Origin: Chamaelirium japonicum
Lineage: Eukaryota; Streptophyta; Magnoliopsida; Liliales; Melanthiaceae
Reading direction: 5' to 3'
Length of the DNA stretch: 64,000 bases
Assembly (NCBI GenBank): GCA_947650365.1
Contig: OX393549.1
Coordinates: forward strand, 37,157,098-37,221,097
The translations under genes were made by a program, and so were the position numbers. The notes beneath the pieces were generated by a model. It did not search any database, was not told the DNA's origin, and saw only the letters and a program-made list of their open reading frames with translations. Positions 1-64,000 of this stretch are shown piece by piece (the stretch's first letter is position 1; every line of letters begins with the position of its first letter).

Positions 1-233
1 GTTCCCAGCACATGACGGGCCCCACGGTTAGGAGTTCGGATCTCCATCAGGCTCCGATTGGTCGGTCAATCCCGGTCGATGGGTCCGACCCGCATCACAG
101 CCTAATGCAGACGGGCTGGTGTCCATTTCATTTCGGGTCTCATGCGCGCGGTCCAACCTACCGGGTCGATCGACTGGAGGAGATCCGAATTCCACGGTTA
201 GAGACACGTCTGAGCATGAATCTTTGCCAGCTG

Positions 234-411
234 AGTTCAGGGAAAATTTTCAGCACATCCTGCGTACCATACGACCGTGGGGCCAACTGCTCCGGAGTCT
301 ATCCGCATGTCTACCCCATGTACTGGGGCCTGCTACACCATAGCTCTTGAATCGCAGGGACCCTGCGGTTGTATGGTACGAAGGATGTGCTAAATTTTTT
401 TCCCTTAGTTC
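234..411. mobile_element. 168-bp foldback MITE with 5-bp TSD
   Basis: Two arms of about 40 bp (239-278 and 367-406) are inverted copies of each other, starting AGGGAAAA and including GCACATCCT and GTACCATAC words, separated by roughly 90 bp. The element is flanked on both sides by AGTTC (234-238 and 407-411), which reads as a 5-bp target-site duplication. There is no coding capacity. The superfamily is not assigned; a non-autonomous TIR element is the simplest reading. Confidence 0.6.
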
Positions 412-919
412 AAATCACTTACAGTTGGTCGACCGGGCCCGGCACACATCACGGCCGTACCATAGCAAGGGATCCAAAGTGAATTGCACTCCAGCCGACG
501 GGGTGTGTGTGTAGCTATAATGAGCTCCAGGCCCACGAACCAAGCCGATCGATCGGAGTAGATTTGAACTTTTGCCAACTACCTGTGTCTAGCCTGTCAA
601 TTGGGATAAATTGGGTCGGTCAAGGTCTATCCAAATCTGGTCCGAACTCAAAGCCCATATGCTACTAAGGCTATTGGCCATTGTGGCTACCTTCGCCGTC
701 GCACTGTGCATAAGCTTCAACAAGAGTTTAGCCTTTATCGGTTAGTATGCATCATTTGTGCTTACCCCCCTGAAGTTTAGTCTAAAATCACTTAACCCCT
801 CTATAGTTTTAAAACTATATTTGCCCCCTTCAATTCAGATGGGGGGGGGGGGTCTTGCCGTCGAAGGCGGCCCAATGCTGTTCCGTTAAGTGTGTTGCCG
901 CCGAAGGCACGGGCATGCA
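412..919. other. Non-coding repeat-like stretch
   Basis: No credible gene is visible. The stretch includes a run of 12 G at 841-852 and CT-poor, moderately GC-rich sequence. Its right end leads into the Helitron-like terminus at 893-923. Confidence 0.5.
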
Positions 920-923
920 CTAG
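893..923 (+). mobile_element. Helitron-like 3' terminus
   Basis: A short TGCC/GGCA stem is followed by CGGGCATGCA and then CTAG (920-923) next to a T. This is the known architecture of plant Helitron 3' ends: a small hairpin about 10 nt upstream of CTRR, with insertion between A and T. The matching 5' TC end was not located, so the element's extent is unknown. The same sequence pattern recurs at 2279-2296 and, less perfectly, at 33,875-33,900. Confidence 0.45.
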
Positions 924-1112
924 TCACTTTATCTTAGATAGCACATCCATAGAAAATCAGCACATTCTAAAGCCTCTAAGTGCATCAAATATAAAAGGTT
1001 TTATCGACCGTCCGTTTTAATCATTAATTTGAAGAGCACATTTGATAAGCCTAGAGGCTTTAGAATGTGCTGATTTTTTGTGGATGTGCTATTTAAGACA
1101 AGGTGATTATGC
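924..1112. repeat. Inverted repeat (foldback) with ~70-bp arms
   Basis: The left arm (about 924-990) and right arm (about 1040-1110) are near-complementary. They share TAGCACATCC, AATCAGCACATTCTAAAGCC and ATCAAAT words, around a loop of about 50 bp. No coding capacity is present. It belongs to the same family as the foldback at 1405-1590. Confidence 0.6.
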
Positions 1113-1202
1113 TCACAAAAAATCAACAACTTCTGAAACCTATCTAATGATTTGAAAATCAGTGTAAAAATTTGAATGCAAAAACAGTGTCCTCCGATCC
1201 TG

Positions 1203-1306
<104 letters not shown>

Positions 1307-1356
1307 ATGGGGTATAGGTTGGCGGCCTATTTCGATGAAATGGGCAACCACCCATT

Positions 1357-1640
1357 TGATGCCCCTTGGAGTCTTAGAATGTCCTGATTTTTTGTGAACA
1401 TAAGCACCTTACCTTAGATAGAACACCTACAAAAAATCAGCACATTCTAAAACTTTTAGAGGCATCAAATGTTATATTTCAGATTAACAGTTACAATGGA
1501 CGTTCGATAAAACTTCTACCATTTGATGCTCCTAGGAGTTTTACAATGTACTGATTTTTTGTGGGTGTTCTATCTAAGATAAGATGCTTATGCTCATAAA
1601 AAATCAGCACATTCTAAAACTCCTAATGGCTTCAAATGGG
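1357..1640. repeat. Second foldback of the 924-1112 family
   Basis: Arms at about 1405-1470 and 1522-1590 are inverted copies sharing the ATCAGCACATTCTAAAA and TTAGATAGAACACC words. Partial extra arms lie at 1372-1410 and 1597-1635. Together with the foldback at 924-1112 this forms a cluster of alternating inverted units with the microsatellite in its middle. Confidence 0.55.
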
Positions 1641-1909
1641 CGGCTGCTCATTTCGCCGAAATAGCCTGACAGCTCATTTCATGTTTCCTCTCTCTCTCTA
1701 CATATATATATATATGTATATATTACATGTTATATTACATGTTAGGGCAATTCAGGTTATTTACAACCCTACCATCCTCAAAATCACACAAGACAAGTTT
1801 CGGAGAAGTTGTCCATCCGATCGAATTCTACTTATCTAATACACTCAATCTCTCCTCAAATCAAACAGATAAAAAAACCTCTCAAATCCATCAAAACTGA
1901 AACCCACGA

Positions 1910-1950
1910 TTATAACCGCCCCCTCCTAAAATCCCTCAAAACCGATCACA

Positions 1951-1993
<43 letters not shown>

Positions 1994-2225
1994 GTTTCTC
2001 TCTCTGTCTCTCCGTTACTCTCTCTCTCCGGGTTGGGTGGGGGCCTAACCGCCCTCCCTTCAAATCCTCAAAACTGATCGATCGCACCCCTCTCTCTCTC
2101 TCTCTGTCACTCTCTCTCCATTTCTCTCTCCGGTGGGGGCCTAACCGCCCCCCTAAAATCTCTCATAATAGATCGCACCCCTCCCCTCTCTCTCTCTCTC
2201 TCTCACTCCGGGTTGGGTGGCGGCG
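1910..2225. repeat. Three degenerate ~100-130 bp CT-rich units
   Basis: Each unit reads approximately: CTAAAATC or CAAATCC, TCAAAACTGATC, CACCCC, a (CT)n run, CCGGGTTGGGTGG, then GGGCCTAACCGCCC. Units start near 1923, 2058 and 2154. The (CT)n tracts account for the length variation. No coding potential is credible. Confidence 0.6.
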
Positions 2226-2264
2226 GGGAGGGGGTGGGTTTGGGGGGGAGTGGGGGTTTGGTCC

Positions 2265-2296
2265 GCTTCATGCCAATCGGCACGGGTATGCACTAG
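2265..2296 (+). mobile_element. Helitron-like 3' terminus
   Basis: TGCCAATCGGCA forms a 4-bp stem, followed by CGGGTATGCA and CTAG (2293-2296). TATATATAT follows directly, the kind of AT target Helitrons prefer. It closely matches the terminus at 893-923, so both probably belong to one family. Confidence 0.5.
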
Positions 2297-2380
2297 TATA
2301 TATATATGGGGCTCGGGATGCTGAACTCGAGTTCACTATTCAAATGGTGAACTCGAATGGAGAACCTGTCACGTGTCCTG

Positions 2381-2866
2381 TGCAAGGTTCTAAAAAGCGC
2401 TAGGCGCTAGTCGGGAGGTGGGGGGCTGCCTAGCGCCTAGGCGGGGCCTAGGCGTTTTGCTATTTTTTAATTATTATTTTGATATTATATAATATATATA
2501 TGTTTAAAAATTAATATAAGTTCAAGATTATCCTAAACCATTATTTTAAAGAACAAGTATATAACCATAATTCAAGATTGAGTGATTAACAAGAATAAAA
2601 GAAAACATGGTCCGCCTGGTCCGCCTAGCCCACCTCAGCCCACCTGGCCCGCCTAGCTAGCCTCAGCCCGCCTGGCCAGCCTAGCTCCGCCTAGACCACC
2701 TAGGCGGCCCGCCTTACCCCGCCTAGACTACCTAGGCGATCGCCTTGCCTCGCCTAGCTCCGCTTGGGAGCTTGGCCGCTTTTCTTGAGCGCCTAGGGCC
2801 TAGGCGAGGAGGTGGGGGTCTGCCTAGAGCCTAGCGGCCGCCTGGGCTGCTTTTTAGAACACTGCA
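2381..2866. mobile_element. 478-bp non-autonomous TIR element rich in CCTAGGCG
   Basis: The inverted termini GTTCTAAAAAGC (2387-2398) and GCTTTTTAGAAC (2849-2860) bound the element, and TGCA lies outside both ends (2381-2384, 2863-2866) as a possible TSD. The ends are packed with CGCCTAGGCG-type self-complementary words around an AT-rich core near 2460-2600, so the element can form a long imperfect hairpin. No ORF of note is present, and the superfamily is uncertain. Confidence 0.55.
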
Positions 2867-5800
2867 TTAAAGACGAAGCCAAGAGCTAGAAGCAAGCCCA
2901 TCATCAAGGAATGATAATAAATTATGGAAGGGGACATCTATAAGACCCTTACGATGGCCAAAGGATGAAGAGATTACGGTTTCATCTTAGATTTGGTTGA
3001 ACTAAGCCGGGCCTCCTAACAAGGAACTTAATGGACTACGACATAGTACCTTCACTAGTTTTGAAGCCCTTAGGATTCATTAGGTTAGCCACAAACAACT
3101 AAGTTTTCATGTGAAGTGGATGATAGTGGTCAGTATCATTGCCTACACTAAAAAAGGCAGTCCACTAGAACTCCCATTGTTCACAGAAAAATGATTATTG
3201 TGTTTAACAATGATCAAATAAGTGCTAATTTGGAAACAAACTTTTCATTATTTCGAAGCCCTATGACAAAATACCACTTCCTAAGCTGGTATGGAGTATT
3301 GTTCATTGTGGTAAGCTTCGATAAGAATCTTTATAAACTGTGAATTCATGACAAAACATGACTATTTAATATTTAACATTCGTTATGTCTCATATAAAAT
3401 CAACATCCATAATATAGAAAATCATTTTTTTTTAAACTAATCTTTTCTAATAATAGACCTAAAATGAGTTTAGTTTTATATAAGGAGCCCAAACGTTTAC
3501 TAAATTACTAAAAAAAAGCCGAATGTTTTTTTTACAAAAAAATAACTTTCAACCCCATGTGTCCACATGTGTTCTCAAAGTGTCCAAGGCGTATCCGGTA
3601 AAAAAAAATAAGATTAAAAAAATTGGACACGTACGAAAAGTATCCGACTCGTGTATGATACAGACAACACCTCTAGGGAAGTGTCCATGCTTCCTATGAC
3701 TGTAAAGATATTGTAGGCGGGTATTTTCGCCTACCCGTTCGTGGCGTGCCAAACAAACCTAGTCGGATGAAGTATGAACCAAACACGACTAAGGCCTGTC
3801 GACCGGCCCGCAGTGACTAGGCCCAAGGAGCATCCGTGTAGGCCTAGTCATCTCAAACAGGCCACCCCGGCCCACGTAGGCTGGTTACAACAACTATGAC
3901 CGCTGGGTGTATGTCGGGCCAGCTTGAGTTGAACCTCAGAAGCATGCCCCTGGCAGCGGACGTGCAGGTCGTGGCGCACAGAGACGTAACCTACCGACGA
4001 CCTGCTCACCGATCGCCCTCCCTATGGAGAAGACAAACCGACCTGATTGGAATACCTCCCAGCTAGCCGAATCCCAAGCAGGTCTGCTAGCCTGGACTGA
4101 CCCCCATTCTTGGCACCCATCATGAACCCGGGTTGGCAGGGGATGATCGTAACTTCCTATTACGACTAAGGACGAATATAGAATGTGTTATGCAAGTTCC
4201 TATCCGGGCTATCCAATAGAATCTGCCATATCCACCCAGACGAGATCTCCGCGATCCTAACAAATCCATGTGTCACTGCCTTGATCCACGGAACTGTCTT
4301 ACAACTGACACCATCATGCAATATATACACGCCCTCTCCATGAGGGCCATATAACACGATCCGCCCTATTCATACCCTAGAACTTGCCTCTTCCCTTCTC
4401 ATCTGAATTGAGCTCATCGGGGGTACCTTGGCTCGTAGAAAAATTTTGTTCAGTGAAGAAGGAGCCGGCAGAGTACGCATCATCCGACGACTGGGGGTGT
4501 AGTGTATTAAAAACACACTACTATATGAATGACTATATAAATATATGGAAAAATAGTTCATATTCAATGCTATTAAAATTATTTAATAAATAAAGCAATG
4601 GGAGAAAAAGACCTAATTCTGCTTCGAATCTGTTCGTCCAGGATTGATTTGATCGTTTTGGTCTGATTTGACGTATTAAGTCCAAAATGGAGTCGAAATG
4701 TGTGAAACATGTCCATAATGGTTATAAAGTTTTGGGTGGTAGACTCTGATCGGCTAGGCCTAAATTTGAACTGTTACGACCGATTCACTAATTCAGTTAT
4801 GTATCTGGCCGAATTCTCAAACCATGGTCCATACATGTTCTGTTGATGTTCTTGCTCCAACGTTGGACCTAAAAAAATTATTGTTTCCTTAAATCGGCAA
4901 AATATACTACATATCTAAGTTTTAGATCTTGGATTCGATGGGCATTTTGGTCAAACACTTAATCAAAATGAATCAATCGCCAAACAAACCAGAGTACTTT
5001 TGTTTCCATGTCGGAACTATGGAAAAGCGGAACATATTTTTAAGGATTCCAAATAATGCCGGAACTATGGAAAAGCTAAACATATTTTTAAGGATTCCAA
5101 ATAAAGCCGGAAATGTGGAAATGCTAAACATATACTAAGAAAAGTACCAAAACAATTAAATGGAATGATATATGAATATGTGGTTTAATGAAGATAGGAA
5201 AACTTTACAATGCGTGAATTTCAATACATTGTTTTCGATACATGATAATCTACACAACACAAACATTACAGGTGCAAAAACTCATCTTATACATCAGTAA
5301 CTTGATTCTGGTTGGAATTATGATGTATTGCTCAAAAAAGCATCTTGACCTATCTAAATCTTTAATATGTTGAAACATGTGTTTCAACTCGTCTTAAATG
5401 CATACTTAATAAACCAATTTAATTTCATTTGGTTGAATAAAGCTCAATAAAGTTTATCGCCTGAAGGGAAGCAATCTTCATAGTTATCAAACATTGTTTA
5501 GTATGTTGGTCCATTTCATGATTTGCATAGTCCAATTATTATTCTTCTTCTTCGGATTCTCCCAACAAGGGCAGGAGTCTTCCTTGGAAGTAGTAGCAAT
5601 GAGGCAAAATTCCCCTGAATCAAGTCAGTTTTAAGCCAATTGACATTACATTTCTTTCTTCTCGTGGACCGGCAGACATGGAAAGACCAGTGTCAGATGG
5701 CGGGTCAGACCGAGGAGTCGGTCAAGTGAAGGGATTTTCTCTACTGTACATTAGTAAAGTGTTTGGAACATTCGTCTGAAATAAAAGATTTGGATGAAAC

Positions 5801-6044
5801 CCTAGATATTTTGCATAAGCATGGGCACCCTAACCCTAGTACTTAGTTGTTGTCTGATCATGCATGAAGTAGGAAACATGTGAGTGCCAACAATGACAGC
5901 AAGAAAGCCTTATCTCATTATATAAGTGAAGTCCAAATCGATTTTCATTTTCTCCTTATTTCTTTTTAAGTCACTTGTATGATGATTGTAATGTGTTTCG
6001 TTGTTGACTCATAAACTGAATGGGTAATGCTTACCATGTTACAG
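2867..6044. other. Intergenic/intronic sequence with old TE remnants
   Basis: No gene is recognised. Roughly 3750-4500 is GC-richer than its surroundings, with phrases that look like an old gypsy LTR or leader (for example the stretch around 4370-4490), but no boundaries or TSD can be defined. A 48-bp tandem repeat is listed separately. The last part must include intron sequence if the exon at 6045 is part of a gene: a T-rich tract and ACAG acceptor end at 6044. Confidence 0.4.
5013..5132. repeat. 48-bp tandem repeat, 2.5 copies
   Basis: Units begin with GGAACTATGGAAAAGC at 5013 and 5061, plus a diverged partial unit at 5109. The length is a multiple of three, so an ORF runs through it on the + strand, but nothing else supports coding. 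Confidence 0.8.
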
Positions 6045-6135
6045 GCGGTTGGCTAAGCTCGAAATGTTGAAGCGGCGTGGTAAGGGACCACCAAAGAAAG
6101 GGCAAGGAAGGCGTGCCGTTAAGCGCAACAAATAA
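6045..6135 (+). CDS. Terminal exon of mitochondrial ribosomal protein mS33-like gene (partial)
   Basis: Read from the intron acceptor (T-rich tract, then ACAG at 6041-6044), the sequence encodes RLAKLEMLKRRGKGPPKKG, continues with a basic tail ending KRNK, and stops with TAA at 6133-6135. This lysine/arginine-rich C-terminus with GKGPPKKGQG matches what I know of plant and animal small-subunit mitochondrial ribosomal protein S33 (mS33), a short protein of the mitoribosome head. Only about 30 of an expected ~100 residues lie here. I searched by eye upstream to position 1 and did not find the preceding exon, so either a long, transposon-filled intron reaches beyond the window or this is a detached gene fragment. 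The absence of stops, the good acceptor and the conserved residues favour a real exon. Other basic-tail proteins are the alternative. Confidence 0.65.
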
Positions 6136-7264
6136 GTTCACCACATTGCTGCTGCTTGTTTTTCCTCCCTATTTTGATCATCATGGAATCTGTCTGTGTT
6201 CAATAAATTCAAGGAATGTTAATGGTTTTCATGGCGGACTGTTGATCTCGAAAGAGCATGCATGCTCTTAGAACTTAATTACATAGAATTTATTATGTTG
6301 TCACTCTCTATGCATACAACTGATGTTGGATGCGAACATAGCTGCGATCAATACTTCCTCCTGCTGCTCTGGCGGGTAGTAGTCAAACTCCATGTTCAGC
6401 TGTGCTTCACCATGAGATGCCCTTCTGTGGGGCGTTCAACCAATCTCAGGTGACCTCGCCTACCCGGAGCGAGATCAGTTCACCATCTTTGACGCAGGTG
6501 TATCGTTATGAGATCGAACCTTGACACCCATGAGCTGTCTCACTGCCGACAACTAGTATGGGTCTTCATTATTCCCGCGGTAATTCATTGTTTTCTTCTC
6601 TTTTTTTATTTCAGCATTCATGTAAATTCTGATGTGCAGACTAGCTTCATTGGTTGGTAGATTAACTGATCATGTGGGAAATGTGTGTAGAGCTTGCTTA
6701 TAAACTGTTCTATGTGTTCTGAAGTGGGTGCAGCTCCAGACTTTGTCAGGCAACAAGGGCTCCCACCCATTGGATGGAAAATAGACGACTGATTTCTAGA
6801 GATGAAAGTTACATAGTGGGAATCTGAATGAAAAGAAATATCTGGTGATACATTTCAGATTAACTCTTAACTGTGATCCCTCAGCATATTTCTTTCCTTG
6901 AGCCATGGATAAAACCAGGGATTTTCAACACCAAACTTATTTTCTCAATGAACTCACTGATCATTTTTGAAGACCTTGGCCTGCAGTAAGATCAATCAGA
7001 TCAATATAGCTGATAGACGGATTCGATTCCTTACATCAGTTCGTACTTCCTCTGGTTTTCTACGATTGGTACTCGACACGTCCAAGGGAGTGCACGGTCA
7101 TCGTTGAGCGTGATTCACGGTGCCAATCATCGGCTGGCAGCACCAATAATCGGTGTTAGACATGACAGGTGGCTAGGGTTTGAAGAGAATAGAATCAATC
7201 TTTAGGAGACTAAGCTCAATATATATACATAAGACCGTGCACCATAACCTGACCTGTCCATAAA
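6136..7264. other. Probable 3' UTR and downstream sequence of the mS33-like exon
   Basis: Low-repeat, AT-rich sequence follows the stop codon with no further ORF of interest. A 3' UTR would lie in the first several hundred bases, but I cannot place a polyadenylation site with confidence. This is the most gene-like, least repetitive kilobase of the window. Confidence 0.4.
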
Positions 7265-7300
7265 CTAGTGCATGCTCATGGCTGTCGGCACTGCAGCGAG
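7265..7300 (-). mobile_element. Helitron-like 3' terminus, minus strand
   Basis: Read on the minus strand the sequence ends GAGCATGCACTAG followed by T, the same GCATGCACTAG end as at 913-923. The element would extend to the right. A GTGCCGATTGGCAC hairpin at about 7396-7409 is close to the hairpin sequence at 2265-2276, so related material is scattered here. The 5' end was not located. Confidence 0.35.
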
Positions 7301-7409
7301 CCGCTTTCAGCGGCAACACGCCTGAACTAGTTCAGTACCAAAACACTTTCGACGACAAAACCTGCATTCATAGGGGACACCCATTTCCCTGCTCGTGCCG
7401 ATTGGCACG

Positions 7410-7990
7410 AAGAGGGCGCCTTCGGCGAGACCAACTCCCCCTCCCCCTTATAATCGATCAAACAAACTTGTCTCTGCTCGAACGAATTTCTCGAGATCAA
7501 CCAGATGGTTTGGGGCGGCCAAAATTTCAACATGCAGGTTTCTATCCGTTGATGCGAATAACGATCACAGGATAAACGGTCAGGATTAATGCAATTTCAA
7601 TGGCCCGTGATTTTAGGGGTTTAGTGCAGTTTAAATGGGTTGTGATTTGAAACCAAGGAGAGATTGTGCGTTGATTTTTGAACGAATGGTTAAATCTATT
7701 CGGTTCATTTTTGTCCAGTCAGTTTGTCCTAGTCAACTTTTTTGTTCCGTTTTGTTTAGTCAGCACAAAACCGATGTCCCTTGTTATATAGATACGTTGA
7801 CACTTTCCGGTTGAGTGCTCTTTAGTTCCCACTCTATATTTTGCTACATGTTAGCTAGGAGCCCCAAGAATGGGGAAGCCACCTCGGATCCGTTAGAGAT
7901 GCTCTTACTTCATATAAGGGGTCCAGCATCCAAATTCCATTTCATCTCTTTTCTCAATAAGTTTACTATTAATTTTTGATAAAATTGAGC

Positions 7991-7992
<2 letters not shown>
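7410..7992. other. Non-coding stretch before the satellite array
   Basis: No gene is recognised. The sequence is AT-rich and ordinary, ending at the (CT)n microsatellite. Confidence 0.5.

Positions 7993-8045
<53 letters not shown>
7993..8045. repeat. (CT)n microsatellite
   Basis: An uninterrupted CT dinucleotide run of about 53 bp lies 40 bp left of the satellite array. Confidence 0.95.
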
Positions 8046-8047
<2 letters not shown>

Positions 8048-8084
8048 AGTTTGTGCTGTGTTAAATACTCGAGTGCTTAATCGT

Positions 8085-11000
8085 ATGGCGACATTCATTC
8101 GTACAAATGAATTAGAATGGCTACATTCATACGAATGTATTAGATTGGCTCGTACGAATGAATTAGAATGGCTACCTTCGTACGAATGAATTAGAATGGC
8201 CACATTCGTTCGTACGAATGAATTAGAATGACTACATTCGTACTAATGTATTAGATTGGCTCGTACGAATGAATTAGAATGGCTACCTTCGTACGAATGA
8301 ATTAGAACTGCTACATTCATTCATACGAATGAATTAGAATGGCTACATTCATACAAATGAATTAAATTGCCTCGTACGAATGAATTAGAATGGCTACCTT
8401 CGTACGAATTCATTAGAATGGCTATATTCATTCGTACGAATGAATTAGAATGGCTACATTCGTACGAATGTATTAGATTGGCTCATACGAATGAATTAGA
8501 ATGACAACCTTCGTACGAATGAATTAGAATGGATACATTCGTTCGTACGAATGAATTAGAATGGCTACATTCGTACGAATGTATTAGATTGGTTCGTACG
8601 AATGAATTAGAATAGCTACATTCATATGAATGAATTAGAAAGGCTACCTTCATACGAATGAATTAGAATGGCTATATTCATACGAATGTATTAAATTGGC
8701 TCGTACAAATGAATTAGAATAGCTACCTTCATACGAATGAATTAGAATGGCTAGATTCATACGTGCAAGTGAATTAGAATGGATAAATTCGTACGAATGT
8801 ATTAGATTGGCTTGTACGAATGAATTAGAATAGCTACCTTGATACGAATGAATTAGAATGGTTACATTCATTCGTACGAAAGAATTAGAATGGCTCCATT
8901 CGTACAAATGTATTAGATTGTCTCATACGAATGAATTAGAATGGCTACCTTAGTACGAATGAAATAGAATGGTAATATTCGTTCGTATGAATAAATTAGA
9001 ATAGCTACATTCATATAACTGTATTAGAATGGCTCATACGATTGAATTAGAATGGCTACCTTCGTACGAATGAATTAGAATGGCTACCTTCGTACGAATA
9101 AATTAGAATTGCTACATTTGTACGAATGCATTAGATTAGCTCGTACGAATGAATTAGAATAGCTACCTTCGTACGAATGAATTTGAATGGCTACATTCGT
9201 TCGTACGAATAAATTAGAATGGCTACATTCGTATGAATGTATTAGATTGGCTCGTACAAATGAATTAAAATGGCTACCTTCATACGAATGAATTAGAATG
9301 GCTACATTCGTTCTTACGAATGAATTAGAATGGCTACATTCGTACAAATGTATTAGATTGGCTTGTACGTATGAATTCGACTGGCTACCTTCGTACGAAT
9401 GAATTAGAATGGTTACATTCATTCGTACGAATGAATTAAAATGGCTACATTCGTATGAATGTATTAGATTGTCTCGTACGAATGAATTATAATGGCTACC
9501 TTCGTACGAATAAATTAGAATTGCTATATTCGTTCATACGAATGAATTAGAATGGCGACATTCGTACGAATGTATTAGATTGGTTATCTTCGTACGAATG
9601 AATTAGAATGGCTACATTCGTATGAATGTATTAGATTGGCTCGTATGAATGAACTAGAATGGCTACCTTCGTTCGAATGAATTTGAATTGCTACATTCGT
9701 TCGTACGAATAAATTAGAATGGCTACATTCGTACAAATGTATTAGATTGGCTCGTACGAATGAGTTAGAATGGCTACTTTCGTACGAATGAATTAGAATG
9801 GCTACATTCGATCGTACGAATGAATTAGAATGGCTACCTTCGCACGAATGAATTAGAATGGCTACATTCGTTCGTACGAATGAATTAGAATGGCTACATT
9901 CGTACGAATGTATTAGATTGGCTCGTACGATTGAATTAGAATTGTTACGTTCGTACGAATGAATTAGAATAGCTACATTCGTTCATACGAATAAATTAGA
10001 ATGGCTACATTCATACGAATATATTAGATTGGCTCGTACGAATGAATTAGAATGGCTACCTATGTATGAATGAATTAGAATAACTACATTCGTTCGTACG
10101 AATGAATTAGAATGACTATATTCGTGCACATGTATTAAATTGGGTCGTACGAATGAATTAGAATAGCTACATTCGTACGAATGAATTAGAATGGCTACAT
10201 TCGTTCATACGAATGAGAATGGCTGCATTCGTACGAATGGGTTAGATTGGCTCGTACGAAAGGCTTAGAATGGCTACCTTCGTACGAATAAATTAGAATG
10301 GCTATATTTGTTTGTACGAATGAATTAGAATGGTTACATTCGTACGAATGTATTAGATTGGCTCATACGAATGAATTAGAATGGCAATATTCGTTCGTAC
10401 GAATGAATTAGAATGGCTGCATTCGTACTAGTGTATTAGATTGGATCGTACGAATGAATTAGAATTGCTACCTTCGTACGAATGAATTAGAATGGCTACA
10501 TTCATACGACTGTATTATATTGGCTCGTACGAATGAATTAGAATGGCTATCTTTATACGAATGAATTAGAATGGCTATATTCATTCGTACGAATGAATTA
10601 GAATGACTATATTCTTACGAATGTATTAGATTGGCTCATACGAATGAATTATAATGGCTACCTTCATACGAATGAATTAGAATGGCTACATTCGTTCATA
10701 CAAAATAATTAGAATGGCTACATTCGTACGAATGTATTAGATTGGCTCGTACGAATGAATTAGAATGGCTACCTTCGTACGAATGAATTTGAATTGCTAC
10801 ATTCGTTCGTACAAATGAATAAGAATGGCTACATTCGTACGATTGTATTAGATTGGCTTTTACGAATGAATTAGAATGGCTACCTTTCATACGAATGAAT
10901 TAGAATGGCTACATTCGTACGAATGTATTATATTGGATCCTACGAATAAATTAGAATGGCTACCTTCATACGAATGAATTAGAATGGCTACATTCATTCA

Positions 11001-13965
11001 TACGAATGAATTAGAATGGCTACATTCATACGAATGTATTAGATTGGCTCGTACGAATGAATTAGAACAGCTACCTTCATACGAATGAATTAGAATGGCT
11101 ATATTCGTTCGTAAGAAAGAATTAGAATGGCTATATTCTTACGAATGTATTAGATTGGCTCGTGCGAATGAATTGGAATGACTACCTTTGTACGAATGAA
11201 TAGAATAGCCACATTCGTTCGTACGAATGAATTAGAATGGCTACATTCATACGAATGTATTAGATTGTCTCGTACAAATGAATTTGAATGGCTATCTTCG
11301 TATGAATGAATTAGAATGGTCACATTCGTTCGTACGAATGAATTAGAATGGCTACATTCGTACGAATGTATTAGATTGGCTCGTACGATTCAATTATAAT
11401 GGCTACCTTTGTACGAATGAATTAGAATAGCTACATTCATTCATACTAATGAATTAGAATGGCTACATTCATACGAATGTATTAGATTGACTCGTATGAA
11501 TGAATTAGAATAGCTACCTTCGTACGAATGAATTAGAATGGCTACATTCGTTCGTACGAATGAATTAGAATGGCTACATTCGTTCGTACGAATGAATTAG
11601 AATGGCTACATTCGTATGAATGTATTAGATTGGCTCGTATGAATGAATTAGAATGGCTACCTTCATACGAATGAATTAGAATTACTATATTTATTCGTAC
11701 GAATGAATTAGAATGGCTACATTCGTACGAATGTATTAGATTGGTTCGTACAAATGAATTAGAACAGCTACCTTCATACGAATGAATTAGAATGGCTACC
11801 TTCATAAGAATGAATTAGAATAGCTACATTCGTTCGTACGAATGATATATCATAGCTATATTCATACGAATGTATTAGATTGGCTCGTACGAATGAATTA
11901 GAATGGCTACCTTCATATGTATAAATTAGAATGGCTAGATTCATTCGTACGAATAAATTAGAAAGGATACATTCGTACGAATGTATTAGATTGGCTTGTA
12001 CGAATGAATTAGAATGACTACCTTCATACGAATGAATTAGAATGTTTACATTCGTTCGTATGAAAGAATTAAAATAACTATATTCGTACAAATATATTAG
12101 ATTGGCTCATACAAATGAATTAGAATGGCTACCTTCGTATGAATGAATTAAAATGGCAACATTCGTTCGTATAAATGAATAAGAATGGCTATATTTTTAC
12201 GAATGTATTAGATTGGCTCTTATGATTGAATTAGAATGGCTACCGTCGTACGAATGAATTAGAATGGCTATATTTGTTCGTACGAATGAATTAGAATGGC
12301 TCCATTCGTACGAATGTATTAGATTGGCTTGTACGAATGAATTAGAATGGCTACCTTCGTACGAATGAATTAGAATGGCTATATTCGTGCGAATGTATTA
12401 GATTGGCTCGTACAAATGAATTAGAATGGCTAGCTTCGTACGAATGAATTGGAATGGATACATTCGTTCGTATGAATAAATTAGAATGGCTACATTCGTA
12501 CGAATGTATTAGATTGGCTCGTACGAATGAATTAGAATGGCTACCTTCGTCCGAATGAATTAGAATGGCTACATTCGTTCGTACGAATGAATTAGAATGG
12601 CTACATTCGTACGAATATATTAGATTGGTCCGTACGAAAGAATTAGAATGGCTACCATCATACGAATGAATTAGAATAGCTACATTCGTTCGTACGAATG
12701 AAATAAAATGGCTACATTCGTACGAATGTGTTAGATTGGCTCATACGAACGAATTAGAATGGCTACCTTCGTACGAATGAATTAGAATGGCTAAATTCGT
12801 TCGTACGAATGAATTAAAATGGCTACGTTCATACAAATTTATTAGATTGGCTCGTACGAATGAATTAGAATGGCTACCATCGTATGAATGAATTAGAATG
12901 GTTATATTCGTTCGTACGAATGAATTAGAATGGCTACATTCATACGAATGTATTAGATTGGCTCGTATGAATGAATTAGAATGGCTACCTTTATACGAAT
13001 GAATTAGAATGGTCATATTCGTTCGTACGAATGAATTAGAAGTGCTACATTCGTACGAATGTATTTGATTGGCTCGTACGAATGAATTAGTATGGCTACC
13101 TTCGTATAAATGAATTAGAATGGCTACATTCGTTCGTACGAATGAATTAGAATGGCTATATTTGTACGAATGTATTAGATTGGCTCGTACGAAAGAATTA
13201 GAATGTCTACCTTCGTACGAATAAATTAGAATGGCTATATTCGTTCGTATGAATGAATTAGAATAGCTACATTTGTGCGATTGTATTAGATTGGCTCGTA
13301 TGAATGAATTAGAATGGCTACCTTCTTACAAATGAATTAGAATGGCTGCATTCGTACGAATGTATTAGATTGGCTCGTACGAATGAAGTAGAATGGCTAC
13401 CTTCATACGAATGAATTAAAATGGTTACATTCATTCGTACGAAAGAATTAGAATGGCTACATTCGTACAAATGTATTAGATTCGCTCATACGAATGAATT
13501 AGAATGGCTACCTTCGTATGAATGAATTAGAATGGCTACGTTCGTATGAATGTATTAGATTGACTCGTATGAATGAATTAGAATGGCTACCTTCGTACGA
13601 ATGAATTAGAAATGCCATATTCGTTCGTACGAATGAATTAGAATGGCTACATTCGTACGAATATATTAGATTGGCTCGTATGAATGAATTAGAATAGCTA
13701 CCTTCGTACAAATAAATTAGAATGGCTACATTCGTACGAATGTATTAGATTGGCTCGTACGAATGAATTCGAATGGCTACCTTCGTACGAATGAATTTGA
13801 ATGGCTACATTCGTTCGTACGAATAAATTAGACTGGCTTCATTTGTACAAATGTATTAGATTAGCTTGTATGAATGAATTATAATGTCTACCTTCGTACG
13901 AATGAATTAGAATAGCTATATTCGTACGAATGTATTAGATTGGCTCGTACGAATGAATTAGAATG
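8085..13965. repeat. 5.9-kb satellite-like array, 111-bp unit, ~53 copies
   Basis: The 111-bp unit consists of four related sub-repeats of 23, 28, 32 and 28 bp. Each contains a TTCGTACGAA-type core and ends AATTAGAAT or TATTAGATT. The sub-repeat starts are GGCTCGTACGAATG, GGCTACCTTCGTACG, GGCTACATTCGTTCG and GGCTACATTCGTACG. CATTCGTACGAATG is a perfect 14-bp palindrome. Copies differ by scattered substitutions, mainly C/T and G/A at CpG-like positions (CGTACG to CATACG). Because 111 is 37 codons, the minus strand shows many 60-112 codon ORFs; these are by-products. Some units are missing sub-repeats (for example near 9580-9600 and 11,560-11,590), which fits unequal exchange. Confidence 0.95.
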
Positions 13966-14978
<1,013 letters not shown>

Positions 14979-15125
14979 AGGGTTTTCTAACCAATTTTTT
15001 TTTCTACTCTTGATTTCCAGTGTCATCTTGACGGGCGGCAATAGGAAGAGGTCTCGGGTAGGTGGCCATCCCCATCCTTTGATCTACAGAGCAGCAGCGC
15101 AACGAATTATAGGAGCCGGTTCCCG

Positions 15126-15166
<41 letters not shown>

Positions 15167-15750
15167 TTCTGTTCTAGGGTTTTCTAACCAATTTTTTTTT
15201 CTACTCTTGATTTCCAGTGTCATCTTGACGGGCGGCAGTAGCAAGAGGTTTCGGGTAGGTGGCCATCCCCATCCTTTGATCTACAGAGCAGCAGCGCAAG
15301 AGGGCCACTCTCTTTCATGGCGGTCGGTGTTAAATCGCATTCCCCCTTCCCTTTGTTGCAGATAGAGAGCGGAGAGAGAGGTGTCTGCTCAGGCTGGTGC
15401 TCAACCCCCGCACCAGGCCTTCAGATATGAAGATAGAGAGAGAGAGAGAGGCCAAAGCAGGAGTTAGCGACCACCATCCACTTGAGATGGAGCTCCTCTT
15501 GCTGTGGCCACGGTCGGCCATCGCCGCCGCTCCGGTCGCTTGGCACCAAGTTGTCGCTAATGAATTGCAGGAGCCGGTCCTCCCTCCCCCCCCCTCTCTC
15601 TCACTCTCTCTCTCTTTTCTGTTCTAGAGTTTTCTAACCATTTTTTTTTCTACTCTTGATTTCCAGTGTCATCTCGACGGGGGGCAGTAGCAAGAGGTCT
15701 CTGGTCGGTGGCCATCCCCATCCTTGGATCTACAGGGTAGCAACGCAAGA
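14979..15750 (+). repeat. Three copies of a ~125-bp segment containing an acceptor-like site
   Basis: Copies at 14,979-15,102, 15,176-15,299 and 15,625-15,749 share (AG)GGTTTTCTAACC, a T-run, CTACTCTTGATTTCCAG, GTGTCATCT, GACGGG and TGGCCATCCCCATCC. The TTGATTTCCAG/TGTC junction resembles a plant 3' splice site. Between the copies lie CT runs and a repeated GCCAAAGCAGGA segment. This may be a duplicated exon-intron fragment carried by a transposon, but no protein family is recognisable. Confidence 0.65.
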
Positions 15751-16130
15751 GGGCCACCCTCTTTCATGGCGGTCAATGATAGATTGATCAAAGGGGGGAC
15801 CCGCACCCTCCTCCATTGGATCAACGGAGACCCTCCCCATCCCCCCTTCCCCATCAGATTAGCCATGAAAAGAAAGCAGGGAGGTTATGATCCCCCTCCA
15901 CCTGGTCGACAGCAAGGGAAGAAGTGGGTGGCCACCACCCCCACCCCCACCCCTCTGATCTGCAGAACAGCAGCACAAAAGGAAGGTGACGATGGAACTG
16001 TTCACCTTTCCTTTATTTCTCGCTTTGTTTTTCTTTTGTGTTGCTGAAATGAATTCTTTGTTTCTCATCTTTTTTTTTTGTTATAGAAACATGTTGTACT
16101 TTTGTGTTCCTACGTGGTAATTGTTAGCCC

Positions 16131-16210
<80 letters not shown>

Positions 16211-16373
16211 ATCTTCATAGCTGATTCTAAGTGAGGGAGTTGCTACACCACCTCTGTCTAGAATGACGCCATTAACCACCGAGAGTCTCCAGTGGCATAC
16301 AATCAAGACCATCAATCTAGGCCAAGGATACCCATGCCCAACCCTATCCCCATAAGCCTAAGGTTTCCTTTGC
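15751..16373. other. Non-coding, with (CT)n at 16,131-16,210
   Basis: GC-rich sequence (CCACCCCCACC runs) is followed by a long CT microsatellite with two CTTT interruptions. No gene is recognised. Confidence 0.5.
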
Positions 16374-16413
16374 AAGATAGGTATGCTCTTTGATCAAAGA
16401 GCATACCTATCTT
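16374..16413. repeat. Perfect 40-bp palindrome
   Basis: AAGATAGGTATGCTCTTTGA is followed at once by its exact reverse complement with no loop. A second outer pair, AAGCCTA (16,353-16,359) and TAGGCTT (16,416-16,422), extends the symmetry imperfectly. Confidence 0.95.
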
Positions 16414-16448
16414 CAATAGGCTTCATTTAATGGATTCCGATCCATATG

Positions 16449-16590
16449 CATTGGCCTTATTTAGGCTGCAATCCTTTTTTTTTCTCTCTTTCGATTCCCT
16501 GATCGGAGGGTTCCCCCCCCCCCCACACCTTTTTTTTTTTTCCTTTTTTCTGTTTTAGGAGAATCAAGCGATGGAGGTCCCATCTGCAAA

Positions 16591-16666
<76 letters not shown>

Positions 16667-16795
16667 AGGAGGAGGCTGCAAGAGAGAGAGGATCAAGAGA
16701 TGGAGGTGATCGGAGTAAGTAAAATTCAATATGCAGTAAGTAGTAGTTGCCATCAGAGAACTATTATGGGGCTAATTTGAATTGAAAACACAATA
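16449..16795 (+). repeat. Dispersed repeat, copy A
   Basis: GGCTGCAATCC, a pyrimidine tract with CTGATCGGAGGGTT, a T-rich tract, AGGAGAATCAAGC, ATGGAGGTCC, a long (GA)n tract and GTGATCGGAGTAAGTAAAA occur in the same order as in copy B at 28,218-28,525. The T-rich tract before AG and the following ATGGAGGT give it an intron/exon look, but no protein is recognisable. Confidence 0.75.
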
Positions 16796-17150
16796 TGGCC
16801 TATATTGGTGTATGGTGATATACCTTCCTTTCATAAATTCAGCATTCTTGCTGATTTATAGTTTATTTTTCATCATTTTAGCACAATGATACCTTATTGA
16901 TTAGTATTACTATTGCACTGATCCGTTTTTATGAAGGTGTACAAGTTATGTCATTGCCTGATTTCCTACTCCTCTTTACCGTGATAAAGGGTCCCTGCAT
17001 AATCTCACATAGCAGAAATGTCACTGCAATTTCGTTTCATTTTTCAGATGTATAGAACCTATGTATTTTCGTTGTATAGGTGCTCTTTTGATGATTACAT
17101 TCATATTAAGTGATTGAAGAATATACTTAGCAGTTTCTGTAGTGCTGAAT
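16796..17150. other. AT-rich flank of the young gypsy element
   Basis: No gene is seen. It ends with the left target-site copy TGAAT (17,146-17,150). Confidence 0.6.
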
Positions 17151-20048
17151 TGTTAAGTCTCCAAATAATGCATTTTATCGCTTATTTCTTACTGCATTAT
17201 CATCGCTTTTCTACGTAAAACTTTTCATATACTCGTAAAGCGCATTATTTTCTTTGCACCAATGCATAGTAGACTTTAATACGGACATAACGGTATATTG
17301 GTTCGCACTTATACGATACATGCATGAAAAATACGGAGCTCGGTAGTTCAAATTATCATTTTTATCGATAATCATATTGGATCCTTACACGCGTCATTTC
17401 ATATGTGATTTTCAGGGAATTGACCCGATACTCGACATAGTTGGATAAAGGACATCATGATAGTATGGTGGACATTCTCACGACGAGTCAACGGAGGTCG
17501 CACAGCTCGTTTGGAGGCCTATGCTGAAGAACGATAAGGAAAAGGGTACTTGGAAGAGTCTAGCCAATGGAAGACTTCAACAAGCCGCTGCAACGCACGA
17601 CTCGCATCAGAAGATGACTACATGAATGCAAAGGAGCGATGATGGATTTGATGATGAGTTTGGATGATGGTGATTACGTTTCCCACGTGACCCATTTGAC
17701 CTGAAACCAGACAACCCGGGTCCGTCCTTCGCTCTTTCTTATTTCACCACCACACCTATCGCAACCATCCAATGGGACCCATGCATCCGACCCGACTTCA
17801 ACTCCAAAACATGCACGTCGTGAAAACCCTTGATATCCAATCTCTTTAGCAAATCCCTCGCACAAACCCGAGATCCATGCATACCCATGCCCAATGTTGC
17901 GGTTCGGGTTTCGGTCGAATTTTCGGAGTCCATGACCACCCCGAACCTGATAATATCTGACCCGGCCATCATGATATCCAAGCACGTCCCCGAGCCATGT
18001 GCGACCCATGTATGAGCCCAGCTGGCCGAGGCCCGTCCTCATAAATTCACTCTTACCCGTCCGATCGCATCGCATCCATCTAGTTCATAACCTCATGCTC
18101 CATAAGCATCGCATCCGTCTTATCACAGCCATCCATGAAAAATCCCATGCATGAGATCGAATCGCCCACGTCCTTACTCCTTCCCATCCGGACTAAATCG
18201 CAGCCGTCCGTGTGCTTCCCCCCTCACATGCAGCCATTCAAACCCAGCTCCCTCTTTTCTTCCCACTTTAATCACAGCCGTTCGTGTAACTAAACCCCAT
18301 GCATAACCACCTTCTCGGAAAACCTGATAACAGGTGTCCCGTGCAAACCCATTGCACCCAGCTCCATCCCTCGCAGCCGTCCGCGGACTAAATCGCAGCC
18401 GTCCGAGGACCCGACCCATGCGCCCAGCCTCTCTCCAGTCCCGTCCGACTTCCTCTCTCTTTCTCCAGACCGACCCAGCCGCCCCAATCACAACCGTCCG
18501 AGCCCATCGTTCTCTCCTTTCCTTATCTCTCTCTACCCGATCATCTCTCTCCCCTCTCTTTCCATAACTACCCGAGCACCCCCCGAACTTCTCTCACTAA
18601 ACTGACATCACAGCCGTCCGCACTTCCCTCATGTCCTCTCGGATTCTCTCCTGATCTCTCTCTCCGTTCTTCTCTCTAACCCGGGACGTCTCTCTCTCTT
18701 TCCTTATATCTCTCTCCACCCGATCGTTTCTCTCTCTCTTCATTACCATATCCGAGACCCACGACCCATCTTCTCTCTATCCCGTTCTCTTCTCTCTCTA
18801 GATCCCTCACGATCTCTCATCCGAACGTCTCTCTCTCTCCTTGCCTAAACCGGACTCCCTCTTCTCTATATAGGGGCTGAACCTAAGAAGACGTGAGGAG
18901 ACGGGGGAACTATTAGCCGAAATACATCAAACCAAAAAGGCCGGATTTTTCCACCATCTAAGCCCGGACCTTCATCACTATTACCACCCGGATCATAACC
19001 CGGACCTCCACCATCTTCCACCACCATCCCGAACTTCATCCACCACGAGCCGGACCATCACCTCATCACCACCCGGACCATAATCACCTTCCACCATCTC
19101 CGGACACACGAGGCTTGCTCCTTCACCAACCGGGCCGGACCATCTTCATCAACGCCACACACCATCGTCTCCGAGCCACGCTTCACCGTCGCCAAATCCA
19201 CGCCGTCACCGTCATCGCACGTCGTCACCATCGCCGGAAGCCATCATCCACGAGCACCATCCTTCGTATTTCTTTAATGGAGTTTGCTTGCACTTATGCT
19301 TCTATGTTAAACTCTATGAACATGCACAGCTAAACCCCTAGCTAAGGCTATGGGGGATGCCTAGTAGTTATTATGTGTTTCTTTGATCAGTAATAAAGTT
19401 TTAATTTTCGTATGATTGAATCCTATATGAATGACACTATTCTAAGATGTATGGCATCTAGCTTGCAAATTTGTTTGATTCCGTATTGACTCCGGGCATA
19501 CGTAATACTTGCGAATCCCTGTGGCTTGATGACACGAGCTTCACGAGTCTCTCGTCATATAATCTTCAATTTATATTAGTTTGTATGACATATGCATATC
19601 TTTAGAAATCGTTGCATGTGTACAAGTCCTTTTGATTGCACATCGACTCCGGGCATGTGCAATGCTTAAAGACCTCTGTAGCATGCATCCGAATTAATTT
19701 TCATGCTACCGTCATATATACTTATTGATCAAAAGAATGCATAATACACTACTGGGTTGAACCCGGATGCCTTAGCCTCATCTCCATCGTAACCTCCTTT
19801 AATTAATTGCAATATTTAGTTCTAGTTAAATTAGTAACGTAGCTTCATCATTCGTGCTCCACTCTCAGTGGAAAACCCTGATTTGCACTCACGTTCACGC
19901 ACTGTCATCACATTAGTTCCCATTAGTCCTTCAGTCCCTGTGGAATCGACCTCGGACTCACCGAGATTACTACTTCGCTACACACCCTATACTTGGGGTT
20001 AAATTGCACTTTTTAGTCCCTTAATCAGGACTACTCAAAGTTGTAGCA
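17151..20048 (+). repeat. 5' LTR of the young gypsy element
   Basis: It starts TGTTAAGTCTCC and ends GTTGTAGCA. A TATATA box lies at 18,867-18,872 (CTTCTCTATATAGGGGC), so U3 is about 1.7 kb and transcription should start near 18,900. AATAAA at 19,392-19,397 could direct polyadenylation. U3 has many CAGCCGTCCG-like words between about 18,110 and 18,610. The downstream R/U5 part is rich in CCGGACC and CCACCAT. ORFs inside the LTR are duplicated exactly in the other LTR and have no recognisable domain. Confidence 0.95.
18867..18872 (+). promoter_or_regulatory. TATA box in 5' LTR
   Basis: TATATA sits in a CT-rich context at the expected junction between the pyrimidine-rich U3 and the leader. The same box is at 26,654-26,659 in the 3' LTR. 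Confidence 0.6.
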
Positions 20049-20054
20049 AGTTTT

Positions 20055-20074
20055 TGGCGCCGTTGCCGGGGATT
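20055..20074 (+). promoter_or_regulatory. Primer-binding site (tRNA-Asp)
   Basis: TGGCGCCGTTGCCGGGGATT begins six bases after the LTR. It is complementary to the 3' end of plant tRNA-Asp, which ends GGCAACGGCGCCA. Confidence 0.85.
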
Positions 20075-20317
20075 GCAACGGACGAATAGGAACTTCGCAT
20101 CCACATTTTTCTTTTTATTCTTTGCTTTTTCTTTGCATTCAATATACTAAGTACTTCTTTCTATCTTTTCAGGTTAAAAAAAAAAAAAATAAGATCTGAA
20201 TATTGGAGTCGACCATTGATTTCGAAGGAGTACTGCGCGCTTGCCTGAATAAAGATCTGCTTATCCCTGGTACACTTGTTCTTTAAATTCTCTGTATTTG
20301 CTATCTCGCATCAACTT

Positions 20318-20401
20318 ACGCTCTCGTGGGAAAGCTCGGCACATACGTCTCGGTGTAGGCGTATGTGTGTCTAGTCTGTTATCCCCTTCAAACGAGAGCG
20401 T
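20318..20401 (+). promoter_or_regulatory. Two-tier stem-loop in leader, possible RNA packaging signal
   Basis: ACGCTCTCGT (20,318-20,327) pairs perfectly with ACGAGAGCGT (20,392-20,401). Inside that loop ACATACG (20,341-20,347) pairs with CGTATGT (20,360-20,366). The structure lies between PBS and the gag start, about 160 nt before the ATG, where retroviral and retrotransposon packaging or dimerisation signals usually sit. The function is inferred from position and structure only. Confidence 0.4.
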
Positions 20402-20562
20402 TCGTATAGAAGGCTCTAGGTGGTGCATACATTTGCTTGCAAACCCTTGACTTACCTTCTGCCTCTGCATCTTGTGTATGCCCTTGTGGTATCGAGATCA
20501 TACACAAAGATTAAGTAGAACTGAATCTGAACAAAACCTGTCTGAAGAACTATTCTGAAAAT

Positions 20563-23307
20563 ATGGCTGATAATGCAAGTAACCATGATGAGCAACAATT
20601 TAGAACCTTGCGTGATTATTTACAACCTAGTAGAACGACTACCCCGTCATGCTTTATTTTTCCTACCAATGCGGGAACCTTTGATATGAAACCGGGAGTG
20701 ATTCAATTACTCCCTAAGTTCTATGGCTTAGACTCTGAAAGTCCCTACCTACATCTTAAAGAATTTGAAGAAGTTATTGCAACCTTGCAATATAATAATG
20801 TAACTGAAGATGTAGTTAAACTGAAGCTTTTCCCATTCTCTCTAAAAGAGAAAGCCAAATCATGGTTTCATTCTTTAAGGCCGAGAAGCATTGGGACATG
20901 GCAAGAGATGACACGAGAATTCCTAAAAAAATTCTTTCCGACTCATAAAACGAATACCTTAAGAAGGAATATCATGAATTTCTCTCAAAAAGAACATGAA
21001 ACATTTTTCCAATGTTGGGAGAGATTTAAGGAACTTCTTCTCTTATGCCCACATCATGGCTTCGAAGATTGGAGGATCATCAGTTTCTTTTATGATGGAT
21101 TAGCCTCCAATATGAGACAATTTGTAGAGATGATGTGTAATGGTGAATTCATGCATAAAGGCCCTGATGAAGCTTGGGAATATTTTGATCAACTAGCTGA
21201 AAATGCTCAAAGCTGGGATACAAGCGATCAAACTGACAAATCCGAACAAGTGTATAACTCTAAGGGAGGAATCTATCAATTATCTGAGAAAGATGATGTC
21301 AATGCAAAAATTGCCAACCTAACTAGAAAGCTTGAAGCCCTAGAATCACAAAAAGTTAACATAGGAAGAACCACAACTTCTGTTAATAGCATATGTGAAA
21401 TCTGTGAGAGTAATGTCCACTTAACAAAGGATTGTCCTACAATCCCTGCCTTTCAAGAAGTGTTGCATGACCAAACAAATTTCACTAATGCTTACAAAAG
21501 GCCATTTAGTTCCCCATATTCTGATACCTACAATCCTAATTGGAGGAACCATCCTAATTTCAGTTGGAAGAATAATCCATCTACCGATAATCCTCCGGGA
21601 CCTTCTAATCAAACTTCTTATGTGCCACCACACATGAAATCCCTCGAGGATAAATTAGATATGATTATGGCAGGGCAATCTACAATAAACCACTTCATAG
21701 AGGGACAAACTCAAATAAACCAGAATAATGCACAGGCTATTCAAGAAATTAAAACCTCAGTCAATAGGATTGAATCACAACTTAATGCTAAGGAGAAAGG
21801 AGTTTTTCCTGCTCAACCTCAGCCTAATCCTAAGAATCAACATGAGGTTAATAAGCCTAGTTCATCTTATTCTTATGTAGAGCATGCTAAGTCTGTCACC
21901 ACCCTTCGGAGTGGAAAAGTCATCAATAAAGAAATCTCTAAAACGACTGATAAGCCTGAGGAATCTTTTCTAGATGAGGGTGAGGATAGCACTGCTAAAC
22001 AAAAAGATGATGAACCAATACCTGCGTATAAACCTGTTGCCCCATTCCCCCATAGATTGTTAGCAGCTAAAAAGGGAGCGTCTGATCAAGAAATCCTCGA
22101 TGTATTCAAACAAGTTAAAATCAATATTCCTTTGTTGGATGCAATTAAACAAATACCGTCATATGCTAAATTTTTGAAGGACCTTTGTACAGTTAAGCGA
22201 AAGCTTTATGTACAAAAGAAAGCCTTTATGACGGAACAGGTTAGTGCTATCCTTAAGCAGAGTGCTCCCCCTAAATATAAAGATCCTGGTTGTCCTACTA
22301 TTTCATGTATCATAGGGAACTTTAGAATAGAACAAGCTTTACTTGATCTAGGGGCGAGTGTGAACCTGTTACCTTACTCGGTTTATGAACAGTTGGGACT
22401 TGGTGAATTAAAACCCACCAGAGTCACTCTCCAACTCGCCGATAGATCTGTCAAAATTCCGAGAGGGATCATAGAAGATGTGCTTGTTCAGATAGATAAA
22501 TTCTACTTTCCAGTAGATTTTATTGTTTTGGATACTCAACCTGTGGCATATGGTAGCACCCCTATTCCTGTCATTCTAGGTCGACCATTCCTCGCTACAT
22601 CGAATGCCATTATTAATTGCCGGAATGGGGTCATGAAACTTTCATTTGGCAATATGACTATTGAGCTGAACGTTTTCAATATTTGCAAACAACTAGATGA
22701 TGATAATGATGATGCACCTGAGGAAGTAAACTTGATTGAGGCTTGTATAGAGGATAAATTGGTTATGTCTACTTCTGATCCATTAGAAACTTGCTTGATT
22801 CATTTTCATTGTCATACTGATGATAAGATTTTTGAGGAAATCAATGCTTTGTTAGATTCTCCTCTATTACTTGATACCGATAGATGGAAAGCTTTCTTTG
22901 AATATTTGCCTCGAGATACCAATAAATCAATTCCATCTAATATCGATGCACCAAAACTTGACCTAACACAATTACCATCTGAATTAAAGTATGCTTATTT
23001 GGATAAAGAAGAAATATTTTCTATTATTATATCTTCTGATTTAAATAAGAACCAGGACACAAAACTGTTTAAAATTTTGAGAAAACATGAAGAAGATATC
23101 GGGTGGAATATAAATAAAATTTATATTCTCCAGTTTGAAGAGAATATAAATTCAGCTCATAAGCAACAATGCAAGATTGTCCCTAATCAAAAGGATGTGG
23201 TGAGAGAATATAAGCATCCGCAAAATATCTCAGGATATATCTTCTTTATGCATGAATGCTCTTTATTTTTTTTGAAAATTCCAGAAGATCTTGTTTACCA
23301 GGATTAA
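20563..23307 (+). CDS. Gag-protease polyprotein with truncated RT edge (914 aa)
   Basis: The gag capsid-type domain spans roughly residues 80-205 (KAKSWF, FFPTHK, CWERFKELL and FFYDGL). A CCHC zinc knuckle, CEICESNVHLTKDC, lies near residues 278-291. A low-complexity linker follows, then a retropepsin-type aspartic protease from about residue 575 with DLGAS at 595-599 and ILGRPFL near 671. Residues ~799-850 match the segment just before and at the start of reverse transcriptase in Athila/Tat elements (LPSELKYAYL, ISSDL, IGW). After that the homology stops, and about 60 unrelated residues precede the TAA. The normal catalytic RT, RNase H and integrase are therefore deleted. The frame is intact without stops, consistent with recent activity. 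Gag forms the virus-like particle and protease processes it; particle assembly in trans with an autonomous partner is inferred. Confidence 0.9.
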   Translation: MADNASNHDEQQFRTLRDYLQPSRTTTPSCFIFPTNAGTFDMKPGVIQLLPKFYGLDSESPYLHLKEFEEVIATLQYNNVTEDVVKLKLFPFSLKEKAKSWFHSLRPRSIGTWQEMTREFLKKFFPTHKTNTLRRNIMNFSQKEHETFFQCWERFKELLLLCPHHGFEDWRIISFFYDGLASNMRQFVEMMCNGEFMHKGPDEAWEYFDQLAENAQSWDTSDQTDKSEQVYNSKGGIYQLSEKDDVNAKIANLTRKLEALESQKVNIGRTTTSVNSICEICESNVHLTKDCPTIPAFQEVLHDQTNFTNAYKRPFSSPYSDTYNPNWRNHPNFSWKNNPSTDNPPGPSNQTSYVPPHMKSLEDKLDMIMAGQSTINHFIEGQTQINQNNAQAIQEIKTSVNRIESQLNAKEKGVFPAQPQPNPKNQHEVNKPSSSYSYVEHAKSVTTLRSGKVINKEISKTTDKPEESFLDEGEDSTAKQKDDEPIPAYKPVAPFPHRLLAAKKGASDQEILDVFKQVKINIPLLDAIKQIPSYAKFLKDLCTVKRKLYVQKKAFMTEQVSAILKQSAPPKYKDPGCPTISCIIGNFRIEQALLDLGASVNLLPYSVYEQLGLGELKPTRVTLQLADRSVKIPRGIIEDVLVQIDKFYFPVDFIVLDTQPVAYGSTPIPVILGRPFLATSNAIINCRNGVMKLSFGNMTIELNVFNICKQLDDDNDDAPEEVNLIEACIEDKLVMSTSDPLETCLIHFHCHTDDKIFEEINALLDSPLLLDTDRWKAFFEYLPRDTNKSIPSNIDAPKLDLTQLPSELKYAYLDKEEIFSIIISSDLNKNQDTKLFKILRKHEEDIGWNINKIYILQFEENINSAHKQQCKIVPNQKDVVREYKHPQNISGYIFFMHECSLFFLKIPEDLVYQD

Positions 23308-24917
23308 TCTCTATATTTACAAGGGATCTTTTGCTTGTATATTAGTTTTATTGTTCTTGTTATTCTATTTTCTTTCTAGTACATATCATTGGAAAGCGAT
23401 GAAAACATGTGCAATCATCCTTTCAGGTCATCTCTAACCCTTTCTCCATGTCTTTCTTGCAAAATGATATAACCTTCATGTTTCTATATTTGAATCTCCA
23501 TGAAATATCATTATGTGCATCATTTTTTAAACATTGAGGACAATGTCATATTTAGGTTGGGGGGTGGGAATCCTGACGAATTCTAATTTTGTGCATTTTT
23601 TATACTTTTCCAAATACCTATTTATTATGTTTATTCATTTAAAAAAAAAAAAATCTTTTCTTGCGTATGATTATAAAATTTGTTTGTTTTTAATTTCTTA
23701 TCTATTCTTAAAAAAAAAAAATTATTATTTACTTTGGAAGTTTTGAACTATAATTTTTATGTACTCTTGCTAGGACTATATGGCACTTAGTGACATAGAT
23801 TATAAAAGGCTTAAGTTCTAGTCGAAATGTGTTGACGTTGAATTCCGTTTATTAATTCTTTCTTATAGAGTATCAGGTTAATTGTACTTTGAAAACTTCA
23901 CTACACTTCTGGCTTGCACCTTTGGAGTCTAGGTTCGATAGGTTGTTGTTGATCTGATAATACTTAGAGGCCTGATGAACCACGACTGTCTTGTTCACTT
24001 AGTTTGCTCTATGGAGAGATAGGGTGGAAAAAAAAAAAAAAAGCAACTAGTGGATTAGACCAGGTACAGCGAAAAGGGCTACCTATTACAAGGTCTAGGG
24101 TTGAGTTATGTAAAAGTCCTAACTTACATGCAACTATATTAGTGAAGCATGGTGTATAGGGTTATGAGAATGATCCTATATACACATAGTGAATCTAATG
24201 TAAAAGCAACATGGGGATGGCTACCTGACTTATGAGAGCGTTGGCAGCGTGTCATGGGCACAGAGTGCAGCTACCATGGTGTAAATTAGGAAGGGATACA
24301 TAATTAGATCCTTAAAAAAGGAGACCTGGAAAAAAAAAAGAAAAAAAAAAGAAAAAAAGGAAAAAAAAAAAAGGGAGATAGTGTGAAAGCCGTCGCTGTA
24401 AAAACACGAGTAAGCATGGAATATCACATATAAAGCCCTTGTGGTATTAAAGTGAACATCTACACCTCTCGTAAACCTGGACAGACAGCGGGGTTTTGAA
24501 TCAGTGTTTAAGGTCGTTCGACTGTTCTTGGTGCTTATTAGTATTGATGCATCCTTGAAAACCAAAGCTCTAGTCGTGTTAAGTCCAGATATCACCGAGC
24601 ACTCGAGTACATGCAGTTTGATATTTCCTACCGGAGGGTTAATAACCGGAACTCAATCGATGACTCGGTAAACTAGAAATTGGCTAATACTACTCTACAA
24701 ACTTTGTGCCGTAGAATCTCTAGTCTTGAGTATTTTAAATTATTCATCAAAACTTTCTATTAGTAAAAAAAAAAAAATTGCTTTAAGTTGTTTTATCATT
24801 TAATAAAAATAAAATAAAATAAAATAAAATAAAAAAAAACTTTTTGGGGATAGAAATCATGCATTATTATCGAAAATCTTTGCATTGAATTCTCGCTTAT
24901 TTTGCTCGAGGACTAGC
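23308..24917 (+). other. 3' untranslated interior of the young gypsy element
   Basis: No ORF of interest is present. It includes a PPT-like TTAGGTTGGGGGGTGGG at about 23,551-23,567, preceded by TTGAGGACAATGT, a phrase I associate with the end of the pol region in this clade. Several A-rich tracts follow (23,641-23,653, 24,028-24,043, 24,330-24,372, 24,766-24,838). Confidence 0.7.
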
Positions 24918-24937
24918 AAAAAGCTGGTTGGGGGGTG
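24918..24937 (+). promoter_or_regulatory. Polypurine tract
   Basis: AAAAAGCTGGTTGGGGGGTG lies immediately upstream of the 3' LTR start. Together with the preceding GCTCGAGGACTAGC it matches the usual arrangement in this gypsy clade. Confidence 0.75.
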
Positions 24938-27835
24938 TGTTAAGTCTCCAAATAATGCATTTTATCGCTTATTTCTTACTGCATTATCATCGCTTTTCTA
25001 CGTAAAACTTTTCATATACTCGTAAAGCGCATTATTTTCTTTGCACCAATGCATAGTAGACTTTAATACGGACATAACGGTATATTGGTTCGCACTTATA
25101 CGATACATGCATGAAAAATACGGAGCTCGGTAGTTCAAATTATCATTTTTATCGATAATCATATTGGATCCTTACACGCGTCATTTCATATGTGATTTTC
25201 AGGGAATTGACCCGATACTCGACATAGTTGGATAAAGGACATCATGATAGTATGGTGGACATTCTCACGACGAGTCAACGGAGGTCGCACAGCTCGTTTG
25301 GAGGCCTATGCTGAAGAACGATAAGGAAAAGGGTACTTGGAAGAGTCTAGCCAATGGAAGACTTCAACAAGCCGCTGCAACGCACGACTCGCATCAGAAG
25401 ATGACTACATGAATGCAAAGGAGCGATGATGGATTTGATGATGAGTTTGGATGATGGTGATTACGTTTCCCACGTGACCCATTTGACCTGAAACCAGACA
25501 ACCCGGGTCCGTCCTTCGCTCTTTCTTATTTCACCACCACACCTATCGCAACCATCCAATGGGACCCATGCATCCGACCCGACTTCAACTCCAAAACATG
25601 CACGTCGTGAAAACCCTTGATATCCAATCTCTTTAGCAAATCCCTCGCACAAACCCGAGATCCATGCATACCCATGCCCAATGTTGCGGTTCGGGTTTCG
25701 GTCGAATTTTCGGAGTCCATGACCACCCCGAACCTGATAATATCTGACCCGGCCATCATGATATCCAAGCACGTCCCCGAGCCATGTGCGACCCATGTAT
25801 GAGCCCAGCTGGCCGAGGCCCGTCCTCATAAATTCACTCTTACCCGTCCGATCGCATCGCATCCATCTAGTTCATAACCTCATGCTCCATAAGCATCGCA
25901 TCCGTCTTATCACAGCCATCCATGAAAAATCCCATGCATGAGATCGAATCGCCCACGTCCTTACTCCTTCCCATCCGGACTAAATCGCAGCCGTCCGTGT
26001 GCTTCCCCCCTCACATGCAGCCATTCAAACCCAGCTCCCTCTTTTCTTCCCACTTTAATCACAGCCGTTCGTGTAACTAAACCCCATGCATAACCACCTT
26101 CTCGGAAAACCTGATAACAGGTGTCCCGTGCAAACCCATTGCACCCAGCTCCATCCCTCGCAGCCGTCCGCGGACTAAATCGCAGCCGTCCGAGGACCCG
26201 ACCCATGCGCCCAGCCTCTCTCCAGTCCCGTCCGACTTCCTCTCTCTTTCTCCAGACCGACCCAGCCGCCCCAATCACAACCGTCCGAGCCCATCGTTCT
26301 CTCCTTTCCTTATCTCTCTCTACCCGATCATCTCTCTCCCCTCTCTTTCCATAACTACCCGAGCACCCCCCGAACTTCTCTCACTAAACTGACATCACAG
26401 CCGTCCGCACTTCCCTCATGTCCTCTCGGATTCTCTCCTGATCTCTCTCTCCGTTCTTCTCTCTAACCCGGGACGTCTCTCTCTCTTTCCTTATATCTCT
26501 CTCCACCCGATCGTTTCTCTCTCTCTTCATTACCATATCCGAGACCCACGACCCATCTTCTCTCTATCCCGTTCTCTTCTCTCTCTAGATCCCTCACGAT
26601 CTCTCATCCGAACGTCTCTCTCTCTCCTTGCCTAAACCGGACTCCCTCTTCTCTATATAGGGGCTGAACCTAAGAAGACGTGAGGAGACGGGGGAACTAT
26701 TAGCCGAAATACATCAAACCAAAAAGGCCGGATTTTTCCACCATCTAAGCCCGGACCTTCATCACTATTACCACCCGGATCATAACCCGGACCTCCACCA
26801 TCTTCCACCACCATCCCGAACTTCATCCACCACGAGCCGGACCATCACCTCATCACCACCCGGACCATAATCACCTTCCACCATCTCCGGACACACGAGG
26901 CTTGCTCCTTCACCAACCGGGCCGGACCATCTTCATCAACGCCACACACCATCGTCTCCGAGCCACGCTTCACCGTCGCCAAATCCACGCCGTCACCGTC
27001 ATCGCACGTCGTCACCATCGCCGGAAGCCATCATCCACGAGCACCATCCTTCGTATTTCTTTAATGGAGTTTGCTTGCACTTATGCTTCTATGTTAAACT
27101 CTATGAACATGCACAGCTAAACCCCTAGCTAAGGCTATGGGGGATGCCTAGTAGTTATTATGTGTTTCTTTGATCAGTAATAAAGTTTTAATTTTCGTAT
27201 GATTGAATCCTATATGAATGACACTATTCTAAGATGTATGGCATCTAGCTTGCAAATTTGTTTGATTCCGTATTGACTCCGGGCATACGTAATACTTGCG
27301 AATCCCTGTGGCTTGATGACACGAGCTTCACGAGTCTCTCGTCATATAATCTTCAATTTATATTAGTTTGTATGACATATGCATATCTTTAGAAATCGTT
27401 GCATGTGTACAAGTCCTTTTGATTGCACATCGACTCCGGGCATGTGCAATGCTTAAAGACCTCTGTAGCATGCATCCGAATTAATTTTCATGCTACCGTC
27501 ATATATACTTATTGATCAAAAGAATGCATAATACACTACTGGGTTGAACCCGGATGCCTTAGCCTCATCTCCATCGTAACCTCCTTTAATTAATTGCAAT
27601 ATTTAGTTCTAGTTAAATTAGTAACGTAGCTTCATCATTCGTGCTCCACTCTCAGTGGAAAACCCTGATTTGCACTCACGTTCACGCACTGTCATCACAT
27701 TAGTTCCCATTAGTCCTTCAGTCCCTGTGGAATCGACCTCGGACTCACCGAGATTACTACTTCGCTACACACCCTATACTTGGGGTTAAATTGCACTTTT
27801 TAGTCCCTTAATCAGGACTACTCAAAGTTGTAGCA
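24938..27835 (+). repeat. 3' LTR of the young gypsy element
   Basis: It is 2,898 bp, starts TGTTAAG and ends GTAGCA, and is followed by the TGAAT target duplication. I saw no substitution relative to the 5' LTR in the stretches compared, and all ORFs within it recur unchanged. Confidence 0.95.
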
Positions 27836-27840
27836 TGAAT

Positions 27841-28217
27841 GCACTACACATATATACATGATATGCATCTTGGTAGGCTGATTTGTTAAATTTTAAATTA
27901 ACAAGCAAGGTGGAATAAGGCAGAGGTGTATTTGTGTTGTTATAATACATAAATTTGGTAAGAAACTGGATACCTAAGAATGCACATAGGAGCCAAAACT
28001 GAAGTTGAAAGTGATGTTTTATATAGGAAATATTTAATTGAACGATGAATGCTTGATTGTTGAGTCGATGTTTAAGTGTCTATTTTGTGGTTTGCTTTAA
28101 GTGTCTATTTTTCGGTCCAAGATCCGATTAAACCAGATCCGACCCAATGATCCGATTAATAAACGAATCGAATTCGGATCTACCCTGATTTTGTTGTTTT
28201 TTTTTTTCATAATTAGA
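27841..28217. other. AT-rich right flank of the gypsy insertion
   Basis: This continues the sequence interrupted at 17,150. No gene is seen. Confidence 0.6.
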
Positions 28218-28338
28218 GCAATTTAATAGGCTGCAATCCTTTTTTCCCCTCTCTTTCGCTTCCTTGATCGGAGGGTTTCCCCCCCTTTTTTTTCCCTTTC
28301 TATGTTTCAGGAGAATCAAGCTATGGAGGTCCTATCTG

Positions 28339-28396
<58 letters not shown>

Positions 28397-28525
28397 ATGC
28401 ATGATCAAGAGATGATCAAGAGATAGAGGTGATCGGAGTAAGTAAAATTCAATATGCAATAAGTAGTAGTTGCCATCAGGGAAAACTATTATGAGGCTAT
28501 TTTGAATTGAAAACGCAATATGATC
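28218..28525 (+). repeat. Dispersed repeat, copy B
   Basis: It shares the same order of words as copy A (16,449-16,795), including the T-rich tract before AG, ATGGAGGTCC, a (GA)n tract (28,338-28,391) and GTGATCGGAGTAAGTAAAA. Before the gypsy insertion the two copies would have been about 1.1 kb apart. Confidence 0.75.
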
Positions 28526-28860
28526 TATTTTTTTTTCTATGACCTGCTTTTCTTTTGCTTTGAATTCAAGTAATAATTTTGGTGCTCTAAATCTTTCTAT
28601 TGAGCAACATAATGTCCATAAGGTTCCTGTTTATTGTTCAAAGTTACATAACTGATATGGAAAAGACGTATGCTATCATGTTAGCAATTGTCTGCATGCA
28701 ACTCACTGTGAATTCAATAGTGAACCATCAAGTGAGCATTTACATAGTGAACCATCAAGTGAATCATCCGATTTTGCATAGTAAACCATCAATTGAATTT
28801 ACTGATGGATTCAATACAGCTACATTTACATAGTAAGCATCCGATTAAAACTCGCTCGAT

Positions 28861-30132
28861 TAATCTCTGCATTGCAGATGAATTTTAATCCTTCAAGTCT
28901 TTGCATTGTTTTTTTTTTTTTGAAAGAAATTCTCTGTATTGTTGATGAGCATTTAATCTTTCAAGTGAAAAAGAGAATGAGATGAGATTATTTTGTATGC
29001 AAATTCTGTTGACATTTGAGAATTTTGCCCTTTCTTTTCAGTTCTCTATGGATTCTCTTGGATCCTATCAAATTTTTGTGCGCACCTGATTACTAATTTT
29101 CTCAAATATCTGACAACAAAAGACTCAGGTATTACTCTCTTCTCTCTCTCTCTCCCTCTATGATGATGATGATGATGATGATAGTTGATTAGTGCTTTGA
29201 TGGCTGATTTTTTATTTAAGGTGACTGACATTAGACCCGAAGCTCCCCCCGAAGGTCTTGAAGATAAGCATTCGCCGCAGAGGAGTCCATGTGTGTATTA
29301 ATCGGAGCTGCATCTCATATCTCGCGGCATAGTCAAAGTTTTAGATGCTCGGCTGTTAGATGTGGCCAAGCTACAGCTTGAAGTTTCCTTTTAATCTCAG
29401 CATTACGGATGAACATTTAATCCTTTAAGTTTTTGCACTATTTTTTTTTTTTGGAAAAAAATTCTCTACATTTTTTATGAGCATTTAATCCTTCAAGTGA
29501 AAAGAGAATGGGATGCGACTCTTTTGTATGAAAATTCTGTTGACATTTGGGAATTTTGTCATTTCTTCCCTGTTCTATATGGATTGTCTTGGATCTAATC
29601 AACTTTTTGTGTGTACCTGATTACTAATTTTCTTAAAGGTCTGACAACAAAAAACTCAGGTATTACTCTCTTCTTTCTCTCTCACTCCCTTTGTGATGAT
29701 GATGATGATGATAATGGATTAGTGGTTTGATGGCTGATTTTTTATTTATGGTGACTCTGACATCGGACCCGAAGCTCCCCCTAAAGGTCTTGAAGGTGAG
29801 CATTCACCGCAGAGGAGTCTATATAGGTAATAATCGGAGCTGCATCTCATACCTCGCGGCATAGTCGGAGCTTTAGATGCTCGGTTGTTAGATTTGGCCA
29901 AGCTACAGTTTGTAGCTTCCTTTTAATCTCTGCATTGCAGATGAATATTTAATCCTTAAAGTCTTTGCATTGTTTTTTTTTTTAAATAAATTCACTGTAT
30001 TGTTGATGAGCATTTAATCCTTCAAGTGAAAAGAGAATGGGTTGAGATTGTTTTGTATGCAAATTATGTTGACATTTGGGAATTTGCCATTTCTTTCCTA
30101 TTCTAGATTGTTTTGAATCTAATCAAATTTTA
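28861..30132 (+). repeat. 532-bp tandem triplication
   Basis: Units start at 28,861, 29,392 and 29,924 with TAATCTC(T/A)GCATT; the third is cut off near 30,130. Each unit holds a T-run, CTGTTGACATTTG, a CT-rich tract, a (GAT)n microsatellite and a GC-richer part with CCCGAAGCTCCCC, CTTGAAG and CGCGGCATAGTC. The CTCTCTT/GATGATGAT part suggests an exon-intron fragment, but no protein family is recognisable. Confidence 0.85.
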
Positions 30133-30384
30133 TCAAAAAAACCATAAAATATATTTTATGAATTATGAATCTAGATTCAATGTTTGAGTATCTGAAATTT
30201 TATGAGAATGACGAAATTCTCGATTTTGTACTTCTTTTGAGTATGTAGATTCGGTCTCGAATAAGCTGCTTTATGCGAATTTTGTGAATTCAAATCTGAA
30301 TCTAGATACTCAAAATTGTAGCTTTATCTCAAAATTCGAGTCTAAATTTTGTTTGAAGGTATATCTCAAAAAAAGATTCAATTT

Positions 30385-30790
30385 CGAGAAAAAGGGATAG
30401 GGAACGGGTTAGGTCGGCGATTTAAGAGGGGGATCGCAATTTTGAAAGAAAGGGATAGGGAATGTGTTAGGGTGATTTAAGAGAATTGGGAATTGGTTAG
30501 GGTGATTTAATTGGGGGATTTAAAGAGGCTGAATGGATTCGTTGGTCGGGGTTAGCTCTAGGTGAAACGAACAACTGTGATCGAGAGAGATGAATAGGGA
30601 ATGGGTTAGGGTGATTTAAGAGGGTGGGGATGGGTTAAGGTGATTAAAGAGGGGGATTTAAGAGGCTGAGTGGAATTCATTGGTCGGGGCTTGCTCTGGG
30701 TGAAATGGACGACTGTGATCGAGAGAGGGATAGGGAATGGGTTAGGGTGATTTAAGAGGGATGGGGACGGGTTAGAGTGATTAAGATTCA
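30385..30790 (+). repeat. Degenerate GGGTTAGGGTGATTTAAGAGG minisatellite
   Basis: Units combining GATAGGGAATGGGTTAGGGTG and ATTTAAGAGGGG repeat with variable spacing, partly in blocks of about 150 bp that include CGACTGTGATCGAGAG. It looks telomere-like only in the GGTTAGGG word; there is no uniform 7-bp repeat. Confidence 0.6.
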
Positions 30791-31305
30791 ATTGAATTTT
30801 TGTAAATTCGATTAGAAAAACACCCATGTGATTCACCTGTTTTATTATCTCACAAAATATTTATTTCTGATTTGTTTGATGAATTGCAGAATTCACAAAA
30901 AAAATCTATATTTTTTTCAACAGAAATTTTGTAAAAATGATGAAATTCTCAAATCTGTACTTCTTCTGAGAATCAAGATACTTGATAATTTCATCATTTG
31001 TACGAAATTTCAGTTGAGTGACATTCCTGAATTTCAATCTTACAACATATCCGTCGACTAAAACAAAATTGGGGCAAAGAATTGTGTTTTTTTAGTATAT
31101 TTTTTGAATTTTCTGTTACATAATAATGCATGATTTTCTTAGTAAAAAACTATGTTGAAAGCTCTCAATGATCTCGACTCTATGTCGTACCTGCTGACGT
31201 CTAAGGTTAAAAAAGGGCACCTGTGAAAAAAAGAGGTTGAAAGAGCGAGATGAAAAGAAGAAGGCTGCCAACTCTCTGACCTTAAACCATAAATGTTAAT
31301 ACGGG
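30791..31305. other. AT-rich non-coding stretch
   Basis: No gene is recognised. It ends with GCAAC (31,306-31,310), the left target duplication of the solo LTR. Confidence 0.5.
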
Positions 31306-33529
31306 GCAACTGTTGGAAACAAATCAGAGACGCAACGGAAGCCGGACTCGATCTTAGGATCGATACGGTGTGCGATACATTTTTAAAATTTTCTTAAGAA
31401 ACAATCATATGCGCAAGATTAAAATGAAATGCAAACGAACCCCTATGGTCATCTATCGAAACACACCATAAATGTTATGCATGCAATTCAATAGATCTAG
31501 GGTTTTGTTTATTATACCTCCGTGTGGGATTTAGCACCGCGATGTTAATCTTCCAAGTTGATGATGACGGAAGTATCCATGTGAGTGGGAGAAGCCTCGT
31601 TCTTCTTCGGGTACACCCGATCTCGCGAATCGACCCGAATCCTTGCACTCCAATCTATGAGTGCTTCGGAGTGCAAGATTTCTCTTCTTCTTTATCACAC
31701 ACACTCTATGAGGAGAAGAAGATGAGATGAAGATGATTTTATCTTCACAACTTAGGTCAAAACCAAAGAGTGAGAGAGATGAGTGCCCAAGAGAGAGAGG
31801 GAGGCCAAAAACGAACACAAGGGAGAGAGGGATCGGTCTTTCTCTTCAAAATCTGAATGAGACTCGGTTTTCCTTGCCTAATATGTCTTGAAAACCGTGC
31901 CCCTCTCTCCCCTTGTCCATATGAACCATTCCCCCTTCTCTCTCTCTCATAAATCCTCAAAAATAAATGCCCACTATTGTATAGTTGTCATACTTTGTTT
32001 TGCAATTAAAGGGAATAAATTCAAATCATTTCAAATCTGAAGTAAACCCTTTAAATATGGATTTGATGGCCATGCATATTTTTCTTAATAAGGGGGGCGG
32101 CCATTAGGGCATGCGGGATATTTTGAAATGACCAAAATGCCCCCCATGCATCTAGTGGCCATCCACCTCATACCGGAGCATATATGCTCCATCTCAGTGC
32201 ATGATAAAGTACTCTAACACTTAGGGCACCTCATCCATACCTATTTAACATATCATAGAGTTATGAATAGTGTTTTTACTATTTACTGGGGTGCCCTCAG
32301 TAAAACGTGGGGTGCCCCTAAAGTAAAAATCACTAAACATACAGACCGTGCTCTAGTGCGACACACACACACGGAATGAACTCCTCATGACATTATGGCA
32401 ACATCGTGTGTCCTTACACTACTCTGGGGTTGCCCCCTAGTGAACACACTTAGTCCTGTGCAACCACCATGCCCTAGTGCAATGCACTCACGGAACACAG
32501 GACGATTAAGGTATTATTTCTTCAACTCGTATTGTGCAGTGAGACAAGGAGAAAGTTATGATCCGTAACGATCGTGGATAAGGTGGAACCTTCAGGGACT
32601 AGGATTCATAGCTTCCAATCGGACCCGATCGACACACTATCCAAGTGTCTCTGTCAATCCTCTAGGTCCCGGTTAACCTGCGTGGCCACCCAGAGTGCGA
32701 CGCAGGCTGCACTCCAATTCTTCCAGACTTACTAAGCTCTCTTGCATACCCCTGCTCTCCACTTAGTTAGGTAATTAGATGTCCCTTCACTCGGTGCCAT
32801 GTGTCAACTTGAGCGGTGGAGAGCACCGTCAGACTCAAGTGACCATATGACTATGTTCCTTCCAGGTTGATTAACACATCGTACCTCCGATCATTTTGGC
32901 CAATAACCGGATTCAGTCTAACAGCTCAACTGTTAACCACCAGGCCTGGTTTTAGTACGGTGTATGTCAGACCAAGGAATGCACCTCCCAATGGGGATGT
33001 GAATAGCCTGCAGGAGTGGCATGCCGATGCAACGCCAGCCCATCAACCCAGCGCACCGTGGTTTTGGGTCGTGGTTAGATCCCTCACACGTTGGTGAACC
33101 AAAGTTACCCAAACTGGTTAGTCCACCGGTCATGGTTCCTCAAGGTTTATGACATATTACCCTAAGCAGAAACACGGCTATGTGCACCGGTGTCTGCTCA
33201 CCGATCTGTGCACCGTGTTGGTTCTGTTCAGCCACAGACACTGTGCTTGGCAATGACCATGGTGGAGAAACCCATGCTCTGTCATTCCAACAGCTTAACC
33301 TGATAGGGCGACCAACCCTAATCAGAACTGCGAACAATTTAGGCTAATAGTATTAATCAACTGAGTCTCCCACTCAGATGAACCACTATACAACCATGGC
33401 TCTTTTCAGTTCAGTATATAGAACACGTATAATACGCACCAATTAAGCTATTCTAATATAAATATCAACTCATTTATTAATCAACCATAGTTTTTACAAG
33501 CCCTAGACCATATCTTACTCAACAGCAAC
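31306..33529 (-). mobile_element. Solo copia-type LTR (2,214 bp) with TSD GCAAC
   Basis: It starts TGTTGGAAAC at 31,311 and ends CTCAACA at 33,524, with GCAAC directly on both sides. No internal sequence follows, so this is a solo LTR left by LTR-LTR recombination. The middle and right parts are clearly related to the LTR at 39,471-41,778 (for example GGATAAGGTGGAACCTTCA and GCCACCCAGAGTGCGACG), though diverged. The strand is inferred from that related LTR, whose element reads on the minus strand. Confidence 0.85.
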
Positions 33530-33689
33530 AGCGAGCAACGAATGCACGATTCATTTACTCAGTAAAAGCAGACGAAGGCGATGGTGTAATGGGCGAAGAC
33601 TAGCAATGATAGACATAGGAAATGGAGGAGATCGACAGTAGCGGACAGTGCTGATGGCAATAATTTTATTTTTTTACACTTTTTTCATT

Positions 33690-33867
33690 TTTCGAACAAG
33701 AGGGGATGTCCACCCTCGAAATATTATAACCTCCCTTGAAATATTATCGTTGTCCTTAAAATATTGTTGTCGTTCTTGAAATATTTTGTTGCCACCCTCG
33801 AATTTTTGTCACATCCCTCAAAATATTGTTTCCACCCTCGAAACGTTTTTCGTCGCCCTCGAAATCT

Positions 33868-33875
<8 letters not shown>
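33690..33875. repeat. Minisatellite of ~25-bp CCCTCGAAATATT units
   Basis: About seven or eight degenerate units of the form CACCCTCGAAATATTGTTG or CCTTGAAATATTATC follow each other up to the Helitron-like end at 33,897-33,900. Confidence 0.75.
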
Positions 33876-35139
<1,264 letters not shown>

Positions 35140-35345
35140 GTTCGAGACATGTTCGGCTGACCAGAGCTGAACAAGGTATTGTATGTTCGACTGACCAGAG
35201 CCGAACATTGTATAGTACGTTCACCTGACTACGACTGAACATACTATATCATGTTTGGACGGCCGAACGTATTGTACCATGTTCGATCATGGTCGGCCGA
35301 ATATACTGTAAAATGTTCGGCTCTGGTTGGTCGAACGTAAGGTTT
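35140..35345. repeat. Degenerate ~45-bp repeats with GTTCGGCTGACCAGAGCCGAAC
   Basis: About five units contain GTTCG(G/A)CTGACCAGAG(C/T)CGAAC or diverged forms, separated by TATTGTA(C)-type spacers. The motif is self-complementary at its ends (GTTCGGC and GCCGAAC), so each unit can form a hairpin. Confidence 0.7.
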
Positions 35346-36380
35346 GGATGCCGGTAGACGACGACGGAGAAAAAATTAACGGGGGTAGGAACCTACGGCG
35401 TCTAGGTGGGGAAGCTCGAGGAGGAGATGAGCTTGGAGAGGAGCTCGTTGGAGCGGTTAGACAAAGAAAAAAACGACGGGAGGAGGAACCTACGGCGCCT
35501 TGGCGGGGGAGCTCAGGGAGGCGCAGAGAGCGGAGAGGAGATTATCCGAGCAGTTGATAGAGGAGGTAGGGCGTTATGGTTTGGGGGGGGGGGGTGTGTG
35601 TGTAGTAATTTGGGGAAGAAAGTTAGTATAGGATTGTTAAAAAATTAGAGGTGTACAGTGAGCAAATATAAAATTTTTAAAATCATGGTGATGTGTGAAG
35701 GGTATTTGGTGCGTGAGAAGGAATACGTATTATTCCAATAGACTCACTCCGGCCTTGCTTGATGTCTCGCCACAACAATTGATCGTTCTTTCGCTAGTCA
35801 TATGAGGCGAGGGACATCACGTTGATACTGCCCCCGCCCCCTCCCGAAGAGACGTCGAAAGTGGCGTTAATAATGCGGAAAGGCTCACATGGTTTCGACC
35901 CTCGGCTGACACACATGTGGCCTCCGCTCGACTGCTGCGATCGGTTGTGATCGTAATATGCCAACCTCCAACGACTGCTGTGATCGAGTAGGAAAGGGCA
36001 TGAGGTCATTGGAGATACCTCTCCTACGTGATACTAGGAGCTCCCTAAAACTATCCTTTGAGGAGCTCCCAGTTAAGAGGTCGTTGGAGATGATCTTAGC
36101 GCTCGAACATATCGAAATGCTCGGGGGCGTTGTACTTACACCCCCACATATTGGTATTTTTGTATCGAATTAATAACCGATAGGGGGCTGCCTTAGTCCT
36201 CCCACATATGAAAAAGTATGGGGTGCTCAAAAGAAAAGAAATAAAAAAAAGTAAGCTACATGTTCCCACTGAAATGGACGAGTACTGGTGGTCCACTCCT
36301 ACCCACGACCTGTTATTATGGGTCACACCGTTTCATGCATCCGTTCTCGAACAGCGTGCACGTTCTGGGCCCAACAAAAT
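35346..36380. other. Non-coding, purine-rich then mixed sequence
   Basis: A GGAGGA-rich part with partial duplication (35,380-35,530) and a G-run at 35,583-35,592 are seen. ORFs are short and low-complexity. No gene is recognised. Confidence 0.45.
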
Positions 36381-37596
36381 GCGGGCCACCCACCAGCCCT
36401 CGGATCACGAAGTGTATTAATGGCGCCAGCTGTTTTTTCGTGCCCCTTACGTTCACTAATCCCACGTGGTGAGTATCATCTTAGCCCAAATTTACTAATC
36501 CCACATGAACCCGTGGTCCCACATGAACCAGTGGTCCATCGATACCAAGCCCCATTTGGTGGTAGATTCCTATCGAATTCAAATCAAATTTGAATTTTAA
36601 AAGATTTGAAGCAGAATTTGAATTCAAGAAATAACAATCTTAACATTTAATAGCATTTGAAAAAGTTTTTGTTGGGAGAAAATTTGGCTATCTCGGATGC
36701 TCGTCGTGCAACACAAAGGAATTACGTGAACGGTCGGCTCCGTAAGTAGCGCAGACCTTCGACGCTCTAATCAGTGAGATTTTGAAAAAGGGAGAGCTTT
36801 AATAGTCGAAAAATATCTGGGTTTTTAAGTTTCGAACCTGTACTTTGGAACCGGAGATCGTACCTTTATAGACTTTTTGCAGACCGCCAGAGTTTCGAAG
36901 CCGATGATTTCAATCCAGTCCAACTCAAATCTATGGTGGATCTCACATCAAACAGTCCGACAAAAAATCCCACGTGGTGAGTATCATCTTAGCCCAAATT
37001 TATGCGGGCCACCCACCGGCCCTCGGATCACGAAGTGTATTAATGGCGCCAGCTGGTTTTTCGTGCCCCTTACGTTCACTAATCCCACGTGGTGAGTATC
37101 ATCTTAGCCCAAATTTACTAATCCCACATGAACCCGTGGTCCCACATGAGCGTGGATGATCGATACCAAGCCCCATTTGGTGGTAGATTCCTGTCGAATT
37201 CAAATCAAATTTGAATTTTAAAAGATTTGAAGCAGAATTTGAATTCAAGAAATAACAATCTTAACATTTAATAGCATTTGAAAAAGTTTTTGTTGGGAGA
37301 AAATTTCGCTATCTCGGATGCTCATCCTGCAACCACACAAAGGAATCACGTGAACGGCTGGCTCCGTAAGTAGCGCAGACCTCCGACGCTCTAATCAGTG
37401 AGATTTTGAAAAAGGAAGAGCTTTAATTAATAGTCGAAAAATATTTGGGTTTTTGAGTTTCGAACCTGTACTTTGGAACCGGAGATCGTACCTTTATAGA
37501 CTTTTTACAGACCGCCAGAGTTTCGAAGCCGATGATTTCAATCCAGTCCAACTCAAATCTATGGTGGATCTCACATCAAACAGTCCGACAAAAAAT
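36381..37596 (+). repeat. ~0.62-kb direct tandem duplication
   Basis: The segment starting GCGGGCCACCCACC at 36,381 recurs at 37,004 (GCGGGCCACCCACCGG) and runs to the AACAGTCCGACAAAAAAT at about 36,967 and 37,595. The offset grows from 623 to 628 through small indels. CCCACGTGGTGAGTATCATC appears three times (about 36,469, 36,969 and 37,086), so the breakpoint is nested. A CACGTG G-box lies in each of these. Divergence is low. Confidence 0.85.
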
Positions 37597-37599
37597 GGG

Positions 37600-38660
37600 A
37601 TCTCCTTGCGAGTGAGCCGATTGAATTCGGCATGGCGACCTCCTACAGGTTGCATGATAGGGTGAGCTCTCGGGCGAGCTGATCAACGAGGCAGCTCGTT
37701 AACCCAACTGTTGTTGTTGCTCCGCATCCTTCTTCTATTATCAGCAGCTCTTGGGCGAGCTAACCACGAGTGAATCGGGCGAGCTCCTAGGCGAGCTGAT
37801 CGTAGTGAACCTATGGTGGATCTCACCTCTAAGAGTGGAGCAAAAAACAGGATTCCTCCATAGGCGAGCAGACCAAGTGTGGCACGGCGAGCTCCTATAG
37901 GTGAGCTGAGAACGAAGACAATCTGTGGACAAGCCGAACTCGCACGTAATAGGAAAGCTCCCGGGCGAGCTGATGGGGTTCGTGGATATCCTTCTAAGCT
38001 TCCTATTAGCAAGAGGCAATCTTTCTGCATACGAGCTGATCGCGTGCGGACTGATCGAGATCGCGGGCAAGCTAGGAACAGGGTAACCACGGGTGAGCTG
38101 ATCACGTGCGGACTAAACGAGCTCCTGGGCGGGCTGTGGGTGGCGAATCTTCTAAAGTGTTCTTTGAACTACGCCAGGAGCGACCTCTTCCACGGGCGAG
38201 CCGATTGTGTGCGGTCAGGGCGAGCTATGGGTGCTGAATCTTTGGAAGTGTTTTTTGAACTATACTAGGAGCGACCTCTTTCGCGGGCGAGCCGATTGCG
38301 TGCGATCAGGGCGAGCTGCGGGTGGGAGGTCCTATTTTGTCGGGCTACTGGCGGCGATGTGGATACTATTTCCAACATCCCGTTGGACATGTGGTAGGGG
38401 TAACAGCTAGCGAACTGATCGCGTGCGATCTTGGTGCGCATCAATGGCGAGCCACATTACGGTATATGGCACCTATTGGCAACAGTAGGAGAGCTCCTGG
38501 GCAAGCTGATCACATGCGGGTTAGGCAATGTCCTCGCCCGACAACTTATACTAGACTCTTAGGTAGCGAGCTGGTGCTGATTTTTTGGGCTCCGTCATTA
38601 CCCCCTCCCAAATGGGCGAGCATTTCGAGTGGTCGAAGCCCGTCTGGGAGCTAATTAGTG
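37600..38660 (+). repeat. GCGAGCTGATC-rich degenerate repeat region
   Basis: The word GGGCGAGCTGATC or a variant occurs many times at irregular spacing. One larger unit of about 116 bp is visible at 38,130-38,320 (GAATCTT, AAGTGTT, TTTGAACTA, AGGAGCGACCTCTT, CGGGCGAGCCGATTG). No coding frame is consistently open. It resembles the kind of repeated untranslated DNA found in some retrotransposons, but no element boundaries were seen. Confidence 0.6.
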
Positions 38661-39104
38661 ACCCTTGTCGTAAGCCTGGTCGCCTCCAACCTCAAAAACT
38701 GTGAGGATCCGGATCTTCACCCATATCTTCTCATTAATGTGGCGTAGGTTCGAGACCCAAAGTGCCAGACCTCATCACGCGGTATTAACTGGTTCTGTAC
38801 GGCATCGTGAAAGCGCCACGTATCATTGGTCAGAAACCAGTCGCAAATCTGCCAGATAGGACGTCGTTGGCATCATTTCTGCCAATGCACGCGCAAGGAC
38901 ACGCATCAGCCAGTGGTCAGAAGAAAGGGGATTGTCACGTCGGTCGTCGCTGTGCCGCTTCGCTTGTTGAGCCTTGCATTTAATCCTCTGCCACTTCCCC
39001 TGCCTTTAATGATCCTATACATGGGGGGTGGGTGAGTCCTTTACTCACCTTTACTGTGAAAGAGCTCTCCCCTCCAGATCGCCTTTGCCTTCTCCTAAAT
39101 TCCA
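38661..39104. other. Non-coding leader-like sequence
   Basis: Moderately GC-rich sequence continues into the short ORF at 39,105. No defined element end is seen. Confidence 0.4.
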
Positions 39105-39470
39105 ATGGCGACCTCCTCTACTCTTGTTTCCAACGTGGTGACCTCTCAGACCGAGCCCATCGACGTTGTTCCTACATCGGTGGTTCCTCCGGGCCAGCAT
39201 CAAGATGGCATCGACCGCGCTCTGGAAGAGGGAGCTCCTGCACCATAGAACGAGCTTGCCGTGGTTTAGTTCAAAGATGCAGGCGGCGAGCCTATCCCCG
39301 AGCGCCTGCATGAAGACGCCAACATTCCTCCCCAGCTCCTGCTAGCCCCTATGCCGCTCTCGGGGAGGCCATCCACTGGGACCATAGTCTCAGTGGGTCT
39401 GCTGTGGTCCGGGCTCAGACTCCCATTGAGCTATTTGGCCAGCGAGTTTCTGGAGCTAGCAGGATTGTGT
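39105..39470 (+). pseudogene. Broken ORF fragment of unknown (possibly transposon) protein
   Basis: An ATG at 39,105 opens a 47-codon frame beginning MATSSTLVSN and ending in TAG at 39,246-39,248. A similar acidic/proline-rich frame continues beyond the stop with one further stop, then is cut by the copia LTR at 39,471. The placement after a leader-like region suggests the start of a transposon gag-type protein. I do not recognise the family. Confidence 0.35.
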
Positions 39471-41778
39471 TGTTGGAAATAATTCCATGAAAGAGGCCTG
39501 CAGCGGAAGCAAAGTGTAGATGCGGAGACCGTGAGTGGTGTGTGTTATATATCAAAATTTTTATCAAAACGATCTACACGTGCGTGTATGAATCTAGCAT
39601 GGTAACTACACAAACCCCTAATGTTGATCTAGCGAAAAAAACAATCTAGCATGCATGCATATTCTATCTCTACACTAGATCTACATGTTAGAAGATCATA
39701 CCTCCGTGCGGATTCTTTCACCACGACAAGTTTCTTCTTTGTCAATGGAGACGGGCTCAGATCTGCTCGAAATACCTTCGGTGCAACGGCCATAACTTTC
39801 TGCTCCGAACTTTGATTGGGCTGAAATTTGGATTGCAGGTAGAGAACTTCGAGATGCAACTTTTGCAAGTGGTTTCACATTGTTTGGAGTTCTGTAGATC
39901 CCACAATCGCAAAAGAATTATTGATTTTTTGTACAGAATCTGGATAGCAAAAGCTTGCAGGAGACGCCTTCTAGTTCACCCGATTTTGATCTCGCATGAT
40001 GCACGGCACCTCGTCGATGGATCTCTGAGTGCCTCCATCCGATGAGCCTTCTCCTTCTACGAAGCACCACATGAGGAAGACGAGTCACCATCCAATGGCG
40101 CAAACGAGGGGGAGAGACGAGAGATGAGAGAAGAAGAGAGCTAGGGAGAGTAAAGGAGGGGGGTTCGATTTTTTAGCACTTATAGTCGGCCCCCCTTTAC
40201 CCCTTTTATAAGGCCGGCCTACCCCATTGGATAGGGCTCCAATGGGATATGTTTGATCCCCAAAAAATCTCTCTTTATCTCTCCTTCTCTTTATTTGTTT
40301 TCCCTACTTATAGGACTTGAATTTGACCAATACAAATCTCTATGTACATCCCTATGGCCGGCCCTATTACTAGGGATTATCATCCCCAGAATATAGGGGC
40401 TGGCCCTGCATGGGTTTCCCATAGCTAGGGTCGGCCACCAGTGAGGCTTGGTAGTGCACGTTTTTACCAAAACACCCTTATGCCTCAAATTGACCATTTC
40501 TAGTGTGTGAGGCTTAACGACTCTTCCTTAAGTGATTTTTACAAGTTACTTCAGTATTAACTGAGGTCACCGGAGGGTGCCCCTAGAAAGTCAACTAGTC
40601 AACTCACAACATGTCCCGGTGCATCACACCCATATAGCGAAGTTCACTTATGGCGAGGGATAACTACATGCATTTCTACACTAACCTAGGGTTTCCCCTT
40701 AGTGCACACACATAATTACGCATCTACCGTGCACTAGTGCGAAGCACTCACGGAGCGTAGGATTGAACTTCTCGCTTTCTCTTACTGCGTCATGTATTTC
40801 GAAGAGATAGTACAAGGATCGTACATAATGTGGATAAGGTGGAACCTTCAAGGACCAGGGTTCATGGCTTCCAACTTAGACTCGATCGACACACTATCCG
40901 AGTGTACCATCAATCCTCTGAGTCTGAGTTAACCTGCATAGCCACCCAGAGTGCGACGTAGGCTGCACTCCAATTTCTCTAGACTTACTATGTTCTCCGC
41001 ATACCCCTCTCTCCGCTTAGTGTGGTAAACTCACTGTCCCTCCACTTGGTGCTATGATGCAACTCGAGCGATGGAGAATACCGTCAGACTCGAGTGCTTA
41101 TATGACTCGGTTCCTTCCAGGTTGACCACGTACGTCGTACCTCCAATTACTCTGCCGAGTAACCGGATCCGATCAACAGTCTAACAGATGACCACCTGGC
41201 CAGGGTTTAATACGACGTAGATCAGACCAAGGAACACACATCCCATCAGGGATATAGATGGCCTGCAGGAGTGACATGCTGATGCAACGCCAGCCGGGTA
41301 ACCCAGTACATCATAGTTTTGGATCACTATATCCGGATCCTCATATATTGGTGCGCCAAAGCACCACTCAACTGGTTAGTCCATAAGACGTGGTTCATCA
41401 GGGTTTAGAACCATTTTATCCTATGCAGAAACACGATTAGTGTACCGGTGTCTACTCATCGATCTGTGTACCGTGTTGGTTCCGTTCGGCCACAGATACT
41501 GTGCCTGGTAATGACCGTGGTGAAGACACCCACGCTCTATCATCCCAACAGCTTATCCTGATAGGGCGACCAATCCTAATCACAGTTGCGAACATATTTA
41601 GATTACATCGGACCAGTCCCTTGAGTCTCCCACTCAAATGGATTACTATGTAGTTATGGCTCTTTGTTCTATAATCAGAACACGCACTAAGGTACATACC
41701 AAGATGCAAACCAAGCTATCAACCATACACAACTAAACTATAGGTTTTTACGAGCTGTAGATCTTACCAATTCTAACA
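39471..41778 (-). repeat. 3' LTR of the copia element (2,308 bp)
   Basis: On the + strand it starts TGTTGGAAATAATTCC and ends CCAATTCTAACA, giving inverted ends. The copia-type polypurine tract lies just outside the right end when read on the minus strand. The candidate outer target copy at the left is TGTGT (39,466-39,470); its partner is outside the visible element. It is related to the solo LTR at 31,311-33,524. Confidence 0.8.
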
Positions 41779-43414
41779 ATCTCCCACTAGGTCTAACAAG
41801 AAAAAACGGTGTTGAGCTCCGTAGCTTCTATATATTGCCCAAAAGCCTTTGTAGGAATTCCCTAAAGGAATTGGCAACATTATCTGCAGATGCCACCTCA
41901 GTACCGCTACTTGCATTTCCTCCTAAAACTGTCAGATCAAGTGAAGTTTGTACTTGATGGGTTTCCCCTAAAGGTGGTACTTTGGCTCTTTGGACCTTGC
42001 TTACCGCTCTTCTGTTGTCATAACAGATATTTGAGCCTCTGGTACGCCTGGTTCTCCAAGAACTTCCTGAGCCATACCACCTATTAGACTACTTCGCATG
42101 CAACAACGTATTTAGCCACTGTGGTGGAGTCTGTGATGCACTTGCTTCACACTCTACCAACTACCGCTTCTAATCCCAAGATAAAAATAATTTATGAAAT
42201 CGATTATCTGGAACGCACATCTGACACCAAAGTCAGACCCTATACGTCTAATCGATATCAGGACCTGTGAAGTGCAAGGTAACTTACAATCCTCACTTAA
42301 TGAGGACTTCTGAGTATACCCATCACACATCGGTCCAATGATCTTGACCCGGGTTCAACTAAAACCGGCCCATCATCCTACTGCACAAGAGATATTTAGT
42401 TTCGTAAACTGAATCTGGCTAAAATCTTATCTTCATGCATAGTCTGTGACAGCAAGAGAATCTTGCTCTGGTAATATCGAGTTACCTTGATTCCCACAAC
42501 ATAACTCGCCTCACTAGGATCTTTCAAATCGAATTATGATGACTATAAACCTTTATCGTAAACAATATTCCTATATCATTTTCAATTAGTAGAATATCAT
42601 TAACGTAAAATATTACATACATCTTTGTAGCCTTTTCACCTTTCTTGTACCTACTTGGTTTATCTTCATTCTGATCAAATCGTGTGAGTGGATTCCCTTG
42701 ATCAAAATAGATATTTCAACTTGGATGCTTGTATTAGTCCATAAATGGACCTTTGCAATTTGCATTCCATATCTTCCTGACCTACTGACATAAATACTGA
42801 GGTTGCATCATCCATATGTCATTTCCGAATTCCCGTTATGGAATAACTATCTTGAGATCCATCTATCAGATCTTCCAACTATAATGGGTTGCGATGGATT
42901 AAGAGGATCCGAAATAGACTTAGGCATAGCTACTAGTGAGAAGGTTTTGACATAGTCAATCCCTTCTCTCTTGGTAACTAATCTAGCTACTTAAGTCTTA
43001 ACCGGGTTCTCTTTTTATACACCCATTACACCCAAAAAAGGTGATAGTGTAATAAGAGTCGAAACACTTCTAAGGGATATTGATGCAGGCTTACTATCAT
43101 AGTCTTTTGTCAGTCAGAGCTGTCGGAAGCTCCCACTACTTCATCGTAGCTCTAAGGATCATTCTCCTGAAACTTTGGATTAACCATCGAAGTTTCTTCA
43201 TAGTAAATATCAAGAGCTCTAATTATCCCACAATGATGAGGTGGTGGTAGTACAAAGTGAATCATTTCTACAGTATCTGATATACTAGTTTCTTGTATCA
43301 TCTACTCCCGCTACGTTTTCAGATGCACACTCTCTACCAGTACCCAGTAGTTTACCTAGAACTACCTTACCAGTAAACTTATGGTCCATAATATAATCTT
43401 GGTCTAGGTAGATT
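41779..43414 (-). pseudogene. Copia pol, RT/RNase H part, decayed
   Basis: Read on the minus strand, the segment around 42,560-42,640 encodes MYVIFYVNDILLIENDIG, which is the copia reverse transcriptase active-site region (normally YVDD) with one Asp changed to Asn. Frames around it are broken by stops and shifts, so this is dead. It ends at the chromovirus insertion and continues at 60,166. Confidence 0.75.
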
Positions 43415-45420
43415 CCGTCTCGTCGAAACGATCAAAAAACCTATACAAACTTTTATGTTTTGAGCACGTTTAGACTATTTTAAAATTTAAAGAAAAAATG
43501 GCCAATACAAGGTTTTGAACTATAGACCTATTAGCAGCACTTATCTTTTCCCCCTCTAACCAGAAAACCCTTAACACTTTTATATCTAAGTTTAAGAAAA
43601 ATAAAAATATATAGTAGGTGGGGGGAGGAAGATCAAACGTCAGTGAAACCGTAGACCGTTGGTTTCTGATCGGACGAAAACAGTCGCTCAGCTGAATAAA
43701 TGAATATAATAAATGGCCGTTTTGCAGTTAAGACCTTAGACCTTTGATATTCCTAAAAAAGGCCTATAAAAACCCCCCTTAGTCCCCAGGGTTCTGCACT
43801 CAAGTTTTCCCTCGAAACCCGTGCCCAACCCCCTCCTTAGCCACAGCCACCACCACCGCCCGTCGCCTACCGGACCGCCGCTTGTCGGACCACCGTACCA
43901 GCCGCCGCCGGTCGCCGCTTGCCGGACCGCCGTACCCGTCGCTGGTCACCGCCGTACCCGTTGCCGGTCGCCGCCGTACCGTCGCTGGCTACCGCCGATC
44001 GCCGTCCGCCACCGGCCATGTGTATACGGTAGGCCAATAAATTTAATTTTTATTTCGTGGGCAGAAGCCCAATAAAAAAAACTTTTAAGTCTCTGGGCCG
44101 AAGCCCATTAGCCATTCAGCCTCTGGGCCTAAGTCCATTAGTCATTAAACATAGTCTGGGCTGAAGCCCATTAAACATCGTGGGCTGAAGCCCAATAAGC
44201 CCAAATAAACTGTGATAAAATGAATCGGCCTTCGTTAAGCTGAACCGTTATTACTGAAAGTAACCTGACCTTTTTACTAAAGGCAGACCACCCATTTAAA
44301 TTCCGTCAATGCCGGCTATTTTGGCCATACCAGGAGCAAACGAACTCCGAATTAAGTTCCGTCTGTGGCCACAGTTTCAGAATAAAAAACTCTACAAACT
44401 GGGTATAAATTCAAAGTATTTTAGAAATAATCAAAATACCCCTAAACGATAAAATCTATTAAATAAATTAGTTTAAGTAAACAAATATAAGGAATCCACA
44501 TCGGAATTCGTTTTTAGTGAATCCTTGTAAAAATTATCGTAAAAACTAACAAAATATAGTAATATATTTCAGGTTGTGAGCTTTCTAAGGTATCCTCACA
44601 AAAGAAAGATTCTTCGACGCTTCAGGTAGGGGACTAAACTGAGTTAATTCTTGCTAAGTGTATGATATTGAAATAACGGTAGATTGCTATGGACTTGTAA
44701 ATTTTTGAGATATATGATCACTTATTTGGGTATGGGTCTAGCCCTGGCTGAGGCCAAAAAGTAACCTGGATGTGGGTCTAGCCCTGACTGAGGTCAAAAA
44801 GTAACCTGGGTGTGGGTCTAGCCCTAGCTGAGGCCAAAAAGTAACCTAGGTGTGGGGCTAGCCTAGTCTTGGAACTAAAAGAACCTAGGTATGGGGCTAG
44901 CCTTATTGAGACAAAAAGTACTCGAGTAAGGCTTGAGATTTCTACCCCAGCTGAGGCCAGAAAGGGAATCAGGTGATCAATGTCTTTTTAATTACTACTC
45001 ATAGTCATGTTCACTGCTTCTTCAGTACATATATCTTAGCATGAATAAACTAAGTTATTAGGTGAGTCAGTGGATTAGACTCACCCCCCTACAGGTGTTA
45101 TGAACCCTACAGAGACTGATCCTACAGGACAAGGAGAAGGAGGAGTGAATAGAGAATGAACCGGAGGGAGTTGAAGATCCTCTCTACACACCATTCTATG
45201 AGGATGCAGGAGCGACGATATGAAGAATTGATGTTGAAATTAAGTCTTAGGCTTTTATATTTCAAGCGATGTATCAAAACCTTATAATATAATATATGGT
45301 ATTGAATAAGGGCTCAATTAATTCCATACTTCAATGGGATTTAATTTATATCAAGTTTTCTTCTAAACACCCCAGTATTATACGGGTTGATTTAAATCCG
45401 TAAAATACCGGGGCGTTACT
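43415..45420 (+). repeat. 5' LTR of the chromovirus, lacking its first ~94 bp
   Basis: It begins inside the LTR at CCGTCTCGTC, which corresponds to 58,131 of the 3' LTR, and abuts the target sequence directly. The end reads GGGGCGTTACT rather than ...TTACA. TATAAAAA lies at 43,765. A 40-bp direct repeat (TGGGT(A/G)TGGGTCTAGCCCTG...) runs at about 44,735-44,960. GGGC(C/T)GAAGCCCA words repeat at 44,090-44,200. Confidence 0.85.
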
Positions 45421-45423
45421 ACT

Positions 45424-45436
45424 TGGTATCAGAGCC
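45424..45436 (+). promoter_or_regulatory. Primer-binding site (initiator Met tRNA)
   Basis: TGGTATCAGAGCC, the standard iMet-tRNA-complementary PBS, lies three bases after the LTR end. Confidence 0.9.
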
Positions 45437-45551
45437 TAGGTAATAGGTCCTAGGAATAAAAAATTATTAGTAAAAAGTACATCGGTAGGGTAGCCACACA
45501 AATTTAAAATACTTATATTTATGAATTAAAGTTTTTTTTTCTAGCAGAGTC

Positions 45552-45764
45552 ATGAATTCAAAATTCTCTGAAGGTAGCTCATCGGGAGTAAAGGTGAAAG
45601 CCAAGAAGAAAATCGTGAAGTCAAAAAAGGAGAAGAAACCAATTACCCCTACTAAAAATGAGAATGTTTTCTATAAACATTACCGATGCATTTGTGGAAA
45701 AGTGGGCGATGAGAATCGTTGTGAACACCCGATGTTTTTCAAAATAGTAGTTGGCTATATATAG
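45552..45764 (+). CDS. Small ORF upstream of chromovirus gag (70 aa)
   Basis: It starts MNSKFSEGSSSG and has a lysine-rich middle and cysteines (CICG, C) near the end. It lies between PBS and gag. A T-rich tract ending TTTTCAG at 45,842-45,848, just before the gag ATG, looks like an intron acceptor, so this may be a 5' exon or leader ORF of gag. It could equally be fortuitous. Confidence 0.3.
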   Translation: MNSKFSEGSSSGVKVKAKKKIVKSKKEKKPITPTKNENVFYKHYRCICGKVGDENRCEHPMFFKIVVGYI

Positions 45765-45852
45765 AATGAAAAGAAAAGTATTTATAATGAATGAACGTGT
45801 TTTACCTTGGTATGTGTTTGAAGAGTTTTGTTCATTTATATTTTCAGAAAAC

Positions 45853-46650
45853 ATGAATTCACACGAAAACGCTACTCCAAATGAAGACCTAACCAAGGTG
45901 TTAGGATCTCTACATCAACTGATAGAAAAGATGAACTCTTCCAAGGATAATTCAAGGATGGGAGTTATCTTAAAAGAATTCAAAAAATTAAAACCCCCTG
46001 CTTTTAAGGGAGAACTTGATCCGCTGATTGCCGATAAATGGCTCAAGCAGGTAGGAAAGATATTGAAAACTCTGAAGGCAAATGATGAACAGAAAGTCAC
46101 TTTAGCCATATATATGTTAGAAGGAGAGGTAGATTACTAGTGGGACTCTGTCAAAAGAACTCAACCTAGTTTCACTTGGGAAGAGTTTACCAAAGTGTTC
46201 TTAGAAAAATATTTCTTTGACGCAACCAGGGATAAAATGATTGCGGAATTCTTAGAACTCTATCAGGGAAAGCATAGTGTTTCTCAGTATGAAGCTAAGT
46301 TCATTGAATTGTCACGCTTTGCTCATTATCTTATAGCCACAGAAGAATTGAAGTCCAAAAGATTTGAACAGGGTTTGAATCCTCATATTCGAACCCGAGT
46401 GGCGGTACTTTGTATTCGAAACTATGGAGAACTAGTGCAGACTGCTATAGTAGCAGAGCGAGAATGGGAAGAAACTCGAAAGATATTTGAAAAGAATAGG
46501 ATGAAAAGAAGTACACTATCAATGGAGACAAACAAAAGGCCAAGGATATAAGAGTTTCCAGCAGGAAGGAGTGGTTCTCAAATAGCTTCGGGACCTTGAA
46601 ATTGTTTCATATGTGGATCGCGGGATCATTTTCAACGGAACTGTCCTCGT
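45853..46650 (+). pseudogene. Chromovirus gag, interrupted by stops
   Basis: The frame starts MNSHENATPNED and contains the gag domain (FKGELDP, ADKWLKQVGKIL, then after a stop FTWEEFTKVFLEKYF, YEAKFIELSRFA and RFEQGLNP). A TAG at 46,138-46,140 replaces a tryptophan position (DY-stop-WD), and a second stop at 46,549-46,551 ends the middle part. A CCHC knuckle, CFICGSRDHFQRNC, follows at about 46,599-46,641 after another stop. Gag is therefore not expressed as one protein. Confidence 0.8.
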
Positions 46651-46864
46651 CTGAATAGTAACGTTCCAACTAGACCTCCATTTAGAAATACTCCACAAGT
46701 ACCCGTGACTCGCCCTGGTAAACTTTCGAAGGTGCCTGGAAAAACTTTTGCAATATATGCGGAAAAAGAATCAAACGACGTCATTGAAGGTACGAACTAT
46801 CCATTTCTAAAATAGCAATTCCATAAAAAGTAGATGAGTTATAACCGAAAAAGTATTTTTTCGT

Positions 46865-48780
46865 AGGCACCATCCCTATTTATGGAAGTCTAGCTCGAGT
46901 AATTTTAGATCCGGGTTCGACACATTTATTCATATCAATTCACCTGGCTAGAGAATTACAATTGAAGACAGGACCGTTACGTATATACTTGCCATCACCA
47001 CTGCACTTAGTGATACGGCCAAAACAAACAGAGTCTATAGAGACTGTATACTAAGAATTGAAGATGTGGAGTTAGTGGCAAATTTAATTCTACTGAAATT
47101 GGAGAAATTTGACATTCTATTAGGAATAGACTGGTTATCCAAATATAGGGCAATGATGGATTGTTACCATAAGAAGGTTACCTTACAAACACCAGAAGAT
47201 AAAGAAATAATATTATGGGAAAGAAAGTTCGGAAAGACAAAAGCGAAAGTCTGTTACTTAGCTCAACTTTTAGAAAAAGAGGTGAAAATTCCGGTACCAA
47301 ATTCTACTTTGGTAGTATCAGAATTTCCACAAGTGTTTCCCGAAGACCTTCTAGGGTTGCCACCAAAAAGAGAAATAGAGTTTTCAATAGAGTTGATACC
47401 TGGAGTAGCTCCTATTTCAATCGCTCCATATAGAATGGCACCTGTAGAACTAAAGGAGTTGAAGAAACAGTTGGATGAGTTACTTACTCTCGGATTTATA
47501 AGACCCAGTACTTCACCATGGGGTGCCCTAGTATTATTTGTACAGAAGAATGATGGGACAAAAAGAATGTGCATCGATTATAGAAGAATAAATCAGGTGA
47601 CTATAAAGAACAAATATCCACTTCCAAGAATCGAAGACTTATTTGATCAACTTAAAGGAGCAAGGTATTTCTCCAAAACAGATCTTCGATTAGGATATCA
47701 TCAGTTAAGGATCAAGGAAGAAGACATACCAAAGACAGCCTTCAGAACTCGATATGGACATTTTAAATTTTTTATAATGCCTTTTGGTCTTACAAATGCT
47801 CCTGCGGTATTTATGGATTTGATGAATCGAATCTTTAAAAATTTCTTAGATCAATTCGTGGTAGTATTTATAGATAATATCTTGATCTATTCAAAAATCA
47901 AGGAAGAGCACGAAAAACATTTGAGATTGGTACTACAATAGTTGAATCTTCATCAACTGTACACCAAACTCAGTAAATGTGAATTATGGATTACAAAAGT
48001 TAACTTTTTGGGACACATAATCTCTCATAAAGAAGTTACAGTTGATCCAGCAAAAATTAAAGCAGTAGTAAATTGGAAACCACCAAAGAATATAACAGAA
48101 ATCAGGAGTTTTCTGGGGTTAGCACGATATTATCGTAGATTCATTTAGAATTTTTCCAGTATCGTTGCACCGATAACCCGACTAACTAAGTAAGGGGTAA
48201 AATATGAGTGGTCGGAACCTTGTGAGAATTCGTTCCAAGAATTAAAAAAAAAACTCACTACAGCTCCGGTATTGACAATACCAGAAAGTGGGAAGAAGTA
48301 CACACTTTACACAGATGCTTCTCACGTGGGGTTAGGAGGTGTACTTATGCAAGATGGTCGAGTAGTGGCTTACGCTTCCAGATAGTTAAAAACTCACGAA
48401 AAGAATTATCCTACACTTGATTTAGAGCAGGTAGCTGTCGTATTCACACTTAAGATTTGGCATCACTATTTATATGGAGAACAGTTTGAATTGTACTCAG
48501 ATCACCAGAGTTTGAAATACATTAGCACGCGGAAAGATCTAAACCTACGACAACAAAGATGGGTGGAATTATTGGTCGATTACGACTATAATTTTATTTA
48601 CCACCCTGGAAAGGCAAATGTAGTAGCGGATGCTCTCAGTAGAAAGGGACAACTGGCCAATGTAATAGCCGATAAATGGCAGTGGGCTTGCACGTTAAAA
48701 GACTTTGATTTAATCACGCAGAACTATTCACTACAGGCTTATTTAAGTCACATCAGAGTTCAGCCAAAAATATTAAAATG
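46865..48780 (+). pseudogene. Chromovirus protease-RT-RNase H, decayed
   Basis: The aspartic protease reads DPGSTHLFIS near 46,910 (DSGATHSFI-type site). A 291-codon open part (47,066-47,941) carries RT with [27 protein letters not shown] and [10 protein letters not shown]. The second catalytic Asp of the FIDD box is Asn. RT continues after a stop ([18 protein letters not shown]), and the thumb and RNase H follow with further stops ([43 protein letters not shown]). The stops and the active-site change make it non-functional. Confidence 0.85.
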
Positions 48781-49294
48781 AGTAATAGAAGCACAAACGT
48801 CAAATTCCGAACTGCAGGGAATTCGATACAAACTAGAAAATGAAGAAACTATAGAAAACTAGGCTCTCGGGTCAGATATAGGACTGAGATTTCGAGGTAG
48901 ATTAGCAGTCACTGATGCTCCTTATCTGCAAGACGATATATTAACCGAAGCTCATCAATCAAAATTTTCTATTCATCCGGGGGAGAACAAAATATATCAC
49001 AACCTTAAACGAAACTTCTGGTGGAGTGGTATAAAGAATGATGTAGCCCAGTTTATGTCGAAATGTTTCACGTGTCAAAAAGTGAAGGCTGAGCACAGAA
49101 GACCACCTGGGTTATTACAACATCTTCCTATAGCAGAATGGAAAAGGGAACATATAACCATGGATTTCGTTACCGGTTTTCCTATAACGAGAAAGGGAAA
49201 TGATTCAATCTGGGTAATTGTGGACCGATTGACAAAGTCAGCCCATTTTCTACCCCGGAAAACGACTGCGTCCACTAAAGATGATAGCACCTTA
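48781..49294 (+). pseudogene. Chromovirus integrase, N-terminal half
   Basis: The HHCC zinc-binding region is visible (EAHQSKFSIHPG and KCFTCQKVK), followed by the first catalytic Asp context (ITMDFVTGFP) and RLTKSAHFLP. It is cut at codons DST-L by the Tat-like element. The last five bases, CCTTA (49,290-49,294), are duplicated at 57,074-57,078. Confidence 0.85.
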
Positions 49295-49893
49295 TGTGGG
49301 TGCAAAATTTATACCGGACCAGATCAGAGCGGCATGGGCCCGCGCAACGGCCCAAGTGGGTAAGCCCGCCCGGGTTCATGGGCCCACTATACGGGGCTCG
49401 CAGATCAAGCCCTCCCCCTTATTGGGCCCGAACAACGGCCCAATAAGGGCCCAGCAAGGAGGCCCAGAACCAGTGCCACGTCATCAGTACCATGTCATCA
49501 CTACCATATCGGGCACGTGCCTACGCTATAAAAGGACCCCAAGGCATCCAGGAAAGGGGTTGATCATTCGATCAGAGGAAGAGAGGATTCAGAGCTAGAG
49601 CTTACTTCTCTCCTCCTAGTTTCTTTTCTTGTTGCTCCGTGCAACCCCCACTGTAAAAAGCTTCTCTCGGCCTGTCGAGAGAACGCTTCCCACCTTTATA
49701 TTTATTATAGTGGAAACCAGGTGGCACCTCTCGCCCGGAGACGTAGGTCGTAAGACCGAACTTCGACAACAACTCTGTGTGTCATCTCTCTCCTTCTCAA
49801 CTTTATAATCTCTAACTCTACAAACCATCCTCATTCGATCAAGGCTGTGGGGCGGGGTTCTCGATCAAGGCGGCTCGGAAATTCTCCCCTACA
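49295..49893 (+). repeat. 5' LTR of the Tat-like element
   Basis: It is 599 bp, TG...CA. U3 has a 13-bp perfect stem (49,416-49,428 with 49,437-49,449; arms start CCCTTATTGGGCC). The TATA box is TATAAAA at 49,527-49,533. Downstream a hairpin TTCTCTCG / CGAGAGAA (49,662-49,669 and 49,676-49,683) lies in the likely R/U5. Confidence 0.93.
49527..49533 (+). promoter_or_regulatory. TATA box of the Tat-like LTR
   Basis: TATAAAA sits in the context CTACGCTATAAAAGGACC, with a CACGTG G-box 12 bp upstream. It is conserved at 56,706-56,712 in the 3' LTR. Confidence 0.7.
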
Positions 49894-49897
49894 ATCT

Positions 49898-49916
49898 TTG
49901 GCGCCGTCTGTGGGAT
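49898..49916 (+). promoter_or_regulatory. Primer-binding site of the Tat-like element
   Basis: TTGGCGCCGTCTGTGGGAT starts a few bases after the LTR. It is the PBS form usual in plant Tat-type elements. I do not name the tRNA with confidence; the primer should end ...ACGGCGCCA. Confidence 0.7.
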
Positions 49917-50033
49917 GTCGATAGAGGTCTTACCCACACCTCTACCGACTCCTATTCAGCTTGTGGTGACGAGCCACAAGTCCTCCTCCAAATCAACCTC
50001 AACGCCTTCATCACGCCGACATTAACTCGCTCA

Positions 50034-51686
50034 ATGGTGAAGGCCAGCACCAACCCACCAAAGGCGGGTGCTGACCGGACAATCGACGTGCTAATTGAAG
50101 AAGAACAAGAAGTCTCGATTGCAACCAATCGAAGAAATGTTCATAAGCGACTGGGGCCACAAGGAAGTCATCCGGGAAGCCGCAGCAATCAGCAGGACCC
50201 ACCATTCCCGAGACAACGATCTGGCAAAGAGCACGCCACCCAAGGAGACAACGGTTCAGCTACATACCAAATTTCGGCTGCTGATTTCCAGCTGCTGAAC
50301 CTCCTCAAGAGGAACACAGCCCTCGAGCAAGAGAGGGATTCCCTAAAGAAGGCGGTTGAAAGAGCGGGGGTTGTGGCCTACAACTCTCTAGCTACTGATG
50401 AAGACCAACCAAGGACTCGCCCGGCCGTAAGTCATCATCTTGAAGAACCACATGTGCCAAAAATCGAGAGGCATCAGGTATCCACACAAGCACCAAGAAA
50501 AACGGTGTGGAATCGCCTCAACATCGATGGTGCACCAAGCTATCACCGAGAAGGATCGCCTCAGTCAATAGGGTCCACTGGATGTTCTATCCCTTCGCAC
50601 ATGAAAGCAACAGATGCCCGCGAGCTGCTCAACCGACTAAGGCATACTGCCGATATGGGACGCCGCCATCAAGACTGCAGGCAGCTAATCACCTCGGTGG
50701 GGCCACTACATCTCAAGGTTCTTGCAATACCATTTCCTATGGATTGGCGAACACCGAGCCTGCCAAAGTTCAACTGCATCCAGAGAGACCCTACTCTCCA
50801 TATCCTAGCCTACAGGCAGGCCCTGACGCCCTACGAGTATGAGAACCATGTTCTCTGCCGTATGTTTGCGGGAAGCCTCGAGGGACCTGCCCTCGACTTG
50901 TACTACACACTGTCTATCGGTACGGTGGCCACATTCAAAGAGTTGGCTGAACTCTTCATGGACCATTATCGGCTAAACTTAAAGCCAAAAAAGAGGCTGG
51001 ATACACTCTACCAGCTGAAGATGGGCTCCGACGAGTCTCTAAGGAACTTCACGATGAGGTTTCATAATGAGCATTCTGAGCTCACCGATCGCTCCTATAA
51101 TGAGGAGGCCATCATGCTGGCATTCCAGAATGCTATCCGGCCAGAGCTCCACGTCTACACCGACTTCATCCGGCATCCTCCTAATAACTTGGAAGCGATA
51201 TTCAAGCGCGTACAGCGGGAGATAGAGGTGGAAGACAATCAGCGGGCCAGAAGACTACGCGAGCCCCGCGAGTCTCGTGACTCCCGAGATAAGAAAGATG
51301 ATAAAGCTCTGAATGAAGCACACTACAAGAAGTCTGCCCATGCCGCGTCCGACCAAAAGGTACAGGCCAAAAGGTACAATGAAGATCCGAAAGCCCCTCC
51401 AGCAAAAAAGAGGCGAACTCCAAGGGAGCAAAGGGTGTTCACTGAGCTGAACACCTCCATTGAAGACATCTTCGCCTACTTGCAAAACGAGCCCTTTTGC
51501 AAGTGGCCCCAGCCTCTCCCTCCAAATTCCGACCAGGCGGGAGATACGACAGCCTACTGCGAGTTTCATCGCAGCCATGGCCACCCAACCTCTACATATC
51601 GGAAGCTAAAGCATCACATCGAAGACCTGATCCAAGAAGGGCGGCTCTATGGCTACCTCACTAATAAGGAACCGGGTCGAGAGTAG
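50034..51686 (+). CDS. Gag protein of the Tat-like element (550 aa)
   Basis: This is an intact frame starting MVKASTNPPK. It has a charged, low-complexity N-terminal third, a retrotransposon gag capsid domain at roughly residues 240-385 (FNCIQRDPT, FAGSLEGPALDLYY, LAELFMDHY, LYQLKMGSDESLRNF and FQNAIRPE), and a basic region (KRRTPREQR). The C-terminal zinc-finger-like segment CEFHRSHGHPTSTY near residues 508-521 is odd: the usual last cysteine is tyrosine, so zinc binding is doubtful. It is followed by HHIEDLIQEGRL, as in Tat gags. The ORF ends at TAG with no protease or RT after it. The role is particle assembly and RNA packaging; enzymes must be supplied by another element. Confidence 0.88.
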   Translation: MVKASTNPPKAGADRTIDVLIEEEQEVSIATNRRNVHKRLGPQGSHPGSRSNQQDPPFPRQRSGKEHATQGDNGSATYQISAADFQLLNLLKRNTALEQERDSLKKAVERAGVVAYNSLATDEDQPRTRPAVSHHLEEPHVPKIERHQVSTQAPRKTVWNRLNIDGAPSYHREGSPQSIGSTGCSIPSHMKATDARELLNRLRHTADMGRRHQDCRQLITSVGPLHLKVLAIPFPMDWRTPSLPKFNCIQRDPTLHILAYRQALTPYEYENHVLCRMFAGSLEGPALDLYYTLSIGTVATFKELAELFMDHYRLNLKPKKRLDTLYQLKMGSDESLRNFTMRFHNEHSELTDRSYNEEAIMLAFQNAIRPELHVYTDFIRHPPNNLEAIFKRVQREIEVEDNQRARRLREPRESRDSRDKKDDKALNEAHYKKSAHAASDQKVQAKRYNEDPKAPPAKKRRTPREQRVFTELNTSIEDIFAYLQNEPFCKWPQPLPPNSDQAGDTTAYCEFHRSHGHPTSTYRKLKHHIEDLIQEGRLYGYLTNKEPGRE

Positions 51687-51870
51687 GAGAGGCTGCAGCA
51701 GTGCAAAAAAAAAAAGTCAATGTAATACATGGATGCATAATCGTAACGTCCGCTGGGCAACTTCTGAAAAAGTGTAACCGCTACTTTGTTGTATCAATAA
51801 AGTATCTCTTTTTTCTCAAAATCAAATCTCTCGAAGTTCGATTCCACCATGTTAAGGCATAAAAAAAAAA

Positions 51871-52425
51871 GGTTCCTGGCAACCCAGGTCAACCAAAGAC
51901 CTTCGATGCCGCCCATTCAAGTCGGAAGCTCGAAGACAATTCGGCTACGCCCTCTCGAGGCTAAAGTCCGATAAAAAGGCTCCTGGCAACCCAGGTCAAC
52001 CAAAGACCTTCGATTCCGCCCATTCAAGTCGGAAGCTCGAAGGCAATTCGGCTACGCCCTTTCAAGGCAAAAGTCCGATAAAAAGGCTCCTGGCAACCCA
52101 GGTCAATCAAAGACCTTCGATTCCGCCCATTCAAGTCGGAAGCTCGAAGGCAATTCGGCTACGCCCTCTCGAGGCTAAAGTCCGATAAAAGGCTCCTGGC
52201 AATCTAGGTCAACCAAAGACCTTCGATTCCGCTCGTTCAAGTCGGAAGCTCGAAGGCAATTCGGCTACGCCCTCTCGAGGCTAAAGTCCGATAAAAAGCT
52301 CATGGTAACCCAGGTCAACCAAAGACCTTCGATTCCACCCATTCAAGTCGGAAGCTCGAAGGCAATTCAACTACGCCCTTTCAAGACGAAAGTCAGATAA
52401 AAATGCTCCTGACAATCCAGGTCAA
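51871..52425 (+). repeat. Tandem array, 107-bp unit, ~5.2 copies
   Basis: Units start with GGCTCCTGGCAACCCAGGTC at 51,871, 51,978, 52,085, 52,191 and 52,297, plus a diverged partial unit at about 52,403. They lie in the 3' untranslated part of the Tat-like element, directly after gag. Confidence 0.93.
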
Positions 52426-52507
52426 GCTAAACTATCAACTATACTTATCCGAGGCGATGAGAATAAGTCCAAAGCAGACGTCGTCGCTCTGACATGCACC
52501 AAGTTCA

Positions 52508-53245
52508 AGGAGACATCCTTGGCACTCGAAGACAAAGTCCGAGGTGACCAATGCCTCGGCACTCTACAAGCCCAAGGCCCAGCCCTTGGCACTCGAAGAC
52601 AAAGTCCGAGGTGACCAATGCCTCGGCACTCTACAAGCCCAAGGCCCAGCCCTTGGCACTCGAAGACAAAGTCCGAGGTGACCAATGCCTCGGCACTCTA
52701 CAAGCCCAAGGCCCAGCCCTTGGCACTCGAAGACAAAGTTCGAGGTGACCAATGCCTCGAGACTCTACAAGCCCAAGGCCCAGCCCTTGGCACTCAAAGA
52801 CAAAGTCCGAGGTGACCAATGCCTCGGCACTCTACAAGCCCAAGGCCCAGCCCTTGGCACTTGAACACAAAGTCTGAGGTGACCAATTCCTCGGCAATCT
52901 ATAAGCCCAAGGCCCTGCCCTTGGTACTCGAAGACAAAGTCCGAGACGACCAACGCCTCGGTACTCTACAAGCCCAAGGCCCAGCCCTTGGCACTCGAAG
53001 ATAAAGTTTGAGGCGACCAATGTCTCGGCACTCTACAAGCCCAAGGCTCATCCTTTGGCATTCGGAGACAAAGTCCGAGGCGACCAACGCCTCGACACTC
53101 TACAAGCCTAAGGCCCAGCCCTTGGCACTCGAAGACAAAGTCCGAGGCGACCAACACCTCGGCACTCTATAATCCCAAGGCCCTACCCTTGACGCATAAA
53201 GATAAAGTCCGAGACGTCGTCGCCGACATATTGGCATTCGATCAA
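52508..53245 (+). repeat. Tandem array, 67-bp unit, ~11 copies
   Basis: Units contain CTTGGCACTCGAAGACAAAG, TCCGAGG(T/C)GACCAA and CTACAAGCCCAAGGC. The first five or so are nearly identical, and divergence grows to the right. The 67-bp period makes overlapping short ORFs every 67 bp on both strands, which are not genes. Confidence 0.93.
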
Positions 53246-53725
53246 AAGTCCAAACTTAGTCTTGTCACTCAGGTCCAAGCATTAGATTGTCAATGGCCAT
53301 CACCTTTTCTCGACGACTAACGGTTCCAAACCGGTCAGGGGGTGGTTGGTCTAACTCTGTCAGTGCGTGTCTCCACTCTAGTGTAGTCGATGGTGGGTAA
53401 CACAGGATAAAATGGTGCTTCCTTGATCCTGGCCAAGTCAACACCCTCACATGACCGTAGTACCTGGTGAATACAGTAACCAGGTGCGGTAATACATTGG
53501 GTGAAGACCGGCTGGCCATCATGCGGCGTCATCCTAGATTATCTCTAAGAAACCCCCTTGCATATAGCATTGTCCCTCGCCGATATCCTCGCGCACTAGC
53601 GTTTTACCGAAAAAGTGTCAGTTTCAAATGGGGTTGAAATTTGAAAACACACAATTTTCAATACCGACACTTTTTGGCCTCTTCTAGCAGCCCCAATAAT
53701 GGGGTGTCGGTATCAACAAGTAGCT
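53246..53725. other. Non-coding link between arrays in the Tat-like element
   Basis: No domain is recognised. It ends where hairpin repeats begin. GCGTTTTACCGAAAAAGTGTC and ACCGACACTTTTTGGC words near 53,590-53,690 are related to the arrays further right. Confidence 0.5.
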
Positions 53726-54047
53726 CCCCCCCTCGGTTTCACACAAAAACCGAGTGGGGAAGGGGTGACGGCACACCATCAGCAGCATACCTCTCGGTTT
53801 CGCTCGAAAACCGAGTGGGGAAGGGGTGACGGCACACCATCATCCGCACACCCCTCGGTTTCGTCAGAAAACCGAGAGGGGGTGTGTGTTGGCATGAACA
53901 AGCAACCCCCCCTCGGTTACGCACAAAAACCGAGTGGGGAAGGGGTGACGGCACATCAGCAGCACACCCCTCGGTTTCGTCAAAAAATAGAGAGGGGGTA
54001 TGTGTCGGCATCAACAAGCAACCATCAGCACACAGAAAACCGAGAGG
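53726..54047 (+). repeat. ~62-bp hairpin-bearing repeats (5 copies)
   Basis: Each unit has CTCGGTTT...AAAACCGAG as a stem of about 8-9 bp with a short loop, followed by (T/A)GGGGAAGGGGTGACGGCAC or a GGGGGTGTGTGT(T/C)GGCAT variant. Stems start near 53,732, 53,794, 53,854, 53,910 and 53,970. Confidence 0.85.
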
Positions 54048-54074
54048 GGGTGAATACCGAAAAAGTTACTCGTC

Positions 54075-54395
54075 AAGGCGAACAATGTTTCACGTCCACT
54101 TTGACCGTTTTTTCGGTGCCTACACAACGACACCTTATACGCATTCATCCGATATGCGTATGAAAAGTTATGACTGACGGAAGGTTTCAAGGTCTTTTTC
54201 TTCGAAGACATGCATTGGAAATATTACACGCAAAGGTGCCCGATGCTTTACGTCCACTTTAACCAGTTTTTCAGCTCTGACGCAACGACATATTATACGC
54301 ATTGATCCGGCGCACGTATGAAAAACTACGACGGTCAAAAGTTTTCGAGTTAATTTTATTCGAAGACTAGCATCAGAATAATTACACGGTAATGA
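54075..54395 (+). repeat. 156-bp direct repeat, 2 copies
   Basis: ATGTTTCACGTCCACTTT at about 54,086 and ATGCTTTACGTCCACTTT at about 54,242 begin two units sharing ACGCAACGACA, ATACGCATT(C/G)ATCC and a CGTATGAAAA word. They are clearly diverged from each other. Confidence 0.75.
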
Positions 54396-55170
54396 CGGTT
54401 ACGCTCAAGCCCTCAGTTTGGTTCGTTACATGCCCAACTCGTAGCAGGTCGAGCACCGGGTATGAAAGAAGAACTCGCACCTCTCCCGGCCCGTGCGTAG
54501 GTGCTCTTGGCGACAACCGATCAGAACGGGAATAGGGGGGCGAATGAACCAAATACCTCCCACGCATCCTCCTCATGTAATTCGTCACGCGGCGACAATG
54601 ATGAACCGAACTCATCCTCCCCCTCCGCGTACTCTGTCTCGCAGCGGACCGAGGCGACCCCTCCGCGCGTGCTGTCTCACAGCGACCCGAGGTAACCCCG
54701 TATGTCCTCTTCGCAGCAGCCCAAGCTAACCCAGAGGTGGTCAGACGAACCGCACTCCCCTTCTCTCAGCGCGCTTCCTCTAGCAGCCTCTCGATATGGC
54801 CCAAGGGGGTCGGACGAATCGGACGCGTGTGCCCCTAGTTGCTGTGCAACCACGGACAAAGAAGAGGAGGCAGAGGCGGCCGAACCCCCTAATCTCTCTT
54901 CTCCGACGCGACTGCAGCAGCGTGAGGGTGATGGACGGCTCCGGCAACACTCGGGGGAGGTCGAACGCTGCTCCCTCCCCCCTTCTCTTTTCTCCTCCGG
55001 CTCGCAAGTACCATGGGGAGGAGATCCGACTCCAGCCCCCGCGTGCACCCTTGACGCGCAGCAACGGAGAGAGGGAGAGGTCTAATCCCCCTCATGCTTC
55101 CCTCTCGTCGCACAGAAGAAAAGAGAGGGAGATCGCCTGCTGCCGCTGCTGCTATCTTTTTCTTGAAGAC
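54396..55170 (+). other. GC-rich captured or unassigned sequence
   Basis: The base composition and Arg/Ser/Pro-rich frames differ from the rest of the element and resemble plant gene 5' UTR or low-complexity coding DNA. No domain is recognised. It leads directly, without a visible intron, into the kinase fragment. Confidence 0.4.
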
Positions 55171-55419
55171 CAGTTCCACGCCCACCTGCGCCGCGAGATC
55201 GAGATCCAGCACGGCCTCAGCCACCCCAACGTGCTCCGCCTCTTCGCCTGGTTCCAAGACTCCACCCGCATCTTCCTCGCACTTGAGTACGCCACCCGCG
55301 GGGAGCTCTACAAGCTCCTCAAGACCCTCCGCCACTGCTCCGAGCAGCTTGCCGCCACGAGCGGATACGTGGTGGCGCTGAAGGTGATCTTCAAGGAGAA
55401 GCTGGAGAAGCACCAGCTC
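55171..55419 (+). pseudogene. Aurora-kinase fragment with permuted segment order
   Basis: 55,171-55,359 encodes [20 protein letters not shown], then LRLFAW, and ends [14 protein letters not shown]...EQLAAT: the alphaC helix to alphaD part of an Aurora kinase N-lobe and hinge. It is followed in frame at 55,360-55,419 by [20 protein letters not shown], the beta3/VALK segment that normally stands immediately before the first one. VALK lysine and the alphaC glutamate are present, but the glycine loop, catalytic loop (HRD) and DFG are absent. Aurora kinases phosphorylate mitotic substrates; this fragment cannot be an active kinase. It lies inside the Tat-like element with no introns. Confidence 0.8.
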
Positions 55420-55690
55420 CAACCCACCAGGCCACCACCGCTGAGCCTACGCCAGCCCGCCGCTCCGCTGAGCCTGTGCCAGCCGGCCACCGCCTTCGCC
55501 TTCCCGCACTCGACGCCCGGCCACCGCCGGCCACCTCTTCGTGCCCTGCTCCCCGCACTGGCCCCTATGCCCGAAGCCGGCCCGAGCCCACCGCCGCCGC
55601 CTGCTTGTGCCCCGGCCATCGCGCGGCGCGCACCGCCGCCCGCCGACCTCCACGCTGTCGCTGCTGTTGCTGCTGTACCACGCGAACCAG
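55420..55690 (+). other. GC-rich sequence between kinase fragment and A-tract
   Basis: The open frame continues but encodes a proline/alanine/arginine-rich, low-complexity sequence of no recognisable family. It may be captured UTR or unrelated DNA. Confidence 0.4.

Positions 55691-55721
<31 letters not shown>
55691..55721 (+). repeat. A31 tract
   Basis: 31 consecutive A residues follow the GC-rich captured segment and precede AG-rich sequence with two copies of a GAAAGACAGAGAGAGGGACGTC block (about 55,740-55,865). Confidence 0.95.
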
Positions 55722-55722
<1 letters not shown>

Positions 55723-55955
55723 AAGAAAGAAGGCAAGAAACAGAGAAAGGAAAGACACAGAGAGAGGGACGTCCGCTCTCCCATGCGAGTCAAAGCCAAA
55801 GAAAGGGGAAAGAGAGAGAGAAAGGAAAGACAGAGAGAGAGGGACGTCCGCTGTCCCATTTGAGTCAAAGCCAAAGAGGAAAGAGAGAGAGAGAAAGGAA
55901 AGAGAGAGCGGGGTAATCTCACGTGAATGAAAACCAAAGAGGAAAGAGAAAGAAA

Positions 55956-55992
<37 letters not shown>

Positions 55993-56005
55993 CTATTCTC
56001 TCACC

Positions 56006-56340
56006 AAAAGGATCTCGATACCCTCTCGGTATGCTCTCGGTACCCTCTCGGTCAGGAAACACACTGTTTTTTTGGAAACACCCCCTTGCAAAACCGAGAC
56101 TTTTTGGCTTGCACCAAAAGGGTCTCGGTACCCTCTCGGTATCCTCTCGGTCGGAAAACGCACAGCTTTTTCGGAAACACCCCCTTGCAAAACCGAGACT
56201 TTTTGGCTTGCACCAAAAGGGTCTCGGTACCCTCTCGGTATCCTCTCGGTATCCACTCGGTCGAAAAACACACTGCTTTTTCGGAAACGCCCCCTTGCAA
56301 AACCGAGACTTTTTGGCTCGCGCCAAAAGGGTCTCGGCAT
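56006..56340 (+). repeat. ~110-bp tandem repeat, 3 copies
   Basis: Units start AAAAGG(G/A)TCTCG at 56,006, 56,116 and 56,215, with a partial one at 56,325. They contain CCCTCTCGGTATC sub-repeats and end AAAACCGAGACTTTTTGGC. Unit length varies (110, 99, 110) with the number of CTCTCGGTA sub-units. Confidence 0.9.
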
Positions 56341-56473
56341 CGGCAGAAGGAGACTCTGCTAATACGAACCGCGGCACCGACAACCCTTGCCAACCATGCT
56401 AGGATCTTAAGGCGTTTGCACCTTGGAATCCCAGCCGGCCCAGGGGGCCCTGACCCGACTGGGAGGGGGTAAC

Positions 56474-57073
56474 TGTGGGTGCAAAAATTATACCGGACCA
56501 GATCAGAGCGGCATGGGCCCGCGCAACGGCCCAAGTGGGTAAGCCCGTCCGGGTTCATGGGCCCACTCTACAGGGCTCGCAGATCAAGCCCTCCCCCTTA
56601 TTGGGCCCGAACAACGGCCCAATAAGGGCCTAGCAAGGAGGCCCAGAACTAGTGCCACGTCATCAGCACCACGTCATCACTGCCATATCGGGCACGTGCC
56701 TACGCTATAAAAGGACCCCCAAGGCATCCAGGAAAGGGGTTGGTCATTCGATCAGAGGAAGAGAGGATTCAGAGCTAGAGCTTACTTCTCTCCTCCTAGT
56801 TTCTTTTCTTGTTGCTCCGTGCAACCCCCACTGTAAAAAGCTTCTCTCGGCCTGTCGAGAGAACGCTTCCCACCTTTATATTTATTATAGTGGAAACCAG
56901 GTGGCACCTCTCGCCCGGAGACGTAGGTCGTAAGACCGAACTTCGACAACAACTCTGTGTGTCATCTTTCTCCTTCTCAACTTTATAATCTCTAACTCTA
57001 CAAACCATCCTCATTCGATCAAGGCTGTGGGGCGGGGTTCTCGATCAAGGCGGCTCAGAAATTCTCCCCGACA
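56474..57073 (+). repeat. 3' LTR of the Tat-like element
   Basis: It is 600 bp, starts TGTGGGTGCA, ends CCCCGACA, and is preceded by GGGAGGGGGTAAC as PPT. The U3 stem (56,595-56,607 with 56,616-56,628) and TATA box (56,706-56,712) are conserved. Confidence 0.93.
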
Positions 57074-57987
57074 CCTTATACATGAAGGAAATTGTTAGAC
57101 TCCACATGATTCCGGTAACTATTGTGTCCGACAGGGATCCTTATTTTACCTCTAAGTTCTGGAAGAGTTTACATAAAGCATTGGGGACAAAATTGACCAT
57201 GAGTACTGCTTATCATCCTCAAACTGACGGACAATCAGAAAGAGTAATACAAATCTTAGAAGACATGCTAAGATCTTGTGTGATGGATTTCAAAGGTAGT
57301 TGGGAAGATTTTTTACCCTTGATAGAATTTACTTATAACAACAGCTACCAATCCAACATACAAATGGCGCCTTTTGAAGTCTTATATGGAAGACCCTGCA
57401 GATCACCAGTTTGCTGGACAGAAGTGGGAGAGAAGAGCATTATGGGACCTAAAATAATCCAAGAAACTACAGACAAAATAAAAATTATTCGGGCCAATTT
57501 ATTAAAAGCTCAGAGCAAACAGAAGAGTTACGCAGACAATCGAAGAAGACCTCTGGGATTTGAGGTAGGAGACTTTGTTTTTCTAAAGATTTCTCCTAAG
57601 AAGGGTATACAGCGTTTTGACCTCGAAGGTAAACTTGCTCCCAGATATATTGGACCCTATGAAATATTGGGGAAAGCTGGACCAGTTGCATATCGACTGG
57701 CATTACCCTTAAATTTGGCTAATATACATACAGTCTTTCATGTATCCATACTTCGCAAATATGAGCCTGATTCTTCTCACATTCTGGAAGATGAAAATAT
57801 CAGTATTCAATCAGATGCCTCTTACGTGGAAGTACCTATGAGAATTTTAGACACCAAAAATAAAGAATTGTGAACCAAAACTATACGATTGGTAAAAGTA
57901 CTATGGCAACATCACAACGAGGAAGAAGCTACTTGGAAATTGGAGTTAGAAATACAAAAGCAATACCCACACTTGTTTAACAGCTAA
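57074..57987 (+). pseudogene. Chromovirus integrase C-terminal half and chromodomain
   Basis: It resumes at the duplicated CCTTA and encodes integrase with the remaining catalytic residues (VSDRDPYFTSKFW; TAYHPQTDGQSERV), the GPYEILGKAGPVAYRL segment and VFHVSILRKY. The C-terminal chromodomain (PMRILDTKNKEL, stop, TKTIRLVKVLW, EEATWKLE) is broken by TGA at 57,871-57,873, where an arginine codon is usual (CGA to TGA). The natural stop is at 57,985-57,987. Chromodomains of this clade are thought to steer integration to heterochromatin. Confidence 0.85.
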
Positions 57988-58023
57988 GGTACGTACTTTA
58001 AATTTCGAGGACGAAATTTTTAT

Positions 58024-58036
58024 TAGAGGTAGAGGA
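58024..58036 (+). promoter_or_regulatory. Chromovirus polypurine tract
   Basis: TAGAGGTAGAGGA lies at the 3' LTR boundary, preceded by TTCGAGGACGAAAT, as in Del/Tekay elements. Confidence 0.65.
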
Positions 58037-60165
58037 TGTAACATCCCAAAATAAGTTAATAATTTAAATCTATATAATAAGAATTTTTGATAAAAAAATT
58101 CAAAATAAAAATCGGACTACGACATTGCATCCGTCTCGTCAAAACGATCAAAAAACCTATACAAACTTTTATGTTTTGAGCACGTTTAGACTATTTTAAA
58201 ATTTAAAAAAAAATGGCCAATATAAGGTTTTGAACTAGAGACCTATTAGCAGCACTTATCTTTTCCCCCTCTAACCAGAAAACCCTTAACACTTTTATAT
58301 CTAAGCTTAAGAAAAATAAAAATATATAGTAGGGGGGGAGGGGGGGAGGGGAGATCAAACGTCAGCAAAACTGTAGACCGTTGGTTTCTGATCGGACAAA
58401 AACAGTCGCTCAGCTGAATAAATGAATATAATAAATGGTCGTTTTGCAGCTAAGACCTTAGACCTTTGGTATTCCTAAAAAAGGTCTATAAAAACCCCCC
58501 TTAGTCCCCAGGGTTCTGCACTCAAGTTTTCCCTCAGCTCGAAACCCGTGCCCAACCCCCTCCTTAGCCACAGCCACCACCACTGCCCGCCGCCTACCGG
58601 ACCGCCGCCCGCCGCCTGTCGGACCACCGTCCACCACGGCCGGTCGCCGCCATCGGTCATCGCCGAACGTCGCCTGTCGGACCGCCGTACCCGCCGTCGG
58701 TCGCCGTCGTACCCGCTGCCGGTCGCCGCCGTACCGCCGCCACTGGCCACGTGTATACGGTAGGCCAATAAATTTAATTTTTATTTCGTGGGCCGAAGCC
58801 CAATAAAAAAAACCCTTAAGCCTTTGGGCCGAAGCCCATTAGCCATTCAACCACTGGGCCTAAGCCCATTAGCCATTAAACATAGTCTGGGACGAAGCCC
58901 ATTAAACATCATGGGTCGAAGTCCAATGAACCCAAATAAACTGTGATAAAACGACTCGGCCTTCGTTAAGCTGAACCGTTATTACTGAAAGCAACCTGAT
59001 CTTTTTACTAAAGGCAGACCAACCATTTAAATTCCGTCAATGCCGACTATTTTGGCCATACCGGTAGCAAATGAACTCCAAATTGAGTTCCGTATGCTGC
59101 CACAATTTCAAAATGAAAAACTCTACAAACTGGGTATAAATTCAAAGTATTTTAGAAATAACCAAAATACCCCTAAAGGATAAAATCTATTAAATAAATT
59201 AGTTTAAGTAAACAAACATAACGAGTCCACATCGGAATTCATTTCCGGTGAATACTTGTAAAAATTATCATAAAAACTAACAAAATATAGTAATATATTT
59301 CAGGTTGTGAGCTTCCTAAGGCATCCTCACCAGAAGAAAGATTCTTCGATGCTTCAAGTAGGGGACTAAACTGAGTTAATTCTTGCTAAGTGTATGATAT
59401 TGAAATAACAGTCGATTGCTATGGACTTGTAAATTTTTGAGATATGTGATCACTTATTTGGGTGTGGGTCTAGCCCTGGTTGAAGCCAAAAAGTAATCTG
59501 GGTATGGGTCTAGCCTTGGTTGAGGCCAAAAAGTAACCTGGGTGTTACTGGGTGTGGGTCTAGCCCTAGCTGAGGCCAAAAAGTAACCTAGGTGTGGGGC
59601 TAACCTAGTCTTGGGACTAAAAGAACCTAGGTGTGGGGCTAGCCTTGTTAAGACAAAAAGTACCCGGGTAAGGCTTGAGATTCCTACCCTGGCTGAGGCC
59701 AAAAAGAGAATCGGGTGATCACTGTCTTTTTAATTACTACTTATAGTCATGTTCACTGCTTCTTCAGTACATATATCTTAGCATGAATAAACTAAGTTAT
59801 TAGGTGAGTCAGTGGATTAGACTCACCCCCCTACAAGTGTTATGAACCCTACAGAAACTGATCCTACAGGACAAGGAAAAAAGGAGGAGCGAATAGAGAA
59901 TGAACCAGAGGGAGTTGAAGATCCACTCTACACACCATTCTATGAGGATGCGGGAGCGGAGATGTGAAGAATTGATGTTGAAATTAAGTCTTAGGCTTTT
60001 ATATTTCAAGCGATGTATCAAAACCTTATAATATAATATATGGTATTGAATAAGAGGCTCAATTAAGTCCATATTTCAATGGGATTTAATTTATATCAAG
60101 TTTTCTTCTAAACACCCCAGTGTTATACGGGTTGATTTAAATCCGTAAAATACCGGGGCGTTACA
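58037..60165 (+). repeat. 3' LTR of the chromovirus (2,129 bp)
   Basis: It starts TGTAACATCCC and ends GGGGCGTTACA. A TATA box is near 58,487. It contains the 40-bp TGGGTCTAGCC... repeat (59,456-59,700) and the GGGC(C/T)GAAGCCCA words (58,820-58,940), as in the 5' LTR. It shows clear substitutions and indels against the 5' copy. Confidence 0.92.
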
Positions 60166-61395
60166 TGATTACCTTCCGAACCTCAAGATTATAGAATAGT
60201 CCACCTTATGCTTCCTTAGGATAACCTACAAACAGACATACCTGAAACTTCATCTCTATCGTATCCCTCTTGTCCTTCCACAAAAGTGCAGGACAACCCT
60301 ATATCTCGAGATATTATAGTGTCAGCTTTTGCTTAGACCATAACTCTCTCTAGGTCTGAGGCACTGATCTAGATGAGAGATAGTTTCAGATATAGGCTAA
60401 TATTTTAAGATACAACCCCACCAGAAGGTGGGTAGTACACTTGGCAATATTCATCATTCTACGAACCATATCAAAATAGGGTCTGATTCCTTCTCTTGGA
60501 GACTTTATTCTGATGTGTCATCCTTGGAGCATTTAACTAGGAGATAATTTCATGCTCCCTTAGGATCCTATAAAACCCATCCGTTAGGTTCTCGTTTCCT
60601 CGATTAAATCGAAGAGACTCCTATCGTCTGGACGCTCTTAGAACCATAGAAGTCAAAATTAACAAACACCTATACCTTAGTGGTCCCTTTTAGTTATTCT
60701 GTCTTCCATATAATATTCACAGGTCAGAAGGATCTCCGAGGAATCTGTGAACAGTACTCGATTTTCTGTTACCTCTGAATTTATCTGAAGCAAAATAACT
60801 AAACGGGAGGGGTCACAAGTAGGTTAGATTCTCCGAAGGATTTAGATGAATTTCAAACAGACATTGCAGCTGTAATGAGATTTATTTCTGAGTTAAGATT
60901 AAATACAAAGAGATTATTTTGATCTATTTCTCTAGTAATGAAGCTATCTATTCAGTTTAAGATACACACCTACGGTGCAGTCTAAAACTAAAAAGTTCAT
61001 TTACCGAGGAGAAAATAGAACGAATTTTCTAAAGATCAAAATCCTTATTTTGAAAAGACTAAGATAACATATCTGATAGCATCCGCAGCGGCTTATAGCA
61101 TCAATACCTATATTAGGATCACTTCACCATAAAGTAGCCTTTTGCTTTCCTTGAATCTCTGTAGACACGAAGTCCATATTCCAAGAAGCAAAAAAACTAC
61201 TACTAAATAGTGACTTAACCCCTAACATCCCGAGACCATACTCAATCTTTAAATATCCCTATACTCGCCACAACGAAATTACTTCCGTCCTTGGCCTTAC
61301 CAGACTTAGGAGTCCATACTAGTTTCTGCACTTATATAGTTTTTGATCTCTAATAAGTTACTCTCTTAGGTTCTTCTAAAGAAGACCTGGGTTAA
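60166..61395 (-). pseudogene. Copia pol, integrase part, decayed
   Basis: Read on the minus strand, 60,180-60,600 shows the C-terminal part of copia integrase with several stops: FDMVRRMMNIAK, ELW followed by GCPALL, and VCLFVGYPKEA with FYNLEVRKVI. These align with the usual DMVRSMM, ELW...WGCPA and FVGYPK...FYNP...KVFVS landmarks. The first part of pol (integrase core) lies to about 61,395 and is barely readable. Confidence 0.7.
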
Positions 61396-64000
61396 TGTCA
61401 CGCCCCAGAAATCTGAAGACCGATTCCTGGGGTGTGAGGTGAGGAAAGGAAGAGGGTTCTGGGTATGGTTACTTAACTATGCAAATTTAGGATTCTCACT
61501 GGGCTCTTTCTACGCTCACACACAAGCAAATGAATGAAGGAGGAGAAACAAAAGATCAGGCTCAACCTTAAAAAGGGGTATCCTTTCAGTACATGCGACC
61601 CAACAGTGTCACAACATACTGACAGAATATCCTCTAAAGGAGCACGAGGCTCAAGCCTCCGACGGCGAGCCGAGTATCTCACCCGCTCCCGAACACTCGG
61701 TGCATCTGTCTGGAGGTCCAATCTACTGGGCTTGTCAAATTAGGTCAATTTTTCATCTTATGTTTTTGTGGTGATCTAACCTAGCCTTGGGGCCTTGAGG
61801 AGAGGCCTACCCAAAGAAATTCAGCTGGCACATTACCACTTATCACACTAGGTACCTAATAATAGAAGTCTTATTCCAATCCACTAGATTACATCGCAAG
61901 AAAGAGACTACTGTTAAAACGACATACTAGAATTAAAAAGAAAATACTGCAACTCTAAGCTCGCTCCTGGACTCCTACTGCTGCTCCGATGCCTCAGCTC
62001 CTGCAGAAGAGTCTACTCGTGGGAATGAGTAGCCCCCAAAAATACATTTGGGAGATTAGCCAAATAAATGGCTAGTGACAAGCTAACAATTTTAATAACT
62101 AATAACGCTCAAATTTTTAGACAAATTATTGATTAACCTAATTGTCAAGCTATGTTCTCAATCACGTCCTATGTGTCCATGCAATTTCTACATTCACATG
62201 CAAATCCTACTGTCACTAGGTCATCGTGTGAACAGTCATACAATTCAAAATTTAATAATCAAACAATTACACACTCATACATGAACCCCGGATATTTTGT
62301 TCAACCTGCCCCCGGTCGGGCATTACTATCGGGCCTTTTATTTCGATGTAGAGGGCCAACTCTCTCGCCGTGCATCCACCAACTCCATGCACAATTCACC
62401 CAGATGATCATAAGGGATTTTCCGTCTTTCACGGTGGAGCTCTACCGCCCAACTTGCTTTACTATGGGGACTTCAACTCCCCGGGACAGGGTTGCTAGGC
62501 CAATCCCTACTCGAGGGCAACTCCTATTGGCTTTACCACAACCCTTGCCCGTGACCCCTAACCTACTTAACTTCGGCTGTACGCGCAAGGTGGTTCACGA
62601 CCCTTGCGCGCACGGGGTCCCTACCCTTTAACCAGGTAGGTTAACATAACACATGGCATTGAATGAACTAAACAGTGTTTAATCATTTTCGATGGATTAC
62701 ACCAGGATTCGCACCCACTCACAACCCGACATCAAAATTAAATAACATAAAGCACTCTCGCCCAAAATCCCTTTACTAGGGTTACCACGCTCCCCTTAGG
62801 AGGGTGGGTCCCGATAATTCTTTAATTATTTATTTATTCAAATTAAGGGAAAACCTAGCTATGGTGTCCATGCAAACAATATAATATTTATTATTAAATT
62901 ATTATCTTTTTATGCATGCGTCGCCGGACTCGCGACTCCGCATGCAAGGCGGGGTCCACTCGACCATATGCGACGACGTCCGGCGGGACCCGCATGCAGC
63001 GTTATGGACACCTACCCTTAATTTCTATATCGACATTATTAATTATTAAAAAAAGCGTGCTGTGTCACCTGGTCGACGTGCACGGACTCCTGTCTCTGGC
63101 CTCTGCTCCGTCCACGGCTGGATCGTCCCGGTACAAACTAGTAATTCAATCGCACGAGCAAACATTAAAATCTAAGTCAGTGGTTCTCTAAAAGGGTGAG
63201 AAAGCCAAGTCGGGGCTCGGTTCGTCTTTCGCCCGAGACGTCCTCGGGCTAGGGTTTTGGGTTTTGGGTTTAGAAAAATATTTTACGGACGACTTGCGGG
63301 CCTTACCGAGTCTAAACTCGGATCGGGGGTAAACAACTAGTCTCGATGGGTCGAATCTGGGAATGACCGGATGGGTACGAGGGTTGTTCGGGTGTGACCT
63401 GGTTTGGCTTGGCGAATCCGCCATCGGTCCGATTGCCAACAACAATACCAAAAAAAAAACAATTCTACCCTAGGTTCTTGGTCTCGGGTGCTCGGCCAAA
63501 ACCGGCGGGTCATGGGTCATGCAAGGCCAAAGGTTGACTGGGTTCGTTCGGTTATCGGCACAAGGCATTCAATTGCCATAACAAGGAAAAGGATGGTGTC
63601 GATGACTGTTGGTCAGGTCGATGGCTACTCAGGATGGTCGAAAGCCATCGCCCAATTGCCGGCCACAAGTATGGCGGCCAAGGCTGCAGCAGGAGAAGAA
63701 AAACATGGGTATGGGTCTCGGTTGGTTAGGCAGGTCACAGCACAAAGAAAAAAGAAAAAAAAACAGGGGAAACAGAGGATTCGGCTGACCTGATGCAGGA
63801 GAACTCGGCTCCGGCTGCTCCTCCTCCGGCTGCACCTCCCCAGCGCCGGCTGCTCCTCCCCGGTCGGCTGTCGCTCTCACAGGCCACAGAGGAAGATCGG
63901 AAGTGAGATCCAAAAGAGAGGGAGAGGTCGAACAGGGGTGGGATCGGGCTGGGTCTAGGGTTTGTTAAATAGGGGAGGGGGGCTGCGGGTATCTCGGAGG
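61396..64000. mobile_element. LTR-like sequence entering at 61,396 and cut by window end
   Basis: It starts TGTCACGCCCCAG, and a nearby inverted GATTCCTGGGGTGTGA (about 61,423-61,438) follows. This is the opening I know from gypsy (Tekay-type) LTRs. No PBS, PPT or second LTR is in the window, so orientation and status (LTR of a full element or solo) are unknown. ORFs inside are short and unrecognisable. The region 62,150-62,640 is ordinary-looking sequence and could also be unrelated. Confidence 0.45.

Follow-up and report, generated by a model that had tools for sequence, protein, structure and literature searches.

An Aurora kinase fragment carried by an LTR retrotransposon of Chamaelirium japonicum most probably goes back to a circular RNA (circRNA) of one exon, which was copied into DNA and taken up while the element was being reverse transcribed. 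From the sequence comparisons given here, we put the probability of this reading at about 85%. The fragment lies in a window of 64,000 nucleotides, the whole stretch of DNA that was analysed, and an earlier note on this stretch had proposed that the element captured a circRNA. That idea is supported, and the capture itself we infer.

The features of the window and of the related loci are collected in Table 1. The kinase piece is internal to an element that has two LTRs and a 5-bp target-site duplication (TSD), the makeup of an LTR retrotransposon with a captured host gene, and its placement inside a retrotransposon in the earlier note is thereby borne out. Since the LTRs and the TSD explain both ends of the element, capture by a Pack-MULE, a CACTA element or a Helitron was set aside. 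The gag frame matches Retrotrans_gag (PF03732, E 1e-5) in Pfam, and in the list of open frames nothing as long as pol lies between gag and the 3' LTR. LTR substitution in grasses proceeds at 1.3e-8 per site and year, a rate that, applied to the divergence of the two LTRs, gives an age of about one million years for the insertion. The frame that continues to the right of the element encodes an SH3_Tf2-1 domain, and for this reason the kinase-bearing element seems to have inserted within another Ty3-type element. Direct copies at window positions 43414-45419 and 58130-60164, 91% identical, flank the studied element on both sides and are perhaps the LTRs of an older element hosting the insertion. 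Elsewhere in the window, two 2898-bp direct copies (17151-20048 and 24938-27835) are 100% identical and are perhaps the LTRs of a very recent insertion, and a long tandem array, whose unit measures about 110 bases to judge by the offsets, occupies positions 8085-13975.

Table 1. Positions of the window, the host element, the kinase piece and the Aurora-3 loci. Plain numbers count from the first base of the window; entries with a C prefix give the contig.
Feature	Position	Strand	Remarks
Window	C1:37157098-37221097		1.52-Gb assembly, 3253 contigs
Target-site duplication CCTTA, left	49290..49294	.	
Kinase-bearing LTR retroelement	49295-57073		7.8 kb, gag-bearing
5' LTR	49295..49893	+	97.7% identity to 3' LTR (586/600)
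gag open frame	49809..51686	+	stop-to-stop; first bases within 5' LTR
Putative primer-binding site (TGGCGCC...)	49899..49915	+	our assumption, assigned by position only
Two tandem arrays within element	51867..53335	+	units of 107 nt and 67 nt
Kinase-derived DNA, whole	55169-55421	+	slightly longer than 55171-55419 of the earlier note
Aurora-3 exon 2, positions 53-243	55169..55359	+	element border after TTGAAG at 55168
Back-splice-type junction	55359..55360	+	donor end ...GCCACG on acceptor end AGCGG...
Aurora-3 exon 2, positions 1-62	55360..55421	+	last four bases TCCA common to element
Element resumes	55422..55439	+	ACCCACCAGGCCACCACC, also in kinase-free relative
3' LTR	56474..57073	+	
Target-site duplication CCTTA, right	57074..57078	.	
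Aurora-3 locus, normal order	C4:33448811-33449054		
Aurora-3 locus, normal order	C12:63782843-63783086		

Positions 55171-55419 encode Aurora kinase with the part from helix C to helix D first and the beta-3 part second. The location given previously holds, except that the kinase DNA reaches slightly beyond it at both ends. The best PDB match of the piece is an Aurora kinase (E 1.2e-18), Pfam assigns it to Pkinase (PF00069, E 4.1e-9), and at least 68 proteins match it at E <= 0.001, the best at 6.8e-30, and plant Aurora-3 or Aurora kinase is the name given to many of these. As had been described, the two parts are joined in frame and without filler at 55359/55360, with SEQLAAT ending the first part. 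Their order had also been read correctly as reversed: by motif patterns, none of the 123 public proteins with both motifs found (among 170 proteins listed) has the order of the window, and an AAT/SGY-like junction occurs in none of the 170 proteins among the matches listed. The spacing from VALK to LRRE, across the supposed border between the two parts, is constant in 129 of 130 proteins among the matches listed, the sole exception (P0058) being a gene model without part of that stretch.

A genome search with 249 bases of the piece scored only the best candidates, so its counts are lower bounds. The 15 matches returned comprise nine full-length copies including that of the window, a tenth that an insertion has split (two matches) and two loci in normal order (four matches). 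At the latter, on C4 and C12, the coding parts of Aurora-3 follow one another in normal succession. The C4 gene looks complete, and its matches span C4:33441179-33449056, with no stops within the exons read. In-frame stops were reported for the C4 and the C12 matches, and those of C4 are located in the intron ends beside the exon. A partial Aurora-3 protein of the genome, 145 aa long, has 86-89% identity with sequences of palm and banana and two of rice relatives, from among those retrieved, which points to a monocot host.

Both kinase parts are contained in a single 243-nt exon, exon 2, in the C4 and the C12 gene alike, bounded by GT...AG introns. The flanking introns of both parents are 76-80 nt long, introns 1 and 2 of the C4 gene each being 80-nt GT..AG introns. 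Intron 1 ends in CAG, exon 2 of C4 begins with AGCGGGTACG and ends with GCCGCCACG, and intron 2 begins with GTGAG; the last bases of the exon are GCCACG in both genes. The edges are alike in other plants, in which some gene models or frames enter the intron before SGYVV or after AAT, and some gene models skip the exon after exon 2, again marking the same edges. Because one 243-nt exon holds both parts at C4 and C12, and the edges and the spacing are the same elsewhere, the two parts are not separate exons. Of the claim that exons stand in reversed order without introns, the reversal and the lack of introns remain, but what is permuted is one exon and not two; the two-exon model is ruled out by the single exon 2 of both parental genes. 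As expected for a circRNA-derived pseudogene, then, there is a parental gene with normal order and with introns at the junction sites. Over 243 sites (241 for the copy L019), each piece has 6-10 bases unlike those of the C4 exon and 17-21 unlike those of the C12 exon, which makes the C4 gene the likely parent and the C12 gene a less likely source. As a separate observation, an unusually long open frame (1934 aa) runs through parental exon 2 at C4:33448793-33449056 (L009).

When the C4 exon is doubled and read from position 53 to 243+62, the kinase DNA of the window aligns to it without gaps and with 7 mismatches in 253 bases. Eight other copies also align ungapped on the doubled exon, with 8-12 mismatches, and the split copy is consistent in alignment. 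In all ten copies found, the 3' end of the exon is joined to its own 5' start (243/1), these being the exact exon ends of both the C4 and the C12 gene, and intron bases at the junction are present in none of the ten. One base (G) is common to both sides of the junction, and in L016 and L017 a single base next to it is changed. In L017 and L018, ACCAGTTCCA stands at both ends of the piece, which amounts to one turn plus 10 nt, 4 of them shared with the element; these two copies do not have 6G>A, 164T>C and 221T>G, substitutions common to the other eight. At exon positions 52 and 168, where the C4 gene has T and C, all ten copies found are different from it. Given the ungapped mapping to 53-243 and then 1-62, together with ACCAGTTCCA at both ends, the copy comprises, on alignment grounds, the full exon circle, with its opening near position 58, and 6-10 nt in addition. 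An exact back-splice junction, a mark of circRNA-derived pseudogenes, is present in the genomic copy.

The earlier note had expected a junction that coincides with parental exon ends, recurs in other copies of the element and is free of intron remnants in parental or sister copies, and this is what the ten copies have. It had also expected the outer ends to match exon ends, and here it was mistaken: they meet inside exon 2. Outer ends that meet inside the exon are not what the note had named as a refutation; they imply one complete turn, which is a stricter sign of a circle.

The borders between the piece and the element were placed with 37 kinase-free stretches (L020-L056), none of which holds the piece and not all of which reach across the left border. 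On the left, which is placed well, nine of the 37 (L020, L021, L049-L052 and L054-L056) read TTGAAG and immediately after it CCC, at the point from which the copies run on with exon position 53; a strict pattern recovers seven of these nine, and in L053 one base at this site is altered. The border lacks exon base 52, and the sequence that element and exon share there is interrupted, so the switch on this side is not clean. The right border is placed by two relatives only: L053 (TCCAACCCACCAGGCCACCACC) is identical to the copy L017 over 22 of 22 bases and L050 agrees at 21 of 22, TCCA included in both, and TCCA is also positions 59-62 of exon 2. The shared sequences at the borders (TCCA at the right border; GAAG and CCAG at the left one, where a base was lost) are so short that they could be chance matches.

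In twelve further kinase-free relatives (L037-L048), a good match starts only at GGCCACCACC. The sequence to the right of the start of GGCCACCACC therefore probably derives from another element lineage, and a further template switch at that point is implied. In L050 and L053 the two border sites are about 500-550 nt apart, so it would appear that element sequence was also lost in the capture or that two element RNAs were involved. The copy has no sequence from outside the circle next to it, as in circRNA-derived pseudogenes, but element sequence on both sides (on the right, from the two relatives). No poly(A) is present at the right (3') border of the piece. Capture of a poly(A)-tailed mRNA, with the A-tract near 55692 as its tail, was rejected, since this tract is about 270 bases downstream, beyond the element sequence that the kinase-free relatives share.

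The exact 243/1 join requires that the donor of exon 2 was spliced to its own acceptor, and a closed exon circle as template explains the length of one turn. The main rival is a linear RNA in which exon 2 is repeated, arising by trans-splicing of two Aurora-3 transcripts or from an allele with a duplicated exon 2. Such an RNA would have the same exact junction without a circle, and both trans-splicing and exon repetition are known to occur. It leaves unexplained, however, why the piece is one exon plus 6-10 nt long and why exon 1 or exon 3 is absent. With random ends within two exon copies, a length of 243-253 nt has a chance of 4.4%, and both present Aurora-3 genes have one exon 2 each in the stretches read. 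We consider this alternative unlikely.

Still less probable is an event at the level of DNA, in which exon 2 was taken up as genomic DNA (through eccDNA, gene conversion, or tandem duplication and deletion) and was trimmed later. Plant elements do acquire host DNA by other routes too, according to the part of the review PMC13317346 available to us, but respect for splice sites is not expected of DNA events, and the junction retains no intron base in any of the ten copies although the parental genes have introns of 76-80 nt there. A chance jump of the reverse transcriptase within an ordinary linear Aurora-3 mRNA, in which it left exon 2 at the 5' edge and resumed at the 3' edge, or the separate capture of two mRNA pieces, is strongly disfavoured: LTR elements are thought to gain mRNA by template switching at short matches (PMC5408686, in the part available), and a single G is common at the junction, but it would be a coincidence that each side lies on an exon end. 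If 825 nt and 8 exons are assumed, a random two-point join hits exactly these ends with a probability of about 3e-6, and any donor/acceptor pair with one of 2e-4. The outer ends would also have to coincide at the same point of the exon.

For the circular template that we prefer, the following course of events is proposed. Exon 2 (243 nt) of an Aurora-3 pre-mRNA would have been back-spliced onto itself, and the resulting circle would have been on hand during reverse transcription of the RNA of the LTR element. The minus strand, moving leftward on the element RNA, would have switched at the shared TCCA to exon positions 59-62, copied the circle from 58 to 1, across the back-splice junction to 243 and then down to 53, and returned to the element RNA at the GAAG/CCAG-like site. 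A halt after one turn plus 6-10 nt could be due to RNase H, which by then would have degraded the template already copied. The chimeric element would then have transposed normally, giving rise to the ten copies found. We infer that a circle existed, that it was in the particle, in which direction and order the switches took place, and that RNase H acted. As to how the exon might circularise, complementarity of the introns beside exon 2 (-22.2 kcal/mol) is not above that of shuffled sequence (-26.5 +/- 4.4 over 300 mononucleotide shuffles), so circularisation by intron pairing finds no backing here, and no inverted repeat flanks exon 2 of the C4 gene from about 3 kb upstream to 3.8 kb downstream. 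With introns this short as well, nothing hints at strong signals for circularisation.

At least ten copies of the piece are present in the genome, nine full-length and one split by an insertion. Both element ends are contained in the fetched DNA of six of the ten (the window copy, L011, L012, L014, L015 and L016), the others being L013, L017, L018 and L019. Exact 5-bp TSDs flank five of these six (window CCTTA, L011 AGGGG, L012 CTAGG, L014 CCAAT, L015 AGGCC), and four of five bases agree in L016. The TSDs differ among the six copies, which means that the piece was mobilised with the element to several places; the LTR pairs of these copies are 96.2-98.5% identical. The pieces have no stops in the frame of the exon, and each carries 2-5 silent and 4-6 replacing changes. 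In L013, L014, L015, L017 and L018 the LTRs are 81-89% identical to the window LTR and the kinase piece is 95-98% identical, from which it seems that the piece was passed between LTR subfamilies by recombination. The ten copies trace to one capture event and do not each provide independent evidence for a circle.

Host-like fragments are also found in kinase-free members of the family. L022 (G000:C7:64970414-64973624) has an uninterrupted frame, VTALDGLVNMNSLFTI... (VTALDGLVN...NSLFTI...), at the site flanked by the repeats and the 3' LTR. This fragment, presumably a MEE60-like plant membrane protein, gave 32 matches in the genome search and none in Pfam; a parent gene was not found, the candidates L035 and L036 carrying the fragment beside element-type repeats. 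L030 (G000:C12:42764572-42767705) contains an antisense fragment with an F-box and a KIB1-4 beta-propeller (Pfam E 4.4e-8 and 7e-13), and L033 (G000:C6:36676155-36679288) contains an F-box/KIB1-4 fragment nearly the same as that of L030. Since the L022 and L030/L033 fragments occupy about the same place, the element family seems to capture host sequence repeatedly.

Mammalian circRNA-derived pseudogenes, from circRFWD2 and other circles, were reportedly described by Dong et al. in 2016. In the available parts of the papers, such pseudogenes are described in mouse and human (PMC5345220, PMC6965350), 39 of 42 circRFWD2 pseudogenes are without poly(A) (PMC5345220), and LTR sequences are noted in the flanks of mouse circRNA retrocopies (PMC5408686). 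The kinase piece is like these, as far as those parts go, in that the genomic copy keeps the back-splice junction, has no poly(A) and occurs in many copies. Unlike them, it comes from a plant and rides inside an LTR element that has its LTRs and a TSD, its borders are placed by kinase-free sister elements, and its circle is complete, consisting of one exon copied for one turn plus 6-10 nt.

To our knowledge, the pieces captured in Bs1 and in other plant LTR elements stand in mRNA order, and the permuted kinase piece differs from them in this respect. In carrying and moving host gene segments, the element is like maize Bs1 and other plant capture elements (PMC13317346, in the part available). 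That review, from 2026, deals with how plant elements capture genes and discusses transduction and template switching; in the part available, circRNA has no word match and "circular" has one, on circular DNA. Abnormal template switching in Veju, where the reverse transcriptase switches between unrelated packaged RNAs and foreign sequence enters, resembles the proposed capture (PMC13317346, same part), except that the foreign template would here be a closed circle and the copy accordingly permuted and about one turn long. Back-spliced RNA of maize CRM1 likewise combines circular RNA with a plant LTR retrotransposon, but there the element's own RNA is back-spliced, whereas here the circle of a host exon would be copied into the element (PMC7010299, in the part available). 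For PMC11810925, on maize, the match stood in the reference list only, in the part available. A limited literature search, mostly of listings and abstract openings, turned up, among the papers listed, none in which a plant LTR element holds a host circRNA, and none on a circRNA-derived pseudogene in plants or on one with borders resolved inside an LTR element. As far as these sources go, the plant LTR-element case with resolved borders is new, circRNA pseudogenes as such being known from mammals.

The finding suggests a route by which circular RNAs enter the genome and then spread. The mode of integration of circRNA pseudogenes is called unknown for mammals in the available parts of PMC5345220 and PMC6965350; here, the LTRs, the TSDs, the borders placed by sister elements and the one-turn copy point to strand transfer onto the circle. 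A circular template would join the known routes of gene capture. It is possible, and we suggest it tentatively, that host circRNAs are a repeatable class of template for the reverse transcriptase of plant LTR retrotransposons, with circles entering the particle, being copied for one turn limited by RNase H, and spreading as permuted exons within a family and, by recombination, between LTR subfamilies. A genome-wide test is now simple, by looking inside LTR elements for permuted exons with exact donor-to-acceptor joins. Transcripts of such genomic copies could also mimic back-splice reads in circRNA surveys of Chamaelirium japonicum.
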